DNA of 64,000 nucleotides from an uncultured Bacteroidales bacterium (GTDB lineage: Bacteria; Bacteroidota; Bacteroidia; Bacteroidales; UBA932). Made by a program: the position numbers and the translations under genes. The stretch's first letter is position 1, and every line of letters starts with the position of its first letter. This document shows positions 1-64,000 of this stretch, in pieces. The DNA lies in NCBI GenBank assembly GCA_949294195.1, contig CASFGK010000009.1, positions 172,839 to 236,838 of the forward strand, written 5' to 3'. The notes below the pieces were generated by a model, which was not told the origin of the DNA, made no database searches, and was given only the letters and a program-made list of their open reading frames with translations.

Positions 1-1801
1 GAGCAAGCTCGAATATACCAGGGTATACGCCGTTTCTGGAAGCATAGAGGTACTGGTAGTCATAGTTGTAGAACTCATGTCCTGCCTGCGCGAGGAAATG
101 GAACTTGCCGAACGTACGCTCGTATTTGAGAATCTGGTTCCATGTATAGGAGAATGTCCTTGTAGAATACTTGGAGATTGAACCCGCTGTCGCTGTTCCG
201 TCTCCGTGATAAGGGTTGGTGTATGTGGAAACCCTGCGGTTGGCGATGTCGGCACCGAAATTCGTGGTGAACGACAGTCCTCTGAAAATGCCCATGATAT
301 CCTTGTCTCCACCGAAGACAGCGTAGGCGCGGACACCTGAGTTGTCATAGAGGGTCTGGTAGTTGTTCTCGTGAAGATCACCGAGAGTGTTGAATCTTGA
401 TGCTGTAGGACGGTTGTTACCTACGGTATTGTCACCGTAGTCATACTGTTTTTTACCGTTTTCATCGAGAAGGTCTGCTCCATTGGCATCCTTGAGGTAT
501 ACAGGATATATAGGAGCCATGAACTGTGCGGTGTACCATGCGTTGCTTGTATAGGTTCCGTCAGTTATGCTTGTACTGGCCTGATCGGTGTAGGAATAGC
601 TGACACTGGCTCCGAGCTGCAGCCAGTCGGTAACGGTATGGTCTACGCTTGCACGGAGAGAATATCTCTTGAATCCTGTTGTGGTGAGCACTCCCTTATC
701 GTCCAGATAGCCGGCAGAGAACGCGTATTTGGTCTTATGGTCACCGCCGCTGACTCCGAGTGTGTATTCCTGGCGGACAGCAGTCTTGTTGGTGATGGCA
801 TCCATCCAGTCCTCGTTCCATGAAGATACGGCATCCGGCTGGATATGTCCTGTGGCAGGGTCGATGAGAGTAGCCCATGTATAATTCTTATAAGGATTGT
901 AGAATTCTCCGCCGAGCTGGCTGGACATGTTGGCAGAAGCCATGGAAGCAGCCTCATCGAAAGAATATCCTCCGTTCAGGTAATAGTTGTTCCTGAGTGC
1001 TTCCCATGTGAGCTCGACGAACTCGTCCTGTGATACCAGATCGTATCTCCTTACGGAGCGGGACTGAAAACCGACCTGAGCCTTGAGGTTTACTGACAGA
1101 TGTCCTTCCGAACCTCTCTTTGTGGTAATCATGATGACACCGTTTGCAGCACGAGAACCGTAAAGTGCGGCAGCTGACGCATCTTTGAGGACCGTCATGG
1201 ACTCGATGTCGCTCGGGCTTATTGATGACAGATTGCCGTCGAAAGGTATGCCGTCCACTACATAAAGAGGCTGTGAGCTTGCGTTGATGGATCCGGTTCC
1301 TCGGATGGTGATTCCTGCACTGGAACCAGGCTGTCCTGAGCCGGAAGTGACAGTGATACCGGCGACCATACCCTCAAGGGCCTTGCTCACGTTGGAAACC
1401 GAACGTTTTGCAAGATTCGAGCTTCCGACAGTCCCGGCAGAACCAGTGAACGATGATTTTTTGGCAGTACCATAGGCTACTACTATGGTTTCATCAAGAG
1501 CTTCAGTGTCAGGGTCAAAGACCACATTTATCACAGCCCGCCCGTTGATTTGCTCCTCTACGGTCACATAACCTACTGCCGAGAAGACGAGGACTCCGTC
1601 GCTGGGAGCGTTGATTGTGTAGTTACCTTCTGCATCCGCAGATGTGCCGTTAAGCGTACCCTTGACCATAAGGGATGCGAAAGGAACCGCTTCGCCTGTC
1701 GCGGCGTCAGTGACCGTACCCGTGATTCTCATATTCTGAGCGAATACGCTGACTGCTATAAACAGCGACAAGGCACTGAGAAACAGTTTAGCTTTTTTCA
1801 T
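1..1801 (-). CDS. SusC-family TonB-dependent receptor (SusC-A), partial
   Basis: Outer-membrane SusC/RagA-type receptor that would import a ligand with a partner SusD lipoprotein and TonB energy. I translated the minus strand from an ATG at 1801 and the frame stays open to base 1, giving about 600 residues; the C-terminal barrel lies outside the window. The start MKKAKLFLSALSLFIAVSVFAQ is a signal peptide. A carboxypeptidase-D-like regulatory domain follows (GTVTDAATGEAVPFASLMVKG), then a TonB-box-like stretch (DETIVVAYGTAKKSS) and a plug domain with the SusC signatures LYVVDGIPFDG and LYGSRAANGVIMITTK. It shares its 5' leader with the other two susC genes of this window. No Bacteroidota promoter was found upstream in the present orientation, so it may be silent. 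Family assignment is firm; ligand unknown. Confidence 0.95.
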   Translation of the reverse strand, partial: MKKAKLFLSALSLFIAVSVFAQNMRITGTVTDAATGEAVPFASLMVKGTLNGTSADAEGNYTINAPSDGVLVFSAVGYVTVEEQINGRAVINVVFDPDTEALDETIVVAYGTAKKSSFTGSAGTVGSSNLAKRSVSNVSKALEGMVAGITVTSGSGQPGSSAGITIRGTGSINASSQPLYVVDGIPFDGNLSSISPSDIESMTVLKDASAAALYGSRAANGVIMITTKRGSEGHLSVNLKAQVGFQSRSVRRYDLVSQDEFVELTWEALRNNYYLNGGYSFDEAASMASANMSSQLGGEFYNPYKNYTWATLIDPATGHIQPDAVSSWNEDWMDAITNKTAVRQEYTLGVSGGDHKTKYAFSAGYLDDKGVLTTTGFKRYSLRASVDHTVTDWLQLGASVSYSYTDQASTSITDGTYTSNAWYTAQFMAPIYPVYLKDANGADLLDENGKKQYDYGDNTVGNNRPTASRFNTLGDLHENNYQTLYDNSGVRAYAVFGGDKDIMGIFRGLSFTTNFGADIANRRVSTYTNPYHGDGTATAGSISKYSTRTFSYTWNQILKYERTFGKFHFLAQAGHEFYNYDYQYLYASRNGVYPGIFELA

Positions 1802-1938
1802 AAGCAAAAAAACTTAGTTAAACATAAATATTGATACACGTATTTCGTCTGATCCTCCACCCCTTCCGGCCATGCTGAAAGCCGTGTCCCCGGCTTCCCG
1901 GAAAAGCCGGTTCCCGATGCACTTTTTAAGGGGCGTTT
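1792..1938 (-). repeat. Left copy of 147-bp susC leader inverted repeat
   Basis: Read on the minus strand, this segment is nearly identical to 15432-15578 on the plus strand. It runs from AAACGCCCC through the whole leader into the first codons (ATGAAAAAAG) of the receptor gene. I see only a few substitutions and two compensating one-base length changes. The two copies are inverted relative to each other and flank about 13.5 kb. Recombination between them would invert that segment and exchange what lies upstream of SusC-A and SusC-C. It contains the 26-bp core element at 1814-1839. Confidence 0.85.
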
Positions 1939-2317
1939 TTCAGGGCATGGCCGGCAATCAGGAAGTTTCCGGGCCTGTGCGCTGGAAGAAAGCGGAAAGC
2001 CTTATGAATGGGGCCGGCAGAGAGGCCGCCGTATGAAATTCCGGACCCGAGCGTACGGCGGTTTTGTGTAACATGATGACTGTTAGTGCAATACAAAAAG
2101 AAACTGTGCTTAAGACCCCTTTTTTCATGGTCTTAAGCACAACCGTGTAAATGCAATATGTTGACTATTAATGCATTGCTCTGATTTGTCCGTACGCTCG
2201 GGTCCGGTTTCTCAGGAGGAAGGACAGTCCAGTCACTATGCTTCGGAAGCCTTCCACTGCCCGACAGTCCTTGTGGCCGAGTCGAAGTTCACCCCTACCT
2301 TCACCACTTTCCGTCCG
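1931..2317. repeat. 387-bp direct repeat, copy A
   Basis: Matches 14020-14406 in the same orientation at a constant offset of 12089 with no indel. I count about five single-base differences, apart from an 11-bp spacer at 2118-2128 that is inverted between the copies. The repeat covers most of the 1802-2235 gap and the last 27 codons of the ATPase gene. A 60-codon minus-strand frame (1958-2140) is conserved in both copies and starts with a signal-peptide-like stretch. I do not call it a gene because the copies are too recent for conservation to mean much. Confidence 0.85.
2041..2207. promoter_or_regulatory. Candidate invertible segment with 18-bp inverted repeats, copy A
   Basis: Perfect 18-bp arms CCGGACCCGAGCGTACGG (2041-2058) and its reverse complement (2190-2207) bound 131 bp. 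An inner perfect 13-bp inverted repeat, TGTGCTTAAGACC (2105-2117) with 2129-2141, has almost the same centre, so the whole is a nested dyad. Invertible promoters of Bacteroides have this general layout. No TAnnTTTG box was found inside in either orientation, so the promoter role is unproven. It could instead be a cruciform, a transcription stop or another recombinase target. Confidence 0.5.
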
Positions 2318-3798
2318 TCGGCGGTATATGGCACCAGATATCCCTTGCTGTCTATCTGGCGCAGAGCGTCCTCAGCTGATCCGTCCACCTTCAGCTCGAA
2401 CACATAGATATGGGTTGATGTCTTGATCACGACATCCGCCCTGCCGGCAGCACTCCTGACTTCGCTATCAACGTACAGACCTGTCATGGAAAACAGGAGA
2501 TAGAAGATGGTATGATAGTGCTTCTCCGTCTTGTTGTCCAGATCATAAGGGATGGACGCGAAGAAGGCCGTAATGCGATTCATGCAGCTGGCGATATCGT
2601 TCTTTTTCAAATCTGATACTACGCCTATAATAAAGGAGTTGCGACTTAGATTCACATCGTTTACGTAATATGGGACAAGCGCCCGGATAAATCCGAGTCG
2701 GACCTCTTCATTAGGATACGCGAGAGTGTATATCCTGTAGACCGGATCATAACTTTTTATAGTCAGATATCCGCTCTGGTACAAGACAGGCAGAGGACTT
2801 ATTATTTTCTCTGTCGGAGCGTCAAATTGCTCCGGCATAGCCTGCACCCCTTCCAGACTTTCAATGTCGAAATCATATTTCCGGAGCAAGTCCAGCAGAT
2901 AGGTAGGGGTGCCGGATGAGAACCAATAATGGTCATAATCAAGATTGTTCAATGCATTCAGCAGACTGAAAGGGTTGTATATGTCCTCGCACTCCGGACT
3001 GAAATGATACCCGTCGTACATCTTCTTAAGGTGCTCCAGAGCCTCCTCATAACTCTCCCCGTTCTTCGCCGCAAGCGCCTCCACATCCGGTGCCAGTTGC
3101 TCCCTCAGCTCCCTGTCCGTGATTCCGCAGATCGCGCTGAAGCGGTCCTTCATACTGATGTTCTGAAGGCTGTTCAGCTCGCTGAAGATGCTCATCTGGC
3201 TGAACTTGCTTATCCCGGTAATAAACACGAACCGAAGCATCGCATCGCTCATCTTTACCACGCTGTAGAAACTCCTCAGCATGTTACGCAGCTTTTCCTG
3301 AAGCTCGGGGTTCCCGTTGCTGTCCAGAAGAGGGGCATCGTATTCGTCCACCAGAAACACCACCTGCCGCCCCGTCTTCTCGTATGCCCTCCGGATGATG
3401 CCCCCGAACCGTCCGGCAGGGGTCACTTCTCCTTCCCCTTTCCCGTATCTCTCTTCCAGACGCGAAAGCTGGATGTCCAGCTGCTCGGACAGGTCATCAG
3501 TACTGAAGTACTTCGTCCCGCTGAAATCGAAGTGGAGCACAGGATACTCTGTCCATTCCTTCTCCAGCGACTCCATCGCCAGACCGCGGAACAGCTCCTT
3601 CCTCCCGGAGAAATACGCCTCGAGAGTCGTCACCAAAAGGCTTTTCCCGAACCGACGCGGGCGGCTCAGGAAATAGATCTTGTCCGATGTGACCAGGTCA
3701 TATATCATTCCGGTCTTGTCTACGTATACGCATTCCCTCCTGCGTATCTCGCTGAATGTCTGTATCCCTATCGGGTATCTCCTCCGTGCCGTTTCCAT
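2236..3798 (-). CDS. AAA-ATPase-like / PD-(D/E)XK nuclease family protein
   Basis: About 520 residues, belonging to the large Bacteroidota family with an N-terminal AAA-ATPase-like domain and a C-terminal PD-(D/E)XK nuclease-like domain. Visible motifs are a P-loop variant (SRPRRFGKSLL), a Walker B-like strand (VVFLVDEYDAPLL) and, near the C-terminus, the nuclease core GRADVVIKTSTHIYVFELKV with Asp and Glu-x-Lys. I chose the ATG at 3798 (METARRRYPIG) because the family begins there; an upstream in-frame ATG at 3837 adds 13 unlikely residues. The gene points towards SusC-A but is separated from it by the 434-bp repeat region. The cellular role of the family is not established. Its last 27 codons also occur as a detached fragment at 14325-14406. 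Confidence 0.85.
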   Translation of the reverse strand: METARRRYPIGIQTFSEIRRRECVYVDKTGMIYDLVTSDKIYFLSRPRRFGKSLLVTTLEAYFSGRKELFRGLAMESLEKEWTEYPVLHFDFSGTKYFSTDDLSEQLDIQLSRLEERYGKGEGEVTPAGRFGGIIRRAYEKTGRQVVFLVDEYDAPLLDSNGNPELQEKLRNMLRSFYSVVKMSDAMLRFVFITGISKFSQMSIFSELNSLQNISMKDRFSAICGITDRELREQLAPDVEALAAKNGESYEEALEHLKKMYDGYHFSPECEDIYNPFSLLNALNNLDYDHYWFSSGTPTYLLDLLRKYDFDIESLEGVQAMPEQFDAPTEKIISPLPVLYQSGYLTIKSYDPVYRIYTLAYPNEEVRLGFIRALVPYYVNDVNLSRNSFIIGVVSDLKKNDIASCMNRITAFFASIPYDLDNKTEKHYHTIFYLLFSMTGLYVDSEVRSAAGRADVVIKTSTHIYVFELKVDGSAEDALRQIDSKGYLVPYTADGRKVVKVGVNFDSATRTVGQWKASEA

Positions 3799-4000
3799 GT
3801 CCCTGATTTTATTGATGCAACTTCCTTCTGCAGACAAGTCAAAAGGATATATTCACAAATTAAGACATTTTTTACCGTTTTTGAAAATAAACTGCAAGCC
3901 GAGAGCAGTGCCGGAACTTGTTCAGGAAATGCCGAGGCGAAGCGTGATTGTAAACAAAGTTTAAAATATGATCCGGCAAGGTTGCCGGAAAACCGCGGCC

Positions 4001-4474
4001 CTACAGGAACCTGAATCCGGTGCCGGTGTTTGTTTCAGACTTGGTGCCCGACAAAAGTCCGGAAAGCACGTCTTCCGGAATGTCTGCTGCTTCATAGACA
4101 ACATCCCCGCTGCCGTCATCAGGAGTAAGGGTCATTTCGGTCCGGTCGTTAGAAAAACTTGCAGTATAACTGCTGCTCCATGGCGTTCCGTCACTGTATG
4201 TCCCCGTCACCTGCCCGCCATCCTGGGTATAAGTCCCTTCATAATGTTCGTAATACGGAGTATAGACTCTTTGATAAAGGTCGAATGTCCCGTCTTCACC
4301 GAAAGATACGTATACGTCAGCCCTGTCGGATGAAATGGAGCTCCACTGTATCATGTGCCACTGGCCTGCAACAGGTCCTGACCCTTCAGGAAATTCAGGT
4401 CCGTTCTTCTTGCAACTGAGAACCGCTGTCAATGTCATGGCCGCTATTGCCATATATTTCAATATATTCTTCAT
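4001..4474 (-). CDS. Small lipoprotein, lipocalin-like
   Basis: 157 residues starting with a lipoprotein signal (MKNILKYMAIAAMTLTAVLSCKK; lipobox Leu-Ser-Cys). The mature part has the GQWHMIQW start and alternating beta strands (FGEDGTFDLYQR, YEGTYTQDGGQVTGTY) seen in Bacteroidota lipocalin-like lipoproteins. It lies 15 bp downstream of the protease gene on the same strand, so the two are very likely cotranscribed. It is probably anchored in the outer membrane or exposed on the surface. Function unknown; a role in binding a product or protecting the protease partner is only a guess. Confidence 0.75.
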   Translation of the reverse strand: MKNILKYMAIAAMTLTAVLSCKKNGPEFPEGSGPVAGQWHMIQWSSISSDRADVYVSFGEDGTFDLYQRVYTPYYEHYEGTYTQDGGQVTGTYSDGTPWSSSYTASFSNDRTEMTLTPDDGSGDVVYEAADIPEDVLSGLLSGTKSETNTGTGFRFL

Positions 4475-4489
4475 TACTTTCCCTCCTTT

Positions 4490-6490
4490 CTAAAGCCAGC
4501 CGCCGTTTACCGGATTGCCGGGCCTTGCTATAAGTGCAAACTCTTTTTCAATCATCATTCCGTTTATGCCGGAGTCGCTGTTTGTTCCGGCTCGGAGCGT
4601 TACTTTCATTATGCCGGAACCTGGTTTTGAACATGTAAGAAGGATGCGTCCGCCGAAAACAGTAGGAGATGATGTAATTCCAAGACGTGATCTGTCCTCA
4701 GCCGAGATTTCCACCGTAGAAACCTGAAGATTAGGACTGCCGTCACCGATATATTCGGCGACATCAATCATCACTTGGGAACCTGTGGAAACAGGAATGC
4801 AGGTCGTACCCCGTATATTCATCAGGACCTGGAATGCGTCTATGTAGCCTGATCCCATCTTGTTCCTGTACGCAGACAGATCCAGTGTTGCCAGCTTGCC
4901 GCCACTCACATATTGCTTCATCCCTGTACAGTACTGATCGATTCCGTTGACCGATGTTAGCAGGATTGACTTGAATTCCTTGGATGTAAATGTCTTGCCG
5001 GTCTGAAGGGCATATGAAAGGCCCAAGGCCGCAACCCCTGAGACGTGCGGACAGGCCATCGACGTTCCCTGAAAGTAGCCGTATTCCCCTCCTGCAATTG
5101 TAGACAGAATCTGTGAGCCGGACCCTTCATTTTCCAGATAGGACTGGTAGGCGTCGCCTCCGGGTGCTGCTACATTGCATCCCGGACCGAAGTTGGTGTA
5201 ATACGCCGGCGTATAGTCGCAGGACATTGCGGTAACTGATATATAGTCCTTGTATGCCCCAGGATATGCACCTATGGAACTCATTTCATTCCCTGCAGCG
5301 AATATGGCAATACCGCCGTCGACTGCATCACAGTTCTTTGTCCCGGAGAAATAATCTATTGCTTCTTTCAGGACACTTTCGTTCTGTTCATATTTGCTGT
5401 CTGATGTATACGCGCCCGCATCATAACCAAGGCTGCACTGTATGATTGCAGCGCCGTTATCTGCTGCATATTTGATAGCCTTGGCCAAAATACCTCCGGA
5501 ACCGCCTTCTTCACCCCAGAAAACCTGACAGGACATTATTCTCGCTCCGTCCCCGTTCCCTGACCCTCCGGCAATACCGCTGACGCCTGTTCCATTGTTG
5601 TTCACAGCTGCCACAGTCCCGGCGACATGAGTTCCATGGGATGCCTCCAGACCTTCAGGCAATACAAGCGGAGAATCTGTCACGAAATTGAAGCCGTAGA
5701 CATCGTCTACGAGCCCGTTCCCGTCATCATCAATGCCGTTCCCGGGTATTTCCCTGTCATTCATCCACATATTGGCGGCGAGATCAGGATGGTCCCACTG
5801 GACGGCATCATCGATGACTGCAACGACTACTCTCGGGTCTCCTGTGCAGAGATCCCACGCTCTGACACAGTTGGCATCCGCTCCGGCCTTTATCCCTGAA
5901 TAAATGTCCGTATTCCCGACATTTTCATAGTTCCACTGAAGTCCCAGATAAGGGTCGTTGAATGCAGTTCTGCCGGAACCAGCCTTTGTCAACATTTCCG
6001 ATACAGAAAGAGGAGTGACTTTAAAGTCCGATGCAATCTCGAGTTTTTGGTTGAACTCTACCTTTGACACTTCCGACACTGAAGCCAATGCAAGGGCAGC
6101 TTCCTTTAGATCCGTGCCTTTATCGAATTTTACAGTGTACCATCTGTGCAGCCCGGCCTTTCTTGTTCTCTCTTCATTCCGGATATCTACCGGGAAAAGA
6201 CGGTTGAAAGACTCTGCCCCGATATTCTCCAGTACGGAATCGAAATCATCTATTCCGGAACGGGTCATCACCCCGCAGGCCTTTGTAAGGGCAGATTTCT
6301 CCACCTTTTCCACAGCGTTTTCGCTGAAGTACACCAGAAGGTTTCCGTCCACTGCATTTTCAGGAGAAAAAACCAGTTTGGATTCCGCAACCGGATCCGC
6401 TTCCGGCTCCTGAAGCCGTACAGTCTCCGTACAGGAATGGAACAGAACTGCAGCGGCAAGCAGACACGTCAGAACATTAATTTTCCTCAT
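4490..6490 (-). CDS. S8 family (subtilisin-like) serine protease lipoprotein
   Basis: 666 residues from the ATG at 6490 (MRKINVLTCLLAAAVLFHSC), which gives a clean lipoprotein signal; the ATG at 6511 adds a short charged stretch. An inhibitor-like propeptide region (GLHRWYTVKFDKG) precedes the catalytic domain. The catalytic triad is visible: Asp in VVVAVIDDAVQWDHPDL, His in SHGTHVAGTVAA, Ser in GTSMACPHVSGVAALG, with the oxyanion Asn in FAAGNEM. A C-terminal beta domain ends in NPVNGGWL and has no type IX sorting signature. It should degrade proteins at the cell surface. It follows the SusC-B/SusD genes on the same strand but lies behind a terminator-like hairpin. Confidence 0.93.
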   Translation of the reverse strand: MRKINVLTCLLAAAVLFHSCTETVRLQEPEADPVAESKLVFSPENAVDGNLLVYFSENAVEKVEKSALTKACGVMTRSGIDDFDSVLENIGAESFNRLFPVDIRNEERTRKAGLHRWYTVKFDKGTDLKEAALALASVSEVSKVEFNQKLEIASDFKVTPLSVSEMLTKAGSGRTAFNDPYLGLQWNYENVGNTDIYSGIKAGADANCVRAWDLCTGDPRVVVAVIDDAVQWDHPDLAANMWMNDREIPGNGIDDDGNGLVDDVYGFNFVTDSPLVLPEGLEASHGTHVAGTVAAVNNNGTGVSGIAGGSGNGDGARIMSCQVFWGEEGGSGGILAKAIKYAADNGAAIIQCSLGYDAGAYTSDSKYEQNESVLKEAIDYFSGTKNCDAVDGGIAIFAAGNEMSSIGAYPGAYKDYISVTAMSCDYTPAYYTNFGPGCNVAAPGGDAYQSYLENEGSGSQILSTIAGGEYGYFQGTSMACPHVSGVAALGLSYALQTGKTFTSKEFKSILLTSVNGIDQYCTGMKQYVSGGKLATLDLSAYRNKMGSGYIDAFQVLMNIRGTTCIPVSTGSQVMIDVAEYIGDGSPNLQVSTVEISAEDRSRLGITSSPTVFGGRILLTCSKPGSGIMKVTLRAGTNSDSGINGMMIEKEFALIARPGNPVNGGWL

Positions 6491-6527
6491 CTCTTTCTTT
6501 TTTATTTTCAAACTTACTGATTATTCC

Positions 6528-6572
6528 AAAAAAGAGTGCCAGGATTGACTGAAAAGTCACCCTGACACTCTT
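6528..6572 (-). terminator. Intrinsic terminator between lipoprotein and S8 protease genes
   Basis: On the minus strand, AAGAGTGTCAGGGTGACT pairs with AGTCAATCCTGGCACTCTT (two mismatches) around a TTTC loop, followed at once by a run of T. This is a strong rho-independent terminator shape. It lies 39 bp after the lipoprotein gene and 38 bp before the protease start, so transcription from the SusC-B promoter would be stopped or reduced here. Confidence 0.8.
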
Positions 6573-6611
6573 ACATGTTGGTCTATAGTTTCCAGACAAC
6601 AGACATTTCTG

Positions 6612-9005
6612 TTATTTCAGAGGCGCTTGCACATGGGTAGCAGTTGCCTTTACCAAACGCCTTTGTGTCTCATCTTTCGGAAGCGGGTCACATTTACTGC
6701 CTGTTGTGGCAACTGTAGTGAGCCTGTCAGCGGAACGTGCCTGATATATACCGGCCGGCTCTGCGACGGAGACATGTCGTAAGAACATATCAGCAGTACC
6801 GTTGAACATGAAACCAGACATCGGAGATACGCTGAGACTTGAAACGGCACTGGTTTCTGCACTTGGCCGATAAGGTTCAACTGTAGTGTCTTCAGTATAG
6901 AATACGCCGACTGTACCAAGCGGAGATACCGAACCCTCCACTATCAAGGCAAGAACGACCTCTATATTTGTATTGAGCGATTCCACCTCTCCGGAAGCAT
7001 TCACTTTGAATACGACAGGGTCATCCATTGCTTCTGAACCATCCGCATATGTTGCCAGCGCAGTTGCACTGATGTTGTCGCTTGTAACATAACTTCCGAA
7101 AAAGCTTCCTCTATCTTCCTGTCCCGGGAATGTGCCGTCAAGAGTGAGTGTGCCTGCAGTCTCATCATATACCGCATTCCAGGACAATCCGTTTTCAAAA
7201 CCAAGATCGCTGACAACAAATGATGTCCGGCTGTCAGGCTTCGGGGAAATTCTGAAAAGATTTTGCGAAACAAAGTCACTTCCGTCCGAACTTCCTCCCG
7301 GTATTGTGCAGGTCATCATGTATGGCCCGGTCACAAGAGTTCCGTCGTAAGGCACTTCCCCGGTGGCCAATTCATAGCTTACTGTTGCTGATTTTCCGTA
7401 ATCGTTAGTGGCCGAAGCTATGAGCGTATAGCTGGTAGCTGCATCAAGGCCCTCAAAAATATCCCAGACCGGAGTGCCGGAATTAAGATCTGCAAGAACC
7501 TTGCTCATGTCACTGCCGACAGATGCTAACACTTCTTCGAGTGTGAAATCCAGCCAGAGAGCGGAATTAAATGTGCTTGTCGGCAGGAATGCCATTTTCA
7601 GATCTGTAATCTCGCTTCCGGTTATTTCATATACCAATGATGAATAATCCGGATATTCTGAAGCATATTCTGCGGCATTTTCATATTTACTGACAGGATA
7701 CATGGCTACTTTGATGTCGCATTCAGGTATTGTTCCTCCAGACATGCCAGGGAAGTAGAATACACATACTGCAGCATCTTCCGCTTGGAAAGCACCGGAA
7801 GCGTCAGAAGGAACAGCTATCAGCGTATATCTTCCTGCCTGAAGAACAGCCTCAACAGATACAGTTGCAGTACCGTCGCTTTCTGCAAGATCTTCAAGGG
7901 TAGAGGTATTCTCTGCAGTCCCGTCAGTGATTGCGGCAATATATGAATTAATGCTGGATGTAACGTCACCTGCAGCAAACATGTAGGTAATTCCGGCCAC
8001 GTCCGCTCCGTAAGTAAAATCAAATACTGCTGATGCCGTTTCGTTGTCGGATGCTACCCTCATGCCTGAATATTCAGCTGCAAGCGAGTAATCGGTCACT
8101 TCGTATCCTGGCAGCACGATGCGGAACAGTCCGCCTCCATTGGACATAAGCCCATAGTATTCAGAATTGCCAAGGAAGATTTGACTGGCAGGGAAAGTTA
8201 TGATCCCCTCTTCCAGAACGCCTGGTTTGAACGACTCAATGTAAAGTATGCCGAGATTGTTGCTGGACCCATCTTCAATGCCGGTAGGTTGCAATGGAAT
8301 CAAGACTGCTGCAGGATCTGTACAGTCAATGGTAATGTTTGTTGGTGTATACGACTTTACATATCCTTTACCTACAATCTCTTCCTCTGTACCACCGAAA
8401 AATTCAGTGAGAAAATTCCATCCGTACATGTTTTCTATCATATACAGGCCTTTAGTGGATTTGTTCTCATATACAGGGACTTCAACTTCAACGTTACCGC
8501 CACTCCACATACCTGTGAACCAGTCATCTCTGTACTTTCCAGTTCCGAGATATTCCCATGGCCAAGGAGTCAATGTGAGACTCAATTGTGAGTAACCGTA
8601 AGGAGTTGTATTCTCCGGATCATTGAGGAGAAGCGCCAGAGAGTATGTGGTACCGTCAACCATGTCTGCACGCTTGAATGATACCACCAGAGACGCCTCG
8701 TCTTCTCCGTCTGCGAATGTCACAGACTCAGGGATGGTGAAGAGAGATGTCGGATCAGTTTCGTTTTGGCTGAAATCAGATAATACTGTAACAGTATATT
8801 CTCCTGCAGTATTCGCCCTTTTTACCGGGATAGTGACAGAAGTCGTATTGTCATCCAGACTATAGTCTGTCTGCGTAGTCTCCGGGAAAAAGACCTGCAT
8901 TCCGGAAGCTTCAGGTCCCGGCTGGAACTCTTCTTCTGTGCAGGAGGTGAATGCTCCTGCCAAAAGGGTGAGACCCATAAATAAAATTAATCTTATGTTT
9001 TTCAT
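6612..9005 (-). CDS. Large surface lipoprotein of the SusC-B/SusD-B locus
   Basis: 797 residues with a lipoprotein signal (MKNIRLILFMGLTLLAGAFTSCTEEE). It sits directly after SusD, as SusE/SusF-type ligand-binding lipoproteins do. The N-terminal 120 residues resemble a Calx-beta-like beta domain (TSLFTIPESVTFADGEDEASLVVSFKR); the rest is beta-rich with Ig-like repeats (SYTLIASATNDYGKSATVSYELATG). I recognise no catalytic motif. The gap to SusD is 16 bp, so it belongs to the same transcript, which probably ends at the hairpin at 6528-6572. Probable role: surface capture of the peptide or glycan handled by the receptor pair. The specific family is not identified. Confidence 0.8.
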   Translation of the reverse strand: MKNIRLILFMGLTLLAGAFTSCTEEEFQPGPEASGMQVFFPETTQTDYSLDDNTTSVTIPVKRANTAGEYTVTVLSDFSQNETDPTSLFTIPESVTFADGEDEASLVVSFKRADMVDGTTYSLALLLNDPENTTPYGYSQLSLTLTPWPWEYLGTGKYRDDWFTGMWSGGNVEVEVPVYENKSTKGLYMIENMYGWNFLTEFFGGTEEEIVGKGYVKSYTPTNITIDCTDPAAVLIPLQPTGIEDGSSNNLGILYIESFKPGVLEEGIITFPASQIFLGNSEYYGLMSNGGGLFRIVLPGYEVTDYSLAAEYSGMRVASDNETASAVFDFTYGADVAGITYMFAAGDVTSSINSYIAAITDGTAENTSTLEDLAESDGTATVSVEAVLQAGRYTLIAVPSDASGAFQAEDAAVCVFYFPGMSGGTIPECDIKVAMYPVSKYENAAEYASEYPDYSSLVYEITGSEITDLKMAFLPTSTFNSALWLDFTLEEVLASVGSDMSKVLADLNSGTPVWDIFEGLDAATSYTLIASATNDYGKSATVSYELATGEVPYDGTLVTGPYMMTCTIPGGSSDGSDFVSQNLFRISPKPDSRTSFVVSDLGFENGLSWNAVYDETAGTLTLDGTFPGQEDRGSFFGSYVTSDNISATALATYADGSEAMDDPVVFKVNASGEVESLNTNIEVVLALIVEGSVSPLGTVGVFYTEDTTVEPYRPSAETSAVSSLSVSPMSGFMFNGTADMFLRHVSVAEPAGIYQARSADRLTTVATTGSKCDPLPKDETQRRLVKATATHVQAPLK

Positions 9006-9021
9006 ATGAATATTATCTTAA

Positions 9022-10683
9022 TTATTCAACGTCGTAGGACATGCAAGGATCCGGGTTATTTGTCGTAAGAAGGATTTCGTTTCTCTGTGCAATGGATACT
9101 GGAATTGTCTGGTTCCACCATGGAGCCCTGCCCTGGGTGTCGAGACGGGCACCTGAAGGAGCATTGTTGGATGAGTTCTGAATGCTCTTATTCAATCTCT
9201 TCATGTCAAAGAGGATAAGGCCTTCTCCCCAGAGTTCGATTCTTTTTTGGAAAAGGATTTCATCGATCAGGTTGTCTCCTGAAGAATTTGCAGCGGATAC
9301 CTTATAACCAGGAGCTCTATTTGCCATGAAGCTCTCCAGTAGAGTTACGGCCTGTCCTGCATCATAATGTGCAACTGCTTCGGCTTCAGTCAAGTACATT
9401 TCTTCTACTCTCATCAGAGGAATGCTGGTTACATTTGCAGTAGAATAGTCTGACTTTTCACCGCCTGCAGTATGGAATTTGGTACTTGCATAAGCCGCTA
9501 CTGTCTGGAACTCCTCTTCTGTGAGATTAGTGTACGGCTCAAAAGCCGACCAGTCACGTTCCGGGTTCACGAATGAAAGACGACGGAAGTCGTTCGGATC
9601 TATGCGGGCATACAGGTTTGAAGGAATTCCAGGCTGTGCCAGATAGCCGTAGCCATACATTGCATCAAGACTCATATGGGCACTCCATGAAAGAAGGTTA
9701 TTCAGGACAGTGTCTGTAGACTGGATCATGGCCCACATCCAAGCCGCATTGACAGTATTGAAGCCAGTAAGAGGATCAAGCCACTGGGCAGAAGTCATGA
9801 TTGCGCATCCTGATGTTTCGATAGCCTTTCTTGCAAACTCGGCTGCAAGCCTGTAGGCAGCTTCACCAGTAGGCACATTCTCATAAGAGACATCTGTGAA
9901 TTGTCCGAGCCACAAGTATGTCCTTGCCTTAAGTCCGTAAACAACTGCCAGCGAAGGAAGGTTTTTCTGCACCGGTGCATACCCTGCCAGACATGCTTCG
10001 GCATCATCCAGGTCGGACAAAATAAATTCGAAAGCCTGTTCGCGTGGCATGCGCGGGTTGTTACGGAGTTCGTCCACAGTAGAAGTCTCTGTGACGAGAG
10101 GGACGGTAAGACCGTCTACTGCCTGCCTCTGGGTTTCATAATTTCCAAGTTTCGGAGCCTTGGCAGGAAGCGGGTCGTAGTGTCTTACAAGGTCGAGATA
10201 GAAGAGAGCGCGGAATGCCTTGGCGATTCCTCTAGACTCTTTCAGTGATTCATCCTCGCCTACCGTGGCCAGGACATCATTCGCTGCCTTGATGAACTGG
10301 TAATAGTTCAGATAATGCAACATTGACCATCCGCTTGCAGCATCAAGGCCGGATGTCTGGCAAGGATAAAGCCATGCCTGCCAACGGTCATAATACTGGT
10401 TGCCACCAGGAAGGTTTTGGGCAACAGGAAAAACATCACCGGAAAGACGATCGTTTGCTCCCATTATTCCAGGATATCCGAAATCAACATGTTCTCCCAA
10501 ATCAAGATAATTGGTTATCATTATCGTCGGGATGGATGCAATCATGCCCTCTGTTGCTATAGGGGATTCTGCTATCTGTTCCGAAGTAGCGTTTCCTCCC
10601 TCGGGGAAAGTTTCCTCAATGCACCCAGACAGCAACAATGCAGCTCCGGCAAAAACGCAAGTATTGAAAAATATTCTTTTCAT
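9022..10683 (-). CDS. SusD/RagB family nutrient-binding lipoprotein (SusD-B)
   Basis: 553 residues. Lipoprotein signal MKRIFFNTCVFAGAALLLSGC. SusD features include the TPR-like helical core (SRGIAKAFRALFYLDLVRHYD), the closing RagB/SusD segment (VEEMYLTEAEAVAHYD) and the C-terminal ELWGEGLILFDMKRL motif. It forms the lid over SusC-B in the outer membrane and binds substrate before import. The stop of susC-B lies 18 bp upstream, so the genes are cotranscribed. Its association with an S8 protease suggests peptide substrates, as for RagAB of Porphyromonas, but no residue proves this. Confidence 0.95.
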   Translation of the reverse strand: MKRIFFNTCVFAGAALLLSGCIEETFPEGGNATSEQIAESPIATEGMIASIPTIMITNYLDLGEHVDFGYPGIMGANDRLSGDVFPVAQNLPGGNQYYDRWQAWLYPCQTSGLDAASGWSMLHYLNYYQFIKAANDVLATVGEDESLKESRGIAKAFRALFYLDLVRHYDPLPAKAPKLGNYETQRQAVDGLTVPLVTETSTVDELRNNPRMPREQAFEFILSDLDDAEACLAGYAPVQKNLPSLAVVYGLKARTYLWLGQFTDVSYENVPTGEAAYRLAAEFARKAIETSGCAIMTSAQWLDPLTGFNTVNAAWMWAMIQSTDTVLNNLLSWSAHMSLDAMYGYGYLAQPGIPSNLYARIDPNDFRRLSFVNPERDWSAFEPYTNLTEEEFQTVAAYASTKFHTAGGEKSDYSTANVTSIPLMRVEEMYLTEAEAVAHYDAGQAVTLLESFMANRAPGYKVSAANSSGDNLIDEILFQKRIELWGEGLILFDMKRLNKSIQNSSNNAPSGARLDTQGRAPWWNQTIPVSIAQRNEILLTTNNPDPCMSYDVE

Positions 10684-10701
10684 TTTACGACTGTCTTTAA
10701 A

Positions 10702-13700
10702 TTAGAATGTAAGGGTTATGCCTCCGGAAATGGTCCGGACAGGCGCATAATAGAACGGATTCGTAGATCCGGAAATAGACTGTCTAGGATCAAGCCCCTG
10801 ACGTGCTGACCAATACCACAAGTTGTCGCATGTGACATATATGCGGAAACTGTCTACAAGGAACTTGCGAGTAATGTGTTTAGGAAGCGTATATCCGAGA
10901 GTGATATTCTGGATGTTAAGATAAGATGCACTGGTAAGGAATCTGTCTGATGTGGCATTTGAATATGTATCACCATAAGACATACGCGGGATATCCGTAC
11001 CGGTGTTCGTCGGAGTCCATGAGTCCCACAGGTCGCGGTGGTATGTAAATCCAGTCGATGTACCTGTAGGCGAGCCCATGAAGCGAGCATAACCGCTGTC
11101 ATATACCAGACCTCCGAGTTGATAAGTGAAGTTCACCGAGAAATCGAGTCCTTTCCATGAGAGGGATGTTCCGAATCCTCCATAGAGGTCCGGAGTGGCG
11201 TCGCCCTGAATCTCGCGTCCGTTGGAGGATGCCTCAGAATAATTCGTTGTAGTGACCCTTTCAAGCTCCCCGCTTTCAGCATTTGTCGTATAAGTGTACC
11301 ACATGGATTGTCCTGTCGTCGGGTCGACTCCCGCATAAGTAGGAAGGTAGAACGAGAAGAATGATTCGCCTTCGCTGCGGAAATAGTTGCCGTCTAGAAG
11401 ACCTGTCATCTTTCCGTCAGAAGTGGTGTTTGTCTTGTACTCGTCAGGCAGGAGAAGGAGTTTGTTGCGGTAATGTGTCATATTGAGATTGACGCTCCAT
11501 ACCAGATCCTTTGTCCTTACGATATCAGCGAACAGCTCAATTTCTACTCCTCGGTTTGCCATGTCTCCTATATTGGTATAATAGGAGTTATATCCGGCCT
11601 CTACAGGGACAGGCAGAGAGAACAGCATGTCCGAAGTCTTACGGTTGAAGAAGTCGATATTTCCTGACAATCTGTTCTTCCAGAACCCGAATTCAACACC
11701 AACGTTGAAATTAGAGTTTGTTTCCCATGTAATTTCAGGATTTCCTTTCCTCTCGAATACAGTAGTAATTCCTCCATTTCCATCATTTGAGATAGAATAA
11801 TAGTCCACATAAAGATAGTCTGCAATACCATCATTTCCTTGTGAACCATAAGAAGCTTTCACTTTCAGCATATCAACCCATGGTGCATTGAACCAGCTTT
11901 CATCGCTAAGTATCCATGCTGCACCTACAGACCAAAAGTTACCCCATCTGTGATCAGGGTGAAAACGGGACGACGCATCTCTACGGTAAGATGCCGAGAA
12001 GTAGACGCGGCTGTCGTAATCATACTGGCCTCTGAAGAAATATCCTTCATTGTTATATTCAGCTACGGAAGATCCTGATGAGGAGTTGTCAACAACGGCT
12101 CCGCTAAGTTCAAGGTTTTCATATGAGAACATTCCGCTTCTTGTTGCATAGAGCCCGTATGATTTCCTGTTATACATCTCGTGCCCGAGAAGAAGGTCCA
12201 TATGGTGAATCTCACCGAATGTCCTATTGTATGAGAGCAACTGCTGAAAGTTGTATGTGAATTCCCTGCTATGCTGTTTTGTAACAACACCACCAGACTC
12301 AGCAAATTGGCCGTAATAAGGGTTGAGCATTGTAGTGTGACGGGTCTCATCTACCGTAACGCTACCATTGACAGTGAGTTTCAAACCTTTGCAGAAAGTA
12401 ATATCCGCAAATCCGTTTGCAGAAAATGCATTACCTTCGCTAATATATTTATTAAGCTGTATATCCTGAAGGTCATTGCTTTGACCTCCATTAGTTCTAA
12501 GGGCGCCACCGTTACGTCCATCTCCGGAGTCATACAAATCCATACCATATTGGTCTTTCATTATATTTCCGTTCCCGTCACGTATATAAACAGGGTAGAT
12601 AGGCGCCATCATATATGCGGTTGCGAATGCATTGCCTCCATCTGCCGCACCTTCAGACCCAGTGTCATTACCATTGTTCCATACGAAATGCGTATATGCC
12701 ATGTTCGCTCCGACTTTCAGCCAATTTTTTGCCTGATAATCGCCACGGAGACGTGCTGTCAGACGGTTATTTGAAGAACCGGCAATAATACCGTTGTTAT
12801 CAAGGAAACCGAGTGAAGCATAAAAATTGGATTTGTCTGTCGCGCCTGCAACGTTGATGTTATACTCCTGACGGAATGAATTCCTATAGATCTCATCAAG
12901 CCAATTGTCTGGATAAAGGAGATATTCCTGTCCGTTGTAAAGGACTTTACGTCCGAGTGTTGCATTAGGATTCAGGCGGCCGTTGGCTCCTATGAGAGTC
13001 TGTCCATCCGGTACAGTATAGACGTTATATCCGACACCGCCCGCATTTGTAGATGTCAACAAGGCATTTGCCTGCGCGTATGCATCAGCTGTAGTCAGTC
13101 CGCTGTTTATGGTGTAATTGTTATACAATGATTTATATGCCATCTCGTAGAACTCGCCTGCATTGTCGATCAGGTCATAGGAACGGAGGGCCTTGTTGTT
13201 CATACCCCATTTTGCGTCAAATGTGACCTTTGCTTCTCCGGATTTGGCCCTCTTGGTAGTAACCATGATCACACCGTTCGCACCGCGGGCTCCGTAAAGG
13301 GCATTGGATGCAGCATCCTTTAATACGCTGATGCTTTCAATATCGGCTGTATTGATATTATTGATATCACCTTCATACGGAACACCGTCAACGACCCACA
13401 AAGGGGAGTTTCCTGCATTGACGGAACCGTAACCGCGGACATACATGGTCTGTTCAGATCCCGGACGCCCTGATGCTGATGCGAACTGAACTCCGGCTAC
13501 CTTACCTACGAGAGCCTCAGATACATTTGTTACCTGATTCCTGACAAGTTCGTCGCTTTTGAGGACCTTGGCAGAACCTGTGAAGGCCTCTTTCGTGGTG
13601 GTACCGAACGCTACCACGATGGTCTCGTCCAGAAGTTCAGAATCCGGATGAAGAGAGATATTGATGGTCTCCTGTCCGGCTACAGGAATCTCCTGAGACT

Positions 13701-13938
13701 GATAGCCTATAGACGAAAAAATAAGGGAAGCGTCGCTAGCAACAGCTATTGAATACCGCCCGTCCGCATCAGTGCTGCCTCCGTCCAGAGTCCCTTTGAT
13801 CTGGATTGTAGCGAATGGGATACCGTCCCCAGTCTCTGAATCCGTAACGACTCCGGTTACTGTGATATTCTGCGCGAAAGCGGCTGCAGAAGTCATCAGC
13901 ACAGTCAACACTGTGAAAAAAAGCTTGATTCTTTTCAT
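10702..13938 (-). CDS. SusC-family TonB-dependent receptor (SusC-B)
   Basis: 1078 residues, a full-length SusC. Signal peptide MKRIKLFFTVLTVLMTSAAAFAQ; carboxypeptidase-D-like regulatory domain (GVVTDSETGDGIPFATIQIKG); TonB-box-like DETIVVAFGTTTKEAF; plug with LWVVDGVPYEGD and NALYGARGANGVIMVTTK; a 22-strand barrel ending in GGITLTF. It imports ligand with SusD-B. Its first 130 residues closely resemble those of SusC-C, while the barrel differs, so the receptors share a plug-side region but probably not ligands. The start ATG at 13938 follows the shared leader. No TAnnTTTG box reads towards it between 13939 and 14488, so expression may need a DNA rearrangement. Confidence 0.95.
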   Translation of the reverse strand: MKRIKLFFTVLTVLMTSAAAFAQNITVTGVVTDSETGDGIPFATIQIKGTLDGGSTDADGRYSIAVASDASLIFSSIGYQSQEIPVAGQETINISLHPDSELLDETIVVAFGTTTKEAFTGSAKVLKSDELVRNQVTNVSEALVGKVAGVQFASASGRPGSEQTMYVRGYGSVNAGNSPLWVVDGVPYEGDINNINTADIESISVLKDAASNALYGARGANGVIMVTTKRAKSGEAKVTFDAKWGMNNKALRSYDLIDNAGEFYEMAYKSLYNNYTINSGLTTADAYAQANALLTSTNAGGVGYNVYTVPDGQTLIGANGRLNPNATLGRKVLYNGQEYLLYPDNWLDEIYRNSFRQEYNINVAGATDKSNFYASLGFLDNNGIIAGSSNNRLTARLRGDYQAKNWLKVGANMAYTHFVWNNGNDTGSEGAADGGNAFATAYMMAPIYPVYIRDGNGNIMKDQYGMDLYDSGDGRNGGALRTNGGQSNDLQDIQLNKYISEGNAFSANGFADITFCKGLKLTVNGSVTVDETRHTTMLNPYYGQFAESGGVVTKQHSREFTYNFQQLLSYNRTFGEIHHMDLLLGHEMYNRKSYGLYATRSGMFSYENLELSGAVVDNSSSGSSVAEYNNEGYFFRGQYDYDSRVYFSASYRRDASSRFHPDHRWGNFWSVGAAWILSDESWFNAPWVDMLKVKASYGSQGNDGIADYLYVDYYSISNDGNGGITTVFERKGNPEITWETNSNFNVGVEFGFWKNRLSGNIDFFNRKTSDMLFSLPVPVEAGYNSYYTNIGDMANRGVEIELFADIVRTKDLVWSVNLNMTHYRNKLLLLPDEYKTNTTSDGKMTGLLDGNYFRSEGESFFSFYLPTYAGVDPTTGQSMWYTYTTNAESGELERVTTTNYSEASSNGREIQGDATPDLYGGFGTSLSWKGLDFSVNFTYQLGGLVYDSGYARFMGSPTGTSTGFTYHRDLWDSWTPTNTGTDIPRMSYGDTYSNATSDRFLTSASYLNIQNITLGYTLPKHITRKFLVDSFRIYVTCDNLWYWSARQGLDPRQSISGSTNPFYYAPVRTISGGITLTF

Positions 13939-13949
13939 TGGTTGATACT

Positions 13950-13975
13950 TTAGTTAAACATAAATATTGATACAC
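13950..13975 (-). repeat. 26-bp susC leader element, B copy
   Basis: On the minus strand this 26-bp sequence, starting GTGTATCAATATTTATG and ending TTTAACTAA, is identical to 1839-1814 (minus) and 15530-15555 (plus). In all three places it ends 12-13 bases before the start codon of a susC gene. Beyond this element the SusC-B leader no longer matches the SusC-C leader, so this is the minimum common unit of the three. It may be a recombination site, a translation signal or a small-RNA target. Confidence 0.8.
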
Positions 13976-14019
13976 ATAAATTTCCATGGCGGAGCGCCCT
14001 TTTCCATGCATTTTTATTC

Positions 14020-14406
14020 GGGCGTTTTTCAGGGCATGGCCGGCAATCAGGAAGTTTCCGGGCCGGTGCGCTGGAAGAAAGCGGAAAGCCTTATGAATGG
14101 GGCCGGCAGAGAGGCCGCCGTATGAAATTCCGGACCCGAGCGTACGGCGGTTTTGTGTAACATGATGACTGTTAGCGCAATACAAAAAGAAACTGTGCTT
14201 AAGACCATGAAAAAATGGGTCTTAAGCACAGCCGTGTAAATGCAATATGTTGACTATTAATGCATTGCTCTGATTTGTCCGTACGCTCGGGTCCGGTTTC
14301 TCAGGCGGAAGGACAGTCCAGCCACTATGCTTCGGAAGCCTTCCACTGCCCGACAGTCCTTGTGGCCGAGTCGAAGTTCACCCCTACCTTCACCACTTTC
14401 CGTCCG
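14020..14406. repeat. 387-bp direct repeat, copy B, with 18-bp inverted repeats
   Basis: Second copy of 1931-2317. It carries the same perfect 18-bp arms at 14130-14147 and 14279-14296 (131 bp between) and the inner 13-bp arms at 14194-14206 and 14218-14230. The 11-bp spacer 14207-14217 reads ATGAAAAAATG here, whereas copy A has CCTTTTTTCAT, its reverse complement apart from one base. Direct repeats of this length could also delete the 12 kb between them by homologous recombination. Confidence 0.85.
14325..14406 (-). pseudogene. 3' fragment of AAA-ATPase/PD-(D/E)XK gene
   Basis: The last 27 codons of the ATPase gene at 2236-3798, ending VGQWKASEA and stop, are present here inside the repeat, without the rest of the gene. 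Similarity breaks off sharply at 14406 (2317 in the intact copy). Beyond the break lies the leader of the invertase gene. This shows that the segment was copied, or recombined, from a locus of the layout ATPase, repeat, susC. Confidence 0.8.
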
Positions 14407-14454
14407 AACATGGTGACCGGTATCTTTACACTAAGGTATACCCTTTCCCTTTTA

Positions 14455-14466
14455 TTGAACGTTCAA
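14455..14466. promoter_or_regulatory. 12-bp palindrome upstream of the invertase gene
   Basis: TTGAACGTTCAA is a perfect palindrome 22 bp before the invertase start. It could be an operator or a recombinase half-site pair. No second copy was noticed nearby, so the role is open. Confidence 0.3.
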
Positions 14467-14488
14467 ACCCATTTAAAATACCATTATT

Positions 14489-15133
14489 ATGATTTATGCT
14501 TACATCCGCGTCAGCACAGAGATGCAGAACTATGACAGCCAGAAATTTGAAATTCAGAATTACTGTGAAGCCAACGGACTGTCTGTAGACCGCTGGGTCA
14601 AGGAATCCATTTCCGGAACAGTAAAAGTTGAAAAAAGGACTCTCGGAAAAATAATCCGGAAAATGCGCGTAGGCGACAAACTTATCTGTACGGAACTTTC
14701 CCGACTGGGAAGGAACATGCTGATGGTCATGTCCATCCTGAATACATGCTCGGCAAAAGGAATAAGCATCCATTCAATAAAGGATAACTTTGACCTTACT
14801 GACAACATCAACTCGAAAATCATTGCTTTTGCCTTTGCTCTTGCCGCAGAAATTGAAAGGAACCTTATTTCACAGAGGACAAAAGAGGCTCTCGCTCTGA
14901 AAAAAGCAGCCGGAATCAAGCTCGGCAGACCGCCCGGCAAATCAAAAAAACGTGAAAATGCATATAAATCATGGGATGCCATCAATAGGAAAATACAGGA
15001 GGGCATTCCTCTGGTAAAAATTGCAAAGCAATATAAGATACATCGCAACACACTACGTACTTATTTGAATACAAATAATATATATAGTGAAGCTTCTGAT
15101 TTTACCAAGAATGGAAATGACACTTCTCAATAA
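14489..15133 (+). CDS. mpi: Mpi-family serine recombinase (DNA invertase)
   Basis: 214 residues of the resolvase/invertase family, closest in layout to Mpi, the master invertase of Bacteroides fragilis that flips capsule promoters. The N-terminal catalytic domain starts MIYAYIRVSTEMQNYDSQ with the nucleophile Ser9; ELSRLGRNMLMVM carries the conserved Arg residues of the active site, and AEIERNLISQRTKEAL the E helix. A hinge (LGRPPGKSKK) leads to a helix-turn-helix (IPLVKIAKQYKIHRNTLRTYL) that binds the site. The gene is AT-rich compared with its neighbours, which suggests transfer. It lies between two divergent susC genes and their repeats, so they are its obvious local targets, though Mpi enzymes also act at distant sites. 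Confidence 0.88.
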   Translation: MIYAYIRVSTEMQNYDSQKFEIQNYCEANGLSVDRWVKESISGTVKVEKRTLGKIIRKMRVGDKLICTELSRLGRNMLMVMSILNTCSAKGISIHSIKDNFDLTDNINSKIIAFAFALAAEIERNLISQRTKEALALKKAAGIKLGRPPGKSKKRENAYKSWDAINRKIQEGIPLVKIAKQYKIHRNTLRTYLNTNNIYSEASDFTKNGNDTSQ

Positions 15134-15318
15134 AATGACTTTAAAATTGTAAGGTTGAAAATTTATTAATTATATGAAAAATTATGGAAATTATAATTTT
15201 TATAAAATCACCACACCTTTACTTAAAATTTTTAATGCATGGAATCAAAAAACATTGTAAAGTCACAAATAGTATTTAATAACTCGCAAACTCTTTATTC
15301 TATGGCATTTTAAAGATG

Positions 15319-15350
15319 TTTGGAATTAATGAAAAACTGTTCTAACTTTG
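15319..15350 (+). promoter_or_regulatory. Bacteroidota promoter upstream of SusC-C
   Basis: TTTG at 15319-15322 and TAACTTTG at 15343-15350 are separated by 20 bp, an exact match to the Bacteroidota -33/-7 consensus. Transcription should start near 15357 and give a leader of about 210 nt. It is the only exact promoter match found in front of the three susC genes. It lies inside both proposed invertible segments, close to their right ends. The rest of 15134-15318 is AT-rich with no gene seen. Confidence 0.8.
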
Positions 15351-15431
15351 GCGCCATTAGCGCAAATTGTATCCTAACGGAAGAATCTGGATATGGCCTT
15401 CAATTAGAGATTATAAATTTTGCGCACTGTT

Positions 15432-15578
15432 AAACGCCCCTTAAAAAGTGCATCGGGAACCGGCTTTTCCGGGAGGCCGGGACACGGCTTTCAGCATGGC
15501 CGGAAGGGGTGGAGGATCAGACGAAATACGTGTATCAATATTTATGTTTAACTAAGTTCATTTTGCTTATGAAAAAAG
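15432..15578 (+). repeat. Right copy of 147-bp susC leader inverted repeat
   Basis: Inverted counterpart of 1792-1938. It forms most of the transcribed leader of SusC-C. It contains a GC-rich hairpin region (CCGGCTTTTCCGGGAGGCCGG without its last base is 15454-15473) and the 26-bp element at 15530-15555. The match continues into the first codons of the receptor gene. Confidence 0.85.
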
Positions 15579-18559
15579 TAAAATTATTTTTCACGGCAAT
15601 GATGGTGCTGCTGATGTCTGCCAGCGCGTTGGCACAGAACGTCACTGTCACCGGAAAAGTCTTGGACTCATCAACTGGTGAGCCGGTGCCTTTCGCTTCT
15701 ATTCAGATCAAAGGCACACTTGATGGAGGAAGCACAGACGCAGATGGAAACTATTCCATCCTTGTAAAAAGCGATGCTACTCTTATTTTCTCATCAATCG
15801 GCTATGAGAATCAGGAGATTGCCGTTGACGGAAGGACTCAGATCAACGTCGACCTTCATCCGGATTCCGAAATGCTGGAAGAAACGGTTGTCGTAGGTTA
15901 CGGTTCATCCAAAAAAGTCAGTTCACTGGTCGGATCGGTGCAGACGGTGAATTCGGAGACCATCAAGAATGCGCCTTCTTCATCTGCCCTTGACCAGCTT
16001 CAGGGTCAGGTAGCGGGTCTTCAGGTCCTTTCTTATTCCGGAGTTGCCGGTGATAACGCAGTTTCCATGACTCTTCATGGTGTAGGTTCACTTGGATCAA
16101 GCTCTACACCTCTATATGTAATAGACGGTATCCCTTCTTCAAGCCGTTCAATCATGGCTATGAACCCTAACGATATCGAGAGTATCAGTATCCTCAAGGA
16201 CGCAGCTGCGACTTCCATCTACGGATCCCGTGCTGCAAACGGTGTCATCTATGTGACAACAAAGAGCGGTTCATATAATGAAAGGGCTTCTGTTTCAGTA
16301 CGTGCGCAGTATGGTGTATCTACTCTTGCCAATCTGAGCCTTTATGAAAACATGATGAGCGGAAGCGAACTGATGGATTTCTGGGTAAGGTCCGGTATCC
16401 ACAGCGAGTCATGGGTAAAGGCAAACTATATTGATCAGGGCTATACAAACAACACAGAATGGTACAAGTACCTTATGAATCTTAATACGCCTCAATATCA
16501 GAGCGATGTTACTATTGAAGGCGGCGGGAAGAAAGTGGCTTACCTGTTCTCTGCTTCACAGTTCCATCAGGAAGGTTTCACCCCGGGCAACTACTATGAC
16601 AGGTATACGCTTCGTTCAAATATTCAGGGACATCCTGTTAACTGGCTCAAATTCGGTGCAAATCTTAACCTGTCTCTCGATATCAACCAGACAAACCCTA
16701 ACTGGGGATCAAGTTCAGGAATGGCGAATTATACTTCCGGAGGTCTTTCATATCTGAATAACCCTCTGTATCCTGTGCTTGATGAAAACGGAGAAGTCTA
16801 TCCGGAGCAGTTCCCGAACGGTCTGATGAACCCGAACTACTACATGCAGAACCGTCATGACCAGTACAACCGTTACGGTGCCAACGGTAACATTTATGTG
16901 GAAATAGAGCCGGTGAAGAATCTCAAGATTGTCAGCAGGGCAGGTGTCGACGGATATATCAGGCTTCGTGACGCATATATCAAACCAAGCTATGTGAACA
17001 AGTATAGCGGAACGGCCCAGGTATTGAGAGCCAGCTATTTCGAATATGCTGCGACTATCACGAATACCATAGAATATTCTATGGATATCAATCACAACAA
17101 CAAGTTCTCCGTTTTGGTCGGACATGAAGGTGTGATGAATGATTATCAGGCATTTTCAGCTTCATCTCAGGGACAGACAGACGACAGGACAATGACTCTT
17201 GGCAGCGGCCTCCAGAGTACATACTCTGTCAGCGAGTCTTCTACACAGTCAAAATTCCTTTCATTCTTCGGACATGCCGACTATACTCTGTTCGACAGGT
17301 ATATCGCTGACGTGACTGTACGTAACGATGCATCTTCAAGATTCGGTTCGGAAGTGCGTGACGCTACTTTCTGGTCAGCCGGACTCAGATGGAACATCAA
17401 GAAGGAATCTTTCATGCAGAGGGCAAGAGCCATCAATTCTCTCGACCTTAAGGTAAGCTACGGAACACAGGGTAACGCTTCCATCGGAGACTACTCGGCA
17501 CTTGGTCTTGTTGGAAACAGCGGAACGTATAACGAAGTGTCTGGAATAGCTGTAACGCAGCCGGCCAACAGCATGCTGACCTGGGAGAAACAGGGGCTGT
17601 TCACTGTATCGCTGTCAGGACGTCTGGTTGACATGGTCGACTTCTCGTTCGAGTTCTATAACAGGAGCACAAGTTCAATGCTTATGGATGTTCCGAATCC
17701 GTATACTACAGGATTTACTGAGGTTACGCAGAATGTCGGAACACTCCGTAACCAGGGTGTGGATATAACTCTCGGAGTGGACATCCTGAGAAGCCGCGAC
17801 TATTTCCTCAGATTCAACACTACATTCAACTACAACTCACAGAAGATCATGTCCCTGTTCGACGGACGCCAGCGTTGGGAAATTGCCAATACATCCGTTG
17901 CTTATGTCGTAGGAAAGCCGGTCATGTTCTATGCTCCTATTTATGCCGGAGTCGATCCTGCTGACGGTATGCCTATGTGGTATGTGCCGGGAGAGGACAA
18001 GGACGTGACTACGATGAACGAGACTACCAAGGTGTTTGACGAGGCGGCACTTACTCAGAATACAGGTAAGCAGCGCTATGCCCCTATTACAGGAGGATTC
18101 TCTATTTCAGGAGGATGGAAAGGCCTCTCTGTCCAGGCGGACTTTTCATATGTCCTCGGAAAGAGCCTTCTTAACAACGATGCGTACTTTTATCTGAATC
18201 CTGCCGTAAATTCAACGATGAATACGCATAAGAGTGTAAGTGATTTCTGGACTCCGGACAATACAGATGCAAAATATCCTGACTGGAGCAAGGGAACTAC
18301 AATGCAGTTTGATACCCACCTTCTCGAGAATGCATCATTCATGCGTCTGAAAAATCTCCAGGTAGCATACTCTCTTCCGGAAAGGATCCTTGCATGGTCC
18401 AACGGAGTGCTGAAGGGTGTGAAAATCACATTTACAGGGCGTAACCTTCTTACATTCACCAAATATTCAGGTATTGACCCTGAAATCAATTCAAACCTGA
18501 CATATGGCGTTGCCGGTAACTCGAAGCAGTTCCTCGGCGGTCTGGAGATTACATTCTAA
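15569..18559 (+). CDS. SusC-family TonB-dependent receptor (SusC-C)
   Basis: 996 residues from the ATG at 15569 (MKKVKLFFTAMMVLLMSASALAQ). An upstream in-frame ATG at 15509 would translate the shared leader and place residues before the signal peptide, so it is rejected. Regulatory domain GKVLDSSTGEPVPFASIQIKG, TonB-box-like EETVVVGYGSSKK, plug motifs LYVIDGIPSSSR and SIYGSRAANGVIYVTTK, and a barrel ending in GGLEITF. It should form the outer-membrane import channel with SusD-C. It has a perfect promoter and so is the receptor most likely to be expressed in this orientation. First gene of a co-directional locus that runs to 25346. Confidence 0.95.
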   Translation: MKKVKLFFTAMMVLLMSASALAQNVTVTGKVLDSSTGEPVPFASIQIKGTLDGGSTDADGNYSILVKSDATLIFSSIGYENQEIAVDGRTQINVDLHPDSEMLEETVVVGYGSSKKVSSLVGSVQTVNSETIKNAPSSSALDQLQGQVAGLQVLSYSGVAGDNAVSMTLHGVGSLGSSSTPLYVIDGIPSSSRSIMAMNPNDIESISILKDAAATSIYGSRAANGVIYVTTKSGSYNERASVSVRAQYGVSTLANLSLYENMMSGSELMDFWVRSGIHSESWVKANYIDQGYTNNTEWYKYLMNLNTPQYQSDVTIEGGGKKVAYLFSASQFHQEGFTPGNYYDRYTLRSNIQGHPVNWLKFGANLNLSLDINQTNPNWGSSSGMANYTSGGLSYLNNPLYPVLDENGEVYPEQFPNGLMNPNYYMQNRHDQYNRYGANGNIYVEIEPVKNLKIVSRAGVDGYIRLRDAYIKPSYVNKYSGTAQVLRASYFEYAATITNTIEYSMDINHNNKFSVLVGHEGVMNDYQAFSASSQGQTDDRTMTLGSGLQSTYSVSESSTQSKFLSFFGHADYTLFDRYIADVTVRNDASSRFGSEVRDATFWSAGLRWNIKKESFMQRARAINSLDLKVSYGTQGNASIGDYSALGLVGNSGTYNEVSGIAVTQPANSMLTWEKQGLFTVSLSGRLVDMVDFSFEFYNRSTSSMLMDVPNPYTTGFTEVTQNVGTLRNQGVDITLGVDILRSRDYFLRFNTTFNYNSQKIMSLFDGRQRWEIANTSVAYVVGKPVMFYAPIYAGVDPADGMPMWYVPGEDKDVTTMNETTKVFDEAALTQNTGKQRYAPITGGFSISGGWKGLSVQADFSYVLGKSLLNNDAYFYLNPAVNSTMNTHKSVSDFWTPDNTDAKYPDWSKGTTMQFDTHLLENASFMRLKNLQVAYSLPERILAWSNGVLKGVKITFTGRNLLTFTKYSGIDPEINSNLTYGVAGNSKQFLGGLEITF

Positions 18560-18580
18560 CATAGGTAAAACAGTAAAAAT

Positions 18581-20098
18581 ATGAACAAGATAATCAAATA
18601 CATATCAGCCGGAGCAGTTCTGGCGATGATCGCCTCCTGCGACTTGGATCTTGTCCCGAAGGGCTCGATAAGCTATAACCCGGGGCAGCAGATTATCACG
18701 AATGAGGCTGACCTGAACGGTTACAGAGCCAATATCATGGCCTGCTTCAGGAGTCTGGAGTACGGTGATTTCGATGTCGTTTCAGATGTAATGGTCGATT
18801 ACTTCAATGCCGCCAGTGATTTCGGTAACAATTACGGCCCTGTGCACCGCACAGACAACACATTCACTGCCAGTGATTACAACACGGAAGACAACTGGGA
18901 ATATCCATTCGGCTATATCAAGAACTTCAATATCTTCATTGAAGGCGCAAAAGTCGTTCCTGCTGAACTTAAGGCAGGCGCAGATGTTGTCAGAGGTGAA
19001 GCTTTCCTTGCAAGAGCATTTGCATATATGCACCTTGCAAGACATTTCGGAAAGGCATATTCGGAGAATGCCTCTACAGATCTGTGTGTCCCTCTTGTTA
19101 CTGTCTATGACCAGACAGCACGTCCGGCAAGAGCTACTGTAGCAGAAGTTTATGCACAGATAAAGTCAGATCTGGATTCTGCCGCAGTCCTGTTGGCTGA
19201 TGTACCGGGCGCGGTGAGATCACAGTATCCGACCATCGATGCAGTAAATTTCATGTATGCACGCTACTATATCGACACTAAAGATTATGCAAAAGCCGCA
19301 GAATCTGCCATGTCTGTAATCAACAGCGGAAAATACGCTCTGTCGTCTACTGCGGAAGAAATGGAGGCCGAATGGCTTTTCGACAGGGGAACCGAGCCTG
19401 TCATGCAGTTCTACGCTTCATATACGGAAGGACTTGGCGGTCACTCTGCATATACAAACATGGCACAGAATCCTGAACAGGGACTTTATTATGCTCCGTA
19501 TTTCATTCCTTCCCAGAAGCTGGTCGATGCTTATGACGAGGGTGATCTCAGGTTTGCGCAGTGGTTTGACGGAGGCGACTATCCTTCCCGTCACAATGCT
19601 ATCTACTACAACGTTGACGGTCACGAGTACTATGTGTTCAAAAAGTATTTCGGTAATACTGAAATAAGGCCTGATGATATCCCTAATTCGGGACATGCCG
19701 TAAAACCGTTCCTTATCAGCGAGATGTATCTGATTGCTGCCGAAGCGTATTTCGAAGCCGGAAATGTGGCTTCCGCAACAGAAGTCCTCAATGAACTTCA
19801 GACCAAAAGAGGTGCTGCAACGACTGCTGCTACTGAAACCAATATCCATAATGAATGGTATCGTGAGACAGTAGGAGAAGGCCTCAGGTTCAGCTGCCTC
19901 AAGAGATGGGGCGAAGGTTTCTCAGGCAGACCTGCCCAGCCTGGAGCCTCTACGGTGGTTGCTACGGGAGCATCTTATGCGGACAAAGCCATTTCAGCAG
20001 ATGATTTCCATTTCCAGTGGCCTATACCTACTTACGAAATGCAGACCAACCTCAATCTCGTCCAGAATGAGGGCTATGGTGTAACACAGGTTGAATAA
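18581..20098 (+). CDS. SusD/RagB family nutrient-binding lipoprotein (SusD-C)
   Basis: 505 residues with a lipoprotein signal (MNKIIKYISAGAVLAMIASCDLD). The SusD pattern is visible: AFLARAFAYMHLARHFGKAY in the N-terminal helical core, FLISEMYLIAAEAYFEAGN and the C-terminal ETVGEGLRFSCLKRWGEG. It binds substrate on top of SusC-C. The start lies 21 bp after the susC stop, so it is cotranscribed. The locus also encodes a subtilisin-like protease, consistent with peptide uptake. Confidence 0.95.
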   Translation: MNKIIKYISAGAVLAMIASCDLDLVPKGSISYNPGQQIITNEADLNGYRANIMACFRSLEYGDFDVVSDVMVDYFNAASDFGNNYGPVHRTDNTFTASDYNTEDNWEYPFGYIKNFNIFIEGAKVVPAELKAGADVVRGEAFLARAFAYMHLARHFGKAYSENASTDLCVPLVTVYDQTARPARATVAEVYAQIKSDLDSAAVLLADVPGAVRSQYPTIDAVNFMYARYYIDTKDYAKAAESAMSVINSGKYALSSTAEEMEAEWLFDRGTEPVMQFYASYTEGLGGHSAYTNMAQNPEQGLYYAPYFIPSQKLVDAYDEGDLRFAQWFDGGDYPSRHNAIYYNVDGHEYYVFKKYFGNTEIRPDDIPNSGHAVKPFLISEMYLIAAEAYFEAGNVASATEVLNELQTKRGAATTAATETNIHNEWYRETVGEGLRFSCLKRWGEGFSGRPAQPGASTVVATGASYADKAISADDFHFQWPIPTYEMQTNLNLVQNEGYGVTQVE

Positions 20099-20118
20099 TA
20101 CTTATACAGGAAATGATT

Positions 20119-21006
20119 ATGAAAATGTTGAACAGAATATTTGCAGGTGCAGGAGTGTTGGCTGTTCTTGCTGCCTGCAGTCAGAAAGCGGAGTTTGCGA
20201 CAAGTTCGTTCGTGTCTTTTGACGCTACTTCTGCAGAGGTGGCAGAAAACGCAGCTTCTTTGGAAATACCTGTTTATGCGTATGCAAAGAACGGGGAACT
20301 TGCTTTTCCTAGATCAGAGTCTGCGAATACAAGCATTACATTTGAAGTAGTTGACGGAACTGCGAAGAACGGGACAGACTTTACAGTAGAACCTGCAAAC
20401 GGAGTCCTGGCCTTTGACGGATCTTCACAAAGCAACATAACGGTAAAGCCGGTAGCACATACAGGTGTCCGCACCGGTGACTTGAATTTTACAATACGTA
20501 TCGTCGGAGCGTCAGACGGTTATACTCTTGGCGGGGCAAGGGAGATTTCTGTGAATATCAAGGATCAGGATCATCCTCTTGCAAATATTCTCGGGTCATA
20601 TACCGCTACAGGAGACTGCATGGGTACACCTATGTCATGGACTCTGAATCTTATTGCGGATGATGAAGACGAAAGTATCGTATGGGTAGATGCTATGGTG
20701 CCATTCGCAACAAGCTATCTCGGGTATATGGATGTTTATGGAGTAGTATCCGCTGATCTCAAGACTATAACATTTACTACTCTGCAGGAGACATCCCTGC
20801 TTTATGCAGAGGGCGATCCTTTCGTATTCCTGTTGTATCTTGGCAATCTGTCGTTAAGCGGAAAGGAATCCCAGGTAGTATTTACACAGGAAGAAGAGGG
20901 TGTCTTTACAACAGAGGAGGGTGTATGCTTTGTTCCGCTTGGTGCTATGGCTGCATATAACGGAGCTCTGATTGAGCCGGGCACAATGACTTGGAAAAAG
21001 AATTAG
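20119..21006 (+). CDS. Calx-beta-like lipoprotein of the SusC-C locus
   Basis: 295 residues. I take the ATG at 20119 (MLNRIFAGAGVLAVLAAC after MK), eight bases after an AGGA, over the ATG at 20113, which lies too close. Lipobox Leu-Ala-Ala-Cys. Residues 30-155 look like a Calx-beta-type domain (SITFEVVDGTAKNGTDFTV, then GVLAFDGSSQSNITVKP). The C-terminal half is a separate beta domain (ILGSYTATGDCMGTPMSWTL). It takes the SusE position after SusD and plays a role comparable to the much larger lipoprotein of the SusC-B locus. Ligand unknown. Confidence 0.75.
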   Translation: MKMLNRIFAGAGVLAVLAACSQKAEFATSSFVSFDATSAEVAENAASLEIPVYAYAKNGELAFPRSESANTSITFEVVDGTAKNGTDFTVEPANGVLAFDGSSQSNITVKPVAHTGVRTGDLNFTIRIVGASDGYTLGGAREISVNIKDQDHPLANILGSYTATGDCMGTPMSWTLNLIADDEDESIVWVDAMVPFATSYLGYMDVYGVVSADLKTITFTTLQETSLLYAEGDPFVFLLYLGNLSLSGKESQVVFTQEEEGVFTTEEGVCFVPLGAMAAYNGALIEPGTMTWKKN

Positions 21007-21026
21007 AATCCGGTAAATATGGTATT

Positions 21027-21065
21027 GAAAGTCCGTTTGGGCCGTAAAGGCTCTTGCGGACTTTC
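21027..21065 (+). terminator. Hairpin after the Calx-beta-like lipoprotein gene
   Basis: GAAAGTCCG (21027-21035) pairs perfectly with CGGACTTTC (21057-21065) around a 21-base loop. Only a weak T-rich tail follows. It may reduce transcription into the protease half of the locus, at a position analogous to the terminator at 6528-6572 in the sister locus. Confidence 0.45.
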
Positions 21066-21090
21066 TGTAATAATTGCAATTGTGTGTTAT

Positions 21091-21780
21091 ATGAAAAAAT
21101 TTCTAGTGTTTCTGGCTTTTTCAGCCCTGATGCTGACGGGCCTTCCCCTTGCTGCGGCGGATTATGTCCCTACGACGACCTGGCCGTATGTGTATGAGGA
21201 TTTCGTCCCGGGAAGAATCAAGACCCATACGGGGACAAATATCGAGTATGACAAGCTGAATATCAACCTTATAAGCGGAAGGGCCCACTTTGTGGAGAAA
21301 GGTGTGATAATGCAGGCTGACCTGAATACCATAGCTCTGCTTACGATAGGGGACGATTCATACGTGTGTGTCGGAGGGAAAATGGCTAAAGTCCTGAAAA
21401 ACACCGTCCATGGTGCGGTTCTTCTCCGCACGGAGATTGATGCCGATGCCATGAACAGCGCAAATATCGGCTACGGCAAGTCTTCCGTGGCTTCTACAAA
21501 CAACCTTTCGGCCACTGCACTTGGGGCCGGTATGGACTTTTCCATCAACCGGAGTCTGGATGACCTCGTCAGGGAACGTTCCGAGGGCGACCCTCTTGAA
21601 CTCAGGGAAGTAAGGGGAATATATTTCAAGGGCAGCTTCATTCCGGCTACAAGGATGGATGTGCTTGATATTTCAGGGATTGACAAAGATGCTGTCAAGC
21701 AATACATCAAGAATGAGAAGATAAAATTCAACAGGGTCGACGATCTCGCCGCACTCGTGGATTTCCTGTATACATTATAA
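21091..21780 (+). CDS. Exported protein of unknown function
   Basis: 229 residues from the ATG at 21091 (MKKFLVFLAFSALMLTGLPLAAADY), which gives a type I signal peptide ending Leu-Ala-Ala-Ala; the longer frame from 21019 starts inside the hairpin region and is rejected. The mature part holds a beta-rich region (TTWPYVYEDFVPGRIKTHTG; DKLNINLISGRAHFVEKG) and a charged C-terminal helical tail. I recognise no family. It stands just before the type IX-type protease and is probably periplasmic or exported. A role as accessory factor or barrel partner of the protease is only an inference from position. Confidence 0.65.
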   Translation: MKKFLVFLAFSALMLTGLPLAAADYVPTTTWPYVYEDFVPGRIKTHTGTNIEYDKLNINLISGRAHFVEKGVIMQADLNTIALLTIGDDSYVCVGGKMAKVLKNTVHGAVLLRTEIDADAMNSANIGYGKSSVASTNNLSATALGAGMDFSINRSLDDLVRERSEGDPLELREVRGIYFKGSFIPATRMDVLDISGIDKDAVKQYIKNEKIKFNRVDDLAALVDFLYTL

Positions 21781-21792
21781 CAGCTTGCAAGT

Positions 21793-24369
21793 ATGAAACT
21801 CAAATCGCTGCTCTGGCTTTTGGCTGTCTCAGCCGCAATGTCCTGCTCAAAAGAGGCTGCAGACGGAGATGTCCCGTCTGAAACTGTCCCCGAAGCTCTT
21901 CCCGAAGCATTTTATACTTCCGAAATAGAAGTCAAACTGTCGGAGGAAATGGCTGCGGAAGTGGAAGAAGAGTCCGCCTCCGGCACTCCTTATACCAAGT
22001 CATCGCATTTCGGTTCACTTGCAGACAGACTGGGGATAATATCCATAAAAAAAATATTCACTGAAGATGAAAGGTTTGCCGAACGACAGCATCGTGCCGG
22101 CCTGCACCAGTGGTATAAAGTCACCATCGGCCCCGGATCCGGTCCGGTGACCAAAGCTGCCGGCAGCCTGCTTGATGTTCCGGGAATACTTGAAGCGGTA
22201 CCGTGCCGGCCGGTAAGGAAAATGGCATTTGACGACCCGAGATTTCCTTCACAGTGGGGTTTGTATCAGGAATCCGGCGTCGATATCAATGTCACTGATG
22301 TGTGGAGCGGCTATACATGCGGGTCGGACAATGTTATAGTGAGTGTTGTTGACGGAGGAGTCACCCCCGGACATGAAGACCTGACAGTGATTCCGGCCGG
22401 TCCGGGCGGAAGCCGGAATTTTATCAGCAATTCATATTCAGTCAGTCCTGATGACCACGGCTATCATGTTTCCGGAATCATTGCTGCTACGAACAACAAT
22501 TCTGTCGGGGTATGCGGCATAGCCGGGGGTGATGCCGCGAATGGTATACCCGGAGTGAAAATACTTTCGTGCCAGGTATTCCAGGGGGATGAAGGCGGCA
22601 ATTTTGCAGATGCCATCCGCTATGGCGCGGATAACGGGGCGGTCATATCACAGAACAGCTGGGGAAACTACTATGATCTGAACGAAGACGGTGTGGTATC
22701 CGGAAGCGAGCTGGAAAACGCGAAAAATGACCGGATAAGCGGAGCTTTGAAGGCCGCGGTCGACTATTTTACAGACTATGCCGGGTGCGACAATGACGGC
22801 AACCAGTTGCCTGACAGTCCGATGAAAGGCGGTGTGGTGATTTTTGCGGCAGGAAACGAAAATATTCCATACGGCGTTCCGGGAAGTTATGAGAGAGTGA
22901 TAGCCGTGGGCTCGATGGACAAGTACGGAAGACGTTCGTCGTTCTCCAATTATGGAGACTGGGTGGACATATGCGCTCCGGGCTCCGATATCTTAAGTAC
23001 TGTGCCGGACGGCTACGCGTCCATGAACGGTACATCGATGGCATGTCCGCATGTCTCGGGTGTCGCTGCCCTGCTCGTGTCCTATTTCGGAGGGCCGGGA
23101 TTTACGAATGAGATGCTGAAGGACCGCCTTCTGAACGGAGCGAACCGGGAGCTCGGACTGAAGAGTATAGGACCGCTGCTTGACGCTCTCGGGTCGTTCA
23201 CTTATGGGGGGACAATTCCTCCGGACAGAGTGGAAAGTTATGAGGCTGAAGGAGAAAGCGGCAGAATACGTTTCACATGGTCCGTGACGGCAGATGAAGA
23301 CAACACCAAGGCCTACGGCTATCTGCTGATGGCGTCGGAAGACAAGGACCTGCTTGAGAATGCGGACCCGAAGAGTCTTCCGGAGGGTATTGTCTGGACA
23401 ACCGTTTTTTCAGGGGACAAGATGGTGGGAGAGCCAATTGAAGGAGTTCTTCCCGGACTGGATTTCTCTACCGGATACAGTGTCTGCATCATCGGATTCG
23501 ACTATCAGAACAACTATTCGGAGCCATCAGTCATAAAGACTGTTTCAACTTCTGCCAACAGTGCTCCGGTCATTTCTTCTGCAGAAACAGGAATACTTGA
23601 AGTCAGGCCGTTTGAAACGGTGCGGCGCGCATATATCGTGACCGAACCGGATTCGCATGAAATGACGGTCAGCTTCATTCCCGGCTCTGACGCCGCCACT
23701 TTCGTGGAGGGAGTTGCAGAAGGGGAGTATGTACTTGCCATTGTCGGCAATCTTGCCGACCCTGGTCTGTATAAGGCTGAAATAACGGCTGTTGACGAGT
23801 TCGGAGCCGGGACTTCTGAAACGGTGGAGTACCGCATACTTGAAAACAGGTCTCCTGTAATAGCCGGAGAGCCGGAAAACATGATATTTACCTCTGTCGG
23901 CGAGGAAGCGGTCATTGACATGACGACTCTGATTGCCGACCCGGACGGGGAAAAGCTCGCGTGGAGCATTTCCAACAGCAACCCCGCCGTAGTGCATCTT
24001 ACTGTTTCCGGGAATACCGTCTATGCCACGTCACGCGGCTTCGGCAATGCCGATGTGACAGTTACGGGAACCGATGCCAGGGGGGAATATTGTTCGATAT
24101 CATTCAAAATAGCCGTAAAGAATCCGGATTCGCCTCTCGAGCTTTTCCCGAACCCGGTCACCGACTATCTCAATGTACGCACTATGGAGATTGAAGATAC
24201 CAGGATAAGGCTCATTTCCCCTTCCGGAAAGACCGTCTATGACGGGACTTCTCCTGTGGGAGTGTTCGAGCCTGCAGTGATAGACATGCGGGAATTTGCT
24301 CCCGGCCGTTATACTGCGGAGATCAGCTTCGGAGGGAACAAGTATACAAGGACAGTCGTGAAACTGTAA
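21793..24369 (+). CDS. S8 family serine protease with type IX secretion C-terminal domain
   Basis: 858 residues. The start MKLKSLLWLLAVSAAMSCSKE has a lipobox. A propeptide (AGLHQWYKVTIGPGSG) resembles that of the protease at 4490-6490. Catalytic Asp in VSVVDGGVTPGHEDL, His in DDHGYHVSGIIAAT (Tyr replaces the usual Thr), oxyanion Asn in FAAGNEN, Ser in GTSMACPHVSGVAALL. A fibronectin-like and two Ig/cadherin-like domains follow (about 480-770). The last 75 residues, from LELFPNPVTDYLNV to YTRTVVKL, are a type A sorting domain of the type IX system. It should degrade proteins on or outside the cell. Having both a lipobox and a sorting domain is unusual. Confidence 0.93.
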   Translation: MKLKSLLWLLAVSAAMSCSKEAADGDVPSETVPEALPEAFYTSEIEVKLSEEMAAEVEEESASGTPYTKSSHFGSLADRLGIISIKKIFTEDERFAERQHRAGLHQWYKVTIGPGSGPVTKAAGSLLDVPGILEAVPCRPVRKMAFDDPRFPSQWGLYQESGVDINVTDVWSGYTCGSDNVIVSVVDGGVTPGHEDLTVIPAGPGGSRNFISNSYSVSPDDHGYHVSGIIAATNNNSVGVCGIAGGDAANGIPGVKILSCQVFQGDEGGNFADAIRYGADNGAVISQNSWGNYYDLNEDGVVSGSELENAKNDRISGALKAAVDYFTDYAGCDNDGNQLPDSPMKGGVVIFAAGNENIPYGVPGSYERVIAVGSMDKYGRRSSFSNYGDWVDICAPGSDILSTVPDGYASMNGTSMACPHVSGVAALLVSYFGGPGFTNEMLKDRLLNGANRELGLKSIGPLLDALGSFTYGGTIPPDRVESYEAEGESGRIRFTWSVTADEDNTKAYGYLLMASEDKDLLENADPKSLPEGIVWTTVFSGDKMVGEPIEGVLPGLDFSTGYSVCIIGFDYQNNYSEPSVIKTVSTSANSAPVISSAETGILEVRPFETVRRAYIVTEPDSHEMTVSFIPGSDAATFVEGVAEGEYVLAIVGNLADPGLYKAEITAVDEFGAGTSETVEYRILENRSPVIAGEPENMIFTSVGEEAVIDMTTLIADPDGEKLAWSISNSNPAVVHLTVSGNTVYATSRGFGNADVTVTGTDARGEYCSISFKIAVKNPDSPLELFPNPVTDYLNVRTMEIEDTRIRLISPSGKTVYDGTSPVGVFEPAVIDMREFAPGRYTAEISFGGNKYTRTVVKL

Positions 24370-24398
24370 CAGGAAAAACCGTAATCAATCTTTTGGAT

Positions 24399-25346
24399 AT
24401 GTTAAATGAAATTTCAATAAAATACGTCATTGCAGCCGTCTGCTTCGCTTTCCTGTGTCCTGTTTATGTTAATGCCTCCTCCGGCGACGGGGCCATGGCT
24501 TTTGTCAGGGTAACCCATGATCCGGAAAGGGCAGCGATGGGAGGTGCCGGAGTCGCATATGCCTCTTCAATAGCCTATTCTTCGTTCGTGAACGCTGCGG
24601 CCATACCTTATTCGGAGAAAACATATGATGTCGCTGCGGGCTATCAGAGCTGGCAGCCCTCTATGAACAAGGTGCAGAATATCAGTGCGGCAGGAGCATG
24701 GAATGCCGGCGGGAAGTTCGGTGTGGCTCTGGGCTTCACTTACGGAATGTGCGGAAAGTACGATGTGACAGATTCCGCGGGAGAGATTTCCGGGACGTTC
24801 TCTCCGTCTGAAATGCAGGTCAGTCTCGGGCTCGCATGGAGGTTCCTTCCGTATCTTTCGGCCGGAGTGAATGTCAAATACCTGGTGGACAGGCTTTCCA
24901 GGGAAAATTCCTACGGAGCTGCAGCGTCCGATGTTTTCCTTATGGGCTCGGTCTCAGGGTTCAAGGCTGCGCTCGGAGTGTCATCGCTCGGGAGCAAGGT
25001 GAAGTCTGCTTCCGGGGGGTCTTTCAGTCTTCCGTCTTCAGTGACGCTGGGTCTGGGATACGGTACTGACCTCGGGAAAAGGCACAGCCTGGACATAATG
25101 GCCGATGCGGACTGCTATTTCAGCGGGACATTCTCGGCTGCAGCCGGTGCATCCTATACATACAATGACCTGGTTTCCGTCCGTGCGGGATACCGCTACG
25201 GGGGAGAATCCGTCATTCCGTCATACGCCTCTGTCGGCGTGGGTGTCCGGTTATTCGGAGTGAAGATTGACGCAGCATATCTTATTGCCTCCGGAGAGTC
25301 GCCGATTAGGAACTCCCTGACTGTCGGAATAGGATATTCTTTCTGA
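24399..25346 (+). CDS. PorV/PorQ-like outer-membrane beta-barrel protein
   Basis: 315 residues from the ATG at 24399; a TTG six bases upstream is possible. A signal peptide (VIAAVCFAFLCPVYVNAS) precedes the motif FVRVTHDPERAAMGGAGVAYASS, which marks the PorV/PorQ (UPF0164-like) barrel family. Beta-strand alternation continues to the terminal aromatic of VGIGYSF, as in outer-membrane barrels. PorV helps deliver and release type IX cargo, and PorQ-like proteins have related roles. Placed 29 bp after a type IX-type protease, it is probably a dedicated partner of that cargo. Confidence 0.82.
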   Translation: MLNEISIKYVIAAVCFAFLCPVYVNASSGDGAMAFVRVTHDPERAAMGGAGVAYASSIAYSSFVNAAAIPYSEKTYDVAAGYQSWQPSMNKVQNISAAGAWNAGGKFGVALGFTYGMCGKYDVTDSAGEISGTFSPSEMQVSLGLAWRFLPYLSAGVNVKYLVDRLSRENSYGAAASDVFLMGSVSGFKAALGVSSLGSKVKSASGGSFSLPSSVTLGLGYGTDLGKRHSLDIMADADCYFSGTFSAAAGASYTYNDLVSVRAGYRYGGESVIPSYASVGVGVRLFGVKIDAAYLIASGESPIRNSLTVGIGYSF

Positions 25347-25360
25347 TACCGGTACTTACA

Positions 25361-27076
25361 CTAAAGCAGTTGCCCGCCGATAAACTCTCTCATGATGGAT
25401 GTCGGCGGGATTGCAGCTATTTCATCCGGAGAGAGTGCCACGATGTAATCCAGGAACTTTAGCAGCCGGACTGCTTCGGTGTAGGCCTGCGATGTGGGAA
25501 GAATGCGGCGGAGCAGCGGTTCTGCGAAATATTTCAGCATCGGCAGCTCGAATATCAGAGCCGAGTTGAATGCCACGTCGGCATTTTCCTGGAACGGGAA
25601 TATGTTCCTGTTCTCGCCTCTTCGGACACTGTGCCACCGGAGGATGGTCTCTTCAGGGGTGACGCCGCGTACACGGTTGTCCCGGACGATACGCCGCAGA
25701 AGCCGGTTGTCAGAGGTGGATATGTTGTTGTTTTCATCGAGAGACAGAGAGGTGAGGGCGGATGCGTATACTCTGAAAATCCGCGAATCGTCTACCGCTG
25801 AAGTCATGGCCGGATTCAGGGCGTGGATACCTTCCATTATAAGGATGTCGTTATCCTTGAGCTGCATGGTGTTTCCTTCGAACTTCCTTATTCCCTCCAT
25901 GAAATCATATCTCGGAAGCTCCACTTCCTTGCCGTCAAGCAGCTCGTTAAGCTGTCTGTTCAGCAGCTCCAGATCCATTGCTTCCAGAGATTCGAAGTCA
26001 TATTCTCCGTTTTCGTCCTTGGGAGTGTTTACCCTGTCTACGAAATAGTTGTCCAGCTCGATGACTTTCGGGTTGAGACCTACTACCTTGCATTGTATGG
26101 CAAGCCGTTTTGACGATGAGGTCTTGCCGCTGCTGGACGGCCCTGCTATGAAAATGATTTTGACCCGACCCCGCTGCAGGTTTATCTGGTCGGCAATATC
26201 CGCATATTTCCTCTCGTGGAGAGCTTCGGAGAGATTTATCAGCTCTACCGCCCTTCCGGAAGTAATGCCCTTGTTCAGAGTGCCGACTCCTTTTACACCC
26301 AGGATTGCGCACCAGTCGGCATATTCTTTAAGCGTTGCCGCCAGTTTTGACTGCCTTTTCATCGGCATTACCCTGCTGACGTTGCCTTCAGCAGGAAACT
26401 GGAGGCAGAAGCCGTTGTTGAAACCCATGATATCGAATACTTTCAGGTATCCGGTGGATGGTACCAGCGGCCCGTAGAATGTGTCTGCTTCTCCGTCCAG
26501 AAAGTATACGCTGTATGTATAATGCCCCAGTGAACTCAGAAGCCGGGCCTTGTCATCCTGACCGTTTGCCAGAAAGAGTTTCTGCGCTTCTTCGAAGGTC
26601 ATCTTCACTTTTCTGAAAGGAAGATCCCTGCTGATGATTTCCTGCATTTCGGCCTTGAGGGTTTCAATCTCTTCGTCTGTGATGTAATATATGGAAGGAC
26701 GTCCGTCTTCCTTGTCTTTCCTTTCATGGATTTCACAGTACAGTCCGCTCGGGAGCGAATAGTCGATGCCCAGCACCTTGTCCGGGAACATCTTCCTGAC
26801 GGCGTTTCTCAGCACGAAGCACAACGACCGGACATACGTCCTGCGTCCGTCCGGGTGATTATATCCGATGAAACGGATGGTGTGCGGCATCATTATCCTG
26901 AATTCCAGCTCCTTCAGCCTATTGTCGACAAGTGCGGCCAGCACGGGCAGTTCTGTGCCGGATTTCCCGTCATATACTGTCCTGAATGTCATGTCAGACA
27001 ATGCATGCAGGTCTGATCCCATCGGAACCTTGTGGTACGAATGGTCATTCTCGCAGAATATCCGTATGTCTTCCAT
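25361..27076 (-). CDS. Nucleoside (uridine) kinase fused to N-terminal TGS/ThrRS-like domains
   Basis: 571 residues. The C-terminal half is a uridine kinase/phosphoribulokinase-type P-loop kinase: Walker A FIAGPSSSGKTSSSKRLA (about 296-313), LDNYFVDR, and ILIMEGIHALNPAM. The N-terminal 200 residues resemble the TGS and second additional domain of threonyl-tRNA synthetase (GIDYSLPSGLYCEIHERK), a fusion widespread in Bacteroidota. It should phosphorylate uridine or cytidine in pyrimidine salvage; the N-terminal part may be regulatory. It is convergent with the PorV-like gene and 15 bp downstream of uvrA. Confidence 0.88.
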   Translation of the reverse strand: MEDIRIFCENDHSYHKVPMGSDLHALSDMTFRTVYDGKSGTELPVLAALVDNRLKELEFRIMMPHTIRFIGYNHPDGRRTYVRSLCFVLRNAVRKMFPDKVLGIDYSLPSGLYCEIHERKDKEDGRPSIYYITDEEIETLKAEMQEIISRDLPFRKVKMTFEEAQKLFLANGQDDKARLLSSLGHYTYSVYFLDGEADTFYGPLVPSTGYLKVFDIMGFNNGFCLQFPAEGNVSRVMPMKRQSKLAATLKEYADWCAILGVKGVGTLNKGITSGRAVELINLSEALHERKYADIADQINLQRGRVKIIFIAGPSSSGKTSSSKRLAIQCKVVGLNPKVIELDNYFVDRVNTPKDENGEYDFESLEAMDLELLNRQLNELLDGKEVELPRYDFMEGIRKFEGNTMQLKDNDILIMEGIHALNPAMTSAVDDSRIFRVYASALTSLSLDENNNISTSDNRLLRRIVRDNRVRGVTPEETILRWHSVRRGENRNIFPFQENADVAFNSALIFELPMLKYFAEPLLRRILPTSQAYTEAVRLLKFLDYIVALSPDEIAAIPPTSIMREFIGGQLL

Positions 27077-27091
27077 TGTCTTATTTCTTTT

Positions 27092-29923
27092 TTAATTGTT
27101 CTTCAAAGCGCAGGGGCCTTTCTGTCCGAGGACTTCTTTCAGAAACGGACCCGTGACGGACTCCGGATTCTCTGCCAGATCTTCCGGGGTGCCTTGAGCG
27201 ACGATGCGCCCGCCGGCCTTGCCTCCTTCAGGCCCCATGTCGAAGATATAGTCCGCGGATTTCAGCACGTCCAGGTTGTGTTCTATGACTATTACGCTGT
27301 TGCCCTGGTCCACAAGCTGCTGAAGCACGCCAAGAAGCACTTTGATATCTTCCGAATGCAGTCCTGTAGTAGGTTCGTCGAGTATGTACAATGTGTTTCC
27401 CGTACTTTTCCTTGCAAGTTCCGCCGCCAGCTTCATCCTCTGGCTTTCCCCGCCTGACAGAGTGACGGCGGACTGGCCAAGACGGACATATCCCAGTCCG
27501 ACATCCACCATGGCCTTGAGTTTCTGTGCGATGGAAGGGATGGTGCTGAAGAACCCGTGCGCTTCGCTTATGGACATTTCAAGTACATCATTGATGTTCT
27601 TCCCCTTATATTTTACGGCCAGTGTGTCTTCCTTGTACCTTCGTCCCCTGCACTCCTTGCAGACCACATTGACCGAAGGCAGGAAATTCATTTCTATTAC
27701 CTTTATCCCCGCACCTTTGCATTCTTCACAGCGTCCTCCGGGCACGTTGAAAGAAAACCGTCCTGCCTTGAATCCGCGAACCTTTGCATCCGGGGTGGAT
27801 TCAAAGAGAGCGCGTATGTCGTTGAATACGCCTGTGAATGTGGCCGGGTTGCTTCTCGGGGTCCTTCCTATAGGGGACTGGTCTATCTCTATCAGCTTGT
27901 CAATGTTCTCTATCCCGATGACTCTGTCGTACGGAAGCGGTTGCAACTTGGAATTGTAGAACTTGTTCTTGAGGACGGGCATCAGGGTGTCGTTTATGAG
28001 CGAGGATTTCCCGCTTCCGCTCACTCCGCTTATCCCGATGAAGATTCCCAGAGGGAGGTCTATGTCGATGTTTTTCAGGTTGTTCCCTCTGGCTCCGCGT
28101 ATGCCCAGATACGTGCCGTTTCCCTTGCGGCGTGTAGCCGGGACTTCTATTGCCCTTTTCCCGGAGAGGTAGTCCAGTGTGATGGAAGGGCCTATGATGT
28201 AGTGTCTGTCATCGTCCTTTTTCTGTCCGCAGGTTTTCAGAAGCACGTCCACCGGAGCGGAAACGCATATTTTTCCGCCGTCTTCACCGGCTCCCGGGCC
28301 GACATCCACCAGCCAGTCGGCTGAAAGCATGGTCTCGATATCATGTTCGACCACCATCACGGAGTTTCCCTCGTCGCGGAGTTTCTTCAGAGACGAAATG
28401 AGTTTCCTGTTGTCTCTCTGGTGAAGCCCGATGCTCGGTTCGTCAAGAATATAGAGGACATTCACGAGCTTGGAACCGATTTGGGTGGCAAGCCTGATTC
28501 TCTGGCTTTCTCCTCCTGAAAGAGAAGAAGTTGCACGGTCAAGGGACAGGTATTCCAGTCCGACATCCAGAAGGAAGGAAACTCTTTCCCGGAGTTCTTT
28601 GAGGATATCCCGCGCAATGACATTCTCTCTGGAGTTGAATTTTCCTTCCAGAGAGCCGAGCCAGTCTTCCAGGGCGGAAATTTCCATTGCCGCCACTTCG
28701 GAAATCGTCTTGCCGTCTATCTTGAAATATTCGGTTTCCTTGTTCAGCCGGGTGCCATGACACACCGGGCAGACCACTTTGTCCGGGATGTCTTCGACGA
28801 TTCCCGGGAAAGCCACCATTTCAGATGAAGTGCCTTCTCCTACCCGGAAAAGCTCGTCCGAGCCGAATATGATAAGGGAAATGACTTCATCTGGAATCTC
28901 ACTTATCGGGTCATATAGTGAAAAGTTGTATTTGCGTGCTATTGAGCGTATTATATCGAATTTTCTGGTTTCGCGCACTCTCCCCAGCGGGACGATTCCG
29001 CCGTCGGCTATCGATATGTTCCTGTCCGGAACAATCGTATCCATGTTTACGTCTACTATCATTCCGAGCCCTTTGCAGTGGGGACAATATCCCTGCGGGG
29101 AGTTGAAGGAGAACGAGTGCGGAGCGGGCTCCGCGAGAGAAAGTCCGGTCTCCGGGCAGACAAGATGTTTTGAATAATGGTGAAGCTCCCCGGTTTCCGG
29201 ATCCATGACGGCGAGAGACCCTTTCCCGTAGTTCAATGCGGACATCACGGAGTCCCTGATTCGCTTCTGGTCATCCCCTGACGGTTTGAGCCTGTCGATT
29301 ACCAGCTCTATGAAATGTGCCTTGTACCTGTCCAGCTGCGTGACTTCGGAGAGATCAATGATTTCCCCGTCAATACGCGCCTGGGTGTATCCCCGTTTGC
29401 GAAGCTGGTCGAAAAGCTCCTTGTAATGACCCTTGCGCCCCTTGACCAGAGGGGCCAGAAGATAGCATTTGCGTCCGCTGTAATTCTCGATGATGAGATC
29501 GGTTATCTGCTGGTCTGTGTACCGGACCATCTCTTTGCCTGTGGCGGGGGAGTACGCTCTGGAGGCTTTGGCATACAGAAGTCTCAGGAAGTCGTATATT
29601 TCCGTGATAGTCCCGACCGTGGAGCGGGGGTTGTTGCCTGTGGTCTTCTGTTCTATGGCTATTATGGGGCTGAGTCCGGTAATGCTTTCCACTTCCGGCT
29701 TCTCCAGAATGCCCATGAACTGTTTGGCGTATGCGGAAAGGGTGTCCATGTAGCGCCGCTGGCCTTCTGCATATATCGTGTCGAATGCCAGGGACGACTT
29801 GCCGCTGCCGCTCAGGCCTGTGATTACCACGAAACGGTCACGCGGAATGTAAAGCGACACTCCTTTCAGGTTGTGTGCACCGGCCCCGCGTATTTCTATG
29901 TATTCTGTATTGTCCTTGTCCAT
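27092..29923 (-). CDS. uvrA: Excinuclease ABC subunit A
   Basis: 943 residues; damage-recognition ATPase of nucleotide excision repair. Two ABC modules are visible: Walker A VITGLSGSGKSSLAFDTIYAEGQRRY-like (near residue 40) and GISGVSGSGKSSLIND; signatures SSLSGGESQRIRLATQIG and VTLSGGESQRMKLAAELA; Walker B YILDEPSIGLHQRD and YILDEPTTGLHSED. Zinc-binding pairs occur in CPHCKGLG/CPVCHGTR and CEECKGAG/CKECRGRR. I chose the ATG at 29923 because it overlaps the stop of the upstream hydrolase gene (TGATATG arrangement); the longer frame lies inside that gene. Normal family length. Confidence 0.97.
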   Translation of the reverse strand: MDKDNTEYIEIRGAGAHNLKGVSLYIPRDRFVVITGLSGSGKSSLAFDTIYAEGQRRYMDTLSAYAKQFMGILEKPEVESITGLSPIIAIEQKTTGNNPRSTVGTITEIYDFLRLLYAKASRAYSPATGKEMVRYTDQQITDLIIENYSGRKCYLLAPLVKGRKGHYKELFDQLRKRGYTQARIDGEIIDLSEVTQLDRYKAHFIELVIDRLKPSGDDQKRIRDSVMSALNYGKGSLAVMDPETGELHHYSKHLVCPETGLSLAEPAPHSFSFNSPQGYCPHCKGLGMIVDVNMDTIVPDRNISIADGGIVPLGRVRETRKFDIIRSIARKYNFSLYDPISEIPDEVISLIIFGSDELFRVGEGTSSEMVAFPGIVEDIPDKVVCPVCHGTRLNKETEYFKIDGKTISEVAAMEISALEDWLGSLEGKFNSRENVIARDILKELRERVSFLLDVGLEYLSLDRATSSLSGGESQRIRLATQIGSKLVNVLYILDEPSIGLHQRDNRKLISSLKKLRDEGNSVMVVEHDIETMLSADWLVDVGPGAGEDGGKICVSAPVDVLLKTCGQKKDDDRHYIIGPSITLDYLSGKRAIEVPATRRKGNGTYLGIRGARGNNLKNIDIDLPLGIFIGISGVSGSGKSSLINDTLMPVLKNKFYNSKLQPLPYDRVIGIENIDKLIEIDQSPIGRTPRSNPATFTGVFNDIRALFESTPDAKVRGFKAGRFSFNVPGGRCEECKGAGIKVIEMNFLPSVNVVCKECRGRRYKEDTLAVKYKGKNINDVLEMSISEAHGFFSTIPSIAQKLKAMVDVGLGYVRLGQSAVTLSGGESQRMKLAAELARKSTGNTLYILDEPTTGLHSEDIKVLLGVLQQLVDQGNSVIVIEHNLDVLKSADYIFDMGPEGGKAGGRIVAQGTPEDLAENPESVTGPFLKEVLGQKGPCALKNN

Positions 29924-29924
29924 A

Positions 29925-30626
29925 TCAGTGATGTTTGTCATCCCGGTCCGGAGATTCACTCTCGTCCTCTTCGTAAGGAAGGTTGAACGGCTGGAGGAAA
30001 GGGTTTTTGGTCCTCTCGTCAGTGATGGTGGTGTGCGGCCCGTGTCCCGGAATGACATTGATGTCTCCGTCGAGAGTCACCAGCTTGTTGAAAATCCCCT
30101 CCATCAGCCTGTCGTAGTCTCCCTGCGGATGGTCGGTCCGTCCGATGCTGCCTGCGAAAAGCGTATCTCCGCTGAAAAGAACCCTGTCGGCCCTGTCAAG
30201 AAAGCATACTCCGCCTGGGGTATGACCGGGCGTAGAGAGCACCTCGAATACCGTGTTCCCGAACTTCACCGTATCCCCGTCATGCAGGTCCTCGGTCTCC
30301 ACATCCGTCTCCGGAGTCCTGAACCCGAACTGCCTGCAGTACCAGTCTGCACTCTGCAGGGTCTCTTTGTCGGCAGGATCCATATATACCGGTATTCCAT
30401 ATATCCGGGCACACTCCTTAAGACCGAACACATGGTCGAAATGCGCATGTGTAAGCAGAATCTTTACAGGTTTCAGTCCCTTCTCCCCGATGAAGCCTTT
30501 CAGCTGGTCTCGTTCTGTATCAGTGTAGAATCCCGGGTCGATGATCACGCATTCGCCGGTCTCGTCCCACGCCACGCTGCAGCACTCGTGCAGGTCATTG
30601 AAATAGAAATTCTTTATTTTCAGCAT
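29925..30626 (-). CDS. MBL-fold metallo-hydrolase (glyoxalase II-like)
   Basis: 233 residues from the ATG at 30626 (MLKIKNFYFNDLHECC). The zinc-binding motif THAHFDHVFG, a distal His in STPGHTPGGVCF, Asp in FSGDTLFAGSIGRTD and His in VIPGHGPHTTI are all in place. This is the YcbL/glyoxalase II-like branch, which hydrolyses thioesters. The tail is acidic and His-rich (DESESPDRDDKHH). A TATATTTG box on the minus strand (30656-30649) could be the -7 element of a promoter, with a short leader; no clear -33 box. Translationally coupled to uvrA. Confidence 0.88.
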   Translation of the reverse strand: MLKIKNFYFNDLHECCSVAWDETGECVIIDPGFYTDTERDQLKGFIGEKGLKPVKILLTHAHFDHVFGLKECARIYGIPVYMDPADKETLQSADWYCRQFGFRTPETDVETEDLHDGDTVKFGNTVFEVLSTPGHTPGGVCFLDRADRVLFSGDTLFAGSIGRTDHPQGDYDRLMEGIFNKLVTLDGDINVIPGHGPHTTITDERTKNPFLQPFNLPYEEDESESPDRDDKHH

Positions 30627-30764
30627 ATGATTGTTGTCGATAATACAGCAAATATATGAAAACTCGCCCACATACGTTAAAAATATTATGGGTGAGTTTG
30701 CCTGCAGAGCAATATATCCGGTCTTTCTATGCAACATTCTCCGGTCATGTCAGTCCATGAAAAT

Positions 30765-30795
30765 TTTGTCTGCCGGAAACAGTTTCTTATTTTTG
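30765..30795 (+). promoter_or_regulatory. Bacteroidota promoter upstream of tsaC-like gene
   Basis: TTTG (30765-30768) and TATTTTTG (30788-30795), spaced 19 bp, match the -33/-7 consensus exactly. Transcription would begin near 30802, about 95 nt before the start codon. Confidence 0.75.
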
Positions 30796-30895
30796 CCGCG
30801 TGAAATGCCGGTTGCGATTCAGGCCTGCCGGACAGCGGCCTGACATTTTGTCCCCGGCAGAAGCAAGTCGGAAAACAGTAAAATTATTTATCGAC

Positions 30896-31510
30896 ATGTA
30901 TACGGAAGAATGCAAGAAGGCAGTGGAAGTTCTCCGCGCAGGCGGAATCCTTCTTTATCCGACAGATACGGTATGGGGACTTGGTTGCGATGCCACAGAT
31001 CCTGAGGCCGTGGCACGTATTTTCAAAATCAAGAACCGTTCGGACAGCAAGTCCCTGGTGCTGCTGGCAAGCGACATTGACATGGTCGCCCGTTATGTGA
31101 AAGAAATTCCGGAGATGGCTGTCCAGCTGGTCGAGGTCAATGACAAGCCGATGACGATTATCTATCCCGGAGCCGTGGCTGCCGGAGTTCCGTCCTCTGG
31201 AGAAAAGCCTGTGGCAGACCGTTACCGTCTGGCGCATAATGTAGTGGCTGAGGACGGTTCTGTCGGTATAAGGATACCGATGATGGATTTCTGCAAGGAG
31301 ATGGTACGCCGCTTCGGCAGGCCTGTGGTTTCCACATCCGCCAATATTTCCGGAGAGCCTGCGCCGAAAAGTTTTTCAGAGATTTCACAGGAGATAAAAT
31401 CCGCTGTCGACTATACGGTAGATCCTGTTCTGGAAAAAGGTTCGACCGGGCAGGCGTCTTCCATAATAATGGTAGGGCTCGACTCTTCGATCAGGATCAT
31501 CCGCAAATAG
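30896..31510 (+). CDS. tsaC: L-threonylcarbamoyladenylate synthase (Sua5/YciO/YrdC family)
   Basis: 204 residues from the ATG at 30896 (MYTEECKKAVEVLRAGG), where the family begins; the open frame upstream to 30800 overlaps the promoter's start point. YrdC-type motifs: ILLYPTDTVWGLGCDA, KIKNRSDSKSLVLL, PMTIIYPG, VGIRIPM and VSTSANISGEPAPKS. The enzyme makes threonylcarbamoyl-AMP from threonine, bicarbonate and ATP for the t6A37 modification of ANN-decoding tRNAs. It lacks the C-terminal Sua5 domain, so it is the short form. Convergent with rsmE. Confidence 0.9.
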   Translation: MYTEECKKAVEVLRAGGILLYPTDTVWGLGCDATDPEAVARIFKIKNRSDSKSLVLLASDIDMVARYVKEIPEMAVQLVEVNDKPMTIIYPGAVAAGVPSSGEKPVADRYRLAHNVVAEDGSVGIRIPMMDFCKEMVRRFGRPVVSTSANISGEPAPKSFSEISQEIKSAVDYTVDPVLEKGSTGQASSIIMVGLDSSIRIIRK

Positions 31511-31580
31511 GCAAAGTCCGTTCCCGCCGCTTTGCGACAGACCGGGATGTGCTGTCCATGAGACGCTTGTGGCAGACTGT

Positions 31581-32390
31581 CTAGTCCATGTTGTGCAGAT
31601 ATACAGCCTCGACTGCAGTGAGAGCGGCAGTTTCCGTCCTGAGACGCGACGCCCCGAGGTGTACGGGGATGAACCCGAGGGATATGGCCAGAGCTGCCTC
31701 CTCCTTTGAAAAGTCTCCTTCAGGACCGATGAGGATTATATATTCGTTCCCTTTGTAGTTTTTCAGGGCCTGTCGGATGGATGTGCGTGGATGTGCTTCA
31801 TCTTCAAAGCAATATGCTATCAGCCGGAGCGGTTCTGCGGAATGGGTGTCATTGGTTGCTCTTTCGGATATGGGGGCTTCATAGTCTACCGTATCGTAAA
31901 TTCCATGACGGGAATTATCCGAGGTGCCGTATCTTGATATGAAATCCTTGACGGAAACCGGTTCATTTACTTGCGGCACATAGCCTTTAAGCGACTGTTT
32001 GGACGCCGAGACCAATATCTTGCTGATTCTTGTAGCCTTGAATACCTTCCGTTCCGAGTGCTGTCCGATTACCGGAGTTATGCTGTCCAGACCGACTTCG
32101 CATGCCTTTTCCGCAAACCATTCATACCGGTCCGCATTCTTGGTGGGGGCTACGGCCATGTGGAGCCTGTATGGATGGCCGCCCCAGTTTTCATGGCGGC
32201 AGACGATTTCCGCCTCTACGGCTTTCGGAGAGCATGAAGATATCCTGCATTCATACATGCATCCGCTCCCGTCGATGATGCAGATGTTGTCCCCGGCCTT
32301 GTGTCTGAGCACTTTGACACAGTGTCCGGACTCTTCTTCCCCCAGCCGGCAGACTTTTCCGTCTATGTCTCCTGTATAGAAAATTTCCAT
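31581..32390 (-). CDS. rsmE: 16S rRNA m3U1498 methyltransferase
   Basis: 269 residues. The N-terminal PUA-like part (HCVKVLRHKAGDNICIIDGSG) and the SPOUT methyltransferase knot with LIGPEGDFSKEEAALA and HLGASRLRTETAALTAVEAVY are diagnostic. It methylates N3 of U1498 in 16S rRNA using S-adenosylmethionine. Divergent from the DEAD-box gene; a TATATTTG on the minus strand at 32493-32486 is a possible -7 box about 90 nt before the start. Slightly long for the family because of an insertion near residues 165-190. Confidence 0.93.
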   Translation of the reverse strand: MEIFYTGDIDGKVCRLGEEESGHCVKVLRHKAGDNICIIDGSGCMYECRISSCSPKAVEAEIVCRHENWGGHPYRLHMAVAPTKNADRYEWFAEKACEVGLDSITPVIGQHSERKVFKATRISKILVSASKQSLKGYVPQVNEPVSVKDFISRYGTSDNSRHGIYDTVDYEAPISERATNDTHSAEPLRLIAYCFEDEAHPRTSIRQALKNYKGNEYIILIGPEGDFSKEEAALAISLGFIPVHLGASRLRTETAALTAVEAVYLHNMD

Positions 32391-32536
32391 TTGTCGTTAT
32401 GCCTCTTTGACTATCGTCGCCCGAAATTCCGGGTCCCTACCGTGTAAGGTTTTCCGTCCATAAGGCGCGACTGTTATCTGAAGGCCAAATATACGCTAAA
32501 TTTTCTTGTTGCAGATTGGATTGTCAATTAAAACAC

Positions 32537-32544
32537 TACCTTTG
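32537..32544 (+). promoter_or_regulatory. -7 box upstream of DEAD-box helicase gene
   Basis: TACCTTTG matches TAnnTTTG and lies 30 bp before the start codon. The best -33 candidate is ATTG at 32515-32518, 18 bp away, one base off consensus and spacing. Confidence 0.55.
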
Positions 32545-32574
32545 CGCCGGAATTATTGGAGTAAAATTTTATAG

Positions 32575-34272
32575 ATGAAGACATTTGAAGAACTCGGCGT
32601 GTCGGAGGAGATACGTCGTGCGATTGAAGAGATGGGGTACGCTTACCCTATGCCTGTGCAGGAAGAAGTGATTCCGTACCTTCTGGAGGACGGGCATGAC
32701 GTTGTGGCGCTGGCACAGACAGGTACCGGAAAGACAGCGGCGTTCGGACTTCCGCTGATACAGAAGACAGATGTGAATGACAACCATCCTCAGTCCCTTA
32801 TACTTTGTCCGACCAGAGAACTTTGTCTGCAGATTGCGGGAGACCTGAACGACTATTCGAAGTATGTTGACGGACTGAAGGTGCTGCCGGTCTACGGAGG
32901 CTCTTCAATCGAGAGCCAGATCAGAGCCTTGAAATCAGGAGTGCACATTATCGTGGCTACCCCTGGACGTCTTCTCGACCTTATGGAACGCAAGACAGTG
33001 TCCCTCGCTACGATCAGGAACGTGGTGATGGACGAGGCCGACGAGATGCTGAATATGGGCTTTTCCGAGGATATCAATGCGATATTGGCTGATGTGCCGC
33101 AGGAGAGGAACACGCTTCTGTTCTCGGCCACGATGAGTAACGAGATCGCCAGAATCGCGAAGAATTACCTTCACAACGCCAAAGAGATAACCATCGGACG
33201 CAGGAACGAGGGTACAGCGAATGTGAGGCATATTGTCTATATGGTCCACGCCAAGGACAAATACGAGACTCTGAAAAGGATTGTGGACTACAATCCCAAG
33301 ATATACGGGATCATCTTCTGCCGGACCAAGCGGGAGACCCAGGAGATTGCAGACCAGCTGATGCAGGAAGGCTACAATGCCGATTCTCTCCACGGGGATC
33401 TTTCCCAGGCACAGCGCGACCTGGTGATGCAGAAGTTCCGCATCAGGAATCTCCAGCTGCTGGTCGCCACTGATGTCGCGGCCCGCGGTCTGGATGTGGA
33501 CGACCTTACACATATCATAAATTACGGGCTGCCTGATGATACCGAGAGCTATACCCACCGTAGCGGAAGGACCGGCCGCGCAGGAAAGACAGGAACTTCA
33601 ATAGCGATAATAAACCTGAAGGAGCGCAGCAAGGTACGGGCTATCGAAAAAACCATCGGGAAACAGTTCGAGACAGGTGAGATACCTACAGCATGGCAGA
33701 TTTGCAAGAAGCAGCTGTTCAAGGTGATAGACGATCTTGAGAAAGTAAAGGTCAATGAAGAGGAAATCAATGAGTTCATGCCGGAAATCTACCGTAAGCT
33801 GGACTGGCTTGACAAGGAAGACCTTATCAAGAGGGTGGTGTCCCATGAGTTCAATCGTTTCTTCGAATATTACCGCGACAAGGATGAAATAGAGACTGTG
33901 TCCGACTCCAAGAAAGGACGGGATAAAGAAGAGAAAGGACCGCGCAAGGCGGAGGAGGGGTATGTAAGGCTGCATATCAATCTCGGAAAGATAGATCATT
34001 TCAATTTGAGGGGACTTATGGCCATGCTCAACGACAACACCCGAAGGCGTGTGGATGTCGGACGGGTGGACCTGATGAAGAAGTTCTCTTTCTTCGAGGT
34101 TGACGAAAAGGAGACGGAAAATGTACTCAAGGCATTCCGTGGACTGACTTGGAACGGACGCAAGGTAGTGGTAGAAGTGGCCCAGGAAAATCCTAAAGGA
34201 GGAGATGAAGAGGAAGATTACGGCAAGAAGTCCAGGAAACGCCGCGACCGCTCCTCCCGCCGCAGACGCTGA
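32575..34272 (+). CDS. DEAD-box RNA helicase with DbpA-type RNA-binding domain
   Basis: 565 residues. Q motif (YPMPVQEEV), motif I AQTGTGKTAAFGLPL, Ia PTRELCLQI, II DEADEMLNMGF, III SATM, V ARGLDVDD and VI HRSGRTGRAG are complete. After a linker rich in Lys and Glu, residues 460-540 form a DbpA/CsdA-type RRM-like domain (VRLHINLGKIDHFNLRGLMAML; RGLTWNGRKVVVEVAQ). The tail is basic (KKSRKRRDRSSRRRR). It likely remodels RNA in ribosome assembly or cold adaptation, like CsdA/DeaD. The 280 bp after it hold no gene that I recognise. Confidence 0.93.
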   Translation: MKTFEELGVSEEIRRAIEEMGYAYPMPVQEEVIPYLLEDGHDVVALAQTGTGKTAAFGLPLIQKTDVNDNHPQSLILCPTRELCLQIAGDLNDYSKYVDGLKVLPVYGGSSIESQIRALKSGVHIIVATPGRLLDLMERKTVSLATIRNVVMDEADEMLNMGFSEDINAILADVPQERNTLLFSATMSNEIARIAKNYLHNAKEITIGRRNEGTANVRHIVYMVHAKDKYETLKRIVDYNPKIYGIIFCRTKRETQEIADQLMQEGYNADSLHGDLSQAQRDLVMQKFRIRNLQLLVATDVAARGLDVDDLTHIINYGLPDDTESYTHRSGRTGRAGKTGTSIAIINLKERSKVRAIEKTIGKQFETGEIPTAWQICKKQLFKVIDDLEKVKVNEEEINEFMPEIYRKLDWLDKEDLIKRVVSHEFNRFFEYYRDKDEIETVSDSKKGRDKEEKGPRKAEEGYVRLHINLGKIDHFNLRGLMAMLNDNTRRRVDVGRVDLMKKFSFFEVDEKETENVLKAFRGLTWNGRKVVVEVAQENPKGGDEEEDYGKKSRKRRDRSSRRRR

Positions 34273-34552
34273 TTTTGATTTAATGCGGTCATCATGAGCT
34301 TGTCTCAGGATCTAAGGAGCGAAGATCATAGAAACAACCTGGGAAATCAGTTGAATAGTATAATATTGATTGATAAATATTTAGCGCAAAAGATGGTTGG
34401 ACGGTCCCTCTGTAAAAACTACATCCATCCAAGCCGGCAAACAAATAAACGACTATCAATCATCACTTTACCTTCAACTTCATTTGGCAGGTTAACGAAG
34501 GTCGTCAGACTTTCAGGGCCGCACCGGGGTAAATAATAAGTACCAATATATC

Positions 34553-35044
34553 ATGTACATCGGATTGATTTCAGACACGCACGGCACTTTCGACGAGCCG
34601 TTCATGGATTTCCTGCAGCCTGTCGATGAAATATGGCATACAGGGGATTTCGGCTCTCTTGAGACTGCGCAGGAAATAGCTGCGTTCAAGCCTCTGAAGG
34701 GTGTCTACGGAAATATAGACGGATATGATGTGAGACTGGAATATCCCCAATATCAGTGGTTTGAGTGTGAGGGAATGAAAGTTCTGATGACACATATAGG
34801 AGGATATCCCGGAAAATACGACCCGAGGGCACGGGCAATGATCGACGAGTATCATCCGGACATTTTCGTCTGCGGACATTCGCATATACTCCGGGTGATG
34901 TCTGACAGGAAACGGAATATGATGGTGATTAATCCGGGAGCCGCCGGGAAATACGGCTTCCATACTGTGCGGACTGCACTGAGGTTCCATATCGACAGTG
35001 GGGATATCCACGATATGGAAGTATTTGAACTGGACAGGAAGTGA
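34553..35044 (+). CDS. YfcE/MJ0936-family metallophosphoesterase
   Basis: 163 residues. Metallophosphoesterase motifs for two metals are present: GLISDTHGTF, WHTGDF, GNIDGYD, LMTHIGGYPG and CGHSHILRVM with NPGAAG. This family hydrolyses phosphodiesters in vitro; the natural substrate is usually unknown. It is followed 77 bp later by radA on the same strand and may share a transcript. Confidence 0.9.
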   Translation: MYIGLISDTHGTFDEPFMDFLQPVDEIWHTGDFGSLETAQEIAAFKPLKGVYGNIDGYDVRLEYPQYQWFECEGMKVLMTHIGGYPGKYDPRARAMIDEYHPDIFVCGHSHILRVMSDRKRNMMVINPGAAGKYGFHTVRTALRFHIDSGDIHDMEVFELDRK

Positions 35045-35121
35045 TAGGTATCTGCAATCGGTCAAGGGAAGGGGAATGCCGGTAAACGTTAAAAGTGATT
35101 GTCATAGAAAACAGAAGCGAT

Positions 35122-36498
35122 ATGCCGAATATTAAACAGAAGACCGTGTGGTTCTGCACGTCGTGCGGAAACGAGAGCCCGAAATGGATGGGGCGTTGCC
35201 CCGCATGCGGGGAGTGGAATACTATGGTAGAGGAGAAGGTGGCTGTCGGCAAATCGTCCGGATCTGGCAGGCAGCAAGGGTTTTCCGTGCCGGGAGTGAG
35301 TCAGAAACCGGTACCGCTTGCCGATATCGATTCGACGGCGGAGGTCCGGATTTCATTGCACAATACGGAGATGGACCGTATCCTGGGCGGCGGTCTGGTA
35401 GAAGGGTCGCTGGTGCTGATAGGAGGGGAGCCCGGGATAGGAAAGTCTACTCTTTCACTGCAGATCCCGCTTCATTGCAAAGGACTCAAGACCTTGTATG
35501 TGACGGGGGAGGAGAGTGCCCGTCAGGTGAAGCTGAGGGCGGCCCGGCTCGGTGGAGACGGTTCCGACTGTCTGATCTACAGCGAAACCCTGATGGAGAA
35601 TATCCTTTCCGAAGCACGCAAGGTTTCTCCGGATCTTATGGTGGTGGATTCCGTGCAGACCATGTATACCCAGACCATAGACTCTTCTCCAGGGTCGGTG
35701 TCGCAGATCAAGGAGACGGCGGCTATGCTGCTGAGATTTGCCAAGGAGACCGGGATTCCGGTGATTCTTATAGGTCATATCACCAAAGAGGGAAGTATCG
35801 CCGGTCCCAAGATTCTGGAACATATAGTGGATGTGGTCCTGCAGTTCGAAGGGGACAGCAGGGGGGCTTATAGACTGCTGCGGAGCATAAAGAACAGGTT
35901 CGGCTCCACTTCGGAACTTGCCGTGTTCGAGATGACCGGAAAAGGTCTGAGGGAAGTGAGCAACCCTTCGGAAATGCTTGTCCCTATGCATGAAGAAGGT
36001 CTGAGCGGCGTGGCTGTGAGTGCGATGCTGGACGGAACACGGCCGTTCCTGATTGAAGTGCAGGCTCTTGTGAGCTCTGCTGCGTACGGTACTCCGCAGC
36101 GTTCGGCTACCGGATTTGATGTCCGCAGACTGAATATGCTTCTGGCAGTGCTGGAAAAGAGGGCGGGTTTCAAGCTCGGGGTCAAGGATGTATTCCTGAA
36201 TATGGCCGGTGGACTCAAGGTGAACGACCCGGCATGTGATCTTGCTGTGGTGTGTGCCGTGCTTTCGTCCAATTTCGATTTCGCCATACCGCCGGATACC
36301 TGTTTTGCCGGAGAAGTGGGGCTCAGCGGGGAAATCCGTCCTGTCTCCCAGACCGACCGCCGTGTAACCGAGGCGCACAGGCTCGGTTTCAAGAGGATTT
36401 ACGTGTCGGCTTTCGGCCCGGCCGAGAATATGCCTTCCGGTATCGAAGTGGTCCGGGTGGCTGATATTCCGGCCCTGTGCAGGTCGCTGTTCAAATAA
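35122..36498 (+). CDS. radA: DNA repair protein RadA
   Basis: 458 residues from the ATG at 35122 (MPNIKQKTVWFCTSCGNE); an ATG at 35095 adds nine residues not found in the family. C4 zinc finger (CTSCGNESPKWMGRCPACGEW), RecA-type Walker A GGEPGIGKSTL, the RadA-specific KNRFGS motif (RSIKNRFGSTSEL) and a C-terminal Lon-protease-like domain (FLNMAGGLKVNDPACDLAVV; FAGEVGLSGEIRPV). It promotes branch migration in recombination. Ten bases separate it from the deformylase-like gene. Confidence 0.95.
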   Translation: MPNIKQKTVWFCTSCGNESPKWMGRCPACGEWNTMVEEKVAVGKSSGSGRQQGFSVPGVSQKPVPLADIDSTAEVRISLHNTEMDRILGGGLVEGSLVLIGGEPGIGKSTLSLQIPLHCKGLKTLYVTGEESARQVKLRAARLGGDGSDCLIYSETLMENILSEARKVSPDLMVVDSVQTMYTQTIDSSPGSVSQIKETAAMLLRFAKETGIPVILIGHITKEGSIAGPKILEHIVDVVLQFEGDSRGAYRLLRSIKNRFGSTSELAVFEMTGKGLREVSNPSEMLVPMHEEGLSGVAVSAMLDGTRPFLIEVQALVSSAAYGTPQRSATGFDVRRLNMLLAVLEKRAGFKLGVKDVFLNMAGGLKVNDPACDLAVVCAVLSSNFDFAIPPDTCFAGEVGLSGEIRPVSQTDRRVTEAHRLGFKRIYVSAFGPAENMPSGIEVVRVADIPALCRSLFK

Positions 36499-36507
36499 TT
36501 TTATATC

Positions 36508-37167
36508 ATGACTGGAAAGAAAATAAACCTTGATCTGCTGTCGGTGCTTTTTGCGCTGGCTGTCATTGCCGCTTTTGTGCTTATAGTGACACTTACCGGA
36601 AAGAAAGCCGGGAAGCCGGACCCGGAATTGACTTTTACCGGGCAGGAAATATCGTTGATACAGTCTGCAGATTCTCTGATGCGGGTATTGACTGTCAATG
36701 ATTCTACGGATCTGGCTCTTCTTCGGAGCAAGTCCGCGGAACTTTCAGGGGCTGACCTTGCCTCCCCGCTTTTCACTAAGCTTTCCCGTCTGATGGTATC
36801 CACGATGCTTGACTCCACACAGGCAGGAGTAGGTATAGCCGGTCCGCAGGTCGGCATCCTGAAAAGAGTCGTCGCGGTGCAGCGTTTCGACAAGGAAGGA
36901 GAGCCTGTCGAGGTGTACCCGAATATCAGGATTGAATCCTGTTCAGGTGAGCCTGTTCCCGGACGAGAGGGATGTCTATCGATCCCGGGATATTACGGAA
37001 TGGTAAAGAGGTATCCGCAGATAGTCGTCACATATAGCGACACGGCGTCTTTCATGCCTGTGACAGATACTGTCCGGGGTTTCACCGCCGTTATCTTCCA
37101 GCACGAGACCGACCACCTGGACGGCATCCTCTACACCGACCGCGCCGACAGCGTGTTTGTCGAGTAG
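36508..37167 (+). CDS. Membrane-anchored peptide deformylase-like protein
   Basis: 219 residues. The three deformylase motifs are conserved: GVGIAGPQVG (motif 1), EGCLSIPG (metal-binding Cys, motif 2) and QHETDHLDG (two metal-binding His and catalytic Glu, motif 3). Unlike housekeeping Def it has an N-terminal membrane segment (LLSVLFALAVIAAFVLIVTLTG) and a linker of about 60 residues before the domain, which would place it outside the cytoplasmic membrane or tether it there. Its reaction would be removal of formyl from N-formyl-Met, but the location makes the substrate unclear. Cotranscribed with radA by position. Confidence 0.85.
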   Translation: MTGKKINLDLLSVLFALAVIAAFVLIVTLTGKKAGKPDPELTFTGQEISLIQSADSLMRVLTVNDSTDLALLRSKSAELSGADLASPLFTKLSRLMVSTMLDSTQAGVGIAGPQVGILKRVVAVQRFDKEGEPVEVYPNIRIESCSGEPVPGREGCLSIPGYYGMVKRYPQIVVTYSDTASFMPVTDTVRGFTAVIFQHETDHLDGILYTDRADSVFVE

Positions 37168-37184
37168 GTTATAATGAAAGATAT

Positions 37185-37492
37185 TCAGATAGCCCTCAGG
37201 AAATTCATTTGGTAAGAGGACAAAGACTCGATTTGCTGCATGAATAAAGAGGAATTCTGTGCTATGAGCTCCTTTACTGCGGCTTCGATGTCATGTTCTT
37301 CTACCGTATCACCGCATTCAAACATGACATTCCAGGCAAGTTGCTGGACGTATGAAGATTGGTTGTCCACTGTACGGCATATCTTTTCGGCAAGACATTC
37401 ATGAATCAGTTTCCTGGTCTTCTTGTCTCATTTTCCCGGTCAGTAAAGTTCTCTCCTGAAACGGACACGCCGAAAACAAAAGCCTTTTCCAT
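37185..37492 (-). pseudogene. Collapsed AAA-family ATPase gene
   Basis: On the minus strand an ATG at 37492 gives MEKAFVFGVSVSGENFTDREN, the typical start of a Bacteroidota P-loop ATPase related to the archaeal ATPase family. After about 25 codons the frame breaks. A second frame then gives KLIHECLAEKICRTVDNQ, leading to SSYVQQLAWNVMFEC and SLSSYQMNFLRAI, typical of the C-terminal third of the same family. The P-loop and the whole middle are missing, so a gene of over 1 kb has shrunk to 308 bp by internal deletion and also ends early. It is not functional. Confidence 0.75.
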
Positions 37493-37582
37493 ATTGATTC
37501 ATTTTTACAACTGCAAATATATGAATAGATTACGAAGTACACAAACTTGTGTGCCATTGCGGTTTTTGCAGCAGCCGATGGC

Positions 37583-38719
37583 TTACCATCTTTGTAGCCA
37601 GGAAGCGAAAAAGTAGTCATAGACCCGATAGACGTCTCCGTCCTTTGTTATTATGTCGTTTTTCAATAGTGGCCTTATGGCCGACTGCACGGAACTTGCT
37701 GAAACAAGGCTGTATTTCTTTATGAATGCAGCTGCAGTGATACCGCTTGCGTTTCCTTCTTTTGCAATTGCCTGCAGAACGGTTTTCTGCTTCGGGGCAA
37801 GTCGTGAAAGGATGTCTTTATAGCTGTTTTCCTGTATCTGGATTATATTCTGCCATGCTGTTTCTATTTTTGAGGCGTCGCATGTCCCGCCTGTTTCGGT
37901 AATGGCAAAGAGTTCATTCATCATCATCTGAACGAACCATGTGCAGCCTTCGAACTGGTCATAGACATTTCCTATGACATCCTTTGCTATATGTTTTCCG
38001 TGGGACTCGAACATTCCGGCAGCAAAATCGGCATACACATCCACCGGGATCGGATCAAGTCCCATGGATATGGTGCTTTGGTAGAATGGTTTTGATGAAG
38101 TATTGAACATGTTGTTCATCAGATGGCGTTTGCTGCCTGAAAAAATGAACAGAGTCTGTTTGCATTGCTGTATCCTGGTGCGCAGAATGGCTTCTACCCG
38201 TTTTTCTTCATAGCCGTATATCTGCTGGAATTCGTCTATGGCGACAATGCAGGGCCTGTCCGCGGATTCCAGATATTCGAAGATTTCATCCAAGGTGGTC
38301 TGAGGTTCCCTGATGTCCCCGATACCGATATCAAGACCGGGTTCACCAGTAATCGGATCCAGTTTGAATCCCATCCTTAATGATTTGATTATCTGGAAAA
38401 AGCGTTCTTTCAATTTTTCCTGCTTGGGTTTCAGGTCCTCATATACGGCCTTGCCGAGCAGATAGACGAATTCGGCCAGAGACCCTGTCGCGTAAATATC
38501 GATGAAGAATGTATGGTAGTTGTCTGCAATGTCGGGCTTGTTGAGCGTATGAAGTATCAGTCCGGTCTTTCCCATCCGGCGCGGGGAAATCAGGGCTACA
38601 TTCCTTCCGTTCTGAACCTGCCTGATAAGAAAATCTCTTTCTTTCTCCCTGTCACAGAAATATTTATCAGAAACATACCTGCCGACAACGAAAGGATTAT
38701 GTAAAGTGGGATTTTCCAT
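37583..38719 (-). CDS. P-loop ATPase of the archaeal-ATPase-like family
   Basis: 378 residues. Starts MENPTLHNPFVVGRYVSDKYF, the family's usual beginning. Walker A ALISPRRMGKTGLIL, Walker B-like CIVAIDEFQQIYGY, sensor-like FIFSGSKRHLMNNMF, and a C-terminal winged-helix region (PKQKTVLQAIAKEGNASGITAAAFIKKY; SVQSAIRPLLKNDII). These STAND-like ATPases are common in Bacteroidota; their role is poorly known, with links to signalling, toxins or defence proposed. The decayed relative 90 bp downstream suggests a former tandem pair. Confidence 0.82.
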   Translation of the reverse strand: MENPTLHNPFVVGRYVSDKYFCDREKERDFLIRQVQNGRNVALISPRRMGKTGLILHTLNKPDIADNYHTFFIDIYATGSLAEFVYLLGKAVYEDLKPKQEKLKERFFQIIKSLRMGFKLDPITGEPGLDIGIGDIREPQTTLDEIFEYLESADRPCIVAIDEFQQIYGYEEKRVEAILRTRIQQCKQTLFIFSGSKRHLMNNMFNTSSKPFYQSTISMGLDPIPVDVYADFAAGMFESHGKHIAKDVIGNVYDQFEGCTWFVQMMMNELFAITETGGTCDASKIETAWQNIIQIQENSYKDILSRLAPKQKTVLQAIAKEGNASGITAAAFIKKYSLVSASSVQSAIRPLLKNDIITKDGDVYRVYDYFFASWLQRW

Positions 38720-38897
38720 ATCTGTAGCGTTTTATTGCAAATATAATAATTATAATTGCAATAATTGATAAAGAGGGAAAAATAAATCATCTTCTGTCAT
38801 AGTGCGGCACATGTCCGTCTTATATTCGCAAAATAATGGCCCGCAGCAGTCATACGCCAGACACGGCCGGAACCGGGAATGGCGGCAGGCAAATTAT

Positions 38898-38928
38898 TTT
38901 GCGTTTAAGGATATGTTTGCTAATTTTG
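38898..38928 (+). promoter_or_regulatory. Bacteroidota promoter of the graspetide cluster
   Basis: TTTG (38898-38901) and TAATTTTG (38921-38928) with 19 bp between them match the consensus exactly. Transcription would start near 38935, about 245 nt before the precursor gene. The remainder of the 38720-39178 gap contains no gene that I can support. Confidence 0.75.
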
Positions 38929-39178
38929 AGAGACATATTGACAAACACGGAGAGTGTAAGTTTATTCTCGTAAGCGAATCTGGATAATTCAACTGGAAGA
39001 GAATGAGCGGACATTTTCTCACGTCATATCCGTTTCGGAATGGGCGTGGGACTGCTGCTTATTTTATTCCAGAGGCTTTCCAGAGCCTGCTTACTAAAAT
39101 AGGCTCCGGTGCCACGCTTTCTGCATATTGATAACACGGCCGCCCTGGCATCTGCGGCAAGACTAATTTCACAAAGCC

Positions 39179-39445
39179 ATGATTTACAGTCAGACAAGAA
39201 CACAGGTCGGCACGGCGATGCCGCTGCTTATGGGATGCACCAGACCTTCTCCTATCGAGACAATGAGTGATGAAGGAAAAATCATCTATGATCCGATGAC
39301 CCAGATGTCGGAGATGAATATGAGGACGGTAGGAACTTATAGTTTGAAAAGCAGAACAACATACCGAAATAATAACAATGGTAAAGTCGTTGGATCAATG
39401 CCAGATAGGAAGAACGAAATTGACGATCAGAAAAGTGTAAAGTAA
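39179..39445 (+). CDS. Probable ATP-grasp RiPP (graspetide) precursor peptide
   Basis: 88 residues, directly upstream (23 bp) of an ATP-grasp peptide ligase gene on the same strand. The sequence is polar and lacks a normal folded-domain pattern. The centre holds EGKIIYDPMTQMSE, which resembles the YDPxTQ-type motif of putative ATP-grasp target peptides. The C-terminal part is rich in Thr, Ser, Lys, Asn, Asp and Glu (RTVGTYSLKSRTTYRNNNN; DRKNEIDDQKSVK) and would supply side chains for ester or amide cross-links. Leader/core boundary not evident. Identification rests on position and motif, so moderate. Confidence 0.6.
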   Translation: MIYSQTRTQVGTAMPLLMGCTRPSPIETMSDEGKIIYDPMTQMSEMNMRTVGTYSLKSRTTYRNNNNGKVVGSMPDRKNEIDDQKSVK

Positions 39446-39468
39446 CTGTTACCCTTCGCTAAAATTCA

Positions 39469-40464
39469 ATGATTCTGATCATTACCAACAAGGAGGACGT
39501 CCATCCGACACCAGTGATTGAGCTACTGACTGAAAGAGGGATTCCGTTCTTCAGATTAAATACGGAGTCCCTCCTTAGCGACTATGAATTCTGCTGGTGG
39601 AATGACAGCTGTGGCTGCGATTTCCATATCAGATGCATTCAGAACGGGCTGGAAGTCCGTAGTTCGGAAATCACTGCGATATGGGACAGGCGTCCGGAAC
39701 AGCCGAAGGAACTGCCGGTAAAGAGCACTCCCGGAATTGACAAACATAATCTTGCGGAGGCTCTCGGCTTCCTCGTTTTCCTGCGTTACTACCTGAAAGA
39801 CATTCCGTCCATAGGCAGTATAGCCGGAGACCGTCCGGCGGCATCCAAGATGCTCCAGTACAGGATCGCTCATCAGGTGGGATTCAGTCTCCCGGAAAGC
39901 CGTTATTCCAACAGCCGTCAGGCAATTATAGGTTTGGCGGAGAAATTTCCGTACTTGCTCCTTAAACCTATCGAAAGCAATGACGTCTGGGATGAGGACA
40001 ATATGCAGGACTATGTGTTCTATTCGCAGAAAGTCCCGTCGGAATCTCTGTCCGATGTGCCGGATGAGGCATTTACCCAGACTGTGACATTTGCACAGAA
40101 CTATGTCGAGAAGGATTTCGAACTTAGGGTGACGGTTGTCGGAAAGAAAGTTTTCGCATGCAGGATAGATTCACAGGATCTGACTGACGATACAGGAAAA
40201 ATCGACTGGCGGCAGGGATATGAACATGGGATGAAACAGACAGCGTTTAATCTCCCGGAAGATATTGCAGACAAATGCCGGGAATATCTCCGGTGTCTCG
40301 GATTGAATTTCGGATGCTTTGACTTTATTGTCACTCCTTCAGGTGAATATGTGTTCCTGGAATGTAATCCCAACGGGCAGTGGCTTTGGGTAGAGGATGC
40401 GACCGGGCTGAAGATTTCGGAAGCTATAGCGGATTTTCTTTCTTCATTCGATAAAAGCAAATGA
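39469..40464 (+). CDS. MvdD/MvdC-like ATP-grasp RiPP ligase
   Basis: 331 residues. The N-terminal start MILIITNKEDVHPTPVIELL and the phrase FFRLNTESL are typical of graspetide ligases. ATP-grasp elements follow: LLLKPIESND, FELRVTVVGKKVFACRIDSQ, and the metal-binding end FDFIVTPSGEYVFLECNPNGQWLWVE, then IADFL. Such enzymes use ATP to form ester or amide bonds between side chains of a precursor peptide. It is the second gene of the cluster after the promoter at 38898. Family confident; product unknown. Confidence 0.85.
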   Translation: MILIITNKEDVHPTPVIELLTERGIPFFRLNTESLLSDYEFCWWNDSCGCDFHIRCIQNGLEVRSSEITAIWDRRPEQPKELPVKSTPGIDKHNLAEALGFLVFLRYYLKDIPSIGSIAGDRPAASKMLQYRIAHQVGFSLPESRYSNSRQAIIGLAEKFPYLLLKPIESNDVWDEDNMQDYVFYSQKVPSESLSDVPDEAFTQTVTFAQNYVEKDFELRVTVVGKKVFACRIDSQDLTDDTGKIDWRQGYEHGMKQTAFNLPEDIADKCREYLRCLGLNFGCFDFIVTPSGEYVFLECNPNGQWLWVEDATGLKISEAIADFLSSFDKSK

Positions 40465-40480
40465 TTTTAACTTCTAACTA

Positions 40481-41170
40481 ATGGAAACAAAAAGATTTTT
40501 CAAACCCTTCGTAGGTGCGAATTACGAAGCCGGTCTGTCCGGTAAAAAGGTTCTTGTTATAGGAGACAGTTTTTATTGTGCACATAGCGAGGATTGCAAG
40601 TATTTTCAGGAATGTACCGATATGGTCAAAAAGGACAGCAGCAGGTTTGATACTGTTTGTCCTGATTATGGTCCAAGAAAGTTAAATCTGTCTGATGCTC
40701 CTGCCGGGGAATTGGAAGAAATGTACAGGGCATACAAAAACTTCGGAGAGTTCCTGTCCGGATATGCGGAAGGGACTGATTGCACAACAGTCTGGCAGAA
40801 TGTTGCCTTCACCAACTATGTCCAGTTTTTCGTTCCGTCTGCAACTTCTCATAGCAGAGACGCCGTGAGTGAGCGCGACTTCGAGGCATTCAAGGAAACT
40901 CTTCTGGAATTGAAACCGGATATCGTGTTTGTCTGGGGAACCATTGCCGGCGAGGCTATAAGACGTGGCCGTAAGGAGGTCTATGATTATGATACATCTG
41001 AATTCCATGCCAAGGAAGGATATGTCTGCCATTTGAGACTCGATGGTCTTGACAAAGATGTCGTGATTATCAACACCTATCATCCGTGCAACATGTACGG
41101 ACGATGGAGCGGCAACCTTCCGCAGTTGCAAAAATATACAGATGAGGTATTTGATAGTACTTTAAAATGA
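40481..41170 (+). CDS. Unknown protein with a possible uracil-DNA-glycosylase-like fold
   Basis: 229 residues, 16 bp after the ligase gene. Visible pattern: KKVLVIGDSFYCAHSEDC at the start, WQNVAFTNYVQFF, a helix followed by KPDIVFVWGTIAGEAI, and VVIINTYHPCNMYGRW near the end. The GDS start and the His-Pro end recall motifs of the uracil-DNA-glycosylase fold, but I cannot confirm it. The C-terminal 190 residues of the next gene product follow the same pattern (KVLIVGDCRCQDVSEW; WNRLAFCNFFQ; PDRVIACEPLYGYL; NPGGGFPWDYW). A shared domain in two successive genes suggests they work on one substrate. Confidence 0.7.
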   Translation: METKRFFKPFVGANYEAGLSGKKVLVIGDSFYCAHSEDCKYFQECTDMVKKDSSRFDTVCPDYGPRKLNLSDAPAGELEEMYRAYKNFGEFLSGYAEGTDCTTVWQNVAFTNYVQFFVPSATSHSRDAVSERDFEAFKETLLELKPDIVFVWGTIAGEAIRRGRKEVYDYDTSEFHAKEGYVCHLRLDGLDKDVVIINTYHPCNMYGRWSGNLPQLQKYTDEVFDSTLK

Positions 41171-41190
41171 ATATGATAATGTATTAAGTT

Positions 41191-42861
41191 ATGGTTTGGG
41201 TACTTTTGATTTTGGCGATAGCCGTTCTCGTTGTTTCTATTATTTACTGGGAAATAGCTCTGCCTATTCTTCTTGTGGTAGCTGCGGGGATTATTGCTTA
41301 TAGAATATATGCAAAGCGTAAGGAACAAGAGGAAGAAAAGCGTATGGAGGAGGAATCTGTAAGGTATGAGGCACAACAAGCGAAAGAAATGGCGGAATTG
41401 ATTTCTGACTTTGAAAAATTTGACAATCTTCCAAAAGAACGGCAGGATGAAAGATTTGAATTAATAAAACACCATGAACTTTTCGAATGGTCATGGGTAA
41501 AAGGGTGGCTAAAAATACCGCTAAGTGAAAAAAAGAAACAGGTATTGTCCTTACTGCCAGAAGCTCTGCTTTTTTCCATGCAGAGCAACGAGGTGATTCA
41601 AAGCATCATAACAGAATTCGATAATCTTGCTGATAGTGAACACGGGTATGACAACTGCATTTTTTTCTTGAAACAAGAATGGAATCCTAATTTGGATTTC
41701 AGTAGTATAGAATATATGACTTTGGCTGAATACGTTGAAAAAAGGAGAAAAAATCTTTCGTTGGATATCAATCCACTTTGCAGGTACGCCGCAAGACATC
41801 TGAAAGGGACCGGTGTCGGACAGATTGATTGTGATGACATGATTGTCACCCGGCCCTGTTATCTTAAAGCAGAAATCCGGTCTGTCAATCAGAGGCAGAG
41901 AGACGGAGAATTGTACTACGACATTGAAAATGCTCAGAGTATCAAGCTGTATGTATTTGAAGATACAGTGGAGTTCATGGACAGCTCCCATTGGAGTATA
42001 AACATAGCATCAATACTGGATATAAAGGTAGAGGCCAAGTCATATCATGTCGGAGATACCGGCTTATATTATATGTTGTCCGTAAGTTGCCGTAACCGCG
42101 GTAATATTTTTCTGCTTTGCGATGCATATAGCGCAGCTATGATTTATGCTGTGATTCCTCAAGTAAGACGGGGAAATATTAAGGGCAAAATGGCAAATCC
42201 CGTCATTGTTAGACAGCAGGAAGATGTAGAGTTCTGTAAAGAGCCGGATCAGACAATCGTGTCTAACCCTGTCGTATTGCCTTGGGTAGGGCCTGATTAC
42301 CTTGAAGGCATTGCCGGAATGAAGGTCTTGATAGTCGGAGATTGCAGATGTCAGGATGTCTCAGAGTGGAATGAAGGTTATGTAGCGGATGTTATCGGGA
42401 ATAAGTTTCTGACTGGTAATTCTGACATACCGTCTTATAATATTTTGACAAACATAGGGAAGGCTGTTGCAGGGAAAGTCGTTTCCGAAGACGAACGGAA
42501 TAATTTGTGGAACAGGTTGGCTTTCTGCAATTTCTTTCAGGAGCCTGTAACTAATTTGAGAAAAGTTACAGAGGTACAGATAGCGTCAGGGCAAAAGGCT
42601 TTCTTGCAAGTACTTGAGAAGTACGCCCCTGATCGGGTTATTGCATGCGAACCGTTGTACGGTTATCTTCCGAATGAGGGACGCCAGGGGCCTGAGGTTA
42701 CATTGTCTTCTCCTTGGAAAGACGGGAAAATCTACAGCACCGAAACATGGATATATCCTCTGCCGTATGGTAAGGAATGCAAGGTCATGCCAATTGCCAA
42801 TCCGGGCGGAGGCTTCCCGTGGGATTACTGGCACGAGCTTATCATTGAATTTTTTAAATAG
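41191..42861 (+). CDS. Membrane protein with C-terminal domain shared with the preceding gene
   Basis: 556 residues. Two N-terminal membrane segments (VWVLLILAIAVLVVSIIYW; LPILLVVAAGIIAYRIYA) lead to a charged, probably coiled region of about 60 residues. A central part (about 215-330) has a PH/GRAM-like strand pattern (AQSIKLYVFEDTVEFMD; YYMLSVSCRNRGNIFLL). From about residue 370 it carries the same domain as the 40481-41170 product. The domain probably faces the cytoplasm. No known family recognised. Codon use is more AT-rich than in the core genes. Confidence 0.7.
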   Translation: MVWVLLILAIAVLVVSIIYWEIALPILLVVAAGIIAYRIYAKRKEQEEEKRMEEESVRYEAQQAKEMAELISDFEKFDNLPKERQDERFELIKHHELFEWSWVKGWLKIPLSEKKKQVLSLLPEALLFSMQSNEVIQSIITEFDNLADSEHGYDNCIFFLKQEWNPNLDFSSIEYMTLAEYVEKRRKNLSLDINPLCRYAARHLKGTGVGQIDCDDMIVTRPCYLKAEIRSVNQRQRDGELYYDIENAQSIKLYVFEDTVEFMDSSHWSINIASILDIKVEAKSYHVGDTGLYYMLSVSCRNRGNIFLLCDAYSAAMIYAVIPQVRRGNIKGKMANPVIVRQQEDVEFCKEPDQTIVSNPVVLPWVGPDYLEGIAGMKVLIVGDCRCQDVSEWNEGYVADVIGNKFLTGNSDIPSYNILTNIGKAVAGKVVSEDERNNLWNRLAFCNFFQEPVTNLRKVTEVQIASGQKAFLQVLEKYAPDRVIACEPLYGYLPNEGRQGPEVTLSSPWKDGKIYSTETWIYPLPYGKECKVMPIANPGGGFPWDYWHELIIEFFK

Positions 42862-42867
42862 GATGTC

Positions 42868-43395
42868 ATGAGCGATACATTCAAATTCTGGCTTGTCGCC
42901 AATTTCGGGATAATATTGACGGTCATATCGATGTCCGTCAGCGCAGCATTGGCCTTTGCCATAGGCGGGACTGAATTTTGGGGTGATGCATCCAGTCTTG
43001 TAGTCGTTTTCGTTCTGACGGCACTCTTTGTGGCATTTCCCGGAAAGAAAATCAGCGACAGTCTGGGCTTTTATACCGTTGTCATTTGTTTCCTCACGGT
43101 GTTCTTGTCTGGAGCATCCGTCAATGAGTTCGATGATTTCAGCGTTATACTTAAGTCCGGGTTCTTCATTTATTGTTGTGTATGCCTTGTGGGCTCATGG
43201 GTGGTTTCCGGAATCTTGATGCCATTTGTAAGTGCCAATATCGATGAAATCGTCTCCAGATGCATGAGGTACCGGAATAGCAACGTAGACCTTTTCGAGT
43301 TCAAGTGGAAATACATGATAGCACTGTTCCTGGATATTTCCCGTGCCGTTTTCGGAAATGCTGTCATCTTAGGGTTCGTCATAAGTCAGCTCTGA
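42868..43395 (+). CDS. Integral membrane protein of unknown function
   Basis: 175 residues, six bp after the preceding gene. Four or five hydrophobic segments are evident (FGIILTVISMSVSAALAFAIG; ASSLVVVFVLTALFVAF; YTVVICFLTVFLSGA; SGFFIYCCVCLVGSWVVSG; a last one near the C-terminus). No motif of a known transporter or immunity protein. Position suggests export, immunity or anchoring for the cluster product; this is inference. A terminator follows. Confidence 0.65.
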   Translation: MSDTFKFWLVANFGIILTVISMSVSAALAFAIGGTEFWGDASSLVVVFVLTALFVAFPGKKISDSLGFYTVVICFLTVFLSGASVNEFDDFSVILKSGFFIYCCVCLVGSWVVSGILMPFVSANIDEIVSRCMRYRNSNVDLFEFKWKYMIALFLDISRAVFGNAVILGFVISQL

Positions 43396-43412
43396 TAAAA
43401 TTTTATCTGAAT

Positions 43413-43449
43413 ATTCTCACTTGTGTCATGGTATGGCGCAAGTGAGAAT
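43413..43449 (+). terminator. Terminator-like hairpin after the membrane protein gene
   Basis: ATTCTCACTTG (43413-43423) and CAAGTGAGAAT (43439-43449) form a perfect 11-bp stem with a 15-base loop, followed by TATTTTC. It probably ends the transcript begun at 38935 and separates the ligase cluster from the ATPase/WYL genes. Confidence 0.65.
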
Positions 43450-43495
43450 TATTTTCGTGTGCAAATGAGCATATTGTATATTAAATAAGACTTTT

Positions 43496-44419
43496 ATGAT
43501 ATATCTGAGCAGTTTTGATTTCCCGAGTGATGTTGATGAAAGTGATTTCTTCAAAGAGAAGACACCGACATATTATGATTCCATATACCCATTCAAGTTC
43601 TTGAGTGGTAAGTTTGCGAATCTTGATAGTCCATATTCCATACTTTTTGGCGATATTACAATCATAGCGGGAAGCAATGGCTCTGGAAAATCTACTGTGC
43701 TTAACATAATTGCAGAAAAGTTAAAGCTGATAAGGGCTGCATTATTCAATTACACGGAACTATATGAGGCGTATCTTCGCTTGACCGAGAGCCGGTTCCG
43801 TATAGATGACCGCGAGGTTATGCGTTCGGTTATGAAAGTTTCTCGCATAATAACCAGCGATGATGTTTTTAACCACATTCTTGAAGTGCGAAAGAAAAAC
43901 GATGAGATTGATTTTAAGAGAGATGTAATAAAGGAGAAACGATGTGCCTACAGACAAAATCCGTCATTGAGGCCGCGAAGGATTGATTTTGATAAACCGG
44001 AATCTCTACAGGCATACAGGGATTATTCAGACATGACTAAAAACACATTGTCGGATTACATGAGAAGCCGTAATATTCTTAATGAGAGAGGCTATTCGAA
44101 TGGCGAGAACGGATACAGGTATTTTGTCAATGCCATACAGCCAGGAGGCCTATACCTTCTTGATGAGCCTGAAAACTCTCTTTCGGCAAGTCTTCAGGTA
44201 GAGTTGTCGCAGTATATCAGAGGTATGGCCCGGTTTTATGATTGTCAGTTCATTATCTCGTCCCACTCCCCGTTTCTGCTATCTATCCCATCCGCAAAAA
44301 TCTATGATATGGATTCTGTGCCGGTTTCTATCGTCAAATGGCAGGATATCCCGAATATCAGGATATATTATGACTTTTTTATACAACATGCGGAAGAGTT
44401 TGAACAGAAAAGACAATGA
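43496..44419 (+). CDS. ABC/SMC-type AAA ATPase
   Basis: 307 residues. Walker A ITIIAGSNGSGKSTVLNIIAEKL (near residue 55), a signature-like SNGENGYRYF, Walker B GGLYLLDEPENSLS and the H-loop FIISSHSPFLLSIPSAKIYD are all visible. A charged helical insertion replaces a long coiled coil. Such stand-alone ATPases often act with a partner encoded next to them, many in defence systems. The stop overlaps the start of the next gene (ATGA), showing tight coupling. Confidence 0.85.
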   Translation: MIYLSSFDFPSDVDESDFFKEKTPTYYDSIYPFKFLSGKFANLDSPYSILFGDITIIAGSNGSGKSTVLNIIAEKLKLIRAALFNYTELYEAYLRLTESRFRIDDREVMRSVMKVSRIITSDDVFNHILEVRKKNDEIDFKRDVIKEKRCAYRQNPSLRPRRIDFDKPESLQAYRDYSDMTKNTLSDYMRSRNILNERGYSNGENGYRYFVNAIQPGGLYLLDEPENSLSASLQVELSQYIRGMARFYDCQFIISSHSPFLLSIPSAKIYDMDSVPVSIVKWQDIPNIRIYYDFFIQHAEEFEQKRQ

Positions 44420-44841
44420 TCGAATTTGAGAGTAGAAGCCGGTATGACAGTTTTGGGGAGGTTCTGAAATCTGAAACCATGAAATTGTTTCAGACGTTAA
44501 TGGGACAATATGAGTTGTCAGATATGAAAAGACTGGAATTATGGGATTCACAGTTGAATATTTATAACAACAGATTACTCGGATCTGCGGGAGATGATTT
44601 TGATTTGGCCTTTACTTTTATTGTCAAAGGCGGAGATGATATGATTGAGTTCCGCTTCTGCGGATTTTCTGATACGGATCTTCCTGAAGATTGGGAGTTA
44701 TCCGTGTCGGTAATATTGAGATTCCCTTCTGTCAAAAGAAGAGTCAGGATAAAACAGAGCGAAACGCAATTGGGGTTGCATGATGTTATGAATCAGTATG
44801 ATGAGCTTTGTAAAGTTGTCAGTGATTTTTGTAATAAGTAA
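44416..44841 (+). CDS. Unknown partner protein translationally coupled to the ATPase
   Basis: 141 residues, four-base ATGA overlap with the ATPase gene. Mixed alpha/beta composition without signal peptide or membrane segment (FDLAFTFIVKGGDDMIEFRFCGFSDTDL is a typical stretch, shortened here to its first half as FDLAFTFIVKGG). No known family recognised. Its coupling suggests a subunit or effector of the ATPase. Confidence 0.6.
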   Translation: MIEFESRSRYDSFGEVLKSETMKLFQTLMGQYELSDMKRLELWDSQLNIYNNRLLGSAGDDFDLAFTFIVKGGDDMIEFRFCGFSDTDLPEDWELSVSVILRFPSVKRRVRIKQSETQLGLHDVMNQYDELCKVVSDFCNK

Positions 44842-44853
44842 ATTCCTGTTTGT

Positions 44854-45237
44854 ATGACGGTATTGCGAACCATAGAGAAATCACCGGATGGAAACAGATG
44901 GCGTTTCGTAATAGCGGTCACTGAGACAATGGTAAAGACTGTGGATATGAGCGGTTATGTGTTCTGTTACCGGAGATCTGACGGAGTGCTCAAAGTATCT
45001 CCATATTCCTGTAATGTCGTTGACAATTATATTCTTCAGCATTTTGCCAAGATAGAGGCATTCTGTATGAAGAACGGGATTTGCTATACTGTATTCGGGA
45101 AACCGGTATGGGATGGCGGACTGCGACCGTATCTGAAATCCGACAATACGATTAATCCTCAATGGTTACGCAAAGACACCGGGGCATCCGTGTTGATTAC
45201 AGGCATCAAGGGAATTACAATCAGAAAACTGGTTTAA
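44854..45237 (+). CDS. Unknown small protein
   Basis: 127 residues, 12 bp after the previous gene. It contains a possible beta-sandwich start (MTVLRTIEKSPDGNRWRFVI) and a conserved-looking tail DTGASVLITGIKGITIRKL. No motif or family recognised, and no signal peptide. Part of the ATPase/WYL gene group by spacing and strand. Confidence 0.55.
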   Translation: MTVLRTIEKSPDGNRWRFVIAVTETMVKTVDMSGYVFCYRRSDGVLKVSPYSCNVVDNYILQHFAKIEAFCMKNGICYTVFGKPVWDGGLRPYLKSDNTINPQWLRKDTGASVLITGIKGITIRKLV

Positions 45238-45256
45238 AATCATAAATGTCGTGACT

Positions 45257-46168
45257 ATGGTAAAAGACTTGTTCCGCAGATATGTCTGGTTAGTTGATGT
45301 GGTCTACAGGGCCGGCAGGCTGACTTTCGAGGAGATAAACGAGAGGTGGAAGCGTACGGAAATGAGTGGGGGCGAAGATTTGCCTCTGAAGACATTCCAC
45401 AACCACCGCCATGCGATAGCGGACATTTTCGGCATTGATATAGAATGTAACAGGAAAGGCGGATATTATTACTATATTGAAAATGCCGATGACATAGAGA
45501 AAGGCGGTGTCAGGGCCTGGCTTCTCAATACCTTCGCCGTAAATAATCTTATAAATGAAAGCCATCATCTGAAACATCGTATCCTTTTCGAGGAGATTCC
45601 TTCAGGACAGAAGTTCCTGACTCCGATAATCGAGGCTATGAGAGAAGGTGTGTGTATTGAATTGGTTTACCGGAACTTCTGGCGGGAGTCCTCTTTTATT
45701 GTGGAAGTGGAGCCATATTGTGTGAAAGTGTTCCGGCAAAGATGGTATATGCTGGCACACATACCAGGTTCAGATAGCCTGCGTGTCTATTCTCTTGACA
45801 GGGTCGAGAGCCTGAATCTTACGGAAAATAAATTCGTTTTACCGAAAGGTTTTGATGCGGAAGCATACTTCTACAATAGTTTCGGGATAATAGTCTATGA
45901 CGGTTCTCCGGCTGAAACCATAAGACTTAGAGTATATGACAGTAAAAGGAAATACTTCAGGACACTTCCGCTGCACCATTCTCAGAAAGAAGTGGAAATT
46001 TGCGAGGAATATTCCATATTCGAGTATTTCGTATCCCCGACCTTTGATTTCCAGCAGGAGATACTGTCGCACGGAGATGAGGTTGAAGTGCTTGCACCGG
46101 AACATTTTCGCAGTGAGGTGGCAGAGATTGTCAGCATAATGGGAAGTTATTATCAGGATAATCAATGA
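45257..46168 (+). CDS. WYL-domain transcriptional regulator
   Basis: 303 residues from the ATG at 45257; a GTG at 45251 is also possible. The N-terminus is a winged-helix-like DNA-binding region (LTFEEINERWKRTEMSGGED; LPLKTFHNHRHAIADIFG). The middle holds a WYL-type domain (VCIELVYRNFWRESSFIVEVEPYCVKVFRQRWYMLAHIPG; RVYSLDRVESL, in shortened form RQRWYMLAH) and a WCX-like C-terminus (LSHGDEVEVLAPEHFRSEV). WYL proteins bind nucleic-acid or nucleotide signals and often control defence or mobile genes. It probably regulates the ATPase group. Confidence 0.85.
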   Translation: MVKDLFRRYVWLVDVVYRAGRLTFEEINERWKRTEMSGGEDLPLKTFHNHRHAIADIFGIDIECNRKGGYYYYIENADDIEKGGVRAWLLNTFAVNNLINESHHLKHRILFEEIPSGQKFLTPIIEAMREGVCIELVYRNFWRESSFIVEVEPYCVKVFRQRWYMLAHIPGSDSLRVYSLDRVESLNLTENKFVLPKGFDAEAYFYNSFGIIVYDGSPAETIRLRVYDSKRKYFRTLPLHHSQKEVEICEEYSIFEYFVSPTFDFQQEILSHGDEVEVLAPEHFRSEVAEIVSIMGSYYQDNQ

Positions 46169-46211
46169 TTTTGTGAGCAGCGGGATTGTCTGATGGAATC
46201 CGGAACTGGGC

Positions 46212-46242
46212 ATTGGCGGAAATGTAAATTCCCATAACTTTG
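46212..46242 (+). promoter_or_regulatory. Promoter upstream of the OmdA-like gene
   Basis: TAACTTTG (46235-46242) matches the -7 box. ATTG (46212-46215), 19 bp upstream, is one base off the -33 box. The start codon follows 31 bp later. Confidence 0.6.
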
Positions 46243-46273
46243 TATCTGTTTTAGAATCATACGTATAAGTGGA

Positions 46274-46840
46274 ATGAACATAGTGAATTTGTTGGATGTC
46301 AAATCAAGGCAGGAATTACGTCAGTGGCTGATTCAGAACCATAGGACAGAAACGGAGTGTTGGGTGGTTGTAAAGAGGGGCAGACCCAAGGATGACGGCA
46401 CTTTCTGGTATATTGATGCGGTGGAAGAAGCCATGTGCTTTGGTTGGATAGACAGCACCACCAAAAAGATAGATGAACATACTACAGCGCAAAAACTGTG
46501 TCCGCGAAAAACCAAAAGCAACTGGTCTGAGCTAAACAAGGAAAGATGCCGGAGGATGGAACGGCTCGGATGTATGACGGATGCAGGCCGGGCTGTATTA
46601 CCGGATATGTCAGAGAAAGGATTTGTGATAGACAAGGATATTTTGACCGCATTGCAGAAAGATCCGGTGGTTTGGAATAATTTCTGCCGTTTCCCTGATT
46701 TGTATAAACGGGTGCGGATAGATACCATTCAAATCAAGAAAAGACAACCGGAATTGTATAAAAGCCGTCTGGATAAATTCATCGAAAACACACGGAAAGG
46801 AATCCTTTATGGAGAGTGGAACGACAACGGCCGCTTGTGA
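46274..46840 (+). CDS. YdeI/OmpD-associated (OmdA) family protein
   Basis: 188 residues. Family signatures are WVVVKRGRPKDDGTFWYIDAVEEAMCFGWIDSTTKK (in part GWIDSTTKKID), LCPRKTKSNWSELNKER and the C-terminal helical pair with LYKRVRIDTIQIKKRQPELYKSRLDKF. These proteins are linked to resistance against bacteriocins or stress in some bacteria, with unknown biochemistry. Own promoter upstream; convergent with the exonuclease gene. Confidence 0.85.
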   Translation: MNIVNLLDVKSRQELRQWLIQNHRTETECWVVVKRGRPKDDGTFWYIDAVEEAMCFGWIDSTTKKIDEHTTAQKLCPRKTKSNWSELNKERCRRMERLGCMTDAGRAVLPDMSEKGFVIDKDILTALQKDPVVWNNFCRFPDLYKRVRIDTIQIKKRQPELYKSRLDKFIENTRKGILYGEWNDNGRL

Positions 46841-46863
46841 ACACGTCATCATGGTACGGCGTT

Positions 46864-46892
46864 TGTCGCCAAAAAACATTTTATTGGCGACA
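46864..46892. terminator. Convergent-gene hairpin
   Basis: TGTCGCCAA (46864-46872) pairs perfectly with TTGGCGACA (46884-46892) between two convergent genes. A-rich and T-rich flanks in the loop allow a bidirectional stop, but no long T tract follows the stem. Confidence 0.4.
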
Positions 46893-46949
46893 TATTCTGT
46901 GCAAGGATATAATAATCCGTAACTGTATATATCGCGCTGACAAGAAATT

Positions 46950-47444
46950 TCACAGTATCTTCATCGCGATGGCGGCGCAGGCTTCGGCATCGGCCAGGGC
47001 ATGGTGGTGCTGCGTAAGGTCGAAGCCGCATCGTGCAGCTACTGTCTGCAGCTGATGGTTCGGCAGCTCTTCCCGGAAGACCCTTCGGGAAGCGTTGCAT
47101 GTGCAGAAAAACCGATAGTTCGGGTAATCCATACCGTACATCCGGAATACGGCTTTCAGACACCCTTCGTCGAACCTGCTGTTATGGGCCACCAAAGGCA
47201 GCCCTTCGATAAGGGGTTCAGCCTCGGCCCATACCACGGGGAAGACAGGAGCATTCTCCGTGTCTCTGGCCGTCAGTCCGTGAATCCGTGTGTTCCAGTA
47301 TGAATAGTACTCCGGCTCAGGCCGTATCAGTCTGTAGAATCTGTCCGTAATCGTCCCGCCTCTGACGACCACTATACCCACGCTGCATACGCTCGTACGC
47401 TGTTCGTTGGCTGTCTCGAAATCTATTGCCGCAAAGTCTGTCAT
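46950..47444 (-). CDS. DnaQ-like 3'-5' exonuclease
   Basis: 164 residues. DEDDh residues are visible: Asp/Glu in FAAIDFETAN, Asp in VAHNSRFDEG, and His/Asp in HHALADAEACAAI. It lacks polymerase or GIY-YIG parts, so it is a stand-alone proofreading-type or RNase T-type nuclease, common in Bacteroidota. Promoter not obvious. No operon partner. Confidence 0.88.
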   Translation of the reverse strand: MTDFAAIDFETANEQRTSVCSVGIVVVRGGTITDRFYRLIRPEPEYYSYWNTRIHGLTARDTENAPVFPVVWAEAEPLIEGLPLVAHNSRFDEGCLKAVFRMYGMDYPNYRFFCTCNASRRVFREELPNHQLQTVAARCGFDLTQHHHALADAEACAAIAMKIL

Positions 47445-47690
47445 TGGCCGTCAATCAGAATGATGAGTTAAACAAATACAATTGTTCAAAGATAATGAAT
47501 ATCTGTCAAATGTGCCAAAATCTGTCTGTCGCTCCCAAAACCGGATTCGAGCGTTGAAAGCCTGTAAGAAAGATGGTCTTCCGTACGCTGGTGTTTGGCT
47601 TTCTGTCTGAAAACCAGTGATACAATAGGGCAATCATGTACGCTCGAGTCCGAAAATACTCCTATATTTGCTTCCGGATTGCTTTTTATC

Positions 47691-48443
47691 ATGAAACTCA
47701 CTTATATATACCATAGCGGATTCGTCGTGGAGACGGAGGGCTGCATCCTGGTGTTCGACTTCTGGAAGGATCCGGCGGGGGTGATGCCCGGGGTGCTGGA
47801 GTCGGACAAGCCGCTTTATGTGTTCTCCAGCCATTTCCACGAGGACCATTTCGACCGCAGCATATTGGGGTGGAGGGAGAGGAAGCGGGACATAACCTAT
47901 ATCCTGTCGAAAGATATCCTGAAGCATTACCGGGCCCGCAAGGAAAGTGCGGATGTGTGGCTGGCCAAAGGCGGGCGCTGCGAGGACGGGAATGTCCGGG
48001 TATGGGCCACGGGCAGTACCGACAGCGGTGTCTCCTGGATAGTGGAGACAGACGGACGGAGGCTTTTCCATGCCGGGGATCTGAACAACTGGTATGCCCG
48101 TTTTCTGACCGAAGATTTTCAGGGAGGGTTGGTGCACAGTCCCGACTTTGACATTGATGTGGATCTTGTCAGGGAGGAGAAACTTTACCTTGGAGAGCTG
48201 AAGGACATCCGGAAAATCACCGGCAGTTTCGACATCGCCTTCTTTCCTGTTGACAGCAGGACAGGCAACGGCTATACCCGCGGAGCCCGCCAGTTCATCG
48301 ACAGGTTCAGTACAGGGCTTCTGGTCCCTATGCATTTCACCTCGGGAGGCTTCGAGTCCGCCTGGCGTATGAAAGAGTACGCCGATGCCGAAGAAGTTGC
48401 TTTCTGGAGCATCAGCCGCGAAGGGGAAACGCTGGATATATGA
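47691..48443 (+). CDS. UlaG-like MBL-fold hydrolase
   Basis: 250 residues from the ATG at 47691 (MKLTYIYHSGFVVETEG); the longer frame starts upstream of a likely -7 box (TATATTTG, 47663-47670). Metal ligands: SSHFHEDHFDR (His-x-His-x-Asp-His pattern), FHAGDLNNW and PMHFTSGG. Resembles YycJ/UlaG-like metallo-hydrolases, substrates unknown. No signal peptide. Confidence 0.83.
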   Translation: MKLTYIYHSGFVVETEGCILVFDFWKDPAGVMPGVLESDKPLYVFSSHFHEDHFDRSILGWRERKRDITYILSKDILKHYRARKESADVWLAKGGRCEDGNVRVWATGSTDSGVSWIVETDGRRLFHAGDLNNWYARFLTEDFQGGLVHSPDFDIDVDLVREEKLYLGELKDIRKITGSFDIAFFPVDSRTGNGYTRGARQFIDRFSTGLLVPMHFTSGGFESAWRMKEYADAEEVAFWSISREGETLDI

Positions 48444-48540
48444 ATGTGGCCGGCTGTATGTCAATTTTCCGTCACAGGCAGTCATTTATTCCGGTCGGTT
48501 TTCTAAATTTGTCCTCCGGACAATTAATCCTCATAATATC

Positions 48541-48816
48541 ATGATAAGACTGAACGTATTCATCAAGGTCTCTGAGAAAGACCGTGAGACAGTTATCGCC
48601 GCTGCCCGGAAGCTCGTTGCGGCTTCACTCGGCGATGAAGGATGCATCGCATATGACATTTTCGAGAGCTCCACCCGCAGGGATGTGCTCATGATCTGCG
48701 AAACGTGGAGGGACGAGGCTGCCCTTGCCGCCCACCAGAAGGCTTCCCATTTCGTTGAACTGGTACCTCAGATCCAGGCTCTGGCCGAGATGAAGACCGA
48801 GAGTTTTGTATTCTAG
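48541..48816 (+). CDS. Antibiotic-biosynthesis-monooxygenase (ABM) domain protein
   Basis: 91 residues from the ATG at 48541. One dimeric alpha/beta-barrel ABM domain: RLNVFIKVSEKDRETVIAAA, EGCIAYDIFESSTRRDVLMI, ETWRDEAALAAHQKASHF. Small proteins of this family act as quinol monooxygenases (YgiN-like) or unknown oxidoreductases. A -7 box, TAAATTTG (48504-48511), lies 30 bp upstream and a strong terminator follows, so it is probably a single-gene transcript. Confidence 0.85.
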   Translation: MIRLNVFIKVSEKDRETVIAAARKLVAASLGDEGCIAYDIFESSTRRDVLMICETWRDEAALAAHQKASHFVELVPQIQALAEMKTESFVF

Positions 48817-48848
48817 CCAAAGGAACATGTCTCTGGAAATGATGTATG

Positions 48849-48888
48849 AAGGCCGGATATCTGGAAAGCATGATGTCCGGCCTTTTTT
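48849..48888 (+). terminator. Intrinsic terminator after the ABM gene
   Basis: AAGGCCGGA (48849-48857) and TCCGGCCTT (48876-48884) form a perfect 9-bp stem, extended inside the loop by ATATC against GATGT with wobble pairs, and followed by six T residues in all. Confidence 0.85.
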
Positions 48889-48984
48889 GTTGAAAACGCC
48901 TGAAACCGATTGGCGGCTGCATTGTCTCTCCCGTCCGGGGCCCAGATCATGGAAGTCTTCCGATGGGCGGCGCTGGACCGACAT

Positions 48985-49218
48985 GTACGAACTGCCGGCA
49001 TGTGCCAGGGCGAAATGGCAGGAGAAAGACTTGACCATCCGGCGACGTCACGCCCCGATTCGGATGCCTTCGTTCCAGCCCCGGCCATCAAAGGTTGTCA
49101 GGCCAGACGGTACAACTATCAGAAATACCGCTACGAAAGAGGACATATCTGTCCTGCCGCGGACAACAAGTAGAGCGAGACCGCGATGCAGGTATCGGAC
49201 ACCTTGAACGACAAGTCT
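48985..49218 (+). pseudogene. Remnant of a DNA/RNA non-specific endonuclease gene
   Basis: The plus-strand frame reads RLDHPATSRPDSDAFVPAPAI then KYRYERGHICPAADNK, followed by a stop codon and then SETAM in the same frame. This matches the catalytic region of the NUC1-type endonuclease family (usual form: DRGHMCPAGDNKW then SE-x-AM), with the Trp codon turned into a stop. The N-terminal signal and the C-terminal half are missing, and an upstream frame shift is likely near 49015. The gene is decayed. It abuts the convergent alkylation repair gene. Confidence 0.6.
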
Positions 49219-50075
49219 TAGAGCGGAGCAGTATTGCGCGTCCTGAAAGACTCTTTAGCCTTGCGGACATATAGCCTGACCACATCGTCCGGCAGGTTGC
49301 ATGAACGCACATATTCTCTTGTCTGTTCAGGGAATTTTGCGAGCGCTGTCGCCAGAAGCCAGGCGACTCCCATTCTGACATAATACGGACTTTGTCCCGG
49401 TACAGTCCCTGCCTTTGTCCCGGAAAGACAGTATCCGTATCCGTACGGTACGGTTTCCGGCCCTGCTGTCTTTATGTGCCGGGACTCCGGATTGTTTTTC
49501 TTCTCTGCCAGAGGAATATACTCTGACCGTATCCTGCTGAAGTTTATCCTGTCCGTTTCTTTGAAAACGCCAGGAAGCCATTCGGGTTCAAGAAACCAGC
49601 ACATTGTCATGACGGTTGCGAAACGCACTTCGAATTCCCTGTCGGACTCACGCAGATTCCCGAGGAAGTCCCATAGCCGGTTTTTGTCCGTTCTTCTGTG
49701 TCCGGCCCATCTGGCGGCGCAGCAGACAGTGTCGCAGACCGCCCAGTTGTCAATGTTCGGGATGAATTTCCCGAACAGGCCGAGCCTTTCGTCCAGCGGG
49801 ATTTTCATATAGTCCAGCATAAGGCCCCAGATGACAGTCTCCTCGTAATATAAAGCAAATTCGCCCTCCATTGATGCGGTTTCCAGTCCGTGCAGGATTT
49901 CCATCCGGTCATCCCTTGCGGACAGCTCTTTGGCTATCTTCTTCATATCCGGTATATGGAGCCCCAGGATCGCTGTTCCCTGCAGCGGATTCACGATGCG
50001 GATATGCCCGAGCCTGTAATGCGGCTCCTCCCTGAAACGTCCGGATATGTATGGCAGCAGAATATCTTCAATCAT
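49218..50075 (-). CDS. DNA alkylation repair (AlkD-like HEAT) protein
   Basis: 285 residues built of helical HEAT-like repeats. Family markers are LHIPDMKKIAKEL, the stretch NIDNWAVCDTVC with its invariant Trp and Asp, and MGVAWLLATALAKFPEQTREY. AlkD-type enzymes excise N3- and N7-alkylpurines from DNA. The C-terminal ending KESFRTRNTAPL runs to the edge of the decayed endonuclease. Single gene with no clear operon. Confidence 0.88.
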   Translation of the reverse strand: MIEDILLPYISGRFREEPHYRLGHIRIVNPLQGTAILGLHIPDMKKIAKELSARDDRMEILHGLETASMEGEFALYYEETVIWGLMLDYMKIPLDERLGLFGKFIPNIDNWAVCDTVCCAARWAGHRRTDKNRLWDFLGNLRESDREFEVRFATVMTMCWFLEPEWLPGVFKETDRINFSRIRSEYIPLAEKKNNPESRHIKTAGPETVPYGYGYCLSGTKAGTVPGQSPYYVRMGVAWLLATALAKFPEQTREYVRSCNLPDDVVRLYVRKAKESFRTRNTAPL

Positions 50076-50137
50076 TGTTCCAACGTCGGTCCGACGAATT
50101 TATCCAATTATATTATTCCAATATTCAATATTTTACC

Positions 50138-51412
50138 CTAATCCTTAAGGCAGTTTACCGGTACGACGTATATTCCGTCCTTCCGACGGTAGGCATACTG
50201 TCCTATACCTGTGAGGATCATCAGGAATGAAGGTTCTTTCATTCTCTTGGTGTCAATCTTGCCGGAAAGTTTCAAAAGGGTTTCGGCTCCGCTTTCTATA
50301 AGCTGTTCTCCCCCTATCTTGATTTCCACAAGACCGTAACTGGAGTCCCGAAGATGTATTACCGCATCACATTCAAGACCGTTTTTATCTCTGTAATGAT
50401 AGACTTGTCCGCCAAGGGCATCCGCATATATCCGAAGATCCCGGACAGCCAGAGTTTCAAATAACAGCCCGAATGTATTGAGGTCATACACCAGGTCGTC
50501 CGGACCTACCCCCAGGGCCGAAGCAGCGATGGACGGATCCACGAAGTAGCGTGTGTCAGAAACACGTATGGCAGTTTTGGACCGCAAATTCGGGCTCCAT
50601 GCCGGCATATTCTCTATGACAAATATTTTTTTCAGGGCCTGAATATATGATGCTATTGTATCTTGCCCCATGCTCGGCATTCCGTTCTGGACCAGGTCGT
50701 CATATATGGTGCTGACAGGCACCTGCTGTCCCTGATGCCTCGCGTATGAGCGCAGCAGTCTGCGGGTAAATTCCGGATCTCTCTGTACATTGTCCGCTCT
50801 CGAAACATCACTGTGGACAACACCGTCCACATAGTTGCCGGCCTGCAACAGTGCGGCTTCTCTGGTAAGGGCAAGCGAACCTGGCCATCCGCCTCTGCAG
50901 ACAAGATATGCAAGTTCTTTCAATGGAATGTCATCTGCTTTTGCCGATGCGAAATCCCCTTTGAACAAAGATCCGATGCTTGTTTTCCCACTGGAATCAC
51001 CGGATTCCCATAAACTCATCGGCCGCATTGTCAGCCACGCCACACGTCCGGTTCCGGAGTGTGTCAGTTCTGACATGTCCGGAGGGATGGATGAACCGGT
51101 AAAAATCAGCTGCCCCGGCATACCTCTGTGGCTTACCTCAAAACGGGCCGCATCCCATAGTTTTGGGGCAAGTTGCCATTCATCGATCAGCCTTGGTGTA
51201 TCCCCTTGAAAAAGGATCTGCGGGTCAGTTTCGGCAAGAAGCAGATTGGAAGCCCTTGTCTTGGGATAGTCCATGTATAATATGCTTCTGGCATGTTGTT
51301 CTGCGGTAGTAGTCTTTCCGCACCATTTCGGCCCTTGTATCAATACTATACCGGATGCGGAAAGTTGAGCTTCCAGCATCCGGTCTGCTATTCGTGGTCT
51401 ATATTTCTCCAT
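50138..51412 (-). CDS. DUF4143-type P-loop ATPase (AAA_14)
   Basis: 424 residues from the ATG at 51412 (MEKYRPRIADRML). Walker A IVLIQGPKWCGKTTTAEQ, then the family signatures RLIDEWQLAPKLWDAARFE (Walker B) and GQLIFTGSS. The C-terminal DUF4143 part has an ENMPAWSPNLRSKTAIRVSD region and a nuclease-like core YHYRDKNGLECDAVIHL with DSSYGLVEIKIGGEQ, resembling a PD-(D/E)XK fold. Families of this type are abundant in Bacteroidales; function unknown. Confidence 0.87.
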   Translation of the reverse strand: MEKYRPRIADRMLEAQLSASGIVLIQGPKWCGKTTTAEQHARSILYMDYPKTRASNLLLAETDPQILFQGDTPRLIDEWQLAPKLWDAARFEVSHRGMPGQLIFTGSSIPPDMSELTHSGTGRVAWLTMRPMSLWESGDSSGKTSIGSLFKGDFASAKADDIPLKELAYLVCRGGWPGSLALTREAALLQAGNYVDGVVHSDVSRADNVQRDPEFTRRLLRSYARHQGQQVPVSTIYDDLVQNGMPSMGQDTIASYIQALKKIFVIENMPAWSPNLRSKTAIRVSDTRYFVDPSIAASALGVGPDDLVYDLNTFGLLFETLAVRDLRIYADALGGQVYHYRDKNGLECDAVIHLRDSSYGLVEIKIGGEQLIESGAETLLKLSGKIDTKRMKEPSFLMILTGIGQYAYRRKDGIYVVPVNCLKD

Positions 51413-51562
51413 TGTCAAAATTCTTGATAGCAAAGATATGGTTAATTTCTTTGATTATCAAGGATTTTGGATTTCAGTTCATATAATCGGCCGATTTTGG
51501 TTCGGCAAATTGGCCGTCATTGAGTCCTTTGATTGGCTGGTTTTTATTCTGGGTTTTGGCTG

Positions 51563-52801
51563 TCATTTCAGCTTGTGTATGGCCAGACCGCTTCTGAGCT
51601 TCGGCTCGAACCATGTGGTTTTCGGCGGCATGATGTTGCCGGAGTCTGCAATGTCCACCAGCTGTTTCATCGAAACGGGGTAGAGTGCGAAAGCCACCGC
51701 CATCTCACCGCTGTCCACTCTGCGTGAAAGCTCTCCGAGTCCTCGGATTCCGCCTACGAAGTCAATGCGTTTGTCGGTACGCAGATCCTTGATACCCAGG
51801 ATCCTGTCCAATACCAGATCTGACAGGACGGTCACGTCCAGCACCCCGATAGGATCCGAGTCGTCATATCTGCCGGCTTTCGCTTCCAGAGAATACCATT
51901 TGCCGTCAAGATACATGGAGAAATTGTGCAGATGTCCGGGTCTGTATGGCTCCGTCCCTTTTTCCGTGACTGTAAAATCTTCTGCCAGTTTTTCCAGAAA
52001 CTGCTCCGGAGAGAGTCCGTTGAGGTCTTTCACCACCCTGTTGTAGTCGATGATCTTGAGATGGCTTTCCGGAAAGGCTACAGCCATGAACCAGTTGTAC
52101 TCCTCGTCTCCGCGATGATCCGGATTGGAAGCTTTCCTTTCGGCCCCGACTCTTGCCGCCGCTGCGGTCCGGTGGTGGCCGTCTGCAACATAGAATGCAG
52201 GTATATCCTTGAAGATTTCAGTGATCCTGTCGATGTCTGCCTGCGCGTCGATTACCCAGAAATGATGACCGAAACCGTCTTCGGCAGTGAAATCGTATTC
52301 AGGCTCACGTGCAGTGTATTTCCTGACGATGTCATTTATTGCGTCATTGTCAGGATAAGAGAAGAAGACAGGCTCGATATTGGCGTCCTGTATGTTCACG
52401 TGGATCATCCTGTCATCCTCTTTTTCCTTACGGGTGAGTTCGTGCTTCTTGATTTTCCCTTCTGCATAGTCGTCAGTGTGGGCGCATACTACCAGTCCGT
52501 ACTGTGTTCTTCCGTCCATAGTCTGGGCATATATGTAGTAATACGGTTTGTCATCCTGTACCAGCCACCCGCGTTTCTGCCAGTCCTTGAAGTTTTCCAC
52601 AGCTTTGTCGTAAGCCGCCTGGCTGTGTTCGTCTATTATGGGGTCAAAATCTATTTCAGGTTTTGTTATATGCAGCAGGGATTTCTCGGAAGCTTCGGCT
52701 TTCGCTTCTTCAGAATTGAGTACGTCATACGGACGTGCCGCTACTTCCCTGACAAGTTCCTTCGGCGGACGCACCGCCGCAAACGGTTTTACTCTTACCA
52801 T
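51563..52801 (-). CDS. DUF1015 family protein
   Basis: 412 residues. The start RVKPFAAVRPPKELVREVAARPYDVL and YVADGHHRTAAAARVG are hallmarks of DUF1015. In Bacteroidota and other bacteria this gene is often next to serA and serC, as here (64 bp after serA). The family has been linked to serine metabolism, including a suggested serine kinase-like role, but its reaction is not certain to me. Cytoplasmic, no signal peptide. Confidence 0.88.
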   Translation of the reverse strand: MVRVKPFAAVRPPKELVREVAARPYDVLNSEEAKAEASEKSLLHITKPEIDFDPIIDEHSQAAYDKAVENFKDWQKRGWLVQDDKPYYYIYAQTMDGRTQYGLVVCAHTDDYAEGKIKKHELTRKEKEDDRMIHVNIQDANIEPVFFSYPDNDAINDIVRKYTAREPEYDFTAEDGFGHHFWVIDAQADIDRITEIFKDIPAFYVADGHHRTAAAARVGAERKASNPDHRGDEEYNWFMAVAFPESHLKIIDYNRVVKDLNGLSPEQFLEKLAEDFTVTEKGTEPYRPGHLHNFSMYLDGKWYSLEAKAGRYDDSDPIGVLDVTVLSDLVLDRILGIKDLRTDKRIDFVGGIRGLGELSRRVDSGEMAVAFALYPVSMKQLVDIADSGNIMPPKTTWFEPKLRSGLAIHKLK

Positions 52802-52865
52802 ATTCTGTCATTATTTGTCCCGGGCTTGAAAATGAGGCTTGCTGCCCGGTGAAGAAAAAGACATT

Positions 52866-53789
52866 TTATTTTGCATTGACCTGGAAGCGGGTGCATCCGG
52901 TCGCAAAATATTCCACTATCTGTCTGGCAGCAGCGAGTCCTGCATTGATGTTGGCTTCAGCCGTTTCCGCTCCCATTTTCTTAGGTGTGGCAAATACCCT
53001 TTTCCCGAACTTTTCGTCCAGCTCAGCCTGGTGGACGGCTGCAATGTCAGTCACATATTTAAGGTCTGGCCTGTCAGTCAGCGCTTTCTCCAGTTCCGCT
53101 TCATTTATGACTTCCTTTCTGGCGGTATTTACCAGACATCCGCCTGCAGGCATTCTGGTCAGCAGGTCATATCCGATGGATTCTTTTGTCTGCGGAGTCG
53201 CCGGGATATGCAGGGATATGAAGTCGCATGAAGAATACATTTCTTCAAGAGAAGCAGCGGGCGTCACTCCCTCATCTTCCATGACACTGCCCTCCACAAA
53301 CGGATCGAAAGCCATCACTTCCATTCCGAGCGCCCTGGCTTTTGCCGCCACAAGCCTGCCGACATTTCCGAATGCCTGTATTCCGACTTTCTTCCCTTTG
53401 ACTTCGCTGCCGGTACCCGGAGTAAAGCAGTTGCGGGACATGAAAATCATCATCGCGATGGCGAGCTCGGCCACCGCGTTGGAGTTCTGTCCCGGCGTAT
53501 TCATCACCACGATACCGCGTTCCGTACAGGCGTCCAGACAGATATTGTCATATCCTGCACCGGCGCGGACCACGATTTTCAGATTCTTTGCCGCATCCAC
53601 GACCTCTCGTGTGACCTTGTCGGAGCGTACTACGAGCGCATCCGCATCCGCTACCGCCTTGAGAAGCTGCACCGGCGATGTGTATTTTTCTAGCAGGACA
53701 ACTTCATGTCCTCCTGCCTGTGCTATTTCCTTTATTCCGTTGACCGCAGCAGCTGCAAACGGTTTTTCGGTTGCTACCAATATTTTCAT
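52866..53789 (-). CDS. serA: D-3-phosphoglycerate dehydrogenase-like protein
   Basis: 307 residues from the ATG at 53789 (MKILVATEKPFAAAAV). Substrate Arg in VRAGAGYDNI, Rossmann fold VGIQAFGNVGRLVAAKARAL, catalytic Arg/Glu/His elements in LVNTARKEVINEAELEKAL and the end IGAETAEANINAG-like MGAETAEANINAGLAAA. It lacks ACT regulatory domains, so feedback control by serine through ACT is not expected. With serC and DUF1015 it forms the serine biosynthesis group: 3-phosphoglycerate to 3-phosphohydroxypyruvate with NAD. Confidence 0.92.
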   Translation of the reverse strand: MKILVATEKPFAAAAVNGIKEIAQAGGHEVVLLEKYTSPVQLLKAVADADALVVRSDKVTREVVDAAKNLKIVVRAGAGYDNICLDACTERGIVVMNTPGQNSNAVAELAIAMMIFMSRNCFTPGTGSEVKGKKVGIQAFGNVGRLVAAKARALGMEVMAFDPFVEGSVMEDEGVTPAASLEEMYSSCDFISLHIPATPQTKESIGYDLLTRMPAGGCLVNTARKEVINEAELEKALTDRPDLKYVTDIAAVHQAELDEKFGKRVFATPKKMGAETAEANINAGLAAARQIVEYFATGCTRFQVNAK

Positions 53790-53980
53790 AGTCAATGGGT
53801 TTGTGCCCTTCCGGGCAATTGGTTATTGTTTATGTGTGTCCTCCGGACCGATCATGTGTCTTTAATTCCCGGGAAATTCAAATTAAAACAGACTATTCGA
53901 GGCGGGCGCCATTCCGAACACCGGAGTTACCTTCCGGTAATGAGGATGTGAGAAACAAGCCCAACGAAGAAGAGGCGTTT

Positions 53981-55054
53981 TTATTTGAATTTCTTTTCGA
54001 AGTCCTGCATGCATGCTACAAGAGCCTCGACGCTCTCTTTCGGGCAGGCATTGTAGATGGATGCGCGGAATCCTCCGACGGACCTGTGTCCCTTGATGCC
54101 TACCATGCCACGGCCTTTTGCAAATTCGAGGAATTCATCCTGAAGAGCCTCATAGCCCGGAGCCATGACGAAACATACGTTCATGACAGATCTGTCCTCT
54201 TTGGCTGCAGTCCCGGTGAACAGAGGGTTCCTGTCGATTTCATCGTACAGTATCTGCGCCTTTTCCACATTCATTTTGTTGATGGCCCCGACACCGCCGA
54301 TTCCCTTGAGCCACCTGAGAGTTTCCTTCATGACGAAGATAGGGAAGACAGGAGGAGTGTTGTACATCGAGCCTCCGTCGATATGTACCTTGTAGTCAAG
54401 CATCGTAGGTATATATCTGGTTACTTTTCCGAGAGCATCCTTGCGGATGATGGCGAAAGATACGCCGGCAGGGCCTACATTCTTCTGTGCACCGCCGTAG
54501 ATGAGTGCGTATTTGCTTACATCCACAGGCCTGCTCATTATATCCGAAGACATGTCTGCAATGAGAGGAACAGGACAATCCATGTCGTAGCGTATTTCGG
54601 TGCCGTATATTGTATTGTTGGTCGTGATATGGAAATAGTCTATGTCGGCCGGGATTTCGAATCCTTTGGGAATATAGCTGAAATTCCTGTCTGCAGACGA
54701 TGCCACTGCAAATGCATTGCCGAGTCCTTTTGCTTCCTTGTAGGCTTTCTTTGCCCATACGCCTGTTTCCAGATATCCTGCCTTGTTCTCCAGGAAGTTC
54801 ATCGCGACATAGAGGAACTGCAGGCTGGCTCCTCCGCCGAGGAACACAACTTCATGAGTGTCAGGAATATCAAGTAGCTCTTTCCAGAGTGCGCGGCATT
54901 CGTCCATTACTGCTCCCCATTCTTTTGACCTGTGGGAAACTTCTATTACAGCCATGCCTGTTCCGGCAAAATCCTTGAGAGCCTCAATGGAATTTTCAAT
55001 GGCCTCGTCCGGAAGGATGCAAGGCCCTGCGTTGAAATTATGTACCTTTTTCAT
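53981..55054 (-). CDS. serC: Phosphoserine aminotransferase
   Basis: 357 residues. PLP-dependent class V aminotransferase: [18 protein letters not shown] at the start, [15 protein letters not shown], the lysine in [19 protein letters not shown], and [20 protein letters not shown]. Converts 3-phosphohydroxypyruvate and glutamate to phosphoserine. It is the first gene of the serC-serA-DUF1015 group; a gap of 191 bp to serA without an obvious promoter leaves it open whether they share one transcript. Confidence 0.96.
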
Positions 55055-55114
55055 GTGACTTTGGTTATTTGTTGATGATTTTAATCAAAACGGCACTAAA
55101 AATAATGAATTTTT

Positions 55115-55573
55115 CTAAAATAAGCCCCTTATGTCTGAATTTTTTTCGCAATAATGGCAATGGAGTAATATTTCGTTACCGTTCTTGATGGTGGTGAACT
55201 TTGTCCTGACCGGCTGGTGGTTGGTGATGCATTTGGGGTTCATGCATTTGGCGATGCCTTCTACGACGGACGGCATTTCCAGTTTTTTCTTCTCGACCAC
55301 CCGGAATTCCTTTATGATGTTCACAGTGGCATCAGGAGCGATGAGCGCCAGCTTGTTGAGTTCGTCATCCTCGAAAAACCTGTCCGCTATTTTGATTATT
55401 CCCTTTTTTCCGTAGAGTTTGCTGTTGAGGTTGATGCCTATGGTGATCCTGCTTTCGAGCCCCTTGAGGTTCAGGATATCCAAAGCCTTGTAGACGTTTT
55501 CTGCCGGAATGTGGTCCAGTACGGTGCCGTTCTCCAGAGCACTTACTATGAGTTCTTTGTTGTTGTGTGTCAT
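55115..55573 (-). CDS. pyrI: Aspartate carbamoyltransferase regulatory chain
   Basis: 152 residues, the usual length. N-terminal allosteric domain (TVLDHIPAENVYKALDILNL; IGINLNSKLYGKKGIIKI) and a C-terminal zinc domain with four Cys in CMNPKCITNH and CHYCEKN. It binds nucleotide effectors and assembles with PyrB. Starts 12 bp after the pyrB stop. Confidence 0.96.
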   Translation of the reverse strand: MTHNNKELIVSALENGTVLDHIPAENVYKALDILNLKGLESRITIGINLNSKLYGKKGIIKIADRFFEDDELNKLALIAPDATVNIIKEFRVVEKKKLEMPSVVEGIAKCMNPKCITNHQPVRTKFTTIKNGNEILLHCHYCEKNSDIRGLF

Positions 55574-55585
55574 GATTCTTTCCTT

Positions 55586-56500
55586 TTACCTGTAACCGAG
55601 AAGATATGCGATGATAGCCATGCGGACGTACAGCCCGTTCTCAGCCTGCTTGAAATAATATGCATATGGAGTATCGTCCACATCCTGTTCTATTTCACCG
55701 ACCCTCGGGAGAGGGTGGAGTATTTTCATGTTCGGTTTTACATTGGAGAGCATGGATGCCGTCAGGCGGTATACGTCCTTTACTTTTTCGTATTCCATCG
55801 GGTCGGTGAACCTTTCCTGCTGCACTCTGGTCATGTACAGGATGTCGCAGTCGTTGAGGTGTTCTTCCAGAGACGCCGTTTCGTGGTAGCGGATGCCTTT
55901 GCCGTCCAGAAAGTTCTTGTATTCGACCGGCATTTTCAGTTCCTCGGGGGAAGTGAATATGAATTCTGGGCTGAAATGTGACATCGCCTGGAGCAGCGAG
56001 TGGGTGGTACGTCCGTATTTCAGGTCCCCTACCATGTTGATAGCCAGATGGTCGAGATGTCCTTGCGTCTGCATTATGCTGTAAAGATCCAGCAGTGTCT
56101 GTGACGGATGCTGGTTGGCTCCGTCTCCTGCGTTGACTACCGGGACAGACGCGACTTCGGAAGCATACCGTGAACTTCCTTCAAGCGGATGACGCATGAT
56201 AATCATGTCCACATAGTTGGATACCATTTTGATGGTATCTTTGAGGGTTTCTCCCTTACTGACACTTGTGTTGGTGGCGTCAGAAAATCCTATTACCTTG
56301 GCTCCCAGTCTGTTGACTGCTGTCTCAAAACTGAGCCTGGTCCTGGTTGACGGCTCGAAGAAGATACATGCGATCACCTTGCCTTCAAGGATTTTCTGCA
56401 CTCTGTTCCTTTCGAACTCCTTGGCGACTTCCAGTACATGCAGGATTTCTTCCTTGGTGAAATCCTGGATTGAAATCAGACTTTTGTGATTGTGGTCCAT
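55586..56500 (-). CDS. pyrB: Aspartate carbamoyltransferase catalytic chain
   Basis: 304 residues from the ATG at 56500 ([20 protein letters not shown]). Carbamoyl-phosphate loop [15 protein letters not shown], the 80s-loop region [40 protein letters not shown], and [15 protein letters not shown] are all conserved. Second step of pyrimidine synthesis. Lies 23 bp after yigZ, giving a yigZ-pyrB-pyrI order. Confidence 0.97.
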
Positions 56501-56523
56501 ATAAGTTGAATTGATTTTACCCG

Positions 56524-57147
56524 TTATTCGGCCTCTTCCGCACAGCATCCTTCTATCTTGCTGCAGGTCTCAAGGAACTTGTCCGCAAGTGAAAGCCTTA
56601 CCGTGACTTCCATCGAGCACTCCATGCCGAAATCCTGATGTCCCGGAACAAGTCCCATATCCTTGATCATTTTCATTACATCGTTCATGTTCAGGTAGCC
56701 GAAAGACAGCCGGAATCTCCGGCCTGCTGTCTTTTCGACAATCCTGGCATTTGAAATGGCATCAGCTGCAGAAGTCTTGTATGCACGGATAAGTCCCGGG
56801 ATGCCCAGTTTTATTCCTCCGAAATACCTCACTACCACTATAAGTATATCGCTCAGCCCGTTGGCGTCAATCTGTCCGAGGATGGGACGGCCGGCAGAGG
56901 ACGACGGCTCTCCGTCATCGTTGGCGCGGAACACGTCTCCCTTATATCCGAGACGGTACGCATAGCAGTGGTGTCTGGCATCGTGATATTCTTTTTTCAG
57001 GGAAGCGACGATTTCCTTTATTTCGGATTCGGTTTCAACCGGGTAGGCGAGGGCAATGAATCTGCTGCCATTGTCCTTGAACAGTCCTTCAGATCTGGAG
57101 GCGATGCTCCTGTAGGAATCATTTGTCTGGTCACCGGTTCCGTTCAT
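56524..57147 (-). CDS. yigZ: YigZ/IMPACT family protein
   Basis: 207 residues from the ATG at 57147 ([16 protein letters not shown]); the longer frame to 57261 runs under the divergent gene. Family marks: [29 protein letters not shown], the block [17 protein letters not shown], and [19 protein letters not shown]. The cellular role of this family is not settled; its eukaryotic relative IMPACT regulates translation control by GCN2. Upstream in the pyrB transcript. Confidence 0.92.
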
Positions 57148-57187
57148 ACCGAATTCAAAATTAGCGAAAATTTTTGGAAATATTTTG

Positions 57188-57195
57188 TACCTTTG
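57188..57195 (+). promoter_or_regulatory. -7 box upstream of the pRiA4b ORF-3-like gene
   Basis: TACCTTTG matches TAnnTTTG and sits 29 bp before the ATG at 57224. No good -33 box was found at the right distance. Confidence 0.45.
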
Positions 57196-57223
57196 GGTGC
57201 TTTTTGGCAAAAGTGGTATTGAT

Positions 57224-57760
57224 ATGGTATTGAGATATAGAGTTTCACTCCCTGGAATCAAGGGATTTGCAAGAGTTTATGAGGTCAAGGATACGATGAC
57301 CCTTTATTCCCTGCACAAGCAGATGCGTGCGGATATGGATTTCCCGCAGGACCAGATGGTCCTTTTCAAGGCCGAAGACGGGAACGGAAAGGTGATCTCC
57401 CGTTACGGGATTTTCGACCTCGGAGCCGGGACCATAGATTCGGTGACATTCGGGCAGACATACAGGAAAGGGGAGACGACATTCATATATTTCTATGACA
57501 CAACCAACGCGAAAAGTGTCATAGTCACCTGCGAAGGCCCTGTCGAAGAGCGCAGGGGAACGGTCTACCCTGTCCTTGTGGAGACGAAAGGACCGAATCC
57601 TGTCGAGTTCGAAAACGGATATGTGGCGTTCGAGGATCTGCCTGATGACAAGAAAAGATCCATACAGACCGGAGAAGCCGACGATGATGACATTGACGAT
57701 GAAGACGACGGTGATTCGGATACTGAAGAGATATATGACGAAGGTCAGGATGATGAATGA
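57224..57760 (+). CDS. pRiA4b ORF-3-like protein with acidic tail
   Basis: 178 residues from the ATG at 57224 (MVLRYRVSLPGIKGFARVYEV). The pattern YRVSLPGIKGFARVYEV, TLYSLHKQM, and TTFIYFYDTTNAKSVIV resembles the plasmid pRiA4b ORF-3 family fold. The last 35 residues are almost all Asp, Glu and small residues (DDDDIDDEDDGDSDTEE). The stop overlaps the miaA start (ATGA), so they are cotranscribed. Function unknown. Confidence 0.7.
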   Translation: MVLRYRVSLPGIKGFARVYEVKDTMTLYSLHKQMRADMDFPQDQMVLFKAEDGNGKVISRYGIFDLGAGTIDSVTFGQTYRKGETTFIYFYDTTNAKSVIVTCEGPVEERRGTVYPVLVETKGPNPVEFENGYVAFEDLPDDKKRSIQTGEADDDDIDDEDDGDSDTEEIYDEGQDDE

Positions 57761-58671
57761 AAAGGCTTCTGATAGTTCTGGGTCCGACTGCTGTAGGCAA
57801 GACAGACTATAGCATGGAACTGGCGCAGAAGTACGGCTCGCCGGTCATCTCCTGCGATTCCAGACAGATATACAGGGAAATGACAATAGGGACTGCCGTC
57901 CCGTCCGCTTCACAGCTTGCCGCTGTGAAGCATTATTTTATCCATACCAATACCGTTACGGAGCTTTATACGGCCGGCAGATATGAGATTGAAGCGATAG
58001 CTTTGGTCGAAAGGCTTTTTTCCGAAGGTCATGAAACACTTGTGATGGCCGGCGGTTCCGGTTTTTATATTGATGCGGTGTGTAACGGACTGGACGATTT
58101 TCCCGCAGCGGACATGCAGTTGAGGGAAGAGCTTGCCCGCAGGTTGGCTCAGGAAGGAGTGGAGTCTCTTCGTCTGGATCTGAAACGCCTTGATCCGGAG
58201 AGTTATGCCTCTATCGACATTGCCAACGGCCAGAGGGTCGTCAGGGCTCTTGAAGTGTGTCTTATGACAGGAAGGAAGTTCTCGTCATTCAAGACATCTC
58301 CGGCAAAAAAAAGGGATTTCCTGATTGAAAAGACAGGCCTGATGCGTCCTCGGGAAGAACTGTATGAGAGGATTGACCGTAGGGTCGTGCAGATGATTGA
58401 CGACGGGCTGGTTGACGAGGTGAAATCGCTGCTGCCGTACAGGGAATATGCCGCTCTCCAGACAGTAGGGTATAAGGAGATATTCGCATATCTGGATTAT
58501 TGCGCCGGTAAGGAATACAAACCTCCGGTTTCGGGCCAGCATAAAAACGACGGCCCCGTCACTACTTTGGACAGAGCCGTCGAGCTCATTCAGAGGAATA
58601 CACGCCATTACGCCAAGCGCCAGATGTCTTACTGGCGCAGGGACGGGAGTATTGTATGGAAAACCATCTGA
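57757..58671 (+). CDS. miaA: tRNA dimethylallyltransferase
   Basis: 304 residues. P-loop LIVLGPTAVGKTDYSMELA, SCDSRQIYREMTIGTA, the AGGSGFYIDAV motif and the C-terminal LQTVGYKEIFAYLDY and RNTRHYAKRQMSYWRRD are diagnostic. Adds a dimethylallyl group to A37 of tRNAs reading UNN codons. Four-base overlap with the preceding gene. Confidence 0.96.
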   Translation: MKRLLIVLGPTAVGKTDYSMELAQKYGSPVISCDSRQIYREMTIGTAVPSASQLAAVKHYFIHTNTVTELYTAGRYEIEAIALVERLFSEGHETLVMAGGSGFYIDAVCNGLDDFPAADMQLREELARRLAQEGVESLRLDLKRLDPESYASIDIANGQRVVRALEVCLMTGRKFSSFKTSPAKKRDFLIEKTGLMRPREELYERIDRRVVQMIDDGLVDEVKSLLPYREYAALQTVGYKEIFAYLDYCAGKEYKPPVSGQHKNDGPVTTLDRAVELIQRNTRHYAKRQMSYWRRDGSIVWKTI

Positions 58672-58705
58672 TACTTTGCAGGCGGGGAAGGTCTCTTCCG
58701 TCCTT

Positions 58706-59926
58706 TTACATGGCGAACAGTCCTATAATGTTGATTATCACCTTCGACGCCTTTTCCATGCTTTCGAGAGGGACATATTCCAGTTTTCCGTGGAAGTTGT
58801 GCCCGCCGGCGAAGATGTTCGGACAAGGCAGTCCCATAAAAGACAGGTTGGCTCCGTCCGTACCGCCTCTGATAGGCTGGATATGAGGTTTGATACCTTC
58901 CATTTCCATGGCTTTTACAGCCTTTTCTATGATATGGTAATGAGGCTCGACCTCTTTTCGCATGTTGTAGTATTGGTGCTTTATCTGCACGGAAGCCGTC
59001 CCTTCCCCGTATTTTGCATTTATAAAATCCACGCACTGCTGCAGCACCTTTTTCTTGTTTTCGTACAGACCCATGTCGTGGTCTCTGATGATATATGAGA
59101 AATCCGCTTCTTCGACTGTCCCTCTGAAATCGGTGATGTGGAAGAACCCGTCATAACCTTCCGTATATTCCGGTCTCTGCTCTACAGGGAGCAGGTTGTT
59201 GAGCTCCATGCCTATCAGTATGGCATTCAGCATCTTGCCTTTTGCATACCCTGGATGGATGTTGCGTCCCTGAATATGGACTGACGCTGCTGCGGCATTG
59301 AAGTTCTCGTATTCGAGTTCGCCTATGGCGCCTCCGTCCATGGTGTAGGCATAATCCGCCCCGAATTTCTTTACGTCGAATTTCACGACACCGCGACCGA
59401 TTTCCTCATCGGGAGTGAATCCTATTTTGATATCTCCATGTTTGAACTCGGGATGCTCCACTATATACTGCACCGCATCCATGATTTCTGCTACTCCGGC
59501 CTTGTCATCTGCCCCCAGAAGCGTAGTGCCGTCCGTGGTAATGACGGTCTGGCCCCGATAGCTTTCCAGTTCCGGGAAGTCGCTTACTTTAAGGGAAAGC
59601 CCTGATGTCTTGTCCAGCAGGATGTCTTTTCCGTCATAATCCTTGATTATCTGCGGTCTGATGTCTTTTCCGGAAGCATCAGGAGACGTATCCACATGTG
59701 CTATGAAGCCGACGGCAGGGACTTTTTCCCCGCAATTTGACGGGATGCTTGCCATGACATATCCGTATTCGTCAAGAGTCGCTTCGACTCCCATTGCTGA
59801 AAGTTCGTCCTTCAGCATTCCCAGCAGGTCAAGCTGTCTTGCACTGCTCGGCTGTGTTTCCGACTCAGGGTCAGACTGCGTGTCCACTGACACGTATCTC
59901 AGAAATCTGTCAAGTATCTTTTCCAT
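58706..59926 (-). CDS. pepT: Peptidase T (tripeptide aminopeptidase)
   Basis: 406 residues, the standard length. Zinc-dependent M20 family: VGFIAHVDTSPDASG (metal His, catalytic Asp), TLLGADDKAGVAEIM, FTPDEEIGRG (catalytic Glu and metal Glu), YTMDGGAIGELEYENFNAA, and the last metal His in IFAGGHNFHGKLE. Cleaves N-terminal residues from tripeptides in the cytoplasm. Fits a peptide-consuming lifestyle together with the proteases and the OPT transporter. Confidence 0.97.
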   Translation of the reverse strand: MEKILDRFLRYVSVDTQSDPESETQPSSARQLDLLGMLKDELSAMGVEATLDEYGYVMASIPSNCGEKVPAVGFIAHVDTSPDASGKDIRPQIIKDYDGKDILLDKTSGLSLKVSDFPELESYRGQTVITTDGTTLLGADDKAGVAEIMDAVQYIVEHPEFKHGDIKIGFTPDEEIGRGVVKFDVKKFGADYAYTMDGGAIGELEYENFNAAAASVHIQGRNIHPGYAKGKMLNAILIGMELNNLLPVEQRPEYTEGYDGFFHITDFRGTVEEADFSYIIRDHDMGLYENKKKVLQQCVDFINAKYGEGTASVQIKHQYYNMRKEVEPHYHIIEKAVKAMEMEGIKPHIQPIRGGTDGANLSFMGLPCPNIFAGGHNFHGKLEYVPLESMEKASKVIINIIGLFAM

Positions 59927-59986
59927 TTGCTGTTGTATTGTTTATTTGAATTTCCTGTGATTTTCCGTTATACTGTGCACTCCTGT

Positions 59987-60835
59987 TCACATCAATATCA
60001 GGCTGACGCCCATTACTGCCATTCCGGCGACCACTCCGGCTATGGCTACATGGTGTTTTCCGTATTTTTCCGCCGTCGGCAGCAGCTCGTCCAGAGATAT
60101 GTATATCATGATGCCGGCCACTGCCGCCAGAATCAGTGGGAATGCCGCTCCTTCTCCTGAAATCTCTACTCCGAAGATGGCTGTGACAGCATAGCAGAGA
60201 GCGGCGCCGGCCGGTTCTGTAAGTCCGGACAGGGTGGCGTACATCACTGCCTTTCCTTTGCTTTTGGTCGCGTAGTATATCGGAATCGCTACTGCAATTC
60301 CTTCAGGGATGTTGTGTATTGCCACTGCGAATGTGATACCGGCTCCCATCTGCGACCCGCTCAGTGCGCTGACGAATGTTGCCATGCCCTCTGGAAAATT
60401 ATGTATCGCAATAGCCAGAGCTGACATGATTCCGAGTTTCTTCAGTGCCTGATGGCCGGACTTTTTTTCCGAAACGGAAATCATTTCCGTGGCTGCCGTT
60501 CTCGAATCAAGCGACAGTCCGGACGCTTCATGCGGGTTTTCGTACTCGGGAATGAGAAAATCGATCATGAATATAAGCCCCATTCCCGCAAAGAATGACA
60601 CGAGTACAAGCGCTTTCCCGTTGATGCCGGAGTAGACGGCATTCGAGATGGCGTATTGGGCTTCCGGATACAACTCTGCCAGAGAGATGAAAATCATCAC
60701 TCCGGCCGAAAGACCCAAAGCGCCGGCCAGGAAGTTGCTGCTGAGCTTTTTGCCCGGAATTATCAGCAGTCCTCCAAGCCCGGTGGCGGCACCGGCCAGC
60801 AGAGTAAGCAGCAATGCATGTAGTACTTCGTTCAT
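59987..60835 (-). CDS. zupT: ZIP-family metal transporter (ZupT-like)
   Basis: 282 residues with about eight membrane segments. Metal-binding transmembrane motifs are AIAIHNFPEGMATFVSAL and FAVAIHNIPEGIAVAIPIYY; a variable loop with charged residues (about 90-140) separates the halves. ZupT takes up zinc and other divalent metals. Flanked by pepT and the OPT gene on the same strand, with gaps of 60-70 bp. Confidence 0.92.
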   Translation of the reverse strand: MNEVLHALLLTLLAGAATGLGGLLIIPGKKLSSNFLAGALGLSAGVMIFISLAELYPEAQYAISNAVYSGINGKALVLVSFFAGMGLIFMIDFLIPEYENPHEASGLSLDSRTAATEMISVSEKKSGHQALKKLGIMSALAIAIHNFPEGMATFVSALSGSQMGAGITFAVAIHNIPEGIAVAIPIYYATKSKGKAVMYATLSGLTEPAGAALCYAVTAIFGVEISGEGAAFPLILAAVAGIMIYISLDELLPTAEKYGKHHVAIAGVVAGMAVMGVSLILM

Positions 60836-60906
60836 TCCCTGATAATTATCGGGCCTGTCCGCATAAAGCCCTGTCGTTTTTACGATCCGGGTGCAGGCAG
60901 CCGGTT

Positions 60907-62892
60907 TTATTCTGTCTTTTTGGTTTTGACGGCAGAGTATATGATATATGCGATGATTGCGGCATAAGGGATGACCGCAACCGGTTCAGTCCATGGGGAA
61001 GGCTTCATGAAAGCATCCACCTGGGCGAATCTCAGTATCGCGCTTACCACACCCATGAGTGCTCCTCCGGCGATGAAACCGGAAGCTATGAGAGTGCCTT
61101 TCTCCTGACGTGCATTGTTGATCTCCTTATCCTTGCTTCGGGTGCTTACAAACCATGAAATGGCACCTCCGACGAGCATCGGAAGGTTGAGGTCGATAGG
61201 TATGAACATTCCAAGGGCAAAGGCCAGGGCAGGTACTTTAAAGACAGTCAGGACAATGGCGATCAGGGCTCCGATCCCGTACATGAGCCATGGAGCTCCC
61301 CCGCCGTTCATCATCGGCTCGATGACTGCCGCCATGGCGTTTGCCTGAGGGGCGACAAGGGCGTTTTCTCCGGTAAATCCGTAAGTCTTGTTGAGCACGA
61401 GCATTACGCCGCCTACTGTAGCTGCGGCCACCAGAGTACCGAGGAATTTCCATGTTTCCTGGTTTCTCGGCGTAGTCCCTATCCAATAGCCTATCTTGAG
61501 GTCCGTGATGAAAGCTCCTGCGACTGACAGTGCCGTGCATACTACTCCGCCTATTATAAGTGCGGCTGTCATTCCGGCAGTACCGTTAAGACCCGCCGCG
61601 ACCATAACGAGTGATGCCAGTATAAGTGTCATGAGAGTCATGCCGCTGACAGGGTTCGATCCGACGATGGCAATGGCGTTGGCCGCCACCGTGGTAAACA
61701 GGAACGCTATGATTCCGACTACCAGAAGACCTATGATGGCGTGCCAGATGTTGTCGACTACTCCGAATGCAAAGAATATCAGGATGGCCAGCAGGGTGAG
61801 TACTATACCTATGACAATGATTTTCATGGAGATGTCACGCTGCGTCCTGATTGTGTCGGCTTCAGCGCCGGTCTTTTTGCGTCTGAACTCTCCGGCGGCA
61901 AGGCCGAGGGCCGATTTGATGACACCGAAGGATTTTATTATTCCGATAATTCCTGCTGTGGCGATACCGCCTATGCCGATATGCCTGGCATAGTCAGAGA
62001 AAATCTGTTCGGCGGACATCTCCCCGACCGTTGCGGTAACTCCCGTATTCATCAGATCGATGACCTGGCCGCCCCATATGAGGTTCATAAGCGGTATGAT
62101 GACCAGCCAGACAAGGAAACTTCCGCAGCAGATGATGAAGGCGTACTTGAGCCCGACTATATATCCCAGTCCCAGAACTGCAGCTCCCGTGTTGAGTTTC
62201 AGTACTACCTTGGCCTTCTCGGCGACAGCCTCTCCGAACGGCAGTATTCTTGTGGTGACAGTTTCTCCCCAAAGACCGAATGTGGAGATTATGAAATCAT
62301 ACAGTCCTCCTATAAGTCCGCTGACCAGCAGGGTCTTGGCTCCCTTTCCACCGCTTTCCCCGCTGACAAGCACCTGTGTTGTGGCCGTCGCTTCCGGGAA
62401 AGGGTATTTCCCGTGCATTTCCTTTACAAAATATTTTCTGAAAGGGATAAGGAACAGGATACCGAGGACACCTCCGAGAAGGGAAGAGAAAAACACTTTC
62501 GTGAAGTTTACCGTAAGCTCTGGATATTTGTCCTGTAATATATATAGTGCGGGAAGCGTGAAAATCGCTCCGGCAACGATACCTCCCGAGCAGGAGCCTA
62601 TGGACTGGATTATGACATTCTGTCCCAGAGCATTTTTCTTTCCCAAAGCACTTGATACTCCCACTGCGATGATGGCTATGGGGATTGCCGCTTCAAACAC
62701 CTGTCCGACCTTCAGCCCGAGAAATGCTGCAGCTGCTGAAAAGATGATTGTCATCAGGAGGCCCATACCTACAGAATATGGAGTTACCTCCGGATAGGTC
62801 TTCTCCGGGGAAAGCAGCGGCTTGTATTCCTCTCCTGGCTTGAGTTCCCTGTGCGCGTTTTCAGGCAAACTCGTCTTCTTTTTTTCTTCCAT
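60907..62892 (-). CDS. OPT family oligopeptide transporter
   Basis: 661 residues with some 14-16 hydrophobic segments. The start PLLSPEKTYPEVTPYSVGMGLLM and GKYPFPEATATTQVLVSGES are typical of bacterial OPT transporters. LGYIVGLKYAFIICCGSFLVW lies in the middle and GMFIPIDLNLPMLVGGAISWF near the end. Likely proton-coupled uptake of peptides. It has a perfect Bacteroidota promoter upstream. The neighbouring peptidase T would process imported peptides. Confidence 0.93.
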   Translation of the reverse strand: MEEKKKTSLPENAHRELKPGEEYKPLLSPEKTYPEVTPYSVGMGLLMTIIFSAAAAFLGLKVGQVFEAAIPIAIIAVGVSSALGKKNALGQNVIIQSIGSCSGGIVAGAIFTLPALYILQDKYPELTVNFTKVFFSSLLGGVLGILFLIPFRKYFVKEMHGKYPFPEATATTQVLVSGESGGKGAKTLLVSGLIGGLYDFIISTFGLWGETVTTRILPFGEAVAEKAKVVLKLNTGAAVLGLGYIVGLKYAFIICCGSFLVWLVIIPLMNLIWGGQVIDLMNTGVTATVGEMSAEQIFSDYARHIGIGGIATAGIIGIIKSFGVIKSALGLAAGEFRRKKTGAEADTIRTQRDISMKIIVIGIVLTLLAILIFFAFGVVDNIWHAIIGLLVVGIIAFLFTTVAANAIAIVGSNPVSGMTLMTLILASLVMVAAGLNGTAGMTAALIIGGVVCTALSVAGAFITDLKIGYWIGTTPRNQETWKFLGTLVAAATVGGVMLVLNKTYGFTGENALVAPQANAMAAVIEPMMNGGGAPWLMYGIGALIAIVLTVFKVPALAFALGMFIPIDLNLPMLVGGAISWFVSTRSKDKEINNARQEKGTLIASGFIAGGALMGVVSAILRFAQVDAFMKPSPWTEPVAVIPYAAIIAYIIYSAVKTKKTE

Positions 62893-62930
62893 GTTATCAG
62901 ATTTTATTCGTGAGTGAATAGTTCAACCGG

Positions 62931-62961
62931 CAAATTTAGAATCAGTTTGACTCTTTTCAAA
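62931..62961 (-). promoter_or_regulatory. Bacteroidota promoter of the OPT transporter gene
   Basis: On the minus strand TTTG (62961-62958) and TAAATTTG (62938-62931), spaced 19 bp, match the consensus. Transcription would begin near 62924, about 32 nt before the start codon. Confidence 0.75.
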
Positions 62962-63132
62962 ACAATATGATTCAAAATACAGACAATTATTCCCGGGAGA
63001 CCGTTTCCGGTCTGCATGGACCGCTTTTTAATGGAATGAAATTTTATAAAAGAGCAAAATGCTGTGAATCAACATATTGATGAAATCAGAAGAAAATTTT
63101 TTCAAAAAAATCGAAAAAATAATGCAGAAAAA

Positions 63133-63163
63133 TTTGGAGGTAATGAAAAAGTCCGTATCTTTG
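63133..63163 (+). promoter_or_regulatory. Promoter directly upstream of the 23S rRNA gene
   Basis: TTTG (63133-63136) and TATCTTTG (63156-63163) with 19 bp between are an exact match to the Bacteroidota consensus, preceded by an A/T-rich stretch (63090-63130) like an UP element. Transcription should begin near 63170. Confidence 0.75.
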
Positions 63164-63330
63164 CAGCCCGTTTGAGAAAAAACGGTATGAAAACCCCTCG
63201 GGGTGACAGATCATTGACAAGTATGAGAGATAAACAAACGAGGTAAAAAGAAAGCAAAGAGATTGGTCTTTTTTTAAAGAGATACAATTTCACGAGGCAA
63301 GACGAAAGTCATTGGCAACGAACCACGAGA
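63164..63330 (+). other. Leader of the 23S rRNA transcript
   Basis: About 160 bp between the promoter and the 23S sequence. It contains a small hairpin CCCCTCGGGG (63194-63203) and a stretch (GATCATTGACAAGTATGAG) like the antitermination and processing leaders of rRNA operons in this phylum. No tRNA or 16S sequence is present in it. Confidence 0.6.

Positions 63331-64000
<670 letters not shown>

Follow-up and report, generated by a model that had tools for sequence, protein, structure and literature searches.

How could three receptor genes of one locus share a single promoter, and at which sites would that promoter be moved among them? The question arises from a 64,000-nucleotide stretch of DNA, here called the window, which forms the end of contig C9 (172839-236838) in a Bacteroidales genome of 2.16 Mb that is 88.57% complete and belongs to a genus known here from metagenome-assembled genomes. 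The contig carries three receptor units, of which A and B point left and C points right. An earlier note on this DNA had proposed that a promoter in front of unit C is shuffled among the three susC genes by inversion at a short leader element common to them.

Unit A consists of SusC, SusD, a lipoprotein and an S8-like peptidase, an order read from the related locus L005, with the genes past susC identified by eye only. In the window, susC-A is represented by its 5' part (2-1801, minus strand; Pfam Plug and CarbopepD_reg_2) and runs off the end; the full protein in L005 has 1060 amino acids from an upstream TTG and 1058 from the ATG that stands at 1801 here. Unit B begins with susC-B (10702-13938, minus strand; 1078 amino acids; TIGR04056, 3.8e-238), and its downstream genes fill a block at 4001-10683 on the same strand, comprising SusD-B (9022-10683), a lipoprotein with no Pfam match (6612-9005), an S8 peptidase recognized by Pfam (4490-6511) and a lipocalin-like protein. 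Unit C begins with susC-C (15569-18559, plus strand; TIGR04056, 2.6e-203) and continues at 18581-24369 on the same strand with SusD-C, a protein with a weak Calx-beta match, a 253-amino-acid protein and an S8 peptidase, again recognized by Pfam, with a Por_Secre_tail match. The segment between A and C also includes an AAA-ATPase_like/PDDEXK_9 gene (Pfam; 2236-3837, minus strand), and a partial copy of the inner arm of A, with a remnant of the 3' end of this ATPase gene, lies at 14218-14406 and is 98% identical to 2129-2317.

The enzyme that would move the promoter is encoded inside both the B-C and the A-C segments, as had been claimed: a Mpi-like serine invertase of 214 amino acids at 14489-15133 on the plus strand (PF00239, Resolvase, 1.7e-33). 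Its nearest NCBIfam model is NF009949 (Mpi), matched with 264 bits (E 8.4e-79), just under the curated cut-off of 272, and its HTH_7 match of 21.2 bits lies below the cut-off of 23.8. The best PDB sequence matches are DNA-invertase structures (3uj3, 1.4e-17). The reading frame is intact, and S9, which we take by analogy to be the catalytic serine, is nearly invariant in an alignment of 19 sequences.

Throughout this work, the receptor at which the invertase points is defined as ON, so that susC-C is ON and susC-A and susC-B are OFF. A Bacteroidota-type promoter, TTTG-N20-TAnnTTTG, stands at 15319-15350 (plus strand) on the C side, and it is the single perfect one; the 600 bp before susC-A and susC-B contain no TAnnTTTG box and no loose TTG-N20-27-TTTG pair either. 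Promoters were also compared at 33 loci that have a leader on each side of the invertase. The strict consensus was found on the ON side at 11/33 and on the OFF side at 0/33, and the bare TAnnTTTG box at 15/33 and 2/33, respectively. Two looser patterns, devised after the sequences had been inspected, gave 32/33 against 1/33 for the loose pair and 22/33 against 1/33 for the second. Strict promoters that adjoin a site lie on the 3' side of the invertase, with one exception, a match at L087 that points back.

The 26-bp leader element exists as described, with the A and B copies inverted relative to C: it occupies 1814-1839 (minus strand) before susC-A, 13950-13975 (minus strand) before susC-B and 15530-15555 (plus strand) before susC-C. 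A 23-bp core, TATCAATATTTATGTTTAACTAA, occurs without mismatch on the minus strand (1814-1836 and 13950-13972) and on the plus strand (15533-15555), with 0 occurrences expected by chance according to 100 shuffles. The distance of 12-13 bp given for it is right for susC-A (12 bp before the ATG) and susC-C (13 bp), and becomes 11 bp for susC-B. Its assignment as the site of inversion is where the earlier note probably has to be revised. Upstream of each element lies a second common motif, seen in the leaders of relatives as AAACG-NN-CGTTT followed by AGTGCA or similar, which in the window reads AAACGCCC at 1931-1938 (minus), 14020-14027 (minus) and 15432-15439 (plus), at distances from the element of 91 bp for A, 44 bp for B and 90 bp for C. 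Hin sites have a 12-2-12 layout, and the wider motif can be read as a dyad of this kind, site C being CACTGTTAAACG-CC-CCTTAAAAAGTG. The proposed crossover sites are thus A at 1920-1945 (minus strand, core CC at 1932-1933), B at 14009-14034 (minus strand, core CC at 14021-14022) and C at 15425-15450 (plus strand, core CC at 15437-15438). Two of the junctions predicted earlier, 1938/1939 and 15431/15432, fall at the AAACG motif; the one for B, 13975/13976, does not.

Directional serine recombinases require identical, non-palindromic cores, and the survey of relatives conforms to this rule. Out of 79 loci (the window and 78 others), 46 without two leaders were excluded from the core count, and a matched inverted site pair was present in 3 of these 46. 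At the remaining loci, the two-base cores flanking the invertase were identical in 33/33, under a rule refined after inspecting the result of an earlier, cruder one (29/34), with leaders of more than 6 mismatches dropped and the B site of the window entered by hand. The five misses of the cruder rule were three false leaders inside the invertase and two decoy sites. Shuffling the pairing of cores 10,000 times gave a mean of 8.61 agreements and a maximum of 17, a figure that is not a strict probability because the loci are related. The cores were CC at 13 loci, GA at 7, CT at 7, AC at 4, GT at 1 and TC at 1, none of them palindromic. These differences from locus to locus form a natural series from which it could become possible to deduce serine-recombinase specificity by sequence.

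The window itself records a switch of homology at the same place. The A junction is a mosaic: inside the core, 100 bases match B at 99/100, and outside the core the sequence is like C (176/203), whereas A and C agree inside the core at 27/100, which is the chance level. The blocks of homology change exactly at the AAACG-CC core. Furthermore, the site occurs in exactly three copies within 3 mismatches in the 88.57% complete genome, all of them in this region. Because the cores agree, the homology switches there and only three genomic copies exist, the AAACG-NN-CGTTT motif, 44-91 bp upstream of the element, is the likelier crossover site rather than the element itself, and the AAACG-CC motif appears to behave as a serine-recombinase core.

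That the 26-bp leader element is nevertheless the site at which the invertase acts must be weighed, since the element is common to all three copies, has the length of such a site and is inverted between B and C; in addition, the leaders of L069 and L071 resemble each other up to and including the element and differ immediately past it. The length had also suggested an AA-centred 12-2-12 site, an idea dropped because the second motif was seen and the element turned up in genomes where no such invertase was found. A 21-mer of the element was matched, in any context, in 51 genomes of the genus, and 30/51 have no match to an invertase of this family at E<=1e-20, some of these 30 being incomplete; in 15 of the 20 examined among them, the element precedes a susC-like gene. 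The homology of the window changes at AAACG-CC, away from the element, it is the AAACG motif that contains the two-base core specific to each locus, and a further copy of the element sits within an sRNA-like gene on another contig. Crossover at the element is therefore very improbable.

A different objection is that the locus is a relic whose present form came from homologous recombination between repeats of 100-400 bp and from exchange of cassettes between them, with susC-A and susC-B simply silent. Long repeats are indeed common to A and B and to A and C, receptors are paired with different partners in different relatives, and the invertase frame carries a stop in the relatives G005, G089 and G090. 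The intact frame of the invertase in the window and its nearly invariant S9 speak against a relic, as does a core dinucleotide that is constant within each of the 33 loci and varies between them, which homology alone would not require. We hold this explanation to be improbable. Since partners often differ between relatives, however, cassette exchange also occurs.

With the AAACG-NN-CGTTT sites as the probable points of exchange, relatives can be examined for the predicted alternative states. Among 18 invertase-bearing loci, 13 have the invertase between two divergent susC genes, and 5 show a susC on one side only. Comparison of receptors from different loci gave 38 pairs with identities of 75% or more, and the two members differed in state in 20 pairs and agreed in 18; these pairs overlap, and the evidence on state is between genomes rather than within one population. 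Examples are L110 (ON) and L113 (OFF) at 97.0% identity, L131 (ON) and L136 (OFF) at 95.8%, and susC-B of the window (OFF) and L090 of G068 (ON) at 91.4%. A further pair, L071 (ON) and L069 (OFF) at 95.5%, stands outside the count, as one protein is cut short there. Opposite states could arise in part from receptor cassettes moving between loci. Together with the layout, these comparisons lend good support to the original proposal that inversion allows one promoter to serve three susC genes in turn.

The switch would operate as follows. The local Mpi-like serine invertase would recombine 26-bp sites of 12-2-12 layout with core CC upstream of the three susC genes, and the invertible segment holds the invertase together with the single outward promoter. 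Inversion between B and C, about 1.4 kb, would join the promoter to susC-B, and inversion between A and C, about 13.5 kb, would join it to susC-A. Sites A and B are now direct repeats and would become an invertible pair once A and C have been flipped, so that all three states would be reachable. Each state would turn on one SusC-SusD-S8 peptidase operon, and mutually exclusive expression of the three receptors is the natural prediction of this layout.

If the element is not the crossover site, what conserves it before the receptors? It looks like a small-RNA target in the mRNA, a role that would explain it better. The copy on contig C18 of the same genome is not near a receptor; it had been considered as the mark of a fourth receptor, and no receptor gene was found beside it. 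It belongs instead to a candidate sRNA gene at C18:119418 to about 119525 (plus strand), with a promoter-like box and a terminator-like GC-rich hairpin followed by T residues. This gene carries TTTGGCACAATGTTGGCA, exactly antisense to the element over 21/21 bases, and the complementary target lies 11-13 nt before the ATG in the susC leaders. Element copies in L019, L027 and L033 stand at neither a susC nor an sRNA-like gene.

The distribution of such genes was followed with the pattern TTTGGC-N20-48-TTARACATAAAYATT, which has one match in the genome of the window. It matched 16 of 80 chosen genomes, that is, 16/51 with the 21-mer and 0/29 without it, a contrast that is partly circular because the pattern includes part of the complement of the element; G026, among others, adds to this circularity, its sole 21-mer match being the sRNA gene itself. 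Reversed-pattern controls gave 0 matches. Fifteen of the 16 matches resemble sRNA genes; the other, G126:C155, reads as an mRNA leader and was rejected. A looser pattern added 20 of 36 further genomes with the 21-mer (G126 included) and 1 of the 29 others, G093, which lacks the box and was taken as a chance match. By either pattern, a candidate antisense gene is present in 35/51 genomes with the 21-mer (15 + 20). An automatic hairpin search missed 3 of the 22 matches of this second group (G093, G126 and G133) and scored several others as weak, with a stem visible by eye in most. Rfam scans of the receptor region and of the sRNA-like genes gave no match. Across 218 sampled genomes of the order, almost all of which belong to other genera, the full pattern was found in the genome of the window only, and one further match had no GGCAC box; the sRNA family may therefore be confined to its own genus.

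In some relatives, leader and RNA carry paired changes. The leader sequence TCAATG of G117 and G081 is matched by CATTGA (ACATTGA) in the RNA, and the leader sequence AACAAC of G024 by TGTTAGAC (TGTT) in the RNA. Across 13 genomes, which include near-identical pairs and leave out G078 (filtered) and G026 (no leader), predicted cognate duplexes averaged -29.4 kcal/mol versus -24.9 kcal/mol for shuffled ones, and 0 of 20,000 shuffles were as strong. Only in G024 and G000 did the cognate leader rank alone at the top of the 13; in G139 the cognate pairing was worse than average, and in G068 it contains one A.C mismatch.

These results also bear on a further explanation, in which the element is a protein-binding or ribosome-related motif of the 5' UTR and the antisense genes are unrelated to it. 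Such a motif would account for the position near the start codon, for the 16/51 genomes in which neither pattern found an antisense gene and for the weak or absent cognate preference in several genomes, and a susC 5' UTR is a reported target of the protein RbpB (PMC11697453). On the other side stand the promoter-like box and hairpin of the antisense genes and the matched changes in G117/G081 and G024, which make this explanation unlikely. The small-RNA target is preferred: a trans-encoded RNA from C18 would bind close to the start codon on the receptor mRNA made at the time and reduce the translation of that mRNA. As the 5' region of the RNA is antisense to all three leaders, it could block whichever receptor is on.

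Taken as a whole, a three-position promoter switch with a second, RNA-level control of the receptors is in our judgement the probable reading of this locus. Its extension to the genus, with an invertase that selects one SusCD-peptidase operon and one sRNA, under sigma-54 control at least here, that is matched to the leader common to all the alternatives and can silence any active one, is favoured only slightly over its denial. If this is true, the choice of receptor would be random and heritable, and a signal would set the amount, independently of which receptor had been chosen. Within the window and its relatives, the logic of a SusC shufflon would be carried out by a serine invertase inside the switch, recurring across many genomes of a large gut genus, and the RNA linked to it would act as a regulator that targets every alternative in a phase-variable set of receptors.

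The components resemble known systems singly. Like Hin/Gin-type DNA invertases, the enzyme has putative inverted 12-2-12 sites and DNA-invertase structures as its best PDB matches, but three sites and three operons are involved here. Tsr0667 of Bacteroides fragilis is a tyrosine recombinase. SusC shufflons are known, and the regions on which Tsr0667 acts comprise three SusC/SusD clusters plus nine others, according to the passages cited (PMC4747536, PMC11852207). The present locus likewise has more than two SusC operons sharing sites (A, B and C), with recombination among them inferred; it differs in having a serine recombinase located within its own segment, a site found three times in the genome and a putative sRNA layer, none being described for Tsr0667 in those passages. 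Similarity to Mpi lies in the serine recombinase, the predicted promoter inversion and the nearest NCBIfam model, whereas the enzyme here looks local, would select receptors and scores just below the model cut-off. The Mpi site motif is ARACGTWCGT; the inverted sites present here are of the AAACG-NN-CGT type. Mpi of B. fragilis is a global enzyme acting on 13 regions, which include seven capsule promoters (PMC4747536, PMC11852207), and a PSA primer contains AGACGAACGT (PMC10939037).

For the RNA, the closest counterparts are the FopS sRNAs of B. thetaiotaomicron, which are described as 14 paralogs with canonical promoters, binding susC mRNA by base pairing close to its start codon and repressing translation (PMC11697453). 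The C18 RNA is similarly complementary to the susC translation start region, over 21/21 bases, and by analogy with FopS it would repress translation; the likeness drawn here concerns the pairing position and the proposed effect, and the present genome has one gene with a sigma-54-like box. Searches of open-licence literature turned up nothing that combines a SusC shufflon, a Mpi-type invertase and a susC sRNA, no description of inversions in this genus, nothing on sigma-54 sRNAs of Bacteroides and no RNA regulator directed against every member of a phase-variable receptor set. SusC shufflons, Mpi-type serine invertases and sRNAs acting on susC are each already known.

The putative promoter of the sRNA gene separates it further from FopS. 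Its box in the genome of the window, TTTGGCAC, is sigma-54-like and not of the canonical sigma-ABfr type. A GGCAC/GGCAT box is present in 15/15 genes of the first group and in 21/22 matches of the second. The GC expected 12 bases on, at -24/-12 spacing, occurs in 13/15 first-group genes, the genome of the window included, and in 4/22 second-group matches, which mostly have GA instead; one scoring of this GC took 14 first-group genes plus G126:C155 and left G050 out. The sigma-54 reading accordingly fits many relatives poorly. Because the -12 GC is mostly absent from the second group and the genome of the window has its own rpoN-type gene (Sigma54_DBD, 1.8e-52), sigma-54 control of the sRNA gene is likely for this species and less clearly so for the second group.

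Duplication of one segment end is suggested as the route by which the three-receptor locus grew, because an AAA-ATPase_like/PDDEXK_9 gene lies inside the A-C segment (2236-3837, minus strand), a remnant of the 3' end of this gene stands beside the invertase (14236-14406), and the gene also occurs near the invertase or receptors in three loci of relatives (L069, L070, and L071). A perfect hairpin stem, GTGCTTAAGACC, is present at 2104-2141 in the A copy and at 14194-14231 in the B copy, its short loop having opposite orientations in the two, and a larger inverted repeat (2034-2058/2190-2214) adjoins this hairpin, which may serve as a terminator insulating the OFF receptors.

In relatives, the invertase frame can carry an internal stop (G005:C64:18107-18427, G089:C2, and G090:C29, given as genome and contig), and these are possibly locked switches. 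Sites resembling the proposed crossover sequence AAACG-NN-CGTTT adjoin the invertase at loci L095, L103, L137, L140, L142, L145, L148, L149, and L162-L164, where fewer than two leaders of the RNA-target type were found; therefore, invertase and site may exist without such a leader. At L011 and L034, the leader element, with two mismatches, lies 23 nt upstream of a gene (MVNFRKVF...) without a SusC match, and the RNA may target this gene as well.

Among the putative sRNA genes L166-L181 and L216-L237, many share the conserved top GGTC-GNGA-GATC in their terminator hairpins, and a second group of these genes has CAATT-GTGA-AATTC; this pattern may reflect binding by a protein.
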